From Parelaphostrongylus tenuis (lineage: Eukaryota > Nematoda > Chromadorea > Rhabditida > Metastrongylidae), in contig JAHQIW010005360.1 in assembly GCA_019055375.1 (NCBI GenBank), positions 310,001 to 374,000 of the forward strand: 64,000 nucleotides of DNA. The letters run 5' to 3'. Every line of letters begins with the position of its first letter. Within the stretch, counting starts at the first letter, position 1. A program made the position numbers and the translations under genes. Under the pieces are notes generated by a model. The model saw only the letters and a list, made by a program, of their open reading frames with translations. It made no database searches and was not told the DNA's origin. Positions 1 to 64,000 of the stretch are shown here, piece by piece.

Positions 1-307
1 GTGATATTTGAAGAGTCATAGTATAATAAATACATATGTGATTCTTGTGAAAAAATGAACTCTTCCATATAAAACTATAAGGATGTCAACTCTTGAAATG
101 TTCTAATAATCGAGAAATTGTCGTCTGTTTTCGACAAATCACCTTCGTCGTGAATGCGTTATTCAATCAAAGGTTATTGGACGATCAGGTTGGTTTAGCT
201 TTAGCAGATTTGTAATCTTACAATTCCGCCTTTTTTTCTTCGTACTTCTTACGAATAGTTATTAATAATGTCTTTGGCTAAAGATTTCTTAGCACCGTTT
301 CTAATAG

Positions 308-905
308 ATTGAGAAGTTTTCCTCTAACAAAAAGCCACAAGCAGTTGTCATACTATATTCAGATGCGGCTGCTCTATATCGAAGTGGTCGAGAAGAAGGA
401 TTTGCTCGGGGTTTTGCACATGCTTCTCAAGCTGTTTTCTCATATTTACAAATGGCCATGCCGCACGACTTCAATCCTCAAGCACAACAATTTCATCTAG
501 GATTAGTACACCATTTAAAGTATGTCGTTTTTCTCGACACTTTATTAACTAGTTCTTTTTCTCAATTATCCACGTTTATTAATAGACAGGAAACCTTTCT
601 CATCATGGCTGAGAGCTTCAAAATTTTTTTTTGCCTTCCAATGACGACCGAACGAGATTTTTAGTACTGCACTGCCGTCGAGGTCTGGATTATCGGCATT
701 ATCCCGGATTTCACAACAACTTAAGTGGACACCGGGCACACCGCCAGCATCCGACACTTCGTCGAGCGAGTCTCCTGAGCCGACAGAGTTGCCAGCGCAA
801 ACGAACCGATCCAAGAAGCCACCCGACAGACCCACACATCTTCTAGCCAAAGAAGATCAGGACTGCGGGCCGCCATCGAAAAAGGTTTGGCAACCATGGC
901 AATGA
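308..905 (+). CDS. Hairy/Enhancer-of-split-type repressor, 3' part (Orange domain + WQPWQ tail)
   Basis: Two exons, 308-519 and 665-905, joined by a 145-bp GT..AG intron (gtatgt donor, tttttag acceptor) with matching phase. The 5' bHLH exons are outside the window; exon 308 opens in frame after a taatag acceptor. The first exon encodes an Orange-like helical segment (GFARGFAHASQAVFSYL, then HLGLVHHLK), matching the Hes pattern GF..C..EV..FL...RL..HL. The second exon is Pro/Ser/Thr-rich and ends KVWQPWQ-stop, a variant of the WRPW Groucho-binding tetrapeptide that closes Hairy/E(spl) proteins. The family represses transcription in the nucleus by recruiting Groucho. A possible AATAAA lies at 1158-1163. 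Family assignment rests on Orange plus the WQPW tail; the basic region cannot be checked here, so an exact orthologue is not named. Confidence 0.72.
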
Positions 906-3900
906 GCAGTTTCACGCAGAAATCTTCCAAAAACAGCATCAGTTCCGACATAGATCTCAATCCTGACGTGTTTTCATATTCTCTTGTAGTTCCATATTCT
1001 TTCCGGTATCTGTTATCATAATGAATTTGTACCGAATCCCGTACTTTTGATGTGACCTGTTTTTCATTTACTTCTCAGCAAATTTATTGATTTCCTTTAT
1101 GTTGTCTTGAAAATGGCAGTATTTTCTTCGTTTATGACTATGTGTAGAACTAGGTTGAATAAAATTTTAAAACCGGAGAGTATTTTAGAGCCTTCATCAT
1201 TGGAAAGGAAGTTTATAGAATCGTGTTGGTTGTGTTTATCAAGCGTAATATTTGTCTTTCCCACTAACGCATCGTCTGGGAAGAGAGCACATGCGTTGAT
1301 AAAATAGATAGCGTAAAATCAGGTAAATGGTCGAAGATATAGAAGGGCTGGTGTTATAATTTCACTATCCATCGTGACCTTTCTGATTCAGTTTTGAAAT
1401 ATAAATTTCCAACAATGGCAAACTGACCTGATAAATGCATAATCTCTGAGGATCAAGACCCACTTTACAAAGAGTGGATTTTGAGGGGGTTGAGCGTTAA
1501 ATTTCAGATCAAGTTGATTTATATAATATCAAACGTACAGTCGTATGTCAGTTGTTGACGACCGTCTGAATGCTTACGAATACGGTAACCGCTGCGTGTA
1601 CGATACGGTACTCAAATAGTCGACTAAATCGTTGATGAACGACGTTGGCTGGACAGCGACCTTATGCGGTAGATATGGAGTGTAAATGGTCCTTCCGCCG
1701 CTGTTCCGTTAGTATTTTTTTTCTTGATAGTCAATTACATTTAATAATCACTTGCTGAGGAATGTAATTGGTGACGTGCGCTGTTCCTTGCTGCTGTTAT
1801 CGCCATCGTTGTCTGGACAGCACGTCATGTCTACACCTTGGATCGTGATTTTCACAAATTCTTCGCGTCTTTGATGGTATCCCATTCGTGTTTGGAATGC
1901 TCAAGTTGACTGATCTATTTTTGATTGCATGTCGCTTTAAAGTTAGATGTCTCCAAAATATGAAAGTTTGAGCACGCAAAAGTTTTTGATAAAGCTTTCA
2001 AATAAATGCCGCATTATATTCGACTCAGTCATAATCCTTAATCTTTTGCAAAATGCTGAGAGTCTTGAAAAAAGCTTCAAAAAGTTGCCATGATATTGTC
2101 GGCGAAGAGCTAATAATAGTAATATTGATATTAATAATGCAACACAATGTTAGTAATAACAATAATATTGACAATAATAATAATAACAATAATAACATGG
2201 GGAATGGAGGAGGGTAGTCGAGTGGTCAGTGATGCATGTTGTCAAGAGATTGTTATAAACCAAAATGCTAGCACGAATTCCTCCACCAACACTCCGTTGC
2301 AATTTCTTAGGAATGGTGTAGTCTGGATGTGTTCAGAGTGCAACGAGATTTGATTGGACCGGTATCACGGCATTCATGAAGAATTATAGATCTTCAAGCT
2401 GCATTCAAAACAGCAAGTGAAATGTTCGGAGACGATGAAAGGAAGACTGGAGTCAAATGTTAAAAAAGCACTGGGATTCGGCGCAGTATAATGTGATAAC
2501 AGGGCGTGAAAATAAAAAAAAATTAGCAATATCTCTTGATGTCATTCTTCCTAAGCGATCGACGCCCTTTAATTTTTAGCTCTATATACTTGGAACTGGG
2601 GTTATAACAACGCTTGTAGTCATGGGAATTTTGAGATAGAAAGGGTTGAAAGTCTTGGAACGTTCAACTGCCCTCAGTGCCATGTCTGAATCCCAGCCAA
2701 ACCAGGAAATTCTGCCTAACATTTTTGATGCTTATAGAAACTGTAGAAACTATCCATTGTCTATATGTTAAGAAGGACTGATTCAATAACATCAATGAAG
2801 CTTTTTTCTTTTCTCTGAAAGGTGAATGCAGTGTATACGAATTGATTGCTAGCAATTCATAAATCAACTTTTTATATCGATAACAACTGCATGAATAGGC
2901 TCATAGATTTTGCATAGAAAACTTTCAAGAATCTCAGACAATTTTTTATTCGGTACAATTTTCCTTCGTCGTTTTTTGCTGATATGTGAGTTATCAGCTG
3001 CAACAGACGGATTGGTGTTGGCGAAGAACGTCTGTTCTATGGAATACGGTTGTCCTGGGTACATCGGCACAGGACACGCACCCACGACTGGACTGGAATG
3101 TGGCCGTGCGCCATGTCCAGCGTGATATCGCAACTTTTAGGGTGTTGCTTCACAAATCAACCGTTTTATCGCTGTGATCGTTACGACGGGTCGTTTTTCT
3201 TACGAGATGGCGTATGGTCAAGTTTAATGCACTACGTCTACGACAACGCGGCAATTTCGACAAGTACTCTGCACTATCGCAAAGTCGTTACAGATAGGAA
3301 TGTGCAAAACAAAACGTACTGATAAACAATGATGTTAAGTCAGGCAAGAAAAGTGAACTTGTTATCTGAGAGGGAATCAGTTCATGCAGATGATGACACA
3401 GCCACAACTGCGCTGGAAACGCGGTATTTTTGGATCAATACAAATTCATATAACATTAAAATGGACGAACTACTTATACATCAGTCGAGTAAGCTCAGTA
3501 AACTTTGTAATTTCCAAATTCTATCTCACTTGGAAGGGCAAGTAAAATTTACAATGATTGATGCAAAAACTATATGTGTTCTTCTATTGGTAGGGTAAAA
3601 AAAATTCAGAAGCCATGATCTAATGGCGGAGCGCTCAGTAGGAAGCAAAGTGCTAGCTAGTTCGACGTTCACAACGTTCTTTTGCAGTCCACGTAAGCAC
3701 GTCTTCGCTTGGCTTTCTCATATGACATTCATGATGAAGACGAAATCATAAAGGATCAACCGGAACAGCACTCGGATCATTGAAGAAGTTGACCTTTGCG
3801 ATGGTGAATGCAAGGGAAAACAGCAGTGAGATCCACGTAGTGGGTGTAATGGTGGGCCTTGTAAATAAATAAATAATAATCGTAATATTTAAATGTACTA

Positions 3901-4340
3901 CTCAGTTCATCACCACATGGTAGGCTATTTTGATAAAATAAACAAAAATCATCTCATAAGATGTTATCAAATAGAACTACTTCACGTAGTAAGCAAAAGC
4001 CTAGGCTTGGCTTTGTTGCCATTTGTTTTAATCCGGAATAATGTTCGCGCTATACAGATATATGAATGCTCCGAAGACAGCGTAATGTATCCGGACTTTG
4101 TCCAATTTGTGTTCACTAAGTAGAAGAGAATGCTATTAAATGTGTTCAGATTGTAACATGGATAATAAGATCAGAAAAAATCAGAAAAAACCGATACGGC
4201 AATGCTTTCCTATATGCACACAGCCGTAGATTAGCTCTGTCTTAACGTTTGTTAAGCTTAAAAAAGTCTTTATCTCTGATAAACTAGTGAGAGGCTTAAT
4301 GCCCTCACAAATACTACATTACGCAACTGCTGCGCATAAT
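906..4340. other. No gene seen; AAT-rich simple repeat inside
   Basis: No spliced or long open frame with coding character was found. An (AAT/AAC)-rich low-complexity tract lies at about 2105-2200. A weak inverted pair around 2504-2578 (agggcgtgaaaat against its complement) flanks an A-rich run. Confidence 0.5.
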
Positions 4341-4341
4341 A

Positions 4342-4382
<41 letters not shown>
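4342..4382. repeat. (TA)n microsatellite
   Basis: Uninterrupted TA dinucleotide run of about 40 bp. Confidence 0.95.
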
Positions 4383-4384
<2 letters not shown>

Positions 4385-5762
4385 TAGACATAGATATGAA
4401 GTTAAAGCATTCGCCTTTTACCGGTCTTTTAGAAAGACTATATGGCGTGCTTGGCTTACACAATGCAACGGTGACCTACAATAGTGTCACGTCAGTTTAT
4501 TTATCTTCCAGACAAAACTAACACCAGTTTAACTACTCAGGTCGACTGGTTTTCTAGCACCGCGGACTGAACCGACCATCAACGTTATGTTTTCCGGCTC
4601 CAACATCCATTGGGCAATATGTACAAGTCAATAAAATAAAGCGATAGAAAAGTGTGAGGCTCCCTTCCAAAAATCACACAGCTCAGTGAGCTGCGTTGCC
4701 AGTAACGATCCCTCGAAGTTTGTTCAACCACTGTCCAAAGTAAAATAGGTTGTCAACTTCTCCTAATCAGTGAATTTCTCTTATGCAGTCTCTGGTAAGC
4801 GCAGAAACATTAATTTCGATTGACTAAAAAAGATCGTAGCGTCTGTTCTTCAATAAGGAAATACTTCAACTGCTGATGAGATCTGAATAGAAACTTGAGG
4901 TGACTTCTTTTCAACGACGAAAATTTACTAGTTTTGTGCGTCTATCACCTAATGAAGCACCTGTTCTCAGACAGCATAGATAAGGAAAGTGATCACACCT
5001 CGTTCACACGTAGGTGACATTCAAGACAAGGGCCATCGTGCGCTCATGGAAATCTCATGAGAACCTGTTAGGTGCCTTGGTTATGAATAGCGTTGAGTTA
5101 CATGAATCATTATGCATTTTCTTACTGTTAGAAAAAGCATGCTTTGCCTTGCATTTGAGCAAGGTATGTATTTTTTACAAAAGTAGCCCATTAAGTGGGA
5201 AAGTAGTCTCTTTATTTTCTCAGTTCTCTTAGAATAACATTGTTATACTACACATAGTTGAGCAATTGAGAAAATCAAAGTTCGACCGGGCTTCGGTGAA
5301 CGCCGAAAAGAAATTTCCCATCATTATTTGTTTATTAAGGCTTTGTCGTTGTAGCGCATGTGATTTTTAGTTCTAGGAGTATAGACGAAACTGCTGGATT
5401 TGTTCTCTTCTCTTTCCTGCTTATGTATTCTGAACACAGAAAGAAGGCTGGAGTGGAAGACAGTGGAATAAACTGTAGTTGTTGAATCCTTGTAACTACA
5501 TATATATTCAAATTACATAATTAATCACAAAAAAAATTGCATTAATACTCCTCTTAAGAAATTCGTATATGTGCGGGGTGTATATCCCCTGCAAGGAATT
5601 GGCTGAATCGAAAGGCACCGTGCTGTTGTTGAGGCTGGAATGCCGAAATACGTGTTTAGCACTGCATAAATGCCATAACAGACCTCATGAAACTCTCAAG
5701 ATATGTTGTAAATTATAGGTTGTTTTGAGCGATTCTATAAAAGTAGTCGAATGTGAATGTAA

Positions 5763-6120
5763 AAGTACATAGATCCGTGATTTTCTTTGCTTCAGCAAAC
5801 GCTAGGTTTCAACACAAGTTTACTTTTTTTTTACAGTTTTACAAGATATCTTTGATCGATCTTTACGCATCTGAGTCAGGCACACACCTCGTCCATGTGA
5901 CTCAGTGCGGGTGGTCTACATATATATTGGACACTATAAAAGAAAACGGCTCTGAGGAAGGCAAGACTGCCGAACGTTTGCTACGGAAACGATCTCTATT
6001 GTACTACTTTGTACAAAATAAATTTGTATTGACCACCTCATGTTTGCTGAAGCAAAGAAAATCACGAAATATTTCAATCAATGCCGAGTTTAATCAGTAG
6101 TCGGTCTTGGAAAGTACATG
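5763..6120. repeat. Foldback element with 24-bp perfect inner arms
   Basis: Positions 5777-5800 and 6042-6065 are perfect reverse complements (24 bp). The outer sequences agtacatag and agtacatgg are repeated at either side. The centre carries ggctctgaggaaggc and a gtacaaaataaa stretch that recurs near 41350. The 115-residue open frame across it is a by-product of the repeat. Confidence 0.6.
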
Positions 6121-7519
6121 GATCATCAGTCATCACGGATGAAGCTCAAATCGTTTGAACCCTGTCACAATTTGAATTAATTACTAATTTGCTAATGAGG
6201 CACGCTTTTTGTGAGCGTGACAGCTAAGGTCTACGTTATTTCTGGAAAACCAATAAATCACGAAACTGGCCATTAGGATGTCGATATTTCACAAAACAAA
6301 TTCCAGATGATCACTGCACATTTCTATCCACTAACCTTTTGAGAATAAGGAGCTATAGTTTTCATTTTGAGAAGAGTATAATTTCCTAATGTATAATGAC
6401 ACCTCTTTAATGATTTTGAACAACTGCAAAAGCTTCGGAAAAAGCAATAAAATGAAAACCCTGGTGCTGATCAGTGGTTAAAATGCTTCGAATGGAATAC
6501 AGACGTCGAAATGCGCTTAGCTGCTTTCTTGCTGATTTGTGAACTTCCCCATTATCTATACATATATCGCTGTGAATACACTATCGCAGTAAAAGTATAC
6601 ACAGTGTGAATAGAGGTCGCTATTTGACTCTTTGAGCAGTAACTATGGCTAACATACAGCGAGAGGGAGGAGAAACAACGACGACCACAGGAGTTCACCA
6701 AAACACTTGAAAAAAAAACCATTAGCGAACACCGTAGAATGCCCTGTTGTCGCGTGCCCGACGTAGTGAAACCGTACGTGCCAAAAAAACATGTTGTATT
6801 GGATGCAGGGAGTGTGTGCTTTCACTCACAGAACACAAACGCATTTCACATCATCAAGCTTCAAATTTATGGTCTTTAATGGGAATCACATTGCAAGAAG
6901 TCGACGATGTGAATGCGCGATCGAATGAGTCGACACCGTAGCATCGGCGCCATATGTCCGAAGATAAGCGACCGTGGAAAAACCGACCAGTGTTCGCTAC
7001 GATGGGCTCATGAGTTTTTTTTTTCTTCGTCTACGTTTTCACGACTCCACTACTTTTTATCGTAAACCATTTCAATGACTTTTAGGGAATAGCGATGAGA
7101 ATGAGCACTTTTGAGAGATTGCGATGGTGCGGTCATGAAACAGTGTTCGATACCTTATTTCGCGACCACAGTAATGCTTGAATGGAGCAGGATAGCTAAT
7201 GAGTTTTTTGTAATTTCAAAAAAAAATGAGTATTGAGGCCCTACACTGTAAATTATCGTGGATTTATCAAGCTCGTTTAGCCACCAACTCTCATTTGTAC
7301 AAGTAACAATACGCGGTTTATGGAGAAATACTAGTGTTGCAGTTTTAGGGCTTGTAATGTAGTAGGAGGTGCTCTGCAATACATTTCTGGTGTTGTTCGA
7401 CCTCGCGCTTTGGGCTCGTCAAGTTCATCATCCTTTGGAAAATGACAACTTTGCTTGCCTGAGGGAATAGCAACACTGACTTGATACATTGGTAGGCCAC
7501 CGGAAGCGATTAGGCTATC

Positions 7520-8125
7520 GAATTATCACTAATAGTCCATGGAAAGAGTTCTGTCCAGCGAGAATTATGCTCGTCTGCGACATAGTTTTGTGTGGATGTC
7601 ACAGAGTTATAAAAGTGTGTTTTGAAAAACCGATCATGTGAGACTCTAGTTAGTAATTTAAGCTTTCTATTGTTTCCTAACATTCTGATGAAAACTTCTT
7701 CTCCAGCGAATGAGGTAAGTTTTTCATCTGTTACCTTATAATCAGAAAGAATCTCCGAACAATTTTTTGTTTAAATGTTATCTAAATGATTATTAGTGCA
7801 TACCCATCTCATCCAAAGCTGTAGTTGGGACTGTATAAGTTCAATTAAGAGGTTTTAAAACTCTTGCTGATTCTGGTAATTTGTTTGAGTGTGTAAACTG
7901 TTGATCGGCAGCGTAGTGGATTCTGAGGGTTTGTGGCAATAGAGCAAAGCTACTCAGTACATCTCCTCCTGTAGCAACGTCAAGAAAAGGCTTTCTTGAA
8001 AATCGGTGACGTGGAGCTGCAGCCTGAAGTCTCGGCTTTCGAATGGATACCAACGCCCCTATTAGAAGTTGCTCTCCAGCAGATGAGATCGGTTTTTCAT
8101 TGGTTTCTTTATAATCAGAAAGAGC
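7520..8125. repeat. Right-end fragments of a dispersed foldback family
   Basis: Two partial copies of the same end sequence (around 7690-7755 and 7980-8120) share ctctccagc.gatgag..cggtttttcat and then ttataatcagaaag. They match the right arms of the elements at 16.66-17.51 kb and 46.72-47.48 kb. No coding sequence. Confidence 0.55.
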
Positions 8126-8259
8126 CGGTTCGAATATATGTAGATCTCCATATCATCTATAAACTTTTGTGAACTAAAATGCAGTCGATAATGACTCTGA
8201 AGTCGAGGAGACAGTTTGCCAGTGTTTCTGTGAAATCCAACAGCGCAATATCTCATTCA

Positions 8260-10480
8260 CAAGGCTGTTCGCCAACGTTCCGCACAAGCACGCGCCCTGA
8301 CAAAGCTTCCATTCTGCCAACATCGGTATTGGCGGCTAGAAATCTATGAGCAGATCTGCAACCTGTCCTAGCCAAAAAAAAAAACAAAATTTGTGAAAAC
8401 ACTCTTTTTTTGTTAACTTCTATTTCCACGAACCAAACTACTTCATACTTTTTTCAATGTTCGTACCATATGCACTGTAGCATGTTATATTAGTGGTAAT
8501 CTTAGTTAAATAGCAGTTCACGAGCATCTGAATGCACTAAAACAAAAGGTCTCATATTCTTCTCAACAAGTTTTCCATAAATTTAAGTAAACTGGAACAT
8601 GTAACGGTTATCTCAATTTCGTACACACGTTGGTGGAAGCTAACTTTCTGCACTGAGTGAAATTTCAAGACAGAGCAGAATGATGCAAAAAAGTGTTTCT
8701 AATAACTGAAGATGTTTCAGAATGCATATTTAGGGCTTTTAGTTAGAATTGTTTTTCTTCATTCGCTTGATTAATTACTCGTATATTCGTCTAGTTGCTC
8801 AATCACTAGTTTACTATCAATAATGGTGATATGACTAAAAATGTTCTTATGGATACGTCAGCTGGATTGAAATCTGTATCGCACATACCCATTCCCAACA
8901 TCGTCTAGCGGTCAATTCTCTGGCACCTCGTTGATCCTCAAGTGTTGCCACCTGGTCAAACTAGGTAGCGAGCAAATGTGAGAACATAGTCCGACCTTTC
9001 TAACAAAGCTGATCCTGGTGCTCTCATTCATATCGTTAAGTAGCACTGGGAGTTAGATTTTTACCTTAGGTTATTGTGTATCTAAGCGTGAGAAGTAACG
9101 ATATTGGAGACGTCTATTGAAAAAAGAGAACCACACAGAATCACTCGAAGTGAATAGGGACAAGGTTGTAAGTGCTTAATCAGTGAATTAAATCGTTCTC
9201 ATAGATTTGAACTTGGATTCTTCTACGAAAACAATTCGGATTGATAGGGGAGAAGTCATGAAGCAAGGGACGGCATCTGGGAGAAGCTTTAAAAACAACT
9301 TTTGTTTGGTCATAACATGAAATAGTCAATAACACTTCATTCTGTTTATGACTTGCACGAGGTTGTTGTAAAAAAAACTCGTTATTGTATTCAATGTTAA
9401 TATATCCGTGAATTTGGATTTTTCTGAGTCACAATAATGCGACAGTAGGCCTTCTCAAGTCCTCATATAGGCCAGTTATGTACTCAATCATGCAATCTAA
9501 CGATATTTGATGAGGTCGAGTGAGTATACAACCTTTAAAATTTAGTTAGTGCCAAAAAACTAAAGTCTAAGGTTCATTTGAAAAAATTATCACGTGGAAA
9601 TAGACGATGAAATAACTTCCTTCCTGCGTCAGTCCCTTAGAAAGAATAGAATTAGGTGTAAGGAAAGGAATGGATGAAAACAGAGGAACAAAATAAAGGA
9701 AGAGGAAATGGTTTGCTTCTTCCAGCTATAACGTGCTGCGTAAGATTCCCAGCAAAGTATTGTCGACGTAGTTTATTAAAACAAGACAGAATGTAGAAAA
9801 TCTAAAAATGTATAATGCAGAGTGTAGAAAAAAAGCGAGCACAACAGGATGAGCACATTAGTTGCACTCAGGTGAGTCTTACATAATACCCGTTCTTCCC
9901 ATCAACCTGGATGATTTGAGTCATGTGTGACTCATTTCATTTTGAACCGTTTAATCTTATATCATTTAATTTTCCTGAACTTCTGCAGGTATTTGATAAC
10001 TTTTCTAACACGCATGATGTGATGAATGTCACAAGGAAAGACTTCTACACTTAGAGATATACAAGAAAACCTTCTTCAATATTTTAGTGACCACTAGCTT
10101 GATGATAATTGAATGTTATTTCAATTTCAGCCGCTGCGATGAGTCATGGTGATCGTACGATATTGGCAGGTATAAAAAACATTGAATTAGACACAACACA
10201 AGCTGCTAAACACGTCCAAATGATGGTAGCAGGGTGACTGTACGGTGGACCTCGATAATATAAAGTAAATACTGGAATGCTAATGCAAAGCCCAAGAATG
10301 ATAGAAAAAAGTTTTTTCCAAGATAGCGTCAAATATGAAACGACTCAAGTAGTCCACTTGCCAAAAGATAAAAGAGCAAATTTTTTTACAGGACGTGATA
10401 TTACGTTCTCACTTCGCGGATCGCAGCAATTCTAGTATACGATTTGTTTAAACATCTGAAAACGCTGAGTGGTCCGCAAA
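8260..10480. other. No feature recognised
   Basis: AT-rich sequence without a credible exon, RNA gene or clear repeat boundary by eye. Confidence 0.4.
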
Positions 10481-10493
10481 GCATTTGACTGTG

Positions 10494-10872
10494 GGGCGGG
10501 AGTTGAACGCGCGTTTCATTCATACTGGGGTGCGCGTACAACCCTAAACCACTGAGGTTATCGCTATATCACCACACTTCACTCAGTAAAGTCACGAAAC
10601 TTTCGGCAACCAATCTTTAATAAGTTTGACTTGTTAAGCACATTTCGGTACTAAGCCAGTTAAGTTCACAGCTGTTGGTTAGTATAATTTGTAAGGATTC
10701 TTGGTTTTGCGCGAGTCAACTCCTGGTCGAGGTCGAATGTCTTACACATCACTCAGCACTCTCAGAGAAAGGCCATTTAAGAGTGTGGAGTGGTAAGCGA
10801 AAGCTCAACCTCGGGCAGAGTTAAACTCGCGTCTACCCATACCGGGGGCGTGGCTACCACTGCACCACCAAG
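10494..10872 (-). repeat. Two degenerate tRNA-Gly-like repeat units
   Basis: At 10494-10560 and 10807-10872 the minus strand keeps the box-B-like core and the accceptor-side ctcggg/accaccgag relics seen intact at 37670-37741. Both are eroded. A (TA)n run follows at about 10901-10930. Confidence 0.5.
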
Positions 10873-11396
10873 CACACCGCTTTACTACTATTTCGTCTGA
10901 TATATATATATATATATAGTATATATATTATTATATATCTGAAATGCTGTAAAGCAAAGAACTTTTATTCGCGCGTTGGTTCAGCTGGTGACTGAGGATT
11001 TCCCATTCTTCATGAATGACATAGAATAGTGCTCAAAACTATTCTCTTCGCAATATTAGAGAACCCGATTCAAGGTAGCCCCCTAAAGGAGATCGCTGAT
11101 TGATTGAAGTAAAGTGTTGAGGGAACGATCGGTTCAGAACCCTGTTTCTTGATGACGCGCCTCACTGACCATTCAGCCATCGCCTCCTTTCAAAAGTAAG
11201 TAGAAGAAGTAAGAGTTTTCATTGCCACAAAACTAAGAAATCCAGTGACACAATATTACAGCTCGTCTTACTTGCCTGTCCTTATAAAATTCAGCATCAG
11301 CATCAGTAGATCAAAGAGTATTTCAGATCAATGAAAATTTGTCAGCAGAAGATGACACCTGAAAGCTCCGAGTGATTACGATCTTTTGTACTCATG

Positions 11397-12250
11397 ATTG
11401 ATCGCCACATCATCGTCGTTTTGCTGACGGTGTCGTTCTTCTATATTTATACATCAGGCAGGTGAATGACACATTAGCTGATTCATGGTGTCTGTAAAGA
11501 GACTGGGCTACCTACGTATGAGCAGGACGAAAATTCAGATTATGAGGAATCCATGGTACGAAGGTGAACAATTTTAACTCAATGGTTTTCTGATTAGGGA
11601 GACCACCTCATACGTGTACCTTGAACGAATACTTAACGCGGGGAACAATTTGAAAAAGCAATTAGTCAGTAGAAGGGAAGCAGCATGGATCGTATTCGGA
11701 CCTCGCAAAGAATCCACCGAGCAGATAGTAGGCTCCAAACTCCGTGCTCACCTTTTCGATTCAGCAGTGCTCCCAGCGCTCTCTTGTACAGCAGATACAT
11801 GGGCTAATACTACAACTGCGTCAAGAAGTCTGCGTACTACTCACAGGGCACTTGAGCAAAGTCTCCCGAAAATCAGCCAGCACTCACAACGCTTAGCCGG
11901 CTTGCGCAGCTCAGATCTTCGAGAACTCTCTCATCTTCATGATCCAGAAGTAAATACATCAATAGCGAAACCAAGGGGGGCCAGTCATGTAATAAGAGTA
12001 ACGGATGACGGATGGACGGAAAAAACAGTGGAGTTGACTCTAAGAGAATGCAAGCGCCTTTTTGGAAGATCACCCAGACGATGGCGGACATTTCTGTCAT
12101 TAACGCCAATCATTCGTATCCGCAGATTTCAATGAGTTTGGATTCACGGAATGGATTGTACGTACGTCAGCATGTTCGAAGCAGATCAGCACCATGAACA
12201 ACAGATGCGTTAGAGATGAACGAATGGAAACTATGCCAGGGCTCGTATTA
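11397..12250 (+). mobile_element. RTE-type non-LTR retrotransposon fragment (reverse transcriptase 3' part)
   Basis: The plus strand encodes the RT active-site region as a decayed FADD-like motif (RRFADGVVL at about 11415-11445). A single 173-residue frame at 11614-12135 follows, with YLERILN, LRAHLFDSAVLPAL, RTTHRALEQ, LAGLRSSDLRELS and GRSPRRWRTF. This order is typical of the C-terminal half of RTE reverse transcriptases common in hookworm and related genomes. A frameshift lies between the FADD region and 11614, and the reading continues with stops to about 12235. It is a dead, 5'-truncated insertion, not a host gene. Confidence 0.85.
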
Positions 12251-12804
12251 CCAATGAAGACCGACCCTTCCGAGTAATCCAAATAGATGTATTAAGAAGA
12301 TTGCTCATGGACAGGATCTCAAAATGCAATGTTTATGATGAAAAGATTTATTCCTGATAGTTCAGGTATGCTTAAGCGACCATTCCTAAATGCACCAGTT
12401 ATGAGCTTCGCCGATGGAAAATTGGCTCATTCATTGTTTTGATCCATGCGCCAAAAATTTAAAAAAAAAAGTGCTGCTCTCCAAGCTTACAAGACTGTTT
12501 AAAACGAAGTGTAGAGGTCGAAGAACAACTGATTCTGTGCCCATCATTTCTATTAGATCATTCTCTCTTCTTTAGCGTTAATTTCGGACTCATGAAGGCC
12601 TCGTAAGCAATACAAACTCTATACAATGACGATCGCTTTATCAAGACGAAAAGAACAACAAGTATTCAACATGCCAATAGAGGAAATCCAAAGTTCCGAC
12701 TTTCGCCGACGATCGAAGATTAGAGCGGTCTTGGAGATGTTAATCGTGCAGTAGGAAGACCACTGATCAGACTAAGTTTTTTTGAGAAGCTCAAGCGCGT
12801 GATA

Positions 12805-14080
12805 AGTCGGTGCAAAAGTAATCGCAGCTTCAGACTGCAAAATTCAATTTATTACAACTGAGTTCAAACACATTGTTATTTGTCAGCATGTGAACCATAT
12901 CAACACATATCTGCTAGCGAAAAATAAGTTTGCTCAACCCTGCACAATAGGCGGTGCTGCGGGATTCGATGAACTCTTGAAAGTATTTTTTGCATCATGT
13001 TGGTTGTGAAAGCGTCTTTTGTGTAAGAAGCTGTCAAGATCTTTAAAAAAGCGGTAGCCGGTGCGCGAGAGGTTCGGCGATATGGGGATTGAGGCGAAAC
13101 TTTGTAGCTCAATCCGTTCAACTTTTGAGCAATCGTTGCACTACTTGTGGCCTCGCGTTGTCGTAAAGAAGAATTGGACCTTTTCTGCTGACCAATACTG
13201 GCTGCAGGCGTACCAGTCTTTGCTGCATCACATCAATCTCTGAGCATGGTTTTTAGGTGTAATTGATTTAGCCGAGATTCACAAAGGTGCCTTGGATCAG
13301 ACAGACAGCAGACTACCATACAGTGATCATGATCTCTTTTGGTGCAATTTTTGCTTCTCAAATTGTTTTGGGACTTTTTCTTGAATTAATCAGTGAGCTG
13401 ATCGCCTCCGATTGCACTTCAATATCCAATTTTCGTCGCAAATCGTAATCTGATTGAAAAAGGCTTGTCATTGTTGTATAGGTTACGATAAGGCGACACT
13501 TTGAAAAGTCAATTTTTTTCAATTTTCTCCAACTTCATGAAGCAGCCACTTATCAAACTTCTTCACTTCTTCAAATTGATTCAAATAGCAGAGCTGACCA
13601 TACAAATAGTCGACGATGAGTTTTTTCGTTACATGTATTGTAGTCTTAAGAAAATCAGCTTCCATGAATCCTCTAAATAGTCGTTGTCATGTTCTCATAG
13701 TCTGCCACCAGATTTCTCAGCTTGAAGGCTCCCGTCCCCTTCAGAAAACTGTTTGAACCACCACTGACTTGTTTGAACCACCATTGACTGTTTGATTGAT
13801 ATCAGTTCCTGAGCCAGAAGGCCAAATGCGTTGTCGATGTTGCTAGTTGCCTTGTTGCTTTTGAACTCGAAAATAGACCTCGAATTTGCTTTGCTAACAT
13901 TCTTTCCGTAGTCTAAAGTGAACGTGAAATAAGCAGCAAGTAATACGTTGGTAACATCAAAACATGAGTCGGAAAATTTGCATCAAAATGGTGTATAAAA
14001 TAACCATATCTCTGGGTACATTCCAATATCTAACAGCAAATTTCAACAGTGCATAAAGCGCATTTACTTCTGCGCCAACC
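12805..14080 (-). mobile_element. Full-length but decayed mariner element (Hsmar1-like ends)
   Basis: Terminal inverted repeats with the core ggtgcaaaagtaatcgcag (left) and its relative aggttggcgcagaagtaaa (right, minus strand) bound a 1,276-bp unit flanked by TA at 12803-12804 and 14081-14082. The minus strand between about 13900 and 12880 reads as broken mariner transposase: FEFKS, then KFDKWLLHE, then GPILLYDNARPQ (the DNARPH block) and FQEFIESR near the end. Stops and frameshifts are spread throughout. Length and TIR sequence match the Hsmar1/SETMAR-type subfamily (about 1.29 kb). Confidence 0.88.
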
Positions 14081-16185
14081 TATGAACTTTAGAAGTTCGC
14101 TGAGTAAACACAGCGCAGTGGAGACTTAACAATAGCAACGAGTATAGAATTATGCGCCACTGAAGTCATGACCAACGGATCGGCGTGCATGTGAAAGACT
14201 ACGGATACTTTTCCTTTATCAGGGAAGAAATGAAGAAACGACCCCCCTTCGCTAGATTAAAGCTTTTCATAAGAGTGTTTGTGATCATTCTAAAGCTAAA
14301 AACTCTGACTACCGAGCTACTTCCACCTTTTTTGAAAGACGCTTCTCTCATATTCCCAAGCTTAAGGCTGTTCTTGGTAGACTCCATATGAAAGAGGTGT
14401 AATCTGCGCTCGTCTCTATTTCAACACAACAGAAAACCACTGAACCTATATTACATTTGGTGGTGCATCGACCGACCTTTTCGGACTTAGCTCGCCAAAT
14501 CAATCTGCGCAGAAGACTCAGGTAAGCAGTTTTCTTTGTCAGCTTTTTCGATACCAGATCGTCGGAACCTTTGTTCGGTTTTTCCAATTTCAGGTGGCCT
14601 GATTTTTTCATTTCAAATTTGCTTCAGACACTAGAGCAGCTATGCCACAAAGTCTTGTTCTTTCGCACAAAAATTAAGTACTTGAGAAAGCCTCTGAGCA
14701 ACTCGAAAAGGCACTTAAGCTTAAGCAAGATCAGATACAAATAAAAATTTCCAGAACATTAAAGATTTCGCTACTACATGTTCGCTAAAAGAACGAAAAA
14801 CATATGAACATGTATAATGTGCATAGTTCCATTTCGAAAAGCAGCTACCTTAGAAGCAAGCTGATGTAGTCATCTCAACCATATGCCCAATCATTAAGTA
14901 ACTTAACTGTCACAAGTAAAGCCTTTGTTTACCTTTATCCTACACGAGAACTCTTAACTGTGCCCACTTGTTATAGTTAAGCAATAACCATCACACCCAT
15001 CACACCTATTATAGGGCGCTCTAAAACCGTTTATACAAAAACTCAGTGTGCCTAGCTCTGAAATGACATGAACAGCTCAAGTGGTCCACCAATGGGAATC
15101 CACTACACTCTATTTAGGAGAAAAAAGTGCTAGACGAACCAGCTTCTTTCATACCCCACACTTTCACTTACAGTGGTACCTTATCTTACCGTAGCTAAGC
15201 AAAATACTTTACTATAGTTCGCAATTGCTCCATTAATATATACATTTGTGGCCTGGTGTGGACGTGTTAATGCTACGTCAGAATCACGGTGATCGCATGC
15301 ATTGTAAATTTAATGGCCTCCGAAGCTATTAAACCTTTCATACTTCTTCCATGTAAATTTCCATCAGATGCAAACCGCTTATTCTGCTGCCTCTAACGAT
15401 TTCGTAAAAACGGAATCAGCCACTTATGGATTATCGCAAGTAGTTGCCGAACAATATAAGACTTTCCAACGAGTGTTACACGGACAACAACAATTTCTAC
15501 GGAAACTATAACAATAGCCATAATAAAAACAGCATACACTCGAATTTTGCAGTGTGCTTTCTTTCTTCTTTAGAACTATTTTATAGACAATGGGGTTAAA
15601 ATAAAGTGAAGAAGAATGTGCTCTATGTCTTTTGGACGGTTGCTAAGAAGGAGATGGATAAGAATTCGTCGACTGTGAAATTTGTGTGTTTTTCCAATGA
15701 TTTCGACGTCGTTCTTCAATCATCTTACAAATTCTAAGCAAGAAAAGCGTCGTATCTGCAAGAATAAATCTGACAAGATGCATGAATTTATTTATGATGA
15801 ATTGGAACTAGCAGGACTTGTGGCCTTACTTTGCTTAATCGGTAGGGTGAGAGAAGAATACGTTCAAATTACTAATATAAAGGGACAGAAAAATACAGCA
15901 TGGCTATCTGCTTGTCGAGAGTTAGGTTCACATTAAGCAGTTGATGTTTACTTGGACACTCGATCTTTCCACGTATTTACTTCATATATATGAAATGCGA
16001 GCAGGTCTGACATTGTTGATTATTAAAAAATTGGTGTTCTTCTTTGTTGTTTTACTTCGATGAAAATTTGCCTATACAGTGCCTGCGCTTATAGTGCTAG
16101 AAAAACATCTAGAAACTAACTAGAGACTTTGATTTCCCAAAAAATGCCGCCAAGAAAAACACTGTCCTCGGTAGTAGCAACTGTG
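14081..16185. other. No gene recognised
   Basis: The stretch at 14185-14391 is open on both strands, but neither translation has a recognisable domain or good splice context. Nothing else stands out. Confidence 0.4.
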
Positions 16186-16189
16186 TGAA

Positions 16190-16501
16190 CTATTAAAAGG
16201 ATAAAAAGGATAAAGCTCTCGGCGTTGATCAATCTCTGAGGGATGCGCCATGCATTCGACTTCAATTTTTAACTTCGTTTGAGGTGATTGAATGCATATC
16301 TGGCCTTTACAATGACTCGCGATGGCCTCCCGCTGAACCGAGTCAGTGCTGCTTATCCTCCCAGACAAGTCTGAGATCTGTCTGGTACCAATTTAGCGAC
16401 CCCGGAGGATGGATGGCTTGGTGAGCCATGAGCGCAAGATCGAACCATTGACCTCGTGTGCGACGCAGAGCACCTCCAACCACTGCGCCACATGCGCTCT
16501 C
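16190..16501 (-). repeat. tRNA-derived SINE, family A
   Basis: Reading the minus strand: a tRNA-like head (agcgcatgtggcgcagtgg as box A, gtcaatggttcgatct as box B), then a body ending in aaagctttatccttttt. About 310 bp. Other copies are at 42660, 45690, 46050, 49962, 52620, 54390, 57786 and 58917. Confidence 0.8.
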
Positions 16502-16654
16502 GTGTGAACTATTAGGTGTACAAATATGACTCCACCGTTTTTTTTCTGTAATAGTAGTATAGATAAAGATGTACGAATTCTTCTTCATCTTGAAAGTGCG
16601 TTAAAATGCTATCTACTTGATTGTCTTTATATAACAAATATGATTATTTTCACT

Positions 16655-17510
16655 TATAAATTGACAAATGAAAATCCGTCCTCATTCGCTGGACAGGAAC
16701 TTTTCTGTAAGCGTTAGTAACCATTCAAAAGCTGAGACTTAAGGCTACAGCACACGTCGCTGGTTTTTCAAAACACCTTTTCATAACAAGGTAACATCCA
16801 GAAAAATATTAAACTTCATATCCGCCGTGCACCTTCACTTCTAAATGAGTATACTTCGCTAAAAGGACGGAAAGAATATCACCGTGTAGAGATTTTTTTC
16901 TAGTATTTCACAAAATCATACATTTTATTCGAAGGTTCCGTCGATGCGGTGAAAAAAGTTCTCAATTGATTAACAATATTTCAAACGCGATCAATAGCTC
17001 GCCCTACCTCGCTCCGTGATTTAGCCGGTAGACAAGGTCGCCAGAAATGTAAAACTCGATCGATTTTTTCAGCTAAACTGCATATCCAGAAAATAAGCAC
17101 AACGTTGAAATCATTGAAAATTACGATTTCGAATGATTACTAGTAGTCTGAAGAAAGAGCTCTGCCTGGCGTGGTTTAAAGCACAAATCTTTTCTTACTC
17201 GTGCGGCGCTGTCAAAAGAGCGTTTCCAAAAAACGCACATATTTTTGAGTTACTGACAACTTGTGCTGTTGAATGAGTACTAGCACCCGAAGGAAGGAGT
17301 TTCGTCCAGCGAAATATAAATGAGATAAGTAAAAACCCGTGCTTCTGTGATACGTAATGTTATTTTGGATTTGACAGCGTCATAAAAGGTTATCTTGAAA
17401 AATCCGCAAAGTGAAACTGTAGCCCAAAATTTCAGCTTCCAATGGTCACTAACACTTCTATATAAAGTCTCCGTTGAGCGAACAAAGTCGGTTTATCATT
17501 TGTCCCCTTA
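16655..17510. repeat. Foldback element, family related to 46.7-47.5 kb
   Basis: Left arm from ttgacaaatgaaaatccg and right arm ending cggtttatcatttgtccc are inverted. Inside each arm are the shared blocks gctggacaggaactttt, gttagtaaccattcaaaagc and ggctacagc.cacgtcgc. No coding potential. Confidence 0.65.
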
Positions 17511-18979
17511 TAACTCGAAAGCACCCAAAATATTTTACACGATGACCCTTTAGGAATTCAAAGATGATTTCTGAACACGAAAAACCCCATTTGCGCGAAA
17601 TTAGCTTTCTAAATTTACCAACCAGAACTGCTTAAAATTGCTTGATTTTCGTATTTTGACATAGGGCTTGCCTATACTTGCTTTAAGACGGAGCTGTCGT
17701 GGGGACAAATTTGCTTGCTACTCATGCACGAATGATGGGTAGAGGAAAATGCCAGTGAGCGGAGCACGGGATTAATGAAATTTGGAGCAAGCTTCATCTT
17801 CAAGCAAGTTTAGACAAATTGTATACCAAAATGGTAATGCGCAATTGGACGAAACCGAGGTCATGCAAATTCATTGCAAAGTCATATTTTAAAAAAAGCA
17901 AAATGCCATGAACTCTGCAATTTTTCTGCATGTTATGAAGCTCGGCTTCATCTGCAAAACCGATCGAAAACGCCATAAAAGAGCTGAAGTGGGCGATTTT
18001 AAGAGGCTTTATCTTGCCCGCCTTACTCTTCCGACATTATACCGTCAGATTACCACTTGAAAATACCAAATCCAAATTACCTAACTAGCAAATTTTCTAG
18101 GAAAAATTGGCGCTTTTTGGATATTAATGTAGTCACTTTAAAAGTCTTATAGAAACCATCGTATAAAGTGTTTTGTATATAAAGGCATTTGAATGAATAG
18201 AGTTTTTGCCGCACTTTAGAACAAAAGATTTGATTTGCATATCTTAATTTTTACTATTATTACAGAAAAAAGCGGTGAAGTCATATTTATACACCTACTA
18301 CTACCACACTTTAACCGAGATTTTTGATACATAAAATTCGCGATCATAAAAGCACAATTTTTCTGATGGTCTATTTTGGTGCATGCTATTTTGGAGTGCC
18401 TGCAATTGATAGCTAGTTTTACTTAAGCATATGCTTCCACAGGTTCTTCTTTGTTCTTCGTAATGAGAATTGGTGCAAACAATTAACTGGCAAATTATTG
18501 AGAGGACAACTTTTCATGGTTCAGTTGGGGGTGCTATGTCTACATTCAGCAAGTTATCGATGAGTTCCAATTCTCTAAAGAAAAAACTTCTGTGCACCAA
18601 AATGAGCCACTGAAAAAGCTTTTATAATTTTCACGTCGTCATGTATGTGTCAAACGTTTCATATGTGCAGAAACATCGGGAAATCACCTTAATCAAACAA
18701 TTTCCTCGAAATTTTTAGCATTACGCGGAAGTCCAACTAAAACGCAGAGTGCTCTGAACTATTTCCGATATCTATAGTAAATCGGTGTAGGCGTACGAGT
18801 ATTGAGTATCAAATCTGGTGCTAACCAAACAAATTATTCATGAATTATAAGAATAAGAAAACGAAAATTTTCTCTATAAGGTAACAGTATCATGCGCCCC
18901 TTTCTCTAAACACGTTGGTGCCAGTTCTGATGGACAGCAAGATTTTGGTGACTAACTTCATTAACACCACGTCTTCCGT
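17511..18979. other. No feature recognised
   Basis: AT-rich intergenic sequence. No credible exon or RNA gene by eye. Confidence 0.4.
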
Positions 18980-18999
18980 GCTTCCGTGGCGCAATAGGC

Positions 19000-19035
<36 letters not shown>

Positions 19036-19052
19036 GAGCCCACCCGGGAGCG
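18980..19052 (+). tRNA. tRNA-Asn (GTT)
   Basis: Seventy-three nucleotides fold as a standard cloverleaf. The acceptor arm is GCTTCCG with CGGGAGC (one T-G wobble). The anticodon stem TTCGG/CCGAA encloses loop CTGTTAA with anticodon GTT. The T arm GGTGG-TTCGAGC-CCACC is intact, the discriminator is G, and TTTTT follows at about 19057. Box A (TGGCGCAATAGG) and box B (GGTTCGAGCCC) are good. The D loop is one base shorter than the usual Asn tRNA (ATAGGCAG in place of ATCGGTTAG), and one acceptor pair is a wobble, so it may be slightly degraded. Unlike the many SINE tRNA relics here, its anticodon arm is intact. Confidence 0.85.
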
Positions 19053-19179
19053 GTACGTTTTTCTTAACATTGTTATATAGCAATTTCTTTTTTATGAAAA
19101 GCAGAATTACTACCTTTGTGTTAGCCACTCCCATATTTCTATTGTCGAAAAATCGCATGTTTTGAACTGAGAAGTCTGA

Positions 19180-19880
19180 ATTCAGTTTGGCTCGTGTGTT
19201 CACATATTTGTGGTGCGTGGACGCGATCGCATCCCTTGGCGAGGTTCGCATAAATTACCCTCGTCGGTCTAGAATTTCGAGCACAAAGACGGCTGTCAGC
19301 TGCAAAGAGAGGGAGCGGGAGAAAGAGAGCGCATGTACAAATGATCGCAGTATGCAGCTGAAAAATTGACGGCTCTGTCCGCTGGAGTGCGCCGGGTGTG
19401 TAAAGCATCGAGCATCGAGCATCGAGGACGAGAATCGTCCGCACGCTCAACGATTGCTGTCCGGTCAACGGCCGTCGTCTGCACGTGGCGTCTGCAGGCG
19501 GTGGTCATCGGGGACGGGTTCTGGACGTCGATGTCCTGGGACTGACTGCACGAGGCATAGCGAGCGTCAAGCAGACACGACTGCCGCCCAACCCTCTCCG
19601 ATTACAGCGCGGTCCCGTGCATCATGCGAATTCGAATGCATATCACATTCCAATGCGATATAACTACACGAGTCCACGTAAACACATGTACACGAGCGGT
19701 TGTCATCGTCGTCGTCGTCGTCGTTATCGTCGTAGTCACACCGTTCCACCATCGACATTGTGTTCCGAGGGCGCGCACCAACCGTATCACATGCTGAGAC
19801 CAGTTGGAGACGCTGCAGTTCTAACTCACCTCCACGTGCGCGTACCAAAAGTTTTGTCAGTTGCTTTTCTTCCTATTTAA
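19180..19880. other. GC-rich island with CGT/ACG repeat, function unknown
   Basis: Clearly richer in G+C and CpG than the flanks. It includes three tandem atcgagc units (about 19407-19425) and a (CGT)n tract at about 19704-19735. Open frames exist on both strands (plus 19485-19880, minus 19567-19848), but their proteins are low-complexity (poly-Arg or poly-Asp from the CGT tract). A tata-poor, CpG-rich promoter or a first exon is possible. I do not recognise a product. Confidence 0.35.
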
Positions 19881-22800
19881 TCTCCTCCTAAAAATCTCAC
19901 ATGATCACGAATGAGACGGTGTACTCACCTAACAGATAACCTTATCTGTAGAAGAATTCCATGTGATCTGTCACTAAACCCATGAAGTAGTAAGGGCAAA
20001 ATAACAATTCAATAACCGTACTCCTCTGCATTTTTAATGAACTAATTGGCACTAAAAGTTCAAATTTGTGAAGAAAAGCATTGAGTGTGTTGGCCATTTG
20101 ATGGTCAAGTTCTTAACGAAGCGTAGAGAATTTTTGTAATTCGCTCATTTCTCTCGACACTTCAGTGAGAGCAGCCTTTACTTTTAACGCACAACGTTCA
20201 ATGTCTGATTTCTTACCCATAATGGTAACAAGCAACTACGAGTGCCACGATTATACTCAATCGTAGAAATCTTTCCAATTTTTATTCTGCAAAAAAATCT
20301 CATTTGTAGATCACTGAATCTCTAACTTTTTTCAATTCCTATACCCATTCTTCTTAACTTCCATCGACTATTACCAACTATTAGCATGCCCTTGTCTATT
20401 CATTTCGGCTGCCATTCGTAGCAAGAAACACCGCATAGAACATGGAATTTGCCAATACCTATTTATCAATGTATTCGAAAATTTGGTAGTTGCATAGATT
20501 TTATTGTAACAATCGTATGCTGTTCGATTTCTTATCTAGAACTTTGAATCTCATATGACTATTGAAAGAGGCATCATAAGTTTTGTTCAAATAAAAGCAA
20601 ACAGCTGACAAGAAACTCGGCTCATAGAGATGAACAGAGCGCCTGCTTCAACAAACTCTAATTCAAATCCAGCTATGCGCGAAACCTTATTCAAAATTCA
20701 TTCACCTACCCATCTGTGAAAACGTGACTTTTCTGTCACTCTCGCAGCAAATTTTAGTCTCGATGAAGATAGTTTTTTTTTCATGAAATCAAAGCGATCC
20801 TTGTAAGCGGACAAAATGTTCGTTTATTTTTTCCCTGTATATTATGAAATAAATATAACGCCGCGTAGATATTGCCTAGCTTTCTACTAGAGAAGCTCTG
20901 CCTACGAAACTTCCCACGACCACCTGGAACCGGTTCCACTGCTGACCTATTTTATTGGTGAATTTCGCCCGACAAACCAACCGGTTCTGTATAGCGCGAT
21001 GAACTGGTCAGTTAGATCGAGGCTAGTTTTGGCAGAAATCGCCCTTCGCTAGCAATAGAACACTCATCTCATCTATTACGTCAATTATAGGAGAACAAGT
21101 ATGTAGTCTCAATTTGGAATCGACATTCATTCTTCGAGTAAGCTCAAACGTTCAGATTCTAAAAAGATGTAAGCGTTTTGAGTTTTCAATCATCCTTGTT
21201 TCTTATATATTCCTCTGCAGTTGCACACGAAGGTCTACCTAAGTGTAGGAATCCTCATTTCGAATGAATATAAAGATGTTTAAATGATCAAAATGAAGAT
21301 AAGTGTGTAAAGTGGATAAAATGAGGCGAACCGAAATCTGACTCGAACGATCTTCTGTGCATGCATGTCAATCCATAACCGGTTCGTAAGACGTTAATGA
21401 AGGTTGCGACAGTGATCTAATCAAAATCGAAAGCAGAGCTTACGAGGAGGTCGCTCATCATCGCTATTGCGAGCGATCATTACGCTCAAACTTCTTGAAA
21501 AATTTGACGAAGCGTCTTTACGAAGCATTTTACCGTCCTTAGATCGGTAGCAACTTGTGGTAACGCTAAGCAATATCTAAATTGATTTCCTCAATGTCTG
21601 GTGTGTTTGGCCACTTGTACTTGATAAGTAGTACTAACTAAAAGAAGAAACAGAGAGGTCTCGTTTTAAAAAACAGCGTGGGATGTAAATGGGAATCAAC
21701 ACTGTATCACCGTACCTTGACATGACCAATCTCTGCATTGAACGGTACTGATCATGATTCGCTATTGACAAGTACCGAGGGATATGAACTCTATAGAAGT
21801 TGTGTGATACGAAAGTAATGACCGCCTTCGACTTTAGATCAGCATCCCTTACCGAATTTTTTTGGATGTAATAAAAGCTCTTGTAATCTTGAAGTCTTGG
21901 CTCACAGAAGAAAAGTGTTCTCGTCATATGACGATGAGATTTTGATTTTTTGAGGCCAACGACGCATTTTTATTCCACTTTATCTTACCAAGGCTCACAT
22001 TTCGACCACGAAAGCAAGTCAACTAGTGGAATCTTGTCCAATAGGACACAATGCTAATTCTCGCTACATAGTTTATTTTCTCTGCTATCTAACAGTCGTT
22101 GGGAATCTTAAACATGTAAATCTCTCGGTCAATTTTATGAACGCCTCCATTCTCAACGTACTTCAGTTCAAAAGATACTTTCAAGAAATTTCATATGAAA
22201 TTAATGCCATAGAACAGTCTCTCAAATAGATCTGCGATATTCTAAAGAGCTGAAATGGGCCACTCTTAGAGAAGTAATCATCCCTTATTGGAAAATAAAT
22301 CCATCGCGATCGAGAGAAGAAAACCTTAGCGCAACCATTTCAAGAACTTAGAAAACAGAGCAACAGCCTTACAGGGGATAATCAGTTTGGGTCAGCCAAG
22401 GCACGTAGAGAACTGATGCCTAAAAATTCAAATGATTTCCTTATCTAATTCTGATAACACGACTACACCTCTTGATGGCGTAGTGTCTATCGCGTTATTC
22501 AGTTTTCTTGTTGGTTTGATCTACTTATGGTTGAAATGAGGTCATTTGTCTCATTATATTTTCTGTCACTAGGTAAGAGAAAGCGTAAACTAATCTTCCT
22601 TTGCTCACACGCTCATGTTGCTAGGTATCACAAAAGAGTGCTAACGGTAGACAAAACTATGCAGTAAATATTCTCTTGTTTTTGAAGCCATCCACGACCG
22701 ACCACACTTTCGTGAGATTGAAGCGCATATCCATGTTTGCCTAAACCAGTCTTTTTCGGTGATCAGTAACACTGAAGAAGCGGCAAAATAATTTCTTGAA

Positions 22801-23590
22801 GTCTACTTTCAAACTCGCTTCCAGAGATTTCTTATATCGTTTGAAAGAAGAAAGATCCCGGTGGCCAGTAAAATTGAGCGAACTTCGAAGGACGGTTCAG
22901 TCGTGCTGCACAGTCCAAAATAGAGATGCTTTGCTTCTGAAAGGTTGATGAAAAATAATGAAAATGGCGGAACGAAAGTCCCGAACTTCTGAGCAAATTC
23001 AGAAAGAAAGATTTTGGAAATTTACTGAGTTTTTCATTTACATATATTGCCCGACCCCACATATTGCACACCGTCCAGCGGCACCAGATTTTGCGCGCAC
23101 GTCCAACTGCCATCAAGCTTTATTTACTTCTTAAATATCGTTGAATATTGATCACTATTAATGCTCATTGGAATCCTTGGATTACTCTAGTAAAGACTCA
23201 CGAGGTCTTCACCCACAGAAACTCGCTGTTCTTCGTGGATTGGAACAAGCTTTTCACAAACAAGTCTGGTAGCAGTTTGGCTATCCAAGGGAATAGGAAG
23301 CTTGTTCGGATCGCTATTATCCAAAAGTAGCGACCATGTGCGTATAGCACTACCTCCCTAACCACTACTCCTTGAGTGTTCCATAAACATGGCTAAGGAT
23401 TTGGAAGCGCAAAATCGAAGCTTTCCCTAAAGAGAACTCAAAGTATCGACTTCAGCATAAGTCATTCATATTTGTCAGGCTTTTACATGGAACTGATTTG
23501 TAAATTTTTATCTTATTATTTACTGCGAACTTAAAGTACCGATTTGTGCTCTTTGGTCAAACCCGTTGCGGTTGAATACCGACGGCTAAC
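19881..23590. other. No gene recognised
   Basis: No convincing exon or RNA gene. At 23600-23700 a box-B-like ggtggttcgattcc follows a degenerate tRNA-like sequence. Confidence 0.4.
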
Positions 23591-24416
23591 GATTAGGTTA
23601 GAACACGACTAAAAGAAATGCGGGGCGAGAACCTCGATGGTGTTGTGCGAGGTGGTGCTGCCCTCCGAAAGGTTTAACGGTGGTTCGATTCCATGACATG
23701 AAAACATCAGCTCTCAAGTTTAGCAAATAGCTCAGGAATCTTGTGACTATGATATGGATTTCAAACGAGAGTACACTAATGTACGTGAAATTTTCATTAG
23801 CAAACTGGTGCAATTATATGAGTGCTTGATTTGACGAGAACATGTTCTCATACTAACAAAGAGGGAAGATCTGATTTTCGTATCCCAAAAGTCGAGCATT
23901 TGCACATCAGATTCTAGCAGCCAATAATGAAATTCGAATGCTGATGACGAGAGCAATGAAATGCACTTCAACATATTGTCCGCAATAGAAGTAAATCGCT
24001 CTAGTGAGCCTGAATCCCATAATGAATAATTGGAAGGCTTGTCGAATAAGTTATGACTCTTCTGAAGTGCATCTTTCTATTACGTGATCGTAAGCAAGTA
24101 TGTTTTGTGATCGTTCCTAATAGCTATATTTTCCGAATGCACATTCGCCGACTCACACACGCCACATAAGACTTAGTTCGAGTCTAATTCGATGATCCTT
24201 TAGCAACAACTGCCAACCGACTACTAACAAATATTTCTGAGTGAGAGTCATGCATTTCAAAATTACACCCAGTGCATTCGGTGCAGCCTAGTCTTCGGAA
24301 TTAGCTGGCGATAAATCAAAGCACAAAAGTCGCAAATAATTCCGCATTCTGCGTCAACAATCTTCGATTTTGATAAGGAATTATGGTGAACATATTGCAC
24401 TTCCCTACTACCATTG

Positions 24417-25190
24417 TGACTTCATCAAGTCTAATCCACTATTCGCGTGCATTATGATGAAAACGTTAGCCGACTTTCGGCCAGTGAGGAAACTAGCCAT
24501 TGTCAGCCAACAAACTGGCCAGCCCATCGACCGACCAACAAACTACCCAGCCAGCCAGACAACTATAGCGCATGTCAGCTCCTCTACCATCCTAACTTCT
24601 TCGGATTACTAGAATCCATCACAAGATTCTCATCGAAACTCTCGTGCGTGTGCATGGGAACGTCGGTCGACTCGATTGGCTAACGAGCAAGCTAGCTGCG
24701 CCAGGCAATAAACTGACCAGTTAATCAGCTAACGAACTTTCTAGCCAGGCAGTTAGCCAGAACTACAGCTTACATCAGTTCCATCACCATGTCGACTTCA
24801 TCGGATTACTTCAGTCTACTATAGAATTCTCTTCAGAAGTCCCGTTCATCTACATGGGTACGTCAACCGACTCTACTGGCTAAAGTGCGAACTAACTCGC
24901 GTCAACCAATAAACTAGCTGACCAGCTAATCAACCGACGAGCCTCTCAAACAGCCAATCAGTCAGAATTATAGCGTGCATCAATTCCTTTACCATCTCGG
25001 GTTGTTCGGCTTAGTGCACTCCACTATGCGCTTCTTATCGAAATTTGTACATCGAGACGGAAATGCTAGTCAGCGGGCGAACCAGCGAGCTTCGGCAAAC
25101 AAGCTAGCCAACAGATCAACCAACAAGCTACCCGGGCAGCCGGTCATACAGCCAACCCAGCACCTAGACATTACACTTCCAGGCAGCTAT
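24417..25190. repeat. Degenerate ~200-bp tandem array, about four units
   Basis: Units start near 24417, 24590, 24785 and 24990. Each repeats a block like accatc....ttc.tcggattact....tccactat, then a fresh start c.catgggaacgtcg, then a stretch rich in cagc/ccaac tetramers (ccagccagccagac), then agaactatagcgcat. Units are only partly alike, so the array is old. Confidence 0.65.
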
Positions 25191-25199
25191 TAACAACGT

Positions 25200-25500
25200 T
25201 GCATTGCGATGGCTGCTTGCGCAATCGGCTGGCGATCCGTCTGGATGCCACGACCCTCCGCCGGAGCGGCAATCCGTCGGCGCTGTCTATGTCCGCCTCA
25301 TTGCCTGTCCTCGTCCACTTCGTGCTCCCTCCCTCACCTCGTTACGCAATACTCTCACGCCCTTGAAAAGCACTCTACTAGCTTCGCTCGTATTTCTCCC
25401 GGGCAACTCTTTGATCAGCGCGCATGCACTTCAGCGAAACTCGTAGTCATTGGGGCGGCGCATGACGTTCAAAAATCTACGCCGGCTGTACCCTAAGCCG
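25200..25500. other. GC-rich island, possible exon or promoter
   Basis: A sharp rise in G+C directly after the tandem array. A 95-codon frame starting ATG at 25209 runs to a TAA at 25494-25496, and an overlapping second frame is open as well. The predicted protein has no recognisable motif and no clear splice donor. It could be a 5' exon, promoter or fossil. Confidence 0.25.
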
Positions 25501-26237
25501 ATTTCCACCTATTCAACACACAAAAGAAGCCTTTGAAACTAGGAAGATCACCTGGTTTCCTTTTTGCCTCGGATCGCATGTTTCCTCGGATTTCCCGCCT
25601 CACTGTTTTTTCTTCTTCGGTTAAAATTTGACATGTTAGAATCTTTGGCAACAAAAGTTCTCTCGAACTCGGTCCTTGTCGCATATTCGCTGCTGATAAT
25701 CCAAGCTGCTTCTTCTAGAACTCTGCCTTATCAAATTCACTCACACCCCAGCCCTATACTACGCGTATCTCCTTCGATTTATCTTCTATCTTGTGCAGAC
25801 ATTTGCAAGGATTAACCGGCTTCTAATCTGCAGCAATAAGTGGTTATTGGATTTTTCAAAAACTGAAAATCAGTAGCTCCCTTAAATCTAACATCGCTAG
25901 TGTCAATGAATTTTGAATACATATCTCAGAATTTTTTCTTAAACAAATCCTTTGAAGAATCATATGTGCATATTCTATGGATATTTTCAGTCATTGAAAC
26001 CATCAACGGCAGCATTTGTCTTACAGTCAAAAAAATGATAAAGAGGAAATTCTAAATAGAAAAAATAGAAAAACTGCAGGAGTCCAACAGTCATATGCAC
26101 CTCGCATTATTGTCATCTCATGTCATCTAGCTGAATAATGTCCTATCTTAGTTTCTTTTATTTACTTATAGTTATTTCACATATTTTCTGACAGTATATT
26201 TTAAGCCTTCCATGAGGTCTGTTATGGCGCTTATACG

Positions 26238-26280
26238 GTGCAATACACGTGTTTCGGCCTTGAAGCCTCGTCAGTTGCAC
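26238..26280 (-). ncRNA. Hammerhead ribozyme motif (class A, complete)
   Basis: On the minus strand: stem I GTGCAA, core CTGACGA, stem II GGCT, loop TCAA, stem II GGCC, core GAAA, stem III ACAC/GTGT with no loop, then A17 and stem I TTGCAC. Stem I is six perfect pairs. The cleavage triplet is GUA. All catalytic core positions of the hammerhead (C3, U4, G5, A6, G8, A9, G12, A13, A14) are present. A stem III this short usually works as a dimer, as known for ribozymes of Penelope-like elements and retrozymes. Confidence 0.8.
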
Positions 26281-27530
26281 AGTCCTTTCGTTTGAAGCCA
26301 ATCCCTCTCGGGGAACAATCCTCCTCTCTTACAAAAAGAAATCGTCGGCAAACGTATTCCACTGCCGCGTGTAAAGTGAAAATAATGCAATGTGTATTAA
26401 TATAATTTTTAGTATATTTGTGTATTGGTAATAGCATAATATATAAGTTATAATTTCAAGCGAAGTTTTTGAAAACTGTCGAATATATAGATATTTCGCA
26501 CATTATTTGACAACCGACGTTTAGATTGGTCTTTTCAATACCTTCGTATTGTTCCAAGCACCACTATCTCCTTTATGCAAATGATATTCATAGCTTCGCC
26601 AATTATAATGTCGTCAAAGCGTCTACCCTTTGGAATTTCGCCAATGGAGACCGCTGACTTTCCCATCAAACTTTAAAGCATACTGTTTACGTACTTGTTT
26701 CCTTCAGAACTTTATGTTGTTTTCTTTGTTTTTTACGATGCCTATTAACGTCTGATTGTGATTTAGGCCCTATTTATGTTAACTATAGAAAACCTCCCAC
26801 GTATTTCATCTTCTCCTTCGAAGGCCTCAACATTCCATTCCTTTGGTCAGCCAGCTAATCCAAAAATCACTAGTAAGCAAACAACGATGCCCGCTCTTTG
26901 CAGTCGGCAACTCCCTCTCCAACGCTGCGTATCTCCATGTAGGCTGCTATTTTTAAATGTTTACAATTTCGTTTCCTAGCCGCTGCTTGAGCGATTCCAT
27001 TACGCACTCGATGTTTTTGCTCTAGCGGCTCGCTGCAGCTTTACGGCTCCATAGTACGATTCCATGGAATCGAGAGTAAGACTTCTTCGCCTTGATCATT
27101 TCTTTACGACTTACTTTTTTGCACCCGTAGAAAAGCTGAAGAAACTTCAATCGTAAATAAAAAGCATTTTCTCAGATAAAGCAATTTCTTGGAGAAATTC
27201 AGGTTTAGTGATGTAAGCGAATGCAAGCGAATGTAAGCAGCGATGATGCTTTCCCACAGGTCATAACGATCAGTAACTCAATTTCACACTCCTTTGCACA
27301 CATTGTTTAGCTTGAGACATTGTTATCATCTAATTGAATAAGAATTAGCAAGTTGTATAAAGCGACTCCCAGAGAACTATGTGCTTTCATCAGATAGGTC
27401 ACTATGACAAAACATCGACCCTGGGAACAGATTGAGTTCTTCGTGATTTCTTTCAAGGATTATTCTGTCGAAAACTTATGCATTCTTTGACGTGGGAAGA
27501 ACTCATCACTAAATCGTATGCCATCTGTGT

Positions 27531-27940
27531 ACCCTAAAATTCCATAGATAAAAGCGTTTCGATTTTTGCAAAAAAGAGCGAACAAACACGCGTTTCTTTT
27601 ATTTCGAACATCAACAACAACAAAAGTGAAATCATCTTAAGTTCTATTTTTAGTTTTTACCTCGTCATTATCTTTTATATTCAAATTGGCAGAATCGTTT
27701 TCAATCGAGATTTTCAGCATCAAACAGTATTTGTTCAAAGCTAGGCACAATAGTGGCAGAGGTACCAAAATAAAAATTTCTAGAAATTAGAAATAAGAAG
27801 AAGGAGAAATAAGATTAGGAATAAGAATAAATAGAAATTTTTTAAAAATTCTGAGTTAGTAAGACTGCTGGAAAATTTCCAACCTTATATTAAGTACTGT
27901 TTTCTAGCACAAACCGCTCTTATATATGGAATTTTGGGGT
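27531..27940. mobile_element. MITE with TIR accctaaaattccatag
   Basis: Left end accctaaaattccatagata and right end complement accccaaaattccatata bound a 410-bp AT-rich, non-coding unit, with gta/tac at the edges consistent with a TA target. A second copy lies at 44204-44443. Confidence 0.7.
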
Positions 27941-28157
27941 AGTACGACTGACTTATGATTGAGTGAGTGCACTTTCTCGTGGACACACTTGAACGCGACC
28001 AGGTATCGCGCCGACGGCGTTTTGGGTTAAACGGCCGTTGTCGGCAAGTGTTCGCCCGAAATTTGTCCTCAATTGATCTGGAATTCACTCTCACTCGCAA
28101 CGATTTCTCTGAACGATAGATCGGTATTGCACTTTTGCGCTTGTTTCTACTCGTCAT

Positions 28158-28218
28158 GATATATATATATATATATAATATATATGTATGTATATATATA
28201 TATATATACATATATATT
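28158..28218. repeat. Interrupted (TA)n microsatellite
   Basis: TA repeat with tatg/tacat interruptions. Confidence 0.9.
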
Positions 28219-28289
28219 TATTAATGTTTCATCGTTGTTTCTCGATGTTCTTATCGATGTTCTTAGTACTTTAGACAAAGTTTTCAGTA

Positions 28290-28478
28290 CACCGTATACA
28301 ACAGTTCCCCAATCGACGACTGTCTCTTTGGGCAGCCCCTCCGGCTTTCGTCCCACCGTCCAACGACACCTCGCCCATCCCCGCCCGGCTCTCGATGTTT
28401 TTTCCTCTGGCACCGTTCATCAGCTCGTCAGCAGCATCTCTACAACACCACGTAGTTCAAAAGAAAAAAGACATTTAT
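28290..28478. other. GC-rich island open on both strands; possible exon
   Basis: Richer in G+C than the flanks. On the plus strand a good donor (tatag|gtaagc) follows at 28479, and a frame from ATGTTTTTTCCT is open up to it. On the minus strand an acceptor-like ttgtag at about 28442 opens a 55-codon frame (DELMNGARGKNIESRAG and onward) that ends in TAA. Neither product is recognised, and the strand cannot be decided. Confidence 0.3.
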
Positions 28479-28892
28479 AGGTAAGCGGATTTAATTGAAG
28501 TTCTTTTCCAAGTCTTTTTTGAAAGATGACATATTTCCAAGTCATGATGGCAATCATGGATTCTAGTAATGTACTACGTGTACAAAACGCTCCATGTTTT
28601 GAAAATGCTATCAAGAAAACAGGAACAGATCCTCTGACAGTATGTAGCATGATTACAGTTAACTTCAGCACTTCTTTCCCAACAAGAATTCCGCGGATAA
28701 TGTCTGTTTGTACTTTTATGATCTCCAGGCGAAGCGAAGAATGTATCTTTAGTCTTTCCAGTTTACTAGTTAGAAAAGCTTTTGCTTACAAAAGAGAATT
28801 GAATTGAATCTGCCAGCCGGACGAAGTAGCGTCTATTTGATAATTATTTTACGCCAACATGTCATGTGGTCTTTTTATGGGCAACATGTAGA

Positions 28893-28936
28893 GCCCGATA
28901 CACGTGTTCCGGACTTGACAGCCTCGTCAGTTGGGC
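28893..28936 (-). ncRNA. Degenerate hammerhead ribozyme motif (class A)
   Basis: Minus strand: GCCCAA, CTGACGA, a stem II region GGC...GTCC, then GGAA where GAAA is expected, then CACGTGTA and TCGGGC. Stem I has one mismatch and the conserved A13 is G, so activity is unlikely. The upstream sequence resembles that of the other class A copies. Confidence 0.6.
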
Positions 28937-29285
28937 GGTACCCTTCATCTTAGCCAATCTTCCCGGGACCCCTATCCCCCTACATAGAGTAGGCGACGAC
29001 TCACAATTTACATTGGTGGTGTAAAACACTCGATTGCTCTTGGCTGGTAATTTTGAAAAATCATATCGTTCGTTTCGAGCGCTTTTTAAACGCTTGTTAT
29101 CATTATAATGAGACACGTATAGCACAAGGTTAGATATGCCCTCAGAATACACACTTGGTGTTTGTTCGATCCCGCTCCTTAAGCATTACAAGCCTTACAT
29201 CTTTCCGTGTTTGGAAAAGTGGTGCCAGACTAGATTTTCAGGGTGGCAGCACTGATTTGATCCATCGATAGGCTACCACAATGTA

Positions 29286-29843
29286 TTAGGGCTTCTCATA
29301 AGTTTTGACACTAGAGCAGTGAACACTAAATTTTTCAACCAGAATTAAAATAGCTTAACAGCAGTATTCAGAGTATGCGCCATAGCCTGAACACATTTCT
29401 GCCTTCTCTCAAACAATAAATCAGTACTGCTTTGTGCAAAATTTTCTGGGCTTTCTTTTGGTACTGAATTTGTCCATATTTGCCGCATCGTGGCCGTTCA
29501 ACTAAGCTGCTATCGAAACTTGCTGCTTTACAATAATGAATTAGGGTGCGGTGCACAGATCGCTTTTGAGAACATCAACCGTGTAACGGTTCAAGGATTT
29601 ATGTCCATGCCAACAGTGTTTCCGTTCTTTGCTAAGTCTCGACGACAACACCAACTTGAAGGATCAGCTGTGCTCCGGACGTCTTGATCGAAAGGCCATC
29701 ATCGAAGCAACTGAAAAGGATCTGACTTCGATTTCAGGTTGATGGCACATACTTTGAACAATGTCGTTGAGCAATTTTGATTACTTACCATCAATAAATT
29801 TGATGTTCATTGCTCTAGTGCCAAAATTCATGAGAAGACCTAA
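29286..29843 (+). mobile_element. Deletion derivative of a mariner element (second family)
   Basis: TIRs ttagggcttctcataagttt and, inverted, ttaggtcttctcatgaattt bound 558 bp flanked by TA. Inside, the plus strand at about 29505-29730 gives a mariner HTH-like region in shifted frames: LLLYNNELGCGAQIAFENIN, then LKDQ.CSGR and ATEKDLT. The catalytic domain is absent. Confidence 0.72.
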
Positions 29844-31290
29844 TAAATCCAAATATGCGTTCAGTCATCTTCGTCATGCTGCACAAAGTCCTCCGCATGG
29901 CCATCTCTCAATGTTTGATCAACGTCGGTAGCTGTATCTTGCCACTATTACGATAACAGTCAAAAACGTACCTTTATTTTCTACGATAGCCGATGTCATT
30001 AAAATGGAGAGAAGTAGTGGTGGAATTTTTTTGGGAATTTTATCTAGTTATGATCTGACTAGAGCTGGGATTTGACTCTGTGAAATTTTCAAGAAGTTAC
30101 CAAAAATCATTGCAAATATAAGTATCACAAAGGAATGAAGCAAAATAATGCAAAATTGATAGTTCTTCATTTCACAACGCGATTCGATCCGTAATTAATC
30201 AGAAGAAACTAATTCTATCGCCGTGGAATCATCCTGATAATGTCGTTCTCGCGTGATTGCAGAAGGAATGAGCCGAGAACATCTATCACTCCAATTTCAA
30301 CCTTTATCTGAGCATAAAAGCAAAATTACTACTTAATCCACGTGAAACCTGTAGTCTGTAGAAAAACAGTGAAATGAAGGAAATTTTCAATTTTTTCTAA
30401 GAATTGGAAAACCGGGATATCAACCAAGAACTTTCCATGCAGTTCGATTTCTGTCCATTCTAATTTTGTAGTGAGAAAAGAACATTTGTAGTCTCAGTTT
30501 TAGGTATATGGTAACGTGGCTAATCACATTATGGAAGTGATTACTGCTGGCGATAGTCAAGTCTTAGCAGACTGGTGACATTATCACTCACCTCGAGTCT
30601 GGTCTTTCACTGTAGCCTTGTTCTTTGGAGGCAATACTTCATGTGCATCGAAACCGATGCTTATTCACTAATCAGTAGTCAGTGAGCAGCTGAAAACTAG
30701 TTTTCTGAGATCATCGTCTTAATGTGGTTAGGATTCTTTACTTTATCTGAATTGAAGAAATTCTAGGCAAGAGAAAAAGACAGAAATTAAAGGGCAACAT
30801 TTTGAACTAGTTAATTGACTCATTCGTCGTAATCTGTACATACACGACGAAACATTCAAAGCCCATATCACTCTTTCAGAACTCGTTTCTCGCAAATGTT
30901 CCTATCAGTAAAAAATTACCAGTATAACGTTATGTCGATTAAGTCAACTAAATGAGTTTGTACATTGAAATCTGTAATTCGACTGTGAAGGTTAAGTCGA
31001 GTTAGGGTTGAATGATTTACTCGTGATGATAATCCCATCACCTGCCACTGTTACTATTTCTATCTGATTTCTAGTAAGTCTTATAGGCAAAGATTTTTGC
31101 TTCCCTGTTATGGAGCGTTTCACATGTGAAAGCTTTGTTGAATTGACAGATAGGTCAAATAGGCCGAATCGGTTTGGTTCGGTTTTCTGTCTTGTAAACT
31201 TTTTCTATGAGGTCGAAAGATAGTTCTTGTTTATTGTATAAATTTTTCCCAGAAAAATTGTTCCGTTTCAGTACAATTATATGCTAGTAT
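29844..31290. other. No feature recognised
   Basis: AT-rich sequence without a credible exon or repeat boundary. Confidence 0.4.
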
Positions 31291-31300
31291 ATTTTTCAGG

Positions 31301-31389
31301 ATCACCGTCGTCTCGGCCTGGCCGGTCGGCTTGTAATGCCCCGGTGATTTGTACAGGACCTGAGCTCTCGTCTACTGTTCCGTCGTAGT
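31301..31389 (+). other. Possible terminal exon, product unknown
   Basis: A strong nematode-type acceptor (tatttttcag) precedes a GC-richer stretch that is open in one frame (SPSSRPGRSACNAPVICTG and onward to TAG). A further 119-codon open frame at 31518-31877 follows; it contains NTRLRHILLSSCTALVGLL and has AATAAA about 40 bp after its stop. Neither is recognised as a known family, and no upstream exon could be linked. Evidence is splice signal and base composition only. Confidence 0.25.
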
Positions 31390-31879
31390 TTCGGCAATCA
31401 CACAGCAAAACTCATCACCTGGATTAGCATTCTAGATAGAAAAAATATGCAAATATATATGTATATCTATATTCGTACTTTGATCGGTTTCTGACATCTT
31501 TTCAATCAAGCTCCTATTTGTTCATTTTCTCTTCCACCATTTTCACAGTTATTCACCCACAACCATCTACACAGGTTTCGGTCTCTAACTGTTCCTGTTC
31601 AAGCACACTCGATTTTTCAATCAAGTCGGGATGTGACGACTACATAGAGAATATCTCAAAGAACACCCGACTGCGTCACATCCTTCTAAGCTCCTGCACT
31701 GCCCTAGTAGGTCTTTTGGAACCTAGTTCCAATCGACTGAATCACGTCTTTCATGTACATATTCTGCGCCTTGCCAACTCAATATTGTGCCCTTCTAGTC
31801 ATAGTGACGAAAATCGCCTGGGAGTTGTACCCGCTGATGTGCAAGCGATCTTTGTCGATCTCAAGTGTTGTATTTGATG

Positions 31880-33655
31880 TTATCTGTCGAGACTTATGGA
31901 CGGTGTCCCAACGTAAATAAACAACTCCAAAGAAATGTAGTTTCCTAGCGCACACAATTCTAATTATTGAAGTATAGAGGTGAATGTTCAGTTTTGTGTA
32001 GTTACCATGTGTTGGTTGTTCTCTAATGCGCAGTTCTCTTCAGTTTCGTTTTTCTCACTAGCTGCAACCCTGACAGTCAAATTTTACCGAGGCTACAGGT
32101 GAAATGTTACCTGTATTTCGGTATGGAAACCACCTATGCGGGTTTAATAAGTTACCGTAAGATTCGAAGCTGAAATTGTCCAATTTTATAGGATACCATG
32201 ATGAGAATTTCCGTCTGTGATGGGCGTCCACGCTCATAGGCGGCTTACGTTTATTAAGCTTTTAATCATCGTAATAATCACTGAGACTTTTTAGAAGTTT
32301 TCTAGAAGTTATGGTTAATTTTATGGCACTTATATAGTACTAGAGGAGCGTTTTTTTGCCTTCCCATTCTCATCAGTAGTACAGTGCTTTTTGGTTTTGC
32401 CGATCTCTTGCAAGGCGATATAGCCCAACTTATAAAGGAATCGACCCAATAACAAGTCACTGTAGGTCAGGTGATAAAATTCCACATATCGCAGTGACCA
32501 ACAGTGGAGCTCGTTGCTGGTAAAATCTGCTGTCTAATACTTTGTAAGTGCCATACCAGACTTTATAGATACCCCAAAGCATGTTATCATATTATCAGAT
32601 TATTATTGTTTTCAAACGAGGTCTATCAAAGCAGTTGAATGAAGAGAAGGTAATGGTTTCAGAATCACAAATGGATGCCTTTCTTCAGAAGTTTTTTAAA
32701 AGATATGCGATATAGAAATCGACGTTCATTAGAGACAAACTCAGATGCTCCTTTCATGGGCACACAAAGCTATGCAGTGGAAAATAAAATTGGTTTTTTT
32801 TTCCCATTGTTCCGACCATGGTAGTCATTCAATCTTGATGTATGTTTCGCAGACCAGGATGCATGCAGGTAGAAGGAATGAAGCTCAACGTCATCGCATT
32901 ACCAAGGGTGTGATGTCAAGAGTATCTCGTATCACGGAAGTGAGAGATGTAATTCGAGCTCTCAACATACGTTGAAATAAAATACTAGCCTAAACAGAAT
33001 ATCGAAACGATCCTTGCATCATTAGAAGCCGATTTCCGCTTACAAACATTTTATTTGAAGGCAGTTTGAGCTATGAAACTGTGTAATACTGGATTGTAGA
33101 AGTCGTAAAGAATTCACGTTTGTTGCTCGGCCAAAATCTGAAAACTCTTGAACAATTTCAGGACACGTTCTTCTGTTCTGTCGGCTAAGGTGCTACAATG
33201 ACTAGTGTTGTTGGATTGATAACAAGAAACAACTTCATATAAATCATGAAAATTTCTTCTTAAATTGCATTCTTCTCAAAAACACATTATTAACCCCAAT
33301 TCCATCTTGTCCTCAATCCATTGATGACCATGCCTAACTTGATGTCGCTACAAACTTGCTTATTCTATATAACAATGGACATGATCTGGATATGGAGGAG
33401 CGAAAAATGAAGACATCATGGCGTCATAGAAGAGACATTGCTCTATCACGTAGTGGATATGGATTCTAAGTATGCTAGCAACTGATATCAGTTCGAATGC
33501 TTCACCTTCCAATCACATCAGAAGTGCTGTGTTTGTAGCTCATGTTGGACCTATTTCTGAATAGTCCAAAAAAAAACTTTTTATTTAAATACTTTTTAAC
33601 AGTGGTAAAATGTCCACATATACATCTAAGAATGATGAGTGGTATCCGAATTACT
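31880..33655. other. No feature recognised
   Basis: No exon or RNA gene supported. Confidence 0.4.
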
Positions 33656-33825
33656 CGACATTGAGCTGGATACGAACACGTGTTTCACCCATAACACAGG
33701 CGCGTGCTGCCACAACCCCACCCATATCACCCTCGGCTAACACTCTTTAGTCGATTCAAACTTTCGTAGCTGTTAGCAACTAGCCTTCAGTATTGTCCAA
33801 TTTTCACAACACTCGTCTTCCACAG

Positions 33826-34323
33826 TTAATGCGCAGATTCCATCACTTCTTGCATTTGAAACTTCTTGCACCCATCATCGATTGAGGCTTTCCAACATTT
33901 TACGTCGTACGGCTGCTGCTCGAAGATTTTCTTTTGATTACGGATGTAGCTTGTCAAGCAGAAGCCCAAGCAGTCCTCAAATCTGAAGAGCGTTTTCATT
34001 TGGACTCCGAGAATGAACTTTTTCCAAGCATGTCTTGTATCAATTTCCCGGCTCCGGCGGTACAAGAGGGCTTGATGAGTTCGGTACAGGGTCAACCAGT
34101 ACTGCACCCGTGATGCTCGGCATCCGCCTGCACCGCCTGCACCACCTAAGCTCTCCACCATTTTGATTACGGATTGATGAACTCGCTCGAAATTGATGAA
34201 CTCATTGGTGGGCTTATAGTAAGGTAATTTAAAAATTTTGTTATGGCTAGCATTTCTGCTGTAGTGCCTTCTTTGAAACCGCAATGATTTGAGTTTAATA
34301 ATCACGGCATTCACCTTTTGCAC
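33826..34323 (-). other. Unrecognised 165-codon open frame
   Basis: One of the longest uninterrupted frames in the window. It starts at an ATG and includes a short Gly-Ala repeat (GGAGGAGG) and basic, aromatic-rich segments (KKFILGVQMKTLF; SYIRNQKKIFEQQ). No family match, signal peptide or membrane segment is evident. A tRNA-like relic lies just left (about 33660-33740). It may be a fossil or a chance frame. Confidence 0.2.
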
Positions 34324-36700
34324 TTTTAGGATGTTTTTTGTACCTTTAATGCAGAAAGATATTCCCTAGATGCCACTCACCACACATCTGCATTCGTCAA
34401 GCTATCGCAGAAGCACTACAGAAAGCCCCTAATTGCAAAATAAATGAGCGAAATTGAAATGATACAAATATGACTTAATTGGGCCAGACTATCTGGAAGC
34501 GTCTGCATCATACCCAGCGGCTCAAACCAGGAGGTTAAGGATGCTTAGAAAGTGAAATTCGTCTGTACTAGTAATCTCTTCATATAATTTTTTTCGTTTT
34601 CGTGATAAATGTCGTTTTAATTTACGTTTGGAAGAATGTAAAAACAAGGTATTATTTGAGAAGGGTTTCTAAGTTAATCACATACTTTCAATCTATAGGA
34701 TGGCCACATTGCATAATTTCATGGGAAATATCCCGCCACTTTTCTTCAAATCTTCAAGACTCCAAAACTAATAAATTTGTTAGACTGAGAAGAAAACTTT
34801 ATAGCATTTTCTGAAAATTCATGATTTATGTACGAAACCAATCAAAAAACGGCATTGATTATTCTTCAAAAAAGATCGTCTTCTTTCACGATCATCTCTC
34901 AGCGATCTGTAAGTTCCTGAATCTGCTCGAAAAGCGATTCGTTAGGCTTTGGTTCAAAAATTTCTGACTTGCCTTTTTAACTTAATCAAATACCTCAAAT
35001 AATCATTTGATAACCGAGGAACGTCAAAATTTGATGATTCATAACTAGCATTGTTGTAGGTGTTTCTTATGGAAAAAATCCTGAGATATTCCCTGAAATC
35101 TCATTAACCGATACTCTGTGAAATAAACGTAAATCTCGAATCTACGCAGGTTTTAGGGAACTTCTTTTCAACCTATATTACGATGAATGGATAGTGATGA
35201 AAACAGGATTATGTTGGAAGATATTAGGAAATTCAAAACGGTTTTGCTATAAAAATGCTCATTGTCGTGGAGCAGATGTTCAGAATTTGAGTGTGGTGTA
35301 TAGTCAAGATACACTTTCACTTGGTTCCAAATGATGCTAAGGAGAGAACGTATTTAAACATCAGCTTTGAAGTATGGCTCTCTTGAAACACGACTTCAAC
35401 AGCGAGTTCAAGTTTATCTACTCTTTTAGCACAGACTTTTAGAGCTCTAGAGGTGATGGTGTAGTCATAGTGATTTCCTCCATCGACTTGCTTATTCATG
35501 ATTTTTTATTTTTCCCAGTACATGGCAAGATCGTTAAAAAAAAGGACAGCTGTTTGATGGAAGGTACAAACGATATGTTGTTGTGCAATTAGTGGACCTG
35601 TGTGTTCGTTCTAGCACAACTCCATTAACACATTCAAGACATGTGTTGCAATTTTTGCACAATCTCATAGATTTCATAGCATCAGCTCATTGTTTTGATC
35701 GTTCTGTTCAAATTTGCGCGGCTCAGCAAGTCATTCCACCGGCCGAATGCGAAAATCACTACAATGTCTCAATGTGATTGCTACTTTGAAAACGATTAGG
35801 ATGCCCATTTAATTCGTTACCAGACTGATTATAGTGGACTCCAACTCTTCGTATGTCACAACGCGAATGAAAAATAGGTCATTGTTAGTAGTGTAAAGGA
35901 AGCGCGGATCCGTCACAGAGGGGTTTCTTACCAGTTAGTCGAGAAGCAATTTGGAGCATCTCGAGGTAGCAGATAGAGTGTCAAACATAGACTTAAAGGC
36001 GACCTTGTGCTTCGTGAGTTGTAGGAGATCTAGGATAGACTCGGTTTTTCTGCTGCACAGATTTGACGCATACTTTTTTGTGTTTATAGAAATATTCATG
36101 CATAGATGTATGGGTGCGTATCTTAAGCAAATAGTATTCTACGGTTAAATGTGTGCAAAAGTTCACGTGAAGTGGATGAGAAATGATCAGAGTTGCAGGG
36201 GACTAAGCTCCTCCCCGTCCACTTCGGGAGATACTGAAAAGCTACTTTAAGTACATTCAACTCCTATGTTCCGAGATCGGCAAGCCACACGAGGGTATCA
36301 AATGCTGAACACTAAAATAAATGGTTTCATTTTTCCGATTTTGAACAGCTCACAATACGGTAGTTCTGGGAAGGATGAATACGGAGAGCCTGATAATGTC
36401 TGGAACTAAGGTGACATTGTCTGACTGAAAACATCGCTTACCTCCATTGTGGCTGGTCTGACCGGTATAGGGATCATAACGAGTAAGCTAAAAATTAGGT
36501 TTTCCAGTGCACAGACCACGCGAAATTAGGCCCTTCTTGACGAGAATTGTTGACGAGAAGCCAATTGCCACATCTTCCCTCCGCATTCACTTGCACGTTG
36601 AGGAATAGAATATAAAGATAGACAATCTAAAGTATTTTGAATAATGAAGTTCTCTAAAAATGGACGCCTTGTATAGCAAAATAGTAAAATAGCAAAACAG
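34324..36700. other. No gene recognised
   Basis: No exon supported. The stretch around 35583-35777 is open but unrecognised. Confidence 0.4.
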
Positions 36701-36704
36701 GAGT

Positions 36705-37330
36705 TACTGCACTGCAGTGATTAGTACGTGTCTGCGGAAAGAGTGGAAACGGGTTTAACTCCCAATCAAGGTTTGAAGTTTTGCATGTCAATCATTATTC
36801 TCAAATACTTCGTAAAACTGCAACATACAAGTTCTATGAAGGACCATAGTTGGTTTTGGGTGATCAAGTGCCAGCTTCAATCGAAGCAATACGCATGAGG
36901 ATAGCTAAGCTTTTTCGGTCCCTTTTATTATTTTCCACGTTTCTTAGAGCAATATACGAGGAAAAAAAAACAAAAATAGCGATCGAAGGACAAGCAGCAA
37001 AAAAAAAATGTAACAGTATCTTCAAAAACGCTTGACAGGTGAAAAAACGCATGCGTGGAATTCGTTGCCAGAGTACAAAGCAACTTGTGTGAGTTCTGCA
37101 AAGAAACGTTTATGTATCTCACTTGCTGACTGCAGTCACAACCAAGGAGATCATTGTTCGTCATTTTCCTCAGCAGCAACATGATGTGGGTGGTGTAGCG
37201 TAGTGGTAAGCCATTCGCGCTCTCAAGGATCCTCGCTCAACACTCTCTGGCAATTTATCGAGTGAACACCTTAGGAAGTGCCCTAGTTTGGCTACCGCCG
37301 AGATAAGAAAATTGATTGTCGCAGTCAGCA
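36705..37330 (+). repeat. tRNA-like relic, dispersed repeat and SINE-like unit
   Basis: A tRNA-like unit (about 36710-36790) leads into a 330-bp sequence (36860-37190) repeated at about 42300-42655: gaagcaatacgc.tgaggatag, ctttttcgg.cccttt, then aaacgctt..ca.g.gaaaaaacgca. A second tRNA-like head (gtggtgtagcgtagtggtaag) starts at about 37190. Confidence 0.55.
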
Positions 37331-37669
37331 GCACTTTACGACACTCATAAAGGAGAAAAAATTCTTAACAGCAGCCCAAGCAGCATGTGAAATGTCGACG
37401 ACTTATGTGGAAGATGAATGCAATGATACGAATGGAATGGAGGAAGTGCTAGTTGGAAAACACACAGTAACATATGATGATTTTATTATCAAATAAAGTT
37501 GAGCAAGAGCTGAATTGTGAAGTCTGTTGAAGAAAAATTAGCCGAGATAATCCACGATATTACGATTTGATAGAAACGAAGTCACGACCCGAGGACATCA
37601 GTGGGCGTCGACAAGTCGACTACATAAAACTTGTATACCTATGAGAATTGAATGGTGTACAAAAAAACG

Positions 37670-37741
37670 GCCTCGGGCGGGAATCGAACCCGCATTTCAT
37701 CCATACCGGGGACGCGTGCTCTACCACTACATCACCGAGGC
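37670..37741 (-). repeat. tRNA-Gly-derived repeat unit, well preserved
   Basis: Minus strand: acceptor GCCTCGG paired perfectly with CCGAGGC, box A like gatgtagtggtagagc, T arm GCGGG-TTCGATT-CCCGC. The D and T halves resemble tRNA-Gly, but the anticodon arm does not form a proper stem-loop, so it is a SINE-type derivative rather than a working tRNA. Related units: 58461-58533, 58682-58753, and a partial one near 60165-60190. Confidence 0.7.
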
Positions 37742-38520
37742 ACATTTGCGCCACCACTAATTTTTCACCATCTCTATGTTAGCTATCAGCTACCAACTTT
37801 TAACAGTTTTAGTCGGGCCCAAACCACACGCCTCTGAAGTCTATCCTACTAATAGTATGGGAAGTCCTGTTTCGGTCTATGCAACGTGCAATGTTCTCTT
37901 AATAATTTTTTCACTCAATGGCTTGCTTTTCTTATCAATACTATCAATATTCTTATCAATTATCAAGTATAAAACCATTGTCAACGCACAATCAACGGTT
38001 TTTTGAATTAGATTTCGATTGAAAGGCAATCCTTTCACATGACCCTTTTATGATGTAACTGATTTTCATGTCACACTCATTGTAATGCAAAGTCATAAGG
38101 CGGTTCTTAAAGTTTTACTGAGCTTGCTATTTCCTATATTAGCATGTAGAACTACCAATGATACCTATTTATCTTTATTACCTATAGCTATAAATTTCGT
38201 CTTTCACCTTTTGGCAGGATTTATGTGTTTCTTATTCTTAGATGGACACGAATCCCGACAAACATCTACAAACTCTGAAACAGTGCCTGGAAAGTTGGAA
38301 AAAATCAAAAAATTTTCTGGATATTGTTGAAACCGTAAGTTTCTTCTCATTTAGGAAGAGAAATTGGTGGGTTGAGAAGAAATTTTCCTGACTTTTTTCG
38401 TTGTTTCTATTTGTTTCTATCATCTTTCACGCATTTATGTCTTTGTTTCAACTACCGTTAAGAGCAGCTTTGGTTATTTTTATATGAAACTTTTATGGAT
38501 TTGCTTTACGATGAATTGTT

Positions 38521-38627
38521 CCGAGAGAAAAAACGATTGTTGACGCTACACGAGTATCGTTTGGGTTCAAGTGCTGCTTTGGCATGTAACGATGCTTATG
38601 AGCGTCAACAATCGTTTTTGCTCTCGA
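38521..38627. repeat. Inverted repeat in ACOT13 copy 1 intron 1
   Basis: 38521-38547 and 38601-38627 are near-perfect complements (gagagaaaaaacgattgttg arm). The spacer is about 53 bp. Confidence 0.75.
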
Positions 38628-39549
38628 GACAATACCATCTGATAACAAATGTGCAAGTCTCCATTAGACCGCTTTTCTATAGTACTCGCTCAAAACGATA
38701 TATGTATAAGTATTATATGTCTGGATTGCCGCAAAAAGCTGCTCTAAGCGGTAGTAAAAACGAAAAACAAACGTATGAAAAATAATCAGCACAAGCGAAA
38801 AGGTCCGGAGAATTCCTCGCCACAATAACACGTGATGTCACATCTCTTGATCATATCCATCTCCTTTAGCAGCATTACGATGCCATAACTATATATCTAG
38901 GGATGTTGGTTGATACGTAAAACTCTGAACCTTGTTAAGGAGGCGAACCCAGGTCTCCTCCTATGTTGGGCAACTTCTAGCCATTGCACTACCGAGGCTC
39001 CTGTTCTGCTATCATTCTTTCTGCCTACATCGTTTTTGTCACTTCTTTTCCTGGATATTATTGGCTAATCCATACAGGTCCGTCCAATTTCGGCTTCTGA
39101 TGGGCGAGTGAGGGTCGAGTTCGATGTCGTGCTCCGGATGACCAACCCACTCGGCACTCTTCATGGTGGCTGCACGGCCACCCTCATCGATATCTTTACA
39201 ATTTGTGCTTGTATGACTACCACAAGGGGACAAGGTGGTATTAGTGTGGATCTACACGTGACGTAGGTGATCTTCAAATGCTTACTGGATTCTTTTGAAC
39301 AGTGGACTAAACTCCGCTACTCATAAAACCCTACTCAAACTGGCTACGCCATGTTCTGTTCAAGTATTTGGCCGCAGCCAAAGAGGGCGAAACGGTTCTA
39401 CTCGATGCTGAAGTGATTCGAACAGGAAAGACACTGGTCTTTACAAAGGTAAACCATCAAGTCGTTCTTCTTATTCTTGTTGACATGGGCTATAGTAAAA
39501 CCTCAACCTCTTCTACTCAATCAACCACATGATTATTATCAAATAAGAA

Positions 39550-39700
39550 TTTTCGAGGTTGATCTCTGTCCCGAAATTCACTAAAAAAAACCACTCCAGG
39601 TTGACCTCTAACATGAATCTACTGAAAAAAGCATTTCAGTTAAACCTTCGGCTTTAATCTACTAAAAACTTTTCAGGCTGACCTCTACCTCAAATCCAGT
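39550..39700 (+). repeat. ~40-bp tandem repeats of the exon 4 acceptor region
   Basis: Three upstream units starting near 39550, 39591 and 39631 resemble the true intron/exon junction at 39670-39700. Each has a ttttcag-like acceptor, then gttgacctct-like sequence, then ...atctactaaaaa. Copy 2 lacks the expansion. Confidence 0.6.
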
Positions 39701-39844
39701 AATAAAATGATTGCAACCGGACTGCACACGATGGCTTTTCCTGCCACTCAGTCACTAGATAAATAAAACATATGAACAGAAATACTCAACGCTAGAATCA
39801 AGGCAGATTTGTTTTAAGTTCTCGACAAGAAAAACATTCAGATC

Positions 39845-39939
39845 TCATAACTTTTGTTTCTTCTTTATGCACAAGTCAAGCTGTCTATGTATTTCTCTAT
39901 GCTGTAATCCTTCCGTAGAAGGTCTACCACGTAGGTTAC
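39845..39939 (-). pseudogene. Dead copy of eIF2D last exon (duplicate)
   Basis: Aligns end to end with the real last exon at 47741-47836. Differences: acceptor CAG changed to CAA, one Lys codon lost, and a one-base deletion that brings an early TAA. The poly(A) signal of the true gene is also lost. Translation VTYVVDLLRKDYSIEKYIDS still shows the homology. Confidence 0.85.
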
Positions 39940-40075
39940 TTGAAATATAGAGATTGATTACTCACTTTTAAGGTTTGTTCATTGACATAATCTAATATGA
40001 AGATGTTGTCTAAGAGAAATGCACTACGAAAAAACTTTGAGAACTATCTATGCGGAAAACATATCAATAGAGAAC

Positions 40076-40141
40076 CTGGTCCCCTAATACAGTGACATGT
40101 GGCTTCTCAATATCGGTGCCACTACACCACTAATGCCACCC
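40076..40141 (-). pseudogene. Dead copy of eIF2D exon 14 (duplicate)
   Basis: Matches the real exon at 47976-48056 up to its donor side, with a one-base deletion that shifts the frame and a new in-frame stop. Homology ends near 40141, where a tRNA-like repeat begins. That is the likely duplication breakpoint. Confidence 0.75.
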
Positions 40142-40840
40142 TCTCCTACCACTCTTTATTCGATTTAAACTATCGTAGCTGCCAGCAACCAACCTTCAAC
40201 GGGTTTCATCTGGTAAACTTATATCGGTATGAGTAAAAGGCGAGTTCAACATTCCTATTTCTGTATCTTTTACTCCCATTTTGAGAACTAACAGTTAAAT
40301 CACAGTGTCCAACTTCTATGTGCTGCCTTTTTATCATGTCAGGGTACAACGTGAGACACAGCCTCAAGAAAGCCGAAGTTTGAGCAGATCTGGGAGAATT
40401 CAAACCCGCGCCTACCATTTCTGGAGGTTCACATTTTACTAACTGAAAAAACAGTCTATTTCTAACACCATCCGTTTCCCGCATCTACTGTGCGGAATTC
40501 AAAAGATGAATGTTTGATAGGAGGTAGAAAGGATAAAGGATTCTCGGTGAGCAAGACTTTGCAGCACAACTCATTTGAATTTTCAGAGCTAGCTGAGGAT
40601 CATGTAGTACAGTAGTTTGTGCAAAAAGAATGAACGTTTGCCTAATTTGATGAATGTTCTGCAATTTCTATACGACTTTCTAAAATCTCCTCATAGAAAG
40701 AAGAATTGAAGGCATCAATTCTCCGCTGTTATCGCTCTGTCGAAATTACGATTTAATAGATGAATGCACTAGCCGAAATAGCAAAAAATAACTACAATGT
40801 TTTGATGTAACTTCTTTATCATATTTATTACTTGAGCCTA
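40142..40840. other. tRNA-like relics; no gene
   Basis: Sequence after the duplication edge resembles the tRNA-like repeat near 33740 (actctttattcgatttaaac, cgtagctg). A second degenerate minus-strand tRNA-like unit lies at about 40385-40450. Confidence 0.45.
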
Positions 40841-40990
40841 CATGTCATGTGGTCTGTTAATGGGCTCTTGTACAGTTTCCATACACATGTGGCTCAAATA
40901 ATAATTATAAGATATATTGAAATTTGAGCGTGGTCTTAATAAAACACTCGAGATATAAGTGTAACTTCTCTATTAAAAACGGCTAGGATC
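40840..40990. repeat. Ribozyme-element relic lacking the catalytic core
   Basis: Shares catgtcatgtggtctgttaatggg, catacacatgtggctcaaa and the downstream ttttgagc.gtggtcttaa...aaacactcga with the class A elements at 41.7 and 55.2 kb. The hammerhead core is deleted. Confidence 0.55.
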
Positions 40991-41718
40991 TTAATTTCAT
41001 ACTTATTGTATGAAACTTCAACTCTTATCACATGTCACAATAAGGTCGAAAATCAGCCCGCTATTTGTTGTGTAGAGAAAGAGCGGATCTCCTTCACAGA
41101 GGGTTTTCCTGCCGACTTGTGGAGACAACGCGAAGTGCTTCCAGATTACAACAGCTTTGGGAAAGACAAATGAGGAGAGACTGATAAAATATCTCTAGGC
41201 CAAGTTTACGATGTGTAGCTACAATACACGCTCACTTTGTTCTTTGCGGCTAGTCTCCACATTCACTAGTGAACTAGTGTACAACAAAAAACGGCTTTCA
41301 CAAAGGCGAAGCTGCCAAAATGTTAAACACGTATACAAAATTTATTGTGCTATTTTGTACAAAATAAACGTATATCAAGAACCTTGTGTTCGCGAAACAA
41401 AAGAAAGTTGCAGAACACGCCCACTTTTATTGTGGCCGCTGTGAGCTCCATAAAGGTTATAGCGGTGGGTTGAAAACTAAGATTCGTCGCAGGTGGACGC
41501 CACGAAAAACTAGATCTTTGACGCCAAAATGTCAAACTGATTGATCAGATATTCTCGTTATGTCTAACCTTCACTTACGCTTATATGTTAAGGAAAAGAA
41601 GGCAAGGATACATGATACTGTATTGAACAACCCATGAACACAAATGTGCGGGTTCCAGCACTTCCGGCGTTCAATTTGCTCCTTCGCATTTATCCCCACA
41701 AGTGTCATTAAACATGCC

Positions 41719-41896
41719 TGATAATCATTATTTGAGTCACGCATGTCAGTGGTCTGTCAATGAGGGCTGACTTCTAGAGCCCGATACACGTGTTTCGATC
41801 TTGCGATCTCGTCAGTCGGGCAGTCGTGTATCGGGCTCTATAAGTCAGCCCTCATTGACAGACCACTGACATGCGTGCTCAAATGATGATTATCAG
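41719..41896. repeat. 178-bp near-perfect hairpin containing a hammerhead ribozyme
   Basis: Left arm from gataatcattatttgagtc through cccgatacac and right arm from gtgtatcggg to gatgattatc are complementary over about 70 bp with few mismatches. The short loop holds the catalytic part of the ribozyme (41779-41821). The inner ends of the arms meet around the ribozyme cleavage site. Confidence 0.85.
41779..41821 (-). ncRNA. Hammerhead ribozyme motif (class A, complete)
   Basis: Minus strand: stem I GCCCGA, core CTGACGA, stem II GATC, loop GCAA, stem II GATC, core GAAA, stem III ACAC/GTGT, A17, stem I TCGGGC. Both stems are fully paired and the GCAA tetraloop is a stable type. Compared with the copy at 26238, stem I and stem II change on both strands at once (covariation). 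Confidence 0.85.
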
Positions 41897-42299
41897 ACAT
41901 ATTGTAGTTTGAGCTGTGGTCTTAAGAAAACACTCGAAATGAAAGATATGTCTTCAAACATTCCACGTGTTGCTTCTAAGACTATTTGCGGATTTCGCCT
42001 CTTTATGAATCTCGTAGAATGCTGGTCGAGACGATTCTTCCTGCAATCTCGGAGTTAGCCGAGCAAAGACGTTCTCTAGGTGATCAGCTGATTGACTGCA
42101 AGTGTTGCAGGAGGAAACTGAACCAGCTCATCTCCAATTACCTTGTCTCCTGACACACCCCATCACTAACCATTTCACTATTTCGCCTCCAAAGATACAT
42201 AATATATCACATTTTTTGATCCCAAGACGGAAATCGCCCAAAAAAGACTGCAACTGACAAAATCTATAAAAGAACATAATAGCTCTTCTTGAGCATGTC

Positions 42300-42655
42300 T
42301 CGGCTTCGGTTGAAGTAATACGCGCGAGGGTGACTATGCTTTTTCGGGCCCTTTCACTTCTCTTGTTTAATTTTTGTTTTTTTTGTTGTTTGTTGCTTTT
42401 TGAGAGCAGTGCGAGATTCAGAAAAAACAACAAGGATGACCATCACAAGAGTGACAGCAGGAACTGACTCGGTTCACAGAATGGCACGAAATAGGCAAGA
42501 AAAAAAAAACGGAAAAGAAAATAGAGATAATTGAAAGGCTCGGCAAAGACGCTTGGATGAAAGAACGCATAAATAGGGTTTATCGAAAAAATGCAATATA
42601 TTTGTGTGTGTTATTCAAAGATACGCTTGTGAATCTCATTTGTTGCTATTTGCAG
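42300..42655. repeat. Second copy of the 36.86-kb dispersed repeat
   Basis: Shares ggttgaagtaatacgc, gctttttcggg, aaagacgcttgga..aaagaacgca and ttgtgaatctcatttg with 36860-37190. Confidence 0.6.
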
Positions 42656-42659
42656 TAAA

Positions 42660-42949
42660 GGATAAAGCTGTCGGCGTTGACCAATCCCTGAGGGATGCGC
42701 CATGTATTCGTCTTCAATTTCTAACTTCGTTTGAGGTGATTGAATGCATATTCTGGCCTTTACAATGACTCGCGGTGGCCTCTCACTGTTTCGAGTCAGT
42801 GCTGCTTATCCTCCCAAGAAGTCCAAGACCAGTCTGGGAACAGTTTACCGATCCCGAAAGTGTGGATGTGTTGGTGAGCCATGAGGCGAGCTCGAACCAT
42901 CAATCTTTTGTGCAACACAGAACCTCTAACAACTATACCACATGGGTTA
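42660..42949 (-). repeat. tRNA-derived SINE, family A
   Basis: Body (gataaagctgtcggcgttga) and minus-strand tRNA-like head ending at accacatg are both recognisable. It abuts the 42.3-kb repeat. A further tRNA-like relic lies at about 43200-43290. Confidence 0.7.
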
Positions 42950-43309
42950 TTTGCAGTAGTGATAATGAATCGACAAGACTGATTTGAAAAACAAAGCGAC
43001 GATTGCAAGATTTCCCTCGAGTCTAAAGAAACGTGCTCCCTAAGCCATCGTTTTCTCAACATAAACTAACCAGTTGTGTATATGGCTGTCAGGTCAGCTG
43101 GGTTTAATGCCGATATGTTCTTTACCAGATCGAACCCTTTAACGAGTGCTTGCTGACAGTATCAATATCTTGTATCGCAGAAACGGGATAGCAGAGTAGG
43201 CGTCATACTAGTGCAGTGATTAGCACGTGCCACCGGTAAGGGTGAGATGCTGACTCAACTTCTTTCAAGGTTCAAAGTTTTGCATATCGTCCAATATTAG
43301 TGGATAATA

Positions 43310-43877
43310 GGTTGGGGGAAAAGTTCTGAGAAAAATGCTTGCAAAACATTTATTTATGCACCTATTAAACCCGGACAAAGACAAAACCAATAGTCAGAGT
43401 ACTCCCCTTCAACTTCAAGCACTTCGTGCCACTTCTCCGGCAAAAGATCGATTCCGCGAGCATAAATTTTGATTTCTAGCTGTTGAAGAAATGAATGATC
43501 GATTTGTCAAAGAGGGACTTTCTTCAGTCTCTTCAAGCACAGCTTGACGATCAACTTTTTTTGGACGACTTGAACGCGGCTGATCTTCCAAACTCTTCAC
43601 CTCTTGAACCACCCGTACACCGTACTTTGTCAACTGTGTCTTCGCTCCGAGCCAGATTGATGCGTTCACTTGCCACCCTTGCATTTGAACCCAACAGCCA
43701 TTCGTGCATCATCAACAATCTAATTAGCTCATTTGTTAACTCAATCTTGGAACAAGTAGACAAATTATATACCAATCAACGCGGGAGAAAACGGGCTTTC
43801 AAATGAGCCCAAAAACACAAAAAATTGCCGACACTCAAAAAAGTTACAAGCATTTTCTCAGAACTTTTTCTCCACCC
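43310..43877 (-). mobile_element. Internally deleted mariner element (third family)
   Basis: TIRs ggttgggggaaaagttctga (left) and, inverted, ggtggagaaaaagttctga bound 568 bp between TA dinucleotides. The minus strand encodes frameshifted N-terminal HTH sequence (ELIRLLMMHEWLLGSNA; SLEDQPRSSRP) and then jumps to the extreme C terminus (GIDLLPEKWHEVLEVEGEY). The catalytic core is deleted. Confidence 0.85.
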
Positions 43878-44203
43878 TATTATATTATTATCATACCTTG
43901 ACTAAAAAAGCAGTTGAACAAGGAATTCTTGTGATTGTCCATATGTTTGAATGGTATCATGCGTATCAACCACTAGCTATTTGAATCATTTTCGGACGAA
44001 ATGAATGGACATCAATGCGTGATTTGCTCCATCCATTCCTACCACTGACTTTCTCGTACGACACAAGGGTTGTACGAGTTCCCGGTTGGCACTACTAACA
44101 CACCACCCTTAGCTTAACATTCCCCCATGGATCCAGCTTATTTACTCGTGGAAACAGTGCTTTTTTGGTAACGAAATATTATCGATAATCTCATTGATTC
44201 GAC

Positions 44204-44443
44204 CACCCTAGAATTTCATAGATAAGAGCGGTTAATAGATATGATTGTAATAGAAAATAGTACTTAATAGTAGTTTTAGTAATCACTAATAATTCTATTA
44301 ATTCAGTAATTTCCATTGGTCTTTATTTATCCTTATTTCTGAATAGAAAACCTCTAAAAATATTTCAGTACCGAAAAGCGCGCGTGTTTGTCCGTGCTTT
44401 TTTGGAAGAATTAAACTGCATCCTTTCTATGGAATTTTAGGGT
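44204..44443. mobile_element. MITE, same family as 27531-27940
   Basis: Left accctagaatttcatagata and right complement taccctaaaattccatagaa. About 240 bp, non-coding. Confidence 0.65.
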
Positions 44444-45354
44444 ACTTTTACTGTCTTTTTTAGCAATGGTATGATCGTGTAATTATACATCTCAACACAT
44501 TGACAACGATGTGAGCTATTATTAGCTCACACCGCACACCGCTTGTGCGGCGGGAGTCTTTATTGTCACGCCTTGCCAATGGAAGTATGGTCATTTATTT
44601 GGTAATCTGAGATACTAAGAGAATATCATAGTGATTATATGATTAAATATAGCCGAAGAGACCTTTGTAAAAAGCTTGGAGTCAAGAGAATGCCCATGTT
44701 TCGAAGAATCATCTTATGTTTTAACGGGAGAAAAGCACATTGTTGTGAAAGAAAACATATTTCCAGCTGTTATATGATTTCGTTTCTTTCTTTTTCCTTG
44801 ATATTTTTGTAGCCATTTGATAGCTTGAGAAATGTCTATTCTCCGACTAAGTTTGCTTTGCGAAATAACTTTTATTTTACTTTCCGCTAACGAAAAAGGT
44901 GACGTTTTACAAGCAGAATGCGTTTCAATGAGTATCTGCCTTTTCCATCGAGATTTGGAGGATTTAGAGGAAAGCATCATCATTGTTTCTGCTACAGATA
45001 GCTTTGTCGATGTCTCTTCTACCATATTTTCCATTTACTGGCGGTAAAATTTCTTGAGTGGAGATAAAAATCCAAATTTCATTATAAAACCACACAACGC
45101 CTACGTGGCCACCTCCCGTGCCGGCAGGATTTCAACGTCGTTGTCGACGTGTTAAAATATCAAGTGGTTACGCAAAAATCCGACCTCAAGCTGGAGTTGA
45201 ACTCGCATTTTCACCCGTACCTGGGCATCGTATTTTGTATACCACTCAATATTTTATTAAGCTCATGATTTTTTGTATAGTATAGAGCCCAATACCTATT
45301 CTTGCCTAAAAATTTATAGAAATCTACTCGACAGTAGAAAATGCACCGAAATTC
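44444..45354. other. No gene; one tRNA-like relic
   Basis: A minus-strand tRNA-like relic (box B like ggagttgaactc) lies at about 45185-45250. The frames at 44714-45047 overlap on both strands and are not recognised. Confidence 0.4.
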
Positions 45355-45516
45355 GAGATTATCACTGTTATTGTTAGCGCTGTCAGGTTCTCACGCTTGG
45401 ACGCTAGTTGAGATCACTGTTATTATTGTCGCTATCAGGTCCTCACGCTGGGACTCTAGTTGAGATCATAATTGTTATTAGCGTTGTCAGGTCCTCACGC
45501 TGAGACCCTAGTGAGG
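45355..45516. repeat. Three ~53-bp tandem units upstream of ACOT13 copy 2
   Basis: Units begin gagat at about 45355, 45410 and 45462, each with ctgttatt.ttagcgctgtc, aggtcctcacgctgggac and ctagttg. The array ends about 50 bp before the start codon. Confidence 0.8.
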
Positions 45517-45566
45517 GTACCGGCGCTGCATTTTGCTACGTGTGTCCTCGCAGTCTCAGAAAAACG

Positions 45567-47657
45567 ATGTGTTCCGGTAAACATTTGCAAACACTGAAAC
45601 AATATTTGGCTCTTTGTATGAAATCCAAGAATTTCATGGAATTCGCCGGAACTGTGAGTTGTATTTCCAGAAACTCTCAGATTTGATCTATTCCTAAACG
45701 ATGCGTCGTGCATTCGACTTCATCGAGCATCGTCTGCGGTGGTCGAATGCATATCTGGCCTTTACAAGTGGCTCACAGTGACCTACCGCTCTATCGACTC
45801 AGTGCTGCTTATCCTCCCAGGCAAGTTTGGCACCGATTCACTGACCCCGGAGGAATAGAAGGCTCACTGAGACTTGGGCAAGGGATAGAACCATCGAGCA
45901 CCGACTAATCGATAATGAGTGTAGCAGACCATTTCTAACCGTTGCGCCACACGCGTTCCTTCTTTATCTGGAAGAAATCAGCACGGATGGTTCTTTCAAT
46001 CTCTTTTCCTTTTGAATAAGAAGGGGAGTACGGAACCATCCAAAACATGTAAGAGCGCGCGCACGCAGTGGTGTGAGCTGCTCTGCGACGCACACAAGGG
46101 CTCAGGGCTCACCAAGCTTCCAGGGTCGATGAGTTGGTACCAGACTTGTCTGGGATGATAGCGGCACTGACTTGACACTTCAGGTGGGCCACCGCGAGTC
46201 GTGAATGCCAGATTTGGACTCAACCACCTCTAACGATGCTTGATGAAGCCAAATGCCCCTTTCTTCTCGAAGTGACCGACTATCATAGGTCCGTCCAATC
46301 TCCGCTTCTGATGGGCGTGTACGCGTGGAGTTCGATGTCGAGCACCGAATGACCAACCCAGCCGGCACTCTTCATGGTGGCTGCACGGCCACCCTCATCG
46401 ATATGTTTACGACTTGCGCTTGTATGACTACCGCAAGAGGACAGCCTGGTGTTAGTGTGGATTTACACGTGACGTAGGTGATCTTCAAGTGCTAAGTGAA
46501 GTTTCATCAATGAAGCAAGCCCCCAGATCTCACTCAAACTGGCTAACCCATGCTCTGCTCAGGTATCTGGCTGCAGCCAAGGAGGGCGAAACGGTGCTAC
46601 TCGATGCTGAAGTGATTCGAACAGGCAAGACGCTGGCCTTTACAAAGGTAAACTATCAGTTAGTTCTTCTTCTTCATGCCATGTGTCATAGCTATAATGG
46701 TTCCTTCTAATTATGTGGAGACAGATGAAAAACCGACCTGATTCGCTGGAGAGGAACTTTTCATAGGAGTGTTAGTGACCATTCAAAAGCTAAGACTTGA
46801 GGCTACAGCCCTACGTCGCCGGAACGCTGTGAATTCTACACGAAACTAGGTCTCAGACGTGCATTTTTCTCGCCGGACAGAGCTCATTCTCTGAACTAAA
46901 AGTAATTATTTGATAGCGTACTCGTTTTTGATTGTAGCTCTGCGATTATATCCTGAAAAGACCATTTCTCCGAAACGCAGCAAGGAAAATAAGGTGAATC
47001 CCCATCTGCGATCAAGGACCTCTCCTGCCGATTCACATGCGTATGCATGGAGCGGCCACGTGAACTACTGACGCGATGCTTCTCCACGCGTTCATATGCC
47101 CGAGAAATCAATGGTCATCGTGTCACCGAACTTGGCTGCCTCAGTCAGCCGCACGTGAGTTGGCCAAAGTGCCATTGGTCGCAGATGGGAATTCAACTTA
47201 ATTTACCTGCTGCGTTTCAGAGAACCGCTCTTTTCAGGATGTAAGTGCAGCGTTGGAATCAAATTCGATTACGCTATTGAATGATTAGTAATAGTCCAAA
47301 GAAAGAGTTCTGTCCTACAGAAAAATGCGTGTCAAAGCCAATCAATCTCCTCCTGTAGCAACGTCAAAGTCTTTTTCGAAGACCGGCGACGTGGGGCTGT
47401 AGCCTTGTCTCAGCTTTCGAATGGTTGCTAACACTCCTATTAAAAGTTCCTCTCCAACAAATGAGCACGGCTTTTTATTGTCCTCTTATAATCAGAAAAA
47501 AGCCTGCAATCCTAACGTGCTTCTCCTCAACCAACCATACGATTCACATCCGAAGAAAGCTTTTCAGGCTGACCTCTACCTTAAATCCAGTAATAAAATG
47601 ATCGCAACTGGATTACACACAAAGGCTTTCCCTGCCACTCAATCTGTAGAGAAATGA
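45567..47657 (+). CDS. ACOT13: ACOT13-like acyl-CoA thioesterase (hotdog fold), copy 2
   Basis: Exons 45567-45653, 46289-46473, 46563-46647 and 47568-47657 join in frame to 148 residues, close to the 140 of human ACOT13. Exon 1 begins MCSGKHLQTLKQYL after ctcgcag and tctcag acceptor-like sites. Exon 2 carries MTNPAGTLHGGCTATLID, with the catalytic Asn and Asp and the HGG turn. Exon 3 ends EVIRTGKTLAFTK, and exon 4 is ADLYLKSSNKMIATGLHTK. Members hydrolyse long-chain acyl-CoA, often at mitochondria or in the cytosol, as homotetramers. Intron 1 holds a pair of head-to-head SINEs, and intron 3 a 760-bp foldback absent from copy 1. Its stop is 83 bp from the stop of the convergent eIF2D gene, so 3' UTRs may overlap. 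All splice sites are canonical, which makes this the likely functional copy. Confidence 0.9.
45690..46256. repeat. Head-to-head inverted pair of family A SINEs
   Basis: A minus-strand copy (about 45690-45958) and a plus-strand copy (about 46050-46256) face each other inside intron 1 of ACOT13 copy 2. Shared blocks include tcgactcagtgctgcttatc and gaatgcatatctggcc. Confidence 0.75.
46720..47483. repeat. Long foldback element in ACOT13 copy 2 intron 3
   Basis: Left arm (aaaccgacctgattcgctgg, ggaacttttcataggagtgt, ggctacagccctacgtcgcc) and right arm (ggcgacgtggggctgtagcc, aacactcctattaaaagttc) are inverted over more than 100 bp. Internal segments (gaccatttctccgaaacgca against its complement near 47200) are also inverted. 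Confidence 0.75.
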
Positions 47658-47700
47658 TACATATGAACAGAACTACCCCACATTGAAATCAAGGCACAAA

Positions 47701-47706
47701 TTTATT
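47701..47706 (-). promoter_or_regulatory. Poly(A) signal AATAAA of eIF2D
   Basis: A perfect AATAAA on the minus strand 34 bp after the eIF2D stop codon. The matching site in the duplicate at 39.8 kb is mutated. Confidence 0.7.
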
Positions 47707-47740
47707 TTAGGTCCCCGACAAGAAAAACATTCAGATCCCA

Positions 47741-50700
47741 TTACTTTTGTTTCTTCTTTATGCCTAGTTCCAAGCCATCAATGTATTTCTTTTCTATACC
47801 GTAATCCTTCTGTAGAAGGTCTCCTACGTACTTCACCTGAAATAAACACATTGATTACCCATTTTCGAGAGTCTGCTCATTGTCATAATCTATTTCAAAG
47901 ATGTTGTCTAATAGAAAAGTACTATTAAAAAACATTGCAAACTATACATACGGAACGAACACATCAAAAGTGAACCTGATTTCCTAAGACGGTGATCTGT
48001 GGTCCCTCACAATTCGGTGCCTCACTCGTACTAGTAGCGCTTGTCGCCGCCCCAACCTATAATAATGCTTCCAATCTACGACAAATGGCCAAATGGTCAC
48101 AAAATTACAGTTATTCGGAGCAAACCCATTACAGAAATGTACTTCATATGACTTAGAAATTAGTAAAATCACTGGTTTTGCTCCGTAATTGAGGACACTT
48201 TCCACAACAAACTAGAGTCTCACAGAAGTTCAGAACTGGGTAGGCTTATAGAAACACTCTGCCCTACCAAATTATTTCCATATATAAACTCATTTTCGAC
48301 TTGAATCTGTCTTAAGTGAAAAATTTTCGAGAAATTCAAGACGAGAAAATCAATTTTCGCAATTTCAACGAACAATCGGCAGCGCCAAACACAATTACAT
48401 TCGGAATCATCATTGTGTCATGCTGAGAAAAAATTTTCTTAGTCATTCTAGCTCCTGTGGTGGAAACATGAGCTTTGAAACAGGTCTCGAAGTGAAATCT
48501 TGAAAGGAATCTCTTGAGAAAATCTGATCACCTGTATTTGTTGACAAAGCTTCTTCGTATCGATTCCAAAAACCGCCAAATTATTTATTATAGTGACTTT
48601 CTTGTTGCCTGATCGAGTCTCCACCTGGCAAATAAGAGTTTAATTCCATGTAGTCGATGAGAATTCTTGTCCTTTTTAGCAGTGGTATGATGTCATAACT
48701 AATGTCATAATATGTCCAATAATGTTGAGTGCTAAGCAAAACTCTGGACCTCGGGCAGGAGTTGAACCCGCATCTCACCCTTTTCAGTGGCGTGTGCAAA
48801 CACTACTTTACCGGAGTCGCTGTTTTGCTATCACTCTTTTTGCGATATAAGCTTGAGTTTAATTTAATTTGAGTAAAATCTCTCAACCGAACCTTGAACA
48901 TAATTTTTGGCATGTTGACCTTTCGAACGAGTTCTCGGCCATCAGGCATTCGGAGTACGAAGGTCTTTGTCATCTTACTCTGGAAACACTTTGTACAAAA
49001 ATCGATAGCAAGAAAGTGCAATTAAACTCGATTTTGACACGAAAATATGTGATAAATGAACTTCTCAAATTTCACCATTGTTACGGCAATGTTACGATAT
49101 TTTCGTCTGAATATCCGAGAGTGCTGAGTAGTGCACAAGACTTTCGATCTCGGTCAGAAGTTGAACCCGTGCGCTCCTTGGAAGGAGAAAGAGCGCTTGA
49201 AAGTTTTGCATACCACTTGGCATCCTCGGATGGAAATATAGCCTTACTTACTATACAATAGACTCAATATAGTCCTAGAATGTGAGTATTACAAAAGCAC
49301 TTTAAGCAATTCAAGAGCTGGAACGAGAACGAGCTGGAAAAAGCTCTTACCTGAATTTTCTGCATGAGTGTATTCCAGTCCGTTACTTCTCCAGGGATTT
49401 TCGTAACATTAGCAAGGATAGGATCGAGTCGCACCATCTTGTCTTGATTTAGCTCCTGAAAATTCCTTTAATAAAAATTCAACGTCGTCTACTGTTAATA
49501 CAAGAGTACCCTAAGTAAAATCTAACATTCCATATTTTGAGAACCAGCTTTCCTTGGATCCTCTGAGGACCACGTGCTACGAAACATAACACGCCGCGCG
49601 ACGTCGCATCCCACCCAGCTACTGCGACAGCAGTCCCCAAAGGGTGAACTTTGGCATCACTAATCAGCAACAGTTTCTTCTTCATTTAGCTAATATCTCG
49701 GGGTTGATAGATGGGAATATTCGGCCAACGTTTCCACGTCTTCGTCCTCTTCAGTGACGATGATTTGACTCGACTCTTCACGATCATTCATCTTCGTTGT
49801 GATGCTTCCAATATTCTAACAATAAAAAAAAACTTTTTCTGAAGTTGAAGAAAACGAAGAGTCGAAATGTCGTTGGACTAATGAATCCTATTTATCAACT
49901 TCGTGGAATCAGTCAAATCAAAAAGGAACTAATATAGTAACTCCACAGTAGAAATTAGAACGAATGTGGCGCAGTGGTTAGAAGTGGCTCTGATGCATAT
50001 GGGTGGTCGATTGTTCGATCTCGCACTCGAATTCACGAAGCCTTGCATCCCTCCAGGATTGGTGAATTGATACCAGACTGGTCTGGTAGTATAGCAGTAC
50101 TGATTTGATACACGGTAGACCACCACGAGTGATTGTTAAGGCGAAATATGCATTCATTCACCTATGGCGATACTTAATGAAGTCGAATGCATGACGCATC
50201 CCTCACGGATTGATCAACGTCAACAGCTTTTCAGGCTGATGCTGAGAATATTTTGTAAATCAACCGTGAAAATGAGTGGGAACAAACTTCACTGCTTTAC
50301 ATAGTCGGTGACGATTTGACGGATTTCTGGAACCGCTAACAGTTGACCTTTCGAGTATTTACCGCAACATTGTAGAATTGGTAGCACTTCACTCGTAATC
50401 TGAACAGCCCTTTCAGTACAACGTTTATAGGAAGACGTGACACCACAATATAATGAATACGAAAAACAATAGCAAAATGGGAACTCCATAGTGTAATGGT
50501 GGTACGTGCCTGCAGAATGGTTCGAAACGCGGGTTCAATCCCGACTAGTGCCCACTGCTCGCATATCACTTAGCATCGAATTCTTTTTGTTTGACCGCTT
50601 TGTAGCGGTGGTAAGATGTTTCAAATATACCCAGTGATGTAGAGGTGGTGTGCAGAACTTTCGCGTCAGACGGGACTAGAACCCGCACCTCACTCTTTCC

Positions 50701-53700
50701 GGGAGCGCGTGCTCTATCCGTTACCCTACTGACGCCCATTTTGCACACGACTCTTTCTACGCTATAGCGCATCTATCTGTCAGCCGCTAGCCGTCAACCG
50801 TCCTCGAAACCAAAAGAATTCGATTTGATCATATACCCAATATCTGTCAGCGTGACTGGGGTTCAGTGTCGAGACTGACTGCCCGGGCCAAGCCGTTGAC
50901 GGCTGGCAGCTGACAGATAGATGCGCTATAGCGTAGAAAGAGTCGTGTGCAAAGTGGGCGTCAGTAGTGAAACGGATAGAGCACGCGCTCAAAGAAAGAG
51001 TGAGGCGCGGGTTCAAATCTCGCCTGACGAAAGTTTTGCACACCACTCTGCCACTGGGTATATTTGAAAAAACATCACTTTATATCCTTGGATACACATT
51101 TATAGTAATATGACGCTGCTATGAGAGCGGCAAACTAAAAATTCCTGTAGCTGATAGGAAAGTCTCACGGAATAGAACTCATGGATCTTCGGACCACAGG
51201 TGACTGCTGCCTGCTCGTCATGGACAAGTTCGTCAGAGACAGTGAAAGATCGTAAAGCCGGATGTGATTTGAAGACCTGGTAGACCAAATCATAGAACGC
51301 ACAGCAATGAATGGGAAATTTATAAATGAAATGAATAAAAAATAAGAGGAATGAGAAAGATGAAGAAACGATAAAAAAACAAACCTCGACGATCGTGTCG
51401 CATCCCTTTCCATTATTCCTGATCTCTATCAGTGGACCATCCTCTGATTTATTTACCTCAAATTAATTTCTATACTTGAATCGATCGAATTCCCCGATAT
51501 GTCCTAGTCACCTTACCTCGTTGAGGAATACGCTGAATTTCTTATATTTTGTCTTCTTCACATCCAAATGCCGCCCACTGGGGACGCATTTGAGCAGACA
51601 AGTAGAGTAAAACTAGAACGAGAAGGTTTCGACAAAGTATCAACTACCCAGTGATGTAGGGTAATGTGCAGAACTTTGGCGTCAGGAAGGACTTGAACCC
51701 GCATCTCACTCTATTAGGGATCGCGTGCCCTAACCCGCTGCACTACTGATGCCCGTTTTGCCACCACACTTTCTACGCTACAACGAATCTACCTGTCAGA
51801 AACCAACCGTCAACGGTTCGGCCCAGGTAGTCGGTATCGAAAATTATCCCACTCACGCTATCTAATACCCAGTATCTGTTAGCGTGGCTGGGTTCAATGT
51901 CTATATCAACTACCTGGGTCGAACCGTTGACGGTTGGTTGCTGACAGACGCGTTGTAGCGTAGGCTGATGGCAAAACGAGGACCAGTAGTGCAATGGTTA
52001 GGGTACGCACTCCCTGATAGAGTGAGATGCGGGTTCGAGTCCAAATTAACGCAAAAGTTTTGCACATCACTCTACATCACTGGGAATATCCATTAAAGGA
52101 ATCCTATTTGATCATTCAAAATACCAACCAGTTATTCAATCACATCTCCCAGAATGGAAAATGTTAAAAATTCCAGATTTCGGGACCATGGACCCAACCC
52201 TCTACGCTTGTAATACCAGCGTGTTGCGTCCAACAATGACGTCTAACCCCAGTGTGCCATTGTTAGACGTAGAATGCTAGGGGTTAGGGGCGCAGAGGGT
52301 TGGGCCCATGGTTCCGAAAGGGTTAAGGAAAGATGATAACAAACTTGTCCAACATCCATTGGCAACTTTTCCAATCTAAACTTGAGAGCAGCCAAAAAGC
52401 AGCGAAGTAGCTGAAATAGTTCCAATTCCGAATACTCCCAATACTAAGGAAACTGATAGGTTTCACAGACAAAAATTAAAAAGAATGGACCGACACTTCA
52501 CCAGGTCATCCATCGATTCGTCTGAAGATGAAGAGGCATCATTAGCAGAAACGTCGGCTAACATTCCGTTCTCACAAGGCGGCTGTTCACCTAGGAATTA
52601 TGACAGAATAAAGGAATAAAGGGTAGAGCTTTCGGTTGACCAGTATCTCAGAATTGCGCCATTCATTCGATTCCATTCGTAGCACCATCTGAGGGGACTG
52701 AATGCACATTTGGCTTTTGCAATGACTGGCGGTTGCCTACCGATGTGTCAAGCGAGTGGTGTTAGGCTCCGAGACAAGTTTGGTACCAAATCACCGACCC
52801 CAGAGGGATGGAAGGTTTCTTTGAACGGGCAATCTAAGCATCCCAACCATCGAACATCGATTGATCGATTACGTATGTGTGTAAAGCTAACCACTGCACC
52901 ACAGGCTCTCTATGACAGGATCAGTGTAGAAATATAAGGTTTGATTGGGAACGAATCAAACTGAAGGAAGAGTTAGTACTGAAACTAACCACGAGCATAA
53001 AGGCAGGCTATTAGAAGCTCAAAATAATGCGTAGAATTCTAGCACTGGTCCCAAGAAAAGCTCTACTTTTTCTGAAAGGGAACTTGAGAAACCAGTAAAG
53101 TACTAAGAAAATATGTGAGAGCTTTCAATACTCCTCGTAAATGGGGTATAAAATCTTGAAATACTTAGAGGGGAGAGAGTGGTGCAGTGCATTAAAAACA
53201 AAGGTGTTAAGCAGTGTGCTGGTTTGACTTCCACCCCCAACATTCTCTTGCAATCTACCAAGTGTACGCCTGGGAATGCCCCAGCCCGGCTACCTCCAAG
53301 ATTCCAAGGAGAGTCGCCTAAACCAGCATTTTTGAAGCTTCTTAAGGAAGACGAAACCCTCAAGCAGCAGCCGAAGCAACACATGAAATGTTCCAGAATC
53401 TTTGTGTAAGACTGGATGCGTGCAGGGAGATTGAATTGGATATAAGAAGTATGAAATCCGCACAAAAAAACTGTGGTGATGGATCAATGAAATAAATGAA
53501 AATAAGAAAAAACTATTGGAAAGGTGATGCGTGACATACCGATATCGCTAGGTGGATGTTCCTTCTCCTCAGATCCTTCAACTTCATCAGTAATTTTGAA
53601 AATATCGTCCAGATTGAGGACTGATGGCGATTTACGTGATCCAAACTCCCTTAAGAATTTCAAGTCACCTTTACTGTACGATGAACCCTAATGCTCATTT

Positions 53701-55815
53701 GAAGAGCCGATAAGCTGTGCTTATGGTAGAGGTTCCTGAAAGGACTCTAACCCTTTTGGGATAGTGAATCCACGGCCACTGCATCTCTAACTGGCAAGGC
53801 TGGACGGCCCGCTCCACCTCCTCTGTATCTTTGAACCCCAGCGTGCCCCTGCTACACGCAGCACTCTGAGGGTTAAAGATGTAGAGGAGATGGAGCGGGC
53901 CGTCCATGGTTGCCAATTAAAGATGCAGAGGCCGTGGGCTCCCGAAAGGGCTAACCAGTCGCTCTGTCGTTGGGCCCATCAACTCTCGCCAAACACGACT
54001 CACCACAGAGTATCCTTGAAGATATGGAGCACTTGAACGCCCTTACCCTAAATCAAGTAAAAACACACCAATCGAATGATGGAAATGGAACAGTTCTAAA
54101 CAAATTCTTAAGAGTTTACCTTGAAATTGTTTGCTACCATTTCCTCAGAAGACATGAGTGCTGCACCTACTACCATTGGCCCCATGATCTGACCATCTTT
54201 GTGGGTCAAGATCGTTACAGGGGAACCGCGTGGAAACTCACTCAACGGCATTCGTTCACGGATTACTGCTGAAACGTATATGAAATCTCTGAGAAGCCTA
54301 AGAGACGTCAACTCCATTCTACGTAAAAACGGGTTTTGAACCCGATTCGAACGCTGAGCACGCCTTCAAGCCTCTATTTGATGAAAGAGCTCTCGCTTTG
54401 ATCAATATCTGATGATTACGCCATGCATTCGATTCCATTCGTAGCATTGTTTGCGGTGATTGAATGCATACCTGGCCCCTTTACAATGACGCTCGATGGA
54501 CTACTGCCGTGTCAAGTTAGTGCTCATCCTCCTAGACAAGTCTGGTCCAAATTCACCGACCCTGGAGGAATGGAAGGCTTTGTGGGCCTTAAGCGCCGGG
54601 TCGATTCCTTTGAATAGATTGATCAACCACGCGTGTGATAGAACACCTCTAGCCACTGCGTCACACGTGCTCAAACCTTAATGGAAAGATTCGAAACCGA
54701 TTTACCTTTCTTTTCAGCATCACCAATAAATCAAACATTGAGAGTTTGACTGAGTAGACTGGGAGTTAGTTTGGTCTTTCCAGGCTCTGAAGGCGATTTC
54801 GCCGAAACTTCAACGCGATCTTACAGTAATAAATTGTATTCATTAGCCTTGCAATCATCTTTGAGCCACGCATGTCAGTGGTCTGTTAATGAGGGCTGAC
54901 TTATAGAGCTCGATACACGTGTTTCGATCTTGCGATCTCATCAGTCGGGCACTTATCCTTTCTCGTCTTTTGCTAATCTCTGCGGGTGCTCCAGTCCCCA
55001 CACTAACAATGATATATTGATATACTAGCCTCGAGCAATCGAGTGTATAACACTCTATGTTTGGTGAGACTTTCACTAGACATAGAGTGCAAAACTTCCG
55101 TCGTCGCTAACTCTTAGTGTGGGGACTGGAGCTCCCACACAGGATTGGCAAAAGAGGAGAAAGGATAACTGCCCGACTGACGAGATCGCAAGATCGAAAC
55201 ACCATGGGGCTCTATAAGTCAGCCCTCATTGACAGACCACTGACATGCGTGGCTCAAAAATGTTTGCAAGGCATATCGAATTTTGAGCTGTGGCCTTAAG
55301 AAAACATTCGAAACGAATGTTATGATGTATTCACTAGATTCCAATATTAACAACCTTGCTTTTGCTCGAGAGGAAAAACACTGAGTAGTTCGAATATCAT
55401 TCCAAAAACTTGGGTAACTCACCCGGCAACATCAAGTCGGCTCCATTTTCCAGATACTGAAGAACACTCTCGTGCACAACAAACACGGGGAACGCGGCCG
55501 GGTTGATCCAAGTGAAATACAACGTGGGGAAGAGAAATCCTGCCGGATCGAAGTCAAAGAACATCGGCTCCTTGTCGACCGTGTACAGATTGATGATCGT
55601 CCCATTGAATGCTTGAAGCCTGACGTGAGCGACAAGCGCCTTCTTTGGCAACACAGCGGCAGCCTCTTCGGGAATCCTTTGAAGTAGCTTTTTTCTGAAA
55701 ACTCCTGTGGAGAAAAATGTTCTGCTACACGGAAAAAGGACAACTGACAGAGCACATACGTATCGGAATTCCTGAGATTTGTGTTCTTCTTGACACTGAA
55801 TGGTTTCCGAAACAT
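47741..55815 (-). CDS. eIF2D: Translation initiation factor eIF2D (ligatin)
   Basis: Fifteen exons join with consistent phases to 527 residues: 55760-55815, 55423-55694, 54120-54268, 53540-53687, 52502-52557, 52345-52410, 51517-51612, 51385-51456, 51169-51276, 50301-50399, 49351-49455, 48893-48979, 48532-48624, 47976-48056, 47741-47836. The start MFRKPFSVKKNTNL matches the family N terminus. Residues about 1-110 are the pre-PUA region, ending NGADLMLP. Residues about 110-165 are the PUA domain (GPMVVGAALMSSEEMVAN). Residues about 225-380 cover the central winged-helix/SWIB-like part (RCFLAALKFRLEK; GRHLDVKKTKYKKF). Residues about 410-527 are the SUI1 domain (RSGNKKVTIINNLAVFGID; TVLGNQ; YGIEKKYIDGLE). 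eIF2D delivers Met-tRNA to 40S subunits independently of eIF2 and helps recycle post-termination 40S complexes. Human eIF2D is 584 residues; the shortfall is in the acidic linker. Exon 5 (ADVSANDASSSSDESMDDL) is the least certain. Most long introns hold foldbacks or SINEs. Confidence 0.93.
48725..49230 (-). repeat. tRNA-like relics in eIF2D introns 11 and 12
   Basis: At about 48740-48820 (cctcgggcaggagttgaacc, tcaccc, accggagtcgc) and 49110-49180 (tctcggtcagaagttgaacc) the minus strand keeps tRNA-Gly-like T-arm and acceptor remnants. Confidence 0.5.
49479..49791 (-). other. Unrecognised open frames inside eIF2D intron 10
   Basis: An ATG at 49791 opens a 33-codon acidic frame (MNDREESSQIIVTEEDEDVE and onward) ending TAG at about 49690. 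Directly after it, a second ATG opens 68 codons (MKKKLLLISDAKVHPLGTAV; FVARGPQRIQGKLVLK). The G+C and codon use look more coding than the flanking intron. It is not needed for the eIF2D frame. It could be a nested small gene, an alternative exon or a fossil; no family recognised. Confidence 0.3.
49962..50235 (+). repeat. tRNA-derived SINE, family A, in eIF2D intron 10
   Basis: Head atgtggcgcagtggttagaa, box-B-like ggtcgattgttcgatctc, body with agtactgatttgatac and gcatccctca.gg.ttgatc. Confidence 0.75.
50615..51072. repeat. 458-bp inverted pair of tRNA-like units, eIF2D intron 9
   Basis: Arms share gggtatatttgaaa.catc, the tRNA-like core and tgacagatagatgcgctata. Each arm holds a 73-nt tRNA-like unit, 50663-50735 (minus) and 50958-51030 (plus). 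The acceptor GCGTCAG pairs with CTGACGC on the left; on the right the last base is changed. D-loop-like agtagtg.aacggat.agagc and box B ggttcaaatct. Anticodon arms are not tRNA-like. Another tRNA-like relic lies at about 50490-50575. Confidence 0.85.
51647..52084. repeat. 438-bp inverted pair of tRNA-like units, eIF2D intron 6
   Basis: Same architecture as 50615-51072: arms from cccagtgatgtag to its complement, tRNA-like units facing each other, centre with caaccgtcaacggttcg..ccaggtag and its complement. Confidence 0.85.
52179..52319. repeat. Palindromic foldback, eIF2D intron 6
   Basis: ttcgggaccatggacccaac and gttgggcccatggttccgaa close a 141-bp hairpin with inner gcgttgcgtcta/ctaacccc repeats. 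Related foldbacks lie at 53748-53953 and about 56498-56942. Confidence 0.75.
52620..53310 (-). repeat. SINEs in eIF2D intron 4
   Basis: A diverged family A SINE at about 52620-52912 (minus), then a second tRNA-headed unit at about 53172-53310 (agagtggtgcagtgcattaa, then tgggaatgccccagcc). Confidence 0.6.
53748..53953. repeat. Palindromic foldback, eIF2D intron 3
   Basis: taacccttttgggatagtga.tccacggcc pairs with ggccgtgggctcccgaaagggctaa. Inner arms ggcccgctccacctcctc and its complement also pair. Confidence 0.8.
54390..54672 (-). repeat. tRNA-derived SINE, family A, in eIF2D intron 2
   Basis: Body gctctcgctttgatcaat at the left, tRNA-like head complement (cactgcgtcacacgtgctc) at the right. 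Confidence 0.7.
54908..54950 (-). ncRNA. Hammerhead ribozyme motif (class A, core intact)
   Basis: Minus strand: GCCCGA, CTGATGA (the textbook core), stem II GATC with GCAA loop, GAAA, ACAC/GTGT, A17, TCGAGC. Stem I has one mismatch of six. It is transcribed in the sense direction of the eIF2D pre-mRNA (both minus). Confidence 0.78.
55171..55212 (+). ncRNA. Hammerhead ribozyme motif (class A, stem III damaged)
   Basis: Plus strand: GCCCGA, CTGACGA, GATC-GCAA-GATC, GAAA, then CACCATGG where CACGTGTA and TCGGGC are expected. The 5' side and core are perfect, but a small deletion removed stem III and the cleavage triplet. Confidence 0.7.
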
Positions 55816-55955
55816 TCTGGCGACAGCTTCTCGAGTGAGGGAGTCGAAATCGATGTTAATCGTATGCCACCAATCGTCAAAACCACTGTGCCATCTGAAG
55901 AATCGTGACTACAACGAATCTGCCCACAGCAGCAGCGACGGTCAATAACCAGTTG

Positions 55956-56107
55956 ACTTCCGTAGACCCAGGGGCGTCTCCAACGACTCCACTTACTGTC
56001 CGGATCGGACGCCGGGTACAAGGGTCCTACGACAAAAAGTAGCTGTAGTCGGCGTCCAATCGGGACAGAAGTGGAGTCGTTGGACACGCCCCTGGGTCTG
56101 CGGAAGT
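55956..56107. repeat. 152-bp palindrome about 140 bp upstream of eIF2D start
   Basis: acttccgtagacccaggggc and its complement close the hairpin; inner tccaacgactccact and aagtggagtcgttgga also pair. It may lie in the eIF2D promoter or 5' UTR. Confidence 0.8.
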
Positions 56108-56497
56108 AAACCAATTATCCTTTTGGAGACGGCAGTTGAACACTGGCGCGCATCGCGATTTGCAAGAAGGGATAAATTCTTAATACTCTTCTCGGAACTC
56201 TCCTAGAACCAAAGCCATTCTCATAAGCACCGCTTCCTGAGTTATCGAATGATTACTGAAATTCCGGTGAGTTAGCTATTTGCGGAAAAAAAGGCCCTTG
56301 AATGCGCGTGCACAGCATGGTGTACACAGCGTCCCCAGAGGGCTAAACTCGACCATCAGAGAAGGGCCTAGCTGGACTGAAGGCTTACCAAATATAGGCG
56401 GTGACTTTACTGCTGGAGAGAGATACGAGGAATAGTCACTCGTCACTTGACTACTTCTGTGATAATTTGATGTCCTAGAAGACGATTGACTCTTCCG

Positions 56498-56942
56498 CTA
56501 CCGTGGACCCACCTCCACTGCATCTCTCACCCCCATCGTGATAACGCTGGACGGTTCGCTCCATCACCTCCTCATCTCTGACCTCTAGCGTGGGAACGCA
56601 ATAGATGCATTGTATTATTCGAATTGTATAGTTGTTATTTTCCTATGTTAAGTTATGCGTAATAAATATCACGCTGTTTTAAGTAGGAAGTATAAGAAAA
56701 TAACAATCGTACAATTTAAATGTTACAATAATAAATCCAAGCGACGCTGTAGGCTAGAGATGCAGAGGAGGTGGGGCAGACCGTGCAGCATCGCCAAGCT
56801 GGGCTCGTTATCCATGGGGGGAGGTAGAGCAGATAGCCCAGCATTGGTTGCCACGCTGGGGGTTAGATATGCGAGCGTTGGGCGTTGACACGCTGGAGGT
56901 TAGAGATACAGAGAAAACGGGTTCACGGTCCCGAAAGCGTTA
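56498..56942. repeat. Diverged foldback related to 53748-53953
   Basis: Left cgtggacccacctccactgc, right complement around gggttcacggtcccgaaagc. Repeated cgctgg.ggttagagat blocks inside. Arms are imperfect. Confidence 0.55.
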
Positions 56943-57059
56943 AAGAATAGTTGAGTGATTTGCAAAACTCAAAAGCGCAGCCAGAAATTCGAACCCACGT
57001 CTCACCCTTTTCCTTTCCATGAGTCATCTGTATCGCGGACTAGGTGGTGGAGGAACCAG

Positions 57060-57170
57060 AGCTCTAATGGAGCAGTGGTACCAGCACACACTGCCCCGGA
57101 AATGATGTTAGCCGGGTTCGACTTCCGTCCGCGGTTGGAAGCTGTGCATATCACTCAGTATTCTCGAATA
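57060..57170 (+). repeat. tRNA-like relic
   Basis: ctctaatggagcagtggtac as box-A-like and gccgggttcgacttcc as box-B-like, followed by the usual tgtgcatatcactc tail. Confidence 0.5.
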
Positions 57171-57648
57171 TGCCGTCATGTCACTACAAATATGGCGGTG
57201 AAATCGCGGATTTTCCAGGAATGTGCGCGCCAGGATTCGCCTTAACTAATCGACACCGATCGATATGCATAAAAAGCATTACGGAGCAAAACAGCGGGAA
57301 ACCGCTCCCGCTGAGAGGGAATCGTCGCGGCAAAATTTCATCCTCTGATTCTCTCAATATCCAAAATTCATAGAGCCATTATTCTATTGATACTGTAATT
57401 ATGCTATTCTGCAGTCACACTAACTGCACATGGATTGTCGGACGGAACTCGTACTTTAAACAAATCCCTCAGTTAAGAAGTTTGTTTTCGGATTTTACTG
57501 TCATTTATCGAGTTTGTCCTGTCTTGTTCGTTAGAGATTTTCGGAGACCGCCAGCATATTTTAACCCTTCTCCCTTTTTGAACCCTCTATGCGATTAGAT
57601 GTATCGAAGGCGATGCCGCGAGGCGTCTCCGGACAGCTTACAACGCGA

Positions 57649-57680
57649 TCCCCCACCCCCCCCCCCCCCAAAAAAAAAAC
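57649..57680. repeat. poly-C followed by poly-A
   Basis: A run of C with one A, then ten A. Prone to assembly length error. Confidence 0.9.
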
Positions 57681-57785
57681 TGCTATTTAAATGATAAATT
57701 TAGGCTTCAAAAGAGACTTTCTCCTTGATAACTGATAGATCATAACTCAATAGACTTTTATACGTTTTGGTGGAAAGCTCTAAAA

Positions 57786-58082
57786 AAGATAAAGCTCTCG
57801 GCGTTGATCAGTCCCTGAAGGGTGAGCCATGCATTCGTCTTCAACTTCTAACTTCTTTTGAGGTGATTGAATGCATATCTTGCCTTTACAATCACTCGCG
57901 GTGGCCTCCCGCTGAATCGAGTCAGTGCTGCTTATCGTCCCAGACAAGTGTGAAACCTGCCTGGTACCAATTTACCGACCCCGGAGGGATGGATGGCTTG
58001 GTGAGCCATAAGCGCGAGATCGAACCATTGACCTCGTGTGCGACTCAGAGCACCTCTAACCACTGCGCCACATGCGCTCTTG
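57786..58082 (-). repeat. tRNA-derived SINE, family A
   Basis: Well preserved: gataaagctctcggcgttga at the left, minus-strand head with cactgcgccacatgcgctct at the right. Confidence 0.8.
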
Positions 58083-58421
58083 TTGGAAAGAATACTTATA
58101 TAGTTTTGTAGCCCACCGAACCACCTGCCAGCCGAAAACTGCTGCTGTAGCGAAAGGCCGATGTTCCATGTGTTTTTTCCATACTACTGGGCTGACGCGA
58201 GGTTCGTGCAGGAAGCATCCTGTATTCGGCTAAAGCTCCGACGTCTTCGTCGTGTTCCTCTCACCGGATCGATCCGAGTTAGTGGTCCCCAAACTTATTC
58301 TGCTCACTTCGTGTCAGTCCATAGGGTAATTTCCAGGGTTAGGTCCTATCTGTTAGCATCTGGACTGTTTAATTTCAAGTAATTCTACAGCTTGATTTAA
58401 ATGTTAAACTATAGTTGTTGT

Positions 58422-58792
58422 TTATATAACCAAGAGAATTGAGTGGTGAGCAAAAACACGGCCTCAGGCGGGAACCGAACCCGCGCTTCATCCTATCCGG
58501 GGACGCGTGCTCTAATCACTACACCACCGAGGCACATTTGCCCGACCACTCATTCTTCAACATCTCTGTGTTAACTATCAGCCACCAACCTTCAACAGGT
58601 TTTGTCGGATTTGCGATTTCGCTTTATAAATCCCACTAAGCTGGCATGGAGATGTTGAAGAATGAGTAGTCGGGCAAATGTGCCTCGGTGCTGTAGTGGT
58701 AGAGCACGCGTCCCCGGATAGGATCAAACGCGGGTTCGATTCCCTCCTGAGGCCGTGTTTTTGCTCACCACTCAAGTTTCTTAGTTATATAA
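58422..58792. repeat. 371-bp inverted pair of tRNA-Gly-like units
   Basis: Arms ttatataac..agaattgagtgg and its complement. Units 58461-58533 (minus) and 58682-58753 (plus) have acceptor stems GCCTCGG/CTGAGGC, box A ctgtagtggtagagc and box B cgggttcgattcc. The spacer contains agccaccaaccttcaacagg. Confidence 0.85.
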
Positions 58793-58916
58793 GTAACATC
58801 ATAACACTGCGAAAAAAAAGCGGTAGAAATACCATAATTTCGAATTATAGTTGTTGTTATTTAATATTTACCTTCATTAGTACTTTTTATAAGTTAGCTC
58901 TTATATTCTATTGTTA

Positions 58917-59224
58917 GAGCGCATGTGGCACAGCGGTTAGAGATGCTCTGCGTCGCACACGAGGTCAATGGTTCGATCTCGCGCTATGACTCACTAAGCC
59001 ACCTATACCTCTGGGGTCAGTAAATTAGTATCAGACTGGTCTCAGACTGCTTTGGGAGGATAAGCAGCACTGACTTGGTACAGCTGGAGGCCACCGCGAG
59101 TCATTGTAAAAGCCAGATATGCATTCAGTCACCTCGAACGGAGTTGAAAATTGTAGACGAATGCATGGCACATCCCTCAGGACTGATCAACGCTGAGAAC
59201 TTTATCATTTACCCTTTTATCCTA
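58917..59224 (+). repeat. tRNA-derived SINE, family A (plus-strand reference copy)
   Basis: gagcgcatgtggcacagcgg (box A), gaggtcaatggttcgatctc (box B), body with gcattcagtcacctcgaacg, tail tttatc..ttttatcc. About 308 bp. Faces the minus-strand copy at 57786-58082. Confidence 0.8.
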
Positions 59225-59667
59225 TTGTCGTGCTAATTTTTTGTTATCTTTCAAAAGCATTTCACACTTGATTGAGTCAGCTTCAGAGGGTCTATTGCTT
59301 TTTCTCGCTGTGCAGATCCCAGTGCCTCTGGCAATCATTTCATTTTTCGTCTTCTTTTTGAACGTCGTAGAATAGTGGTCGAACATGCCTCCTTACAATT
59401 TGGTTAATCTGGCTGTGGCGTTCCATAGGGCATTCGTTGTTGACTACCGAAGAGAGTTCGGGATGGCTCTATGCGCGCCTCAACGAACATCACAACCACT
59501 CGACCACGGTGCCCCTGATCTTTTACAACCTACTAATGAATATTAGTTATAATTAACAACTATTACCTTTACAACTTGGTTATCTTTCATGATTTGATAT
59601 AATTGTAATCTTAATTTCGCAATTTTATAACCTTGATTTTATCGCCTTTTATAAATTATTTCTATAA
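59225..59667. other. No feature recognised
   Basis: AT-rich, no exon supported. Confidence 0.4.
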
Positions 59668-59736
59668 GCGTCGGTAGTGCAACGCTCAGCATACGCTCTC
59701 AGAAAGAGAGATCTGGGTTCGAATCCCGGCTGACGC
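59668..59736 (+). repeat. tRNA-like unit, second subfamily
   Basis: Acceptor GCGTCGG/CTGACGC, box A gtagtgcaacgctcagca, box B gggttcgaatccc, then gacgttttt as a possible Pol III stop. The anticodon arm (ctctcagaaagagag) is a hairpin but with no standard seven-base loop. Confidence 0.6.
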
Positions 59737-60268
59737 AGACGTTTTTGCACAGTACTCCACATATTGAGTATACTATAACATCATACCACTGCAAGTGGCA
59801 GTCAAAGTAGAAAGAATTTAAACTGATTATTTCTATAATTGTTCAGTTATTTATATAGTCTGCGATTTTTCTTGATAAGTTAAACTTGTGGTCACTGAAT
59901 CGGCTGAAACGTCAGCTGTTCAACCCTTTGCGAACGGCTGTGTAGTCGGCAACGTAAATACCGCGAGATGCTCGTATTTCAGTAAGAAGTATTTTCTTCT
60001 TCATTCGTCAAGAACTCTAGGTTTTCTTTGTATTTTTCTGATAGAGCATGATTTTCTCTGCACGTCCATATACTTTTCATGCAACAAATATGTAACTATT
60101 CAAAAGTTTGAAATTTATAGTATTTTTTATGCATTTCGCATTGTTATGATGTTTTCTATATACCTGAGGGTTCGATTCCCGCCTGAGGCCGCGTTTTTGC
60201 TCACCACTCAATTCTCTTAGGTATATCAAACGTTTGACTTACTATAAACCTCTGCATAATTGTAATGT

Positions 60269-60726
60269 GAAAATCGAGAAAACTTATCTTGATTGGCTGA
60301 TGCGAGGTTGGTAATTAGTCGTAGAAGTTCTGCTGACGTTTCGGCTACCTGCCTTCTTCAGAGACTGGGCATATGTAGTATTAGACTATTTGAATGATTC
60401 GGATGGTCTTATCTATATGCTGCCCAGCTCAAGTTAAAAGATTAAACGAAGAAAGGGCGCGAGATCTCGTGTGAAGGTGACGTACTCGTCCTTCCGGTTC
60501 ATTTCGGGATTTTGGGCGTTTATCCAAAATGCCTCAAGAGTTTTGCGCGTGGATGTTTTCGATTCCTGCGCTAGGATTGTGATAGTCAGATCCGAATCAT
60601 CCAAATAGACTAATACTACATACGCCCAGGCTCTGAAGAAGGCGGGTCGCCGAAACGTCAGCCGAACTTCTACGACTAATTTACCAACCTCGCTTCAGCT
60701 AATCGAGATAAGTTTTTTCGATTTTC
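60269..60726. mobile_element. Penelope-like element remnant in a 458-bp foldback
   Basis: Arms gaaaatcgagaaaacttatc and its complement enclose a minus-strand frame at 60434-60550: TLEAFWINAQNPEMNRKDE, then TRDLAPFL, stop. This is the family's C-terminal end after the GIY-YIG domain. Both arms carry ctctgaagaaggc...gccgaaacgtcagc, a hammerhead-like motif of Penelope-like ends (60629-60663 plus; its inverse at about 60331-60364). Confidence 0.75.
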
Positions 60727-61149
60727 TTATAACAAATATGTAATTGTAGTGCACGAAGAAATCTCCAAATGTAAAACCAAATTTTTCTTTCGCTCTCAGA
60801 TCGCACTATGAAGACCTTCACGAAAGCCAAATTTATCCTCAGAATTGTTGAGATATGTGCTGTCTGCCGATATCAGTATGGCCAAATAAACAGCGATCTG
60901 CGGACCTTAGCCAAGCAAACAAAGCAAATTGAATGTGGAATTTAATCTAATTTTTTCTGCAAGAGCCTAATAAGAAGGCTCTTTCAGAAAACAAGCACAG
61001 TTTAAATCCGTCGAGGTTCACTTTCGAATGACTGCGGATATTCCAGCTAAGCAGTTAAAACAGTTTGTACAGCAAAAAACTTCTCCGAAAAGTTGAGCGA
61101 TCGAGACGCCCCTCACCGTCCGCTAAGATCCAACCAATATCCTTATGTT

Positions 61150-61275
61150 AGTACAGAGAATTCCCAGTGATGTGGAGTGATGTACAAAAATTTTGCGGCA
61201 AGCCGATTTCGAACCCACATCTCACTCTCTCTGGGAGCGTGTGCTCCAACCCGTTGCACTGCTGACGCCCGTTTC
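61150..61275 (-). repeat. tRNA-like unit, GCGTCAG subfamily
   Basis: cccagtgatgtggagtgatg at the left, then minus-strand T-arm and acceptor relics (gcggcaagccgatttcgaac; gctgacgcccg), as in the eIF2D intron hairpins. Confidence 0.6.
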
Positions 61276-61686
61276 ACGGTCACTCTTCATAGAGAAATAT
61301 TGATTGTTGATAGTGCGGCTTAGTGTAAGTCGGCTCCTAACATTTTTATATACTCTTTCTTTCTCCAAGTTCTTAGAGTTGTTGTTGGGCATTGAAATGT
61401 TGGATGGAGTTGTTCTGAAGTACTTCTGATCTATTAAGCTGTAGTCCAATAACCTATGTTCAGATATAATCAGTTATGGGTAATCGGTACGTGAAACCAG
61501 AAAGGCAGGGTAACTCACCTTATACACGGTCTGGTATACCGCCCCCCGCATTACTGAAAAAATCTGGATCGGACAAACCAGGCCATCGGTGAGTCTTCGG
61601 ACTACTCTTTTGTGGAGCATATGTAAAAATACCTTTCAATCAACTACTTTAGGACCTCACCTAAATTCAGGATAGTCTCATAGGGT

Positions 61687-62055
61687 GTTTCAAGCCTTTT
61701 AAGAGGTCCTTAAGGAAATTTTTAGTGGTATACGTACGTTTCGGCGTTCTCGCACACCTCATCGGTACCAGATACCTCACGGCTCACCTCTGATAATAGT
61801 AACATCTGGCGCCGAAGAAGCATCACTCTACGTATGCTCCGTAACAGCCGTAAGCCATGCGGTCGACAATCAATCACTCTGAAAGCGTGTCGCATCAAGT
61901 GATCTTTTCACCTGATGTGGAGTGAAACCTCTTCGGTGCCGATTGATTATCAGAGATGATCCGTAGATCATCTGGTATGATGAGATGTGCGAGAACGCCA
62001 AAACGTACGTATATCACTGTAGATGCCTTTACTAGACCTCCGAAAGGCTTAAAAC
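61687..62055. repeat. 369-bp foldback with two degenerate hammerhead motifs (class C)
   Basis: Left tttcaagccttttaagaggt pairs with the right complement ending ggcttaaaaca. Each arm has gtatacgtacgtttcggcgt or its relative. It ends about 80 bp before the NDUFB6-like start codon. Confidence 0.75.
61727..61769 (-). ncRNA. Hammerhead-like motif (class C)
   Basis: Minus strand: stem I GGTA/TACC (five pairs with the next T-A), CCGATGA for CTGATGA (U4 changed to C), stem II GGTGT/ACGCC with loop GCGAGA, GAAA, palindromic stem III ACGT/ACGT, GUA triplet. Exactly 43 nt, like class A. The partner at about 61974-62016 (plus) instead lost C3 and has AAAA for GAAA. Confidence 0.6.
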
Positions 62056-62137
62056 ATTTTATCAGATTATTCTGTTCTTTTTTTTTACACTTTCTCCATA
62101 TGCACTTCAAATCTAGTTCTCTAGCCTGCACGATCCT

Positions 62138-63436
62138 ATGTCTTTGGAGATGCATATGGCAGATGAACGTGTTAGGGCTGCAGGACTTAGTCCAGCAGAG
62201 AGGGAATGGCGAATGAAGTGGCTTAAGGTAAGCACTTTATTGTTTTCGTGCCCATATCTTAGAAACTAACGTAAAAAAAACTAATTTATATTTTAGCCTA
62301 GTTATTCATAAAGACAGGACACGATGCGAATTGACCACCACAGTGCTGCGATGCAACAGAAACTTCTAACATAAAGTGGCGTCGAGCGCTGTGCTCTTAA
62401 CCATTTTCAAGGCTCGAGTAGATTTTCCTCTGTACCATCGAGGCCCTCCGTTTGCCGTTTTCTCAGCTTTGTTTAGGAAATATCAGAGAATTTTCAAGCA
62501 AACAAGTTCAAAAGATAATTGGGTGAAGTCACAGAGTCCCATCTACATTTCAAAAGGAAAACCTGATGGAATGCAAGAATACTTCAGAGGGCTTGAGGGT
62601 GTAGTGGGTAACACGTGAGCCTCCGTAAAGTGTAATCGCGGATTCGAAGCCGTCTCAGGTCCCAAGTTTTGTTCATATCTCAACACTATGAGGGCTAAAT
62701 TGAATGCGGTTATGAGATTGGATATGTTTCTTGTAGGACCAGCATCTTCACCCTGACGAGCCCATTGTAGTTGATGCCGTTCATCGCCAGCTCAATCCCA
62801 TCCGGGTATTGTACAGGTGGCCATGGGACAAGCTGTATCTTCATTTTCTCAAGGTAGAAGTATTCTTTTTTTTTTATCCCTTGAGGACCAGCTTTGAGAG
62901 GCAGGCGGCGTCGTACCGTCATTTGCACGGCAGTCAGACAAGCGGCTCCGCATGTCTGTCCGGTTGTCTGCCTGCTTTCCCACGAGTAACGACGTCGCCA
63001 TTACGGCGGCTGAGCGAGATCTGACGTACGGCGGTGAGCATCAGAATGACTGTTATGGTCCTTTAAGGGTTGAAGAAATTTCTTGGATTTGTAATCTCGA
63101 TCTTATAGCCAACATTTGGCGTGTATTATGGAACTGCTATTCGTGTTCTTGTGCCAAAAGTAATTATGGCGTTCGTTGCTTTAGAGACGATATATTATTA
63201 TTGGAAGTACGAGGTTAAGGTAAGTGAAAACTAGCATATCTTTGCTCGTATCTTTAGTTTCATGTATAAATCTTTGTAAAATATCGTAACTACTTAAGGA
63301 CTGGCAACATCTTCGTGGAATTGAAACTATGCCGAGGAAAGAGATTATTGTTAATAAAAATGAGATTGATAAAAATTATCCTGGACTGAGGGAGAAAGCA
63401 CTGGTGGACCCTGCAAAGCACCGCTATCTGACGTGA
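62138..63436 (+). CDS. NDUFB6: NADH dehydrogenase 1 beta subunit 6-like (complex I, B17)
   Basis: Exons 62138-62227, 62737-62853, 63109-63219 and 63299-63436 join in phase 0 to 151 residues. The start is the first of three in-frame ATGs (also 62150, 62156); the third gives MADERVRAAG. The exon 1/2 junction reads RMKWLK-DQHLHPDEPIV, matching the RRRWLKDQ.L.P.EP signature of human NDUFB6. Exon 2 ends WPWDKLYLHFLK. Exon 3 is the single membrane segment (VYYGTAIRVLVPKVIMAFVA, then YYYWKYEVK), as in B17. Exon 4 is a hydrophilic tail longer than in the 128-residue human protein. It would be an accessory subunit of the membrane arm of complex I in the inner mitochondrial membrane. Introns are 509, 255 and 79 bp; the last acceptor is a weak ttaag. 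Intron 1 holds a tRNA-like relic (about 62595-62690). Confidence 0.85.
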
Positions 63437-64000
63437 GCATAATCTAGCATGTTTTTTGGATATAGTTTCTTCTTCTCAAACCATTTTCAACTCCTTAGTG
63501 ATAAGGCGTTTTACGCTTTTCTTCAGGCATTTAATGGCCATTTGATAGCATAAGTAGTGGTGATTTTAAAGTATGCCTGATCATGGAAAGATTTTATTAG
63601 TGCGCTGTAGGAACCAGAAGAAGATTACTTTTCACCTTCAGCGCGCATTATCGCGTTTTACAAATCGTTCTACATGCATCGATCTGAAAGCCGCTTCGAA
63701 AAGGCGCGATTTTCGTCACTCATTTGGAAAATTTTCTTCCGTTTCGCAGAAATTTCTAGCTTATTCATATTAGAATTCTAGAAGAAACTATATTCTATCG
63801 TTTTGTGGACTTAGGCATTTATGCCGTTTTATGTTGCCAAATTTTTCCGTTATGAAGTCTAAGCCTAACCCGAAGAGTGCGAAACGTAATCTTCTAGGTT
63901 ACTTTTTCATCGCACTATGAGGTGCTTCCAAAGACTACTTAGGTTCAGAGTTATCAATGTTTATGCTATCACATAACTTTCAAAAGTCTGTTCAAAGGCT
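63437..64000. other. No gene recognised
   Basis: Downstream of the NDUFB6-like gene. A 66-codon frame at 63573-63773 is open but unrecognised. Confidence 0.4.

Follow-up and report, generated by a model that had tools for sequence, protein, structure and literature searches.

Hammerhead ribozyme sequences in a likely Penelope-like repeat family of the nematode Parelaphostrongylus tenuis

The minus strand of positions 26238-26280 of the window, i.e. the whole stretch of 64,000 nucleotides of the Parelaphostrongylus tenuis genome which was analysed (C3549:310001-374000), is a genuine and complete type I hammerhead sequence. This hammerhead likely forms part of the pseudo-LTR (pLTR) of a Penelope-like family which has multiplied in the genome of a strongylid-like nematode and whose insertion would proceed by target-primed reverse transcription (TPRT) from two sites. 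The observed basis comprises the motif itself, covariation of its stems, its presence in many copies, the two sites at which arms end, the single tail of each inverted pair and target duplications in some of these pairs. The evidence is good but indirect that this hammerhead represents, in a nematode, a further example of an already known kind, namely the ribozyme of a Penelope-like element.

The hammerhead at 26238-26280 and its copies

The 26238-26280 hammerhead, assigned to subfamily A, was identified by a strict descriptor, by the Rfam model RF00163 and by comparison of its stems. Its layout is GTGCAA-CTGACGA-GGCT-TCAA-GGCC-GAA-ACACGTGT-A followed, beyond the predicted cleavage site, by TTGCAC. 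It exhibits the type I core CUGANGA...GAA, the A15.1-U16.1 pair and a residue other than G at H17, which is A in this copy, and the predicted cleavage site directly follows the A of GUA. All six pairs of stem I and all four pairs of stem II (one being G-U) are present, and stem III is an 8-nt palindrome. The initial annotation had proposed precisely these stems together with a full conserved core; both were confirmed from the sequence, every conserved hammerhead base being in place. A second complete hammerhead, which belongs to subfamily B, is located at 41779-41821 (minus strand) and was recognized by the strict descriptor, its Rfam score and the same stem comparison. It reads GCCCGA-CTGACGA-GATC-GCAA-GATC-GAA-ACACGTGT-A and, past the corresponding cleavage site, TCGGGC. 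It had also been claimed that the stems of these two copies changed in a paired manner around fixed cores, and a hand count of the ten stem I and stem II pairs agrees with this view, with five two-sided changes, one one-sided change and four identical pairs.

Beyond the two copies compared in the initial annotation, the window holds more: six alignable copies in all, a seventh relic and a related inverted pair, the majority of copies being mutated. The copy at 54908-54950 (minus strand), supported by alignment and by Rfam, has an intact core with a single stem I mismatch. The six-copy alignment also contains a degenerate hammerhead at 5620-5662 (plus strand) whose core is mutated and whose stem I, paired at 6/6 positions, carries its own compensatory change, a relic at 28893-28936 (minus strand) in which the core GAA has become GGA, and a right-arm hammerhead at 55167-55214 (plus strand), also recovered by a covariance model, which has lost part of stem III/stem I. 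This covariance model, built from the six copies, revealed the additional relic at 32333-32386 (minus strand, E 0.00028), which was absent from its training and in which stem I (GTACTA/TAGTAC) is fully paired, stem II and the second half of the core being lost. Two other matches of the model, 54876(+) (E 0.04) and 41747(+) (E 0.09), are antisense of palindromes and were excluded from the counts.

By sequence comparison, a subfamily C hammerhead with one core change, 5/6 stem I pairs and a distinct palindromic stem III (ACGTACGT) is found at 61725-61771 (minus strand). It lies in one arm of an inverted repeat of subfamily C spanning 61668-62074, and a decayed hammerhead at 61970-62017 (plus strand) lies in the other. 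Downstream of the ribozyme, pairwise scores indicate weak homology of subfamily A to B and stronger homology of A to C, the 26238 copy and the 61.7-62k repeat scoring 32 for a null 99% level of 24 and a largest null value of 41. Among the copies, fully paired stem I occurs in five sequence versions and palindromic stem III in three. All seven strict copies possess a perfect palindrome at stem III, of two kinds (8 and 10 nt), subfamily C having a third kind.

The genome amounts to 481.5 Mb in 5105 contigs, from which 200 kb around the window (same contig) and 40 kb from four other contigs were sampled. In the 200 kb, the six-copy covariance model detected 17 more copies at E<=0.001, 15 of which are distinct since the L013 and L016 matches duplicate each other, and 19 matches at E<=1. 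In the 40 kb, it detected four copies at E<=0.001, located on two of the four contigs, and nine at E<=1. If representative, 21 copies per 240 kb correspond to some tens of thousands genome-wide, a rough figure because 200 of the 240 kb come from one contig; copies probably number in the thousands across the genome, in several subfamilies with different stems. At L011:5252-5296(+), a strict hammerhead represents another subfamily, its stem III being a 10-nt palindrome (ACACCGGTGT). As for L013 and L016, they correspond to matching stretches located 26 kb apart (C3549:397979-400231 and 424346-426602) which contain the same hammerhead arms and, each, a 223-aa ORF, the two ORFs being alike at the start. 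This match reflects either a segmental duplication or an assembly artefact.

With Rfam, Hammerhead_1 (RF00163) aligns end to end at exactly 26238-26280 but with 28.8 bits for a gathering threshold of 34 (E 8.8e-6 for the 101 bases searched, or about 0.006 when rescaled to 64 kb by our own scaling). The copy surfaces only with an input of about 100 bases, and a scan of the whole window lists it neither at gathering nor at E<=10. The copies at 41779-41821 and 54908-54950 score 27.7 and 18.6 bits, respectively, and Rfam returned no hammerhead match for the subfamily C motif at 61.7k. Gathering was reached by one of the 19 covariance-model matches (L016 2268-2310, 34.9 bits), in a test which covered ten of the 20 fetched loci, these ten containing all 19 matches. 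The covariance-model match on which the initial annotation made its claim depend is therefore present, over the full length but below gathering for the 26238-26280 copy and above gathering for a sibling copy. The strict descriptor gave two matches in the window versus 0.0067 expected per random 64 kb (300 Markov windows), and seven matches in 304 kb, two of them mutual duplicates, versus none in the same DNA reversed. Collections of viral contigs and genome contigs returned no match to hammerhead patterns, which is what one would expect of an animal repeat.

Covariation was compared with that of 500 shuffled sets. In the six window copies, paired cells (91.5% versus 80.2% when shuffled), cells with a two-sided change (11 versus 4.0) and the covariation score (0.461 versus 0.245) all exceeded shuffled values, with 0/500 shuffles reaching them. 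Two further measures were not outstanding, namely the pairs with a two-sided change (5/12, equalled by 41/500 shuffles) and the further pair types (nine, equalled by 418/500). The 19 outside copies, i.e. those at E<=1 from the 200 kb with the two weakest included, were all absent from model training; in their alignment, which was fitted to the model and so leans towards the structure, and in which kinship of the copies inflates such counts, none of 500 shuffles reached the observed paired cells (90.5% versus 74.9%), two-sided-change cells (35 versus 11.9), further pair types (24 versus 18.2) or covariation (0.493 versus 0.187), and 177/500 equalled the pairs with a two-sided change (6/12). Slid structures on the same 19 copies were 15-52% paired. 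The proportions of paired cells and the covariation scores, above those of shuffles both in the window and outside, support the earlier proposal that selection acted on RNA structure in the source element.

Predicted folding and dimer formation

Within one molecule, stem III comprises only two pairs around a four-base loop. Neither the 26238-26280 nor the 41779-41821 RNA has the single hammerhead as its monomer minimum; for the former, this structure was computed at -7.6 versus -11.2 kcal/mol for an alternative fold. When two identical RNAs are folded together, the minimum is exactly a double hammerhead, at -30.3 kcal/mol for 26238-26280 and -36.9 kcal/mol for 41779-41821. The mutated 54.9k and 61.7k RNAs do not have the double hammerhead as cofold minimum. 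The dimer energy of the 54.9k RNA includes a non-standard pair, and the minimum of the 61.7k RNA (-37.2) is another structure, its double hammerhead being at -25.2. On the basis of these models, the palindromic stem III suggests that cleavage may take place as a dimer. A palindromic stem III in repeat-associated hammerheads has been described before, as has dimeric cleavage (PMC3088659, PMC7229834). Transcripts of the inverted pairs are predicted to fold into one long hairpin in which the ribozyme is hidden, and inverted-pair copies are therefore probably silent unless cleavage occurs during transcription.

Inverted pairs and their insertion

The retroelement unit surrounding the 26238-26280 hammerhead is a single arm, delineated at 26162-26334 (minus strand) by nhmmer with a six-copy profile including this copy (E 2e-40). 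For inverted pairs, an arm profile was used which runs from the ribozyme core to past the element end and whose seeds are six tailed subfamily B arms. It identified 32 arms in 264 kb and none in the same DNA reversed, with 3' ends at profile positions 89-110 (17 arms), 128 (one arm) and 150-162 (14 arms). In nine of nine outward-facing inverted pairs, one arm ends at 91-108 and the other, which is tailed, at 150-162; the chance of such a one-of-each pattern with shuffled ends is 0.011. The tail is carried by the right arm in seven pairs and by the left arm in two, and extends the arm by about 50 nt beyond the first end site. A tenth pair, on another contig, has ends at 99/161. Because the profile was seeded with six tailed subfamily B arms, the one-tail rule covers only pairs within its reach; two pairs escaped detection by it and fall outside the count, one of subfamily C (61.7-62.0k) and a weak one in L021 (3553/3789). 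In three left arms, the first end site is 67, 69 and 63 nt past the predicted cleavage site, the 63-nt distance being that of a subfamily C arm, for which the palindrome edge served as end point.

In the window, the 41.7k pair consists of a left arm at 41708-41815 (minus strand), ending at the no-tail site (profile end 108), and of a tailed right arm at 41823-41956 (plus strand, profile 24-158), which is 5'-truncated inside stem III. The second hammerhead-containing pair has a left arm without tail at 54842-54944 (minus strand, profile end 105) and a right arm with tail at 55177-55333 (plus strand, profile end 161). Both right arms were profile seeds. The profile and duplication scoring also revealed, at 40820-40971, an inverted pair whose short arms lack a hammerhead and which lies between TGTAACTTCTTTAT and TGTAACTTCTCTAT.

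Direct repeats at the outer ends of the nine pairs scored 7, 8, 12, 5, 11, 7, 9, 15 and 4 (null 99% level, 9), and their summed score was reached by 0/20,000 random sets. Target duplications at or above the 99% null level are found in four of the ten pairs, with 15/15, 14/15, 13/14 and 11/12 matches; the clear ones measure 12-15 nt and the best is a perfect 15-nt repeat. At this level, the six other pairs have no target duplication, the tenth pair scoring 6, which is not significant. Taken alone, the 41.7k target duplication is not significant either. In the 54.8-55.3k element, the left target duplication, TGTATTCATTAG, is located at 54835-54846 (plus strand) and its right copy, TGTATTCACTAG, at 55326-55337.

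In this element, the similarity of the 54.9k arm to the 55.2k arm breaks off at -62/-63, counted from C3 of the core. With the single-arm 28.9k copy, the 55.2k arm can be aligned further, up to -168, and the portion past the shared arm scores 47, a value above those of all 1971 random stretches (at most 43). From the limits of the arm match and from this extension, the 54.9k left arm is the shorter one and abuts the right arm near 55006-55009. The arms of the 41.7k and 40.8k pairs also begin at different profile positions. The idea of a viroid-like RNA, forming a symmetric hairpin and bearing ribozymes on either strand, was considered and dropped, as the arms are unequally truncated. Judging from this unequal truncation, two separate cDNAs joined head to head would fit the 54.8-55.3k element better than one symmetric hairpin.

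RNA read through the pLTR would cut itself at the GUA/GUC site, probably by means of a two-molecule 'double hammerhead', which is proposed because stem III is a short palindrome, weak within one molecule. Insertion would rely on target-primed reverse transcription, each target strand having its own fixed internal start site located 3' of the ribozyme. The product would be a pair of pLTR copies arranged head to head and truncated to different extents, of which one bears the additional tail, with a short target duplication on either side. The occurrence of one tail per pair provides genomic evidence in agreement with the in vitro finding of a separate start site for each strand. The Anolis Penelope protein (Poseidon) is reported to cut and extend both target strands in vitro, with reverse transcription from two adjacent internal sites, accounting for the tail (PMC11167929). 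The Anolis hammerhead is situated at the start of the ORF or pLTR-ORF junction, and ribozyme mutants left in vitro insertion by the Anolis protein unaffected (PMC11167929). In the rotifer Adineta vaga, Penelope is bordered by pLTRs in inverted orientation, one of which may carry a 31-bp tail at its 3' end, and target duplications are of 8, 9 or 10 bp in the copies quoted, with none in others (PMC3846280). Inverted pLTRs with a tail on one of them were found in ten of the ten pairs obtained with the subfamily B profile.

The present elements resemble those of Adineta and Anolis in their inverted pLTRs, single extra tail, short target duplications and two end sites 3' of the hammerhead. In contrast to them, there is no ORF between the arms. 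The tail measures about 50 nt versus 30-40 bp published for Penelope, the clear target duplications 12-15 nt versus the 8, 9 and 10 bp quoted for Adineta, and the no-tail end lies 63-69 nt past the cleavage site versus 85-92 nt in PAc (obtained by subtraction from values in PMC11167929).

Membership of the Penelope-like elements is what we infer, since no reverse transcriptase/endonuclease ORF was found; neither a reverse transcriptase nor a GIY-YIG domain was present in the 21 scanned of the 80 window ORFs. The action of a Penelope protein, self-cleavage and a dimer in vivo are likewise presumed. An ORF reading through the ribozyme, protein-like in five copies, was dropped as evidence. It has no homologue among 44 candidates and, by eye, substitutions between two copies exhibit no preference for the third codon position and the frame is broken in some later copies (e.g. 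L018).

The hammerheads of Penelope-like elements, reportedly the subject of studies by Cervera and de la Pena in 2014 and by Lunse et al. in 2017, are said to have a type I core in the pLTR, a weak stem III, dispersed copies and a proposed cleavage as dimers. Similarly, a type I core, a weak stem III and many dispersed copies are found here. While the minimal Penelope-like hammerheads reportedly lack most of helix III, the present ones have two stem III pairs and a palindromic tetraloop, one copy possessing a 10-nt palindrome. In nematodes, Penelope elements have been annotated in Caenorhabditis and Pristionchus (PMC10015627, PMC9297572).

It is possible, if unlikely, that the repeats are metazoan non-LTR retrozymes, that is, non-autonomous elements whose tandem transcripts would be cut to unit length by the hammerhead, circularised and reverse transcribed by a helper. 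A type I hammerhead, low GC and target duplications would be consistent with this possibility, as would a helix III of two pairs and a tetraloop, which is typical of invertebrate hammerheads (PMC7229834). The newt and axolotl hammerheads also have a weak helix III and a palindromic tetraloop and cleave better as dimers (PMC7229834). A weak helix III is thus common to all of these systems; however, metazoan retrozymes and the newt and axolotl hammerheads form head-to-tail tandem repeats, and no such array of 150-450 bp was found in the window by Tandem Repeats Finder. Same-strand doublets do occur (226821/227066, 248754/248972 and 399849/400114, with a duplicate of the last at 426218/426483), and two hammerhead units at L011:2068-2120 and 2364-2416(-), spaced by 296 nt, have the tandem layout which a dimer or a retrozyme needs. 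Nevertheless, the inverted layout with its two fixed 3' ends is the commonest one, and the helpers of retrozymes have themselves been proposed to be Penelope-like (PMC7761336).

A fold-back DNA transposon (MITE), with the hammerhead lying by chance in its terminal inverted repeats, is disfavoured and very improbable. Inverted repeats of about 150-490 bp, and the symmetrical inverted repeats with tRNA-like arms in the same window, are reminiscent of such a transposon, whereas the extra tail on one arm in each of ten pairs, the unequal truncation of the arms where measurable, the clear target duplications of 12-15 nt and the existence of single-arm copies argue against it. Least probable of all, to the point of being almost negligible, is a chance motif in repetitive DNA never used as a ribozyme, which would agree with an Rfam score below gathering, a monomer minimum other than the hammerhead and covariation measures lying within shuffles (two of five in the window copies, one of five in the outside copies), but not with covariation in copies outside the training set, five fully paired stem I and three palindromic stem III sequences, and zero strict matches in reversed DNA.

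Role of the ribozyme and neighbouring repeats

The role of hammerheads in Penelope-like elements has been described as unknown (PMC7761336). If the family studied here is, as we favour, a Penelope-like one inserted by two-site TPRT, its many natural variants and clear insertion ends make it good material for testing this role, and it is on account of these variants and of the clear insertion signature that we consider the family of moderate interest. A more speculative and rather doubtful proposal is that the palindromic stem III acts as a dimer-linkage signal. Two template RNAs would be joined via the double hammerhead and loaded on a dimeric Penelope protein, each priming one strand from a different start site. 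If true, this proposal would account for the fact that, in each inverted pair observed, the same RNA end is present twice in head-to-head orientation and only one tail occurs, and the role of the ribozyme would be template pairing rather than processing. Concerning previous reports, no paper on natural nematode hammerheads was present among the matches listed, and no priority is claimed; in the available text of the Haemonchus genome paper (PMC4054779), a word search returned neither hammerhead nor Penelope.

Several other repeats were observed in the window. Another inverted repeat, 60255-60404 / 60590-60740, contains CTGAAGAAGGC..GCCGAAACGTC in both arms, which we take to resemble the minimal hammerhead of Penelope-like elements. 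In its right arm (60590-60740), stem I is formed by GGCT/AGCC, but stem II is preceded by an additional A, and Rfam detected no hammerhead in this arm. Symmetrical inverted repeats with tRNA-like arms facing outwards are located at 50619-51069, 51647-52084 and 58416-58798, the tRNA-like sequence in the right arm of 51647-52084 being unlisted by Rfam. An inverted repeat of about 800 bases, with arms 70% identical, spans 46705-47497 and has flanks repeated at 39076-40120, and a 52-base tandem repeat is present in 2.9 copies at 45361-45512. Directly to the right of the 54.8-55.3k insertion, an ORF with a Pre-PUA domain (55400-55855, minus strand) is probably a host exon. Finally, the strongylid-like character of the host nematode is deduced from a LINE fragment (11614-12132) to which 31 proteins are related, the named ones being from Nippostrongylus, Necator and Strongylus.
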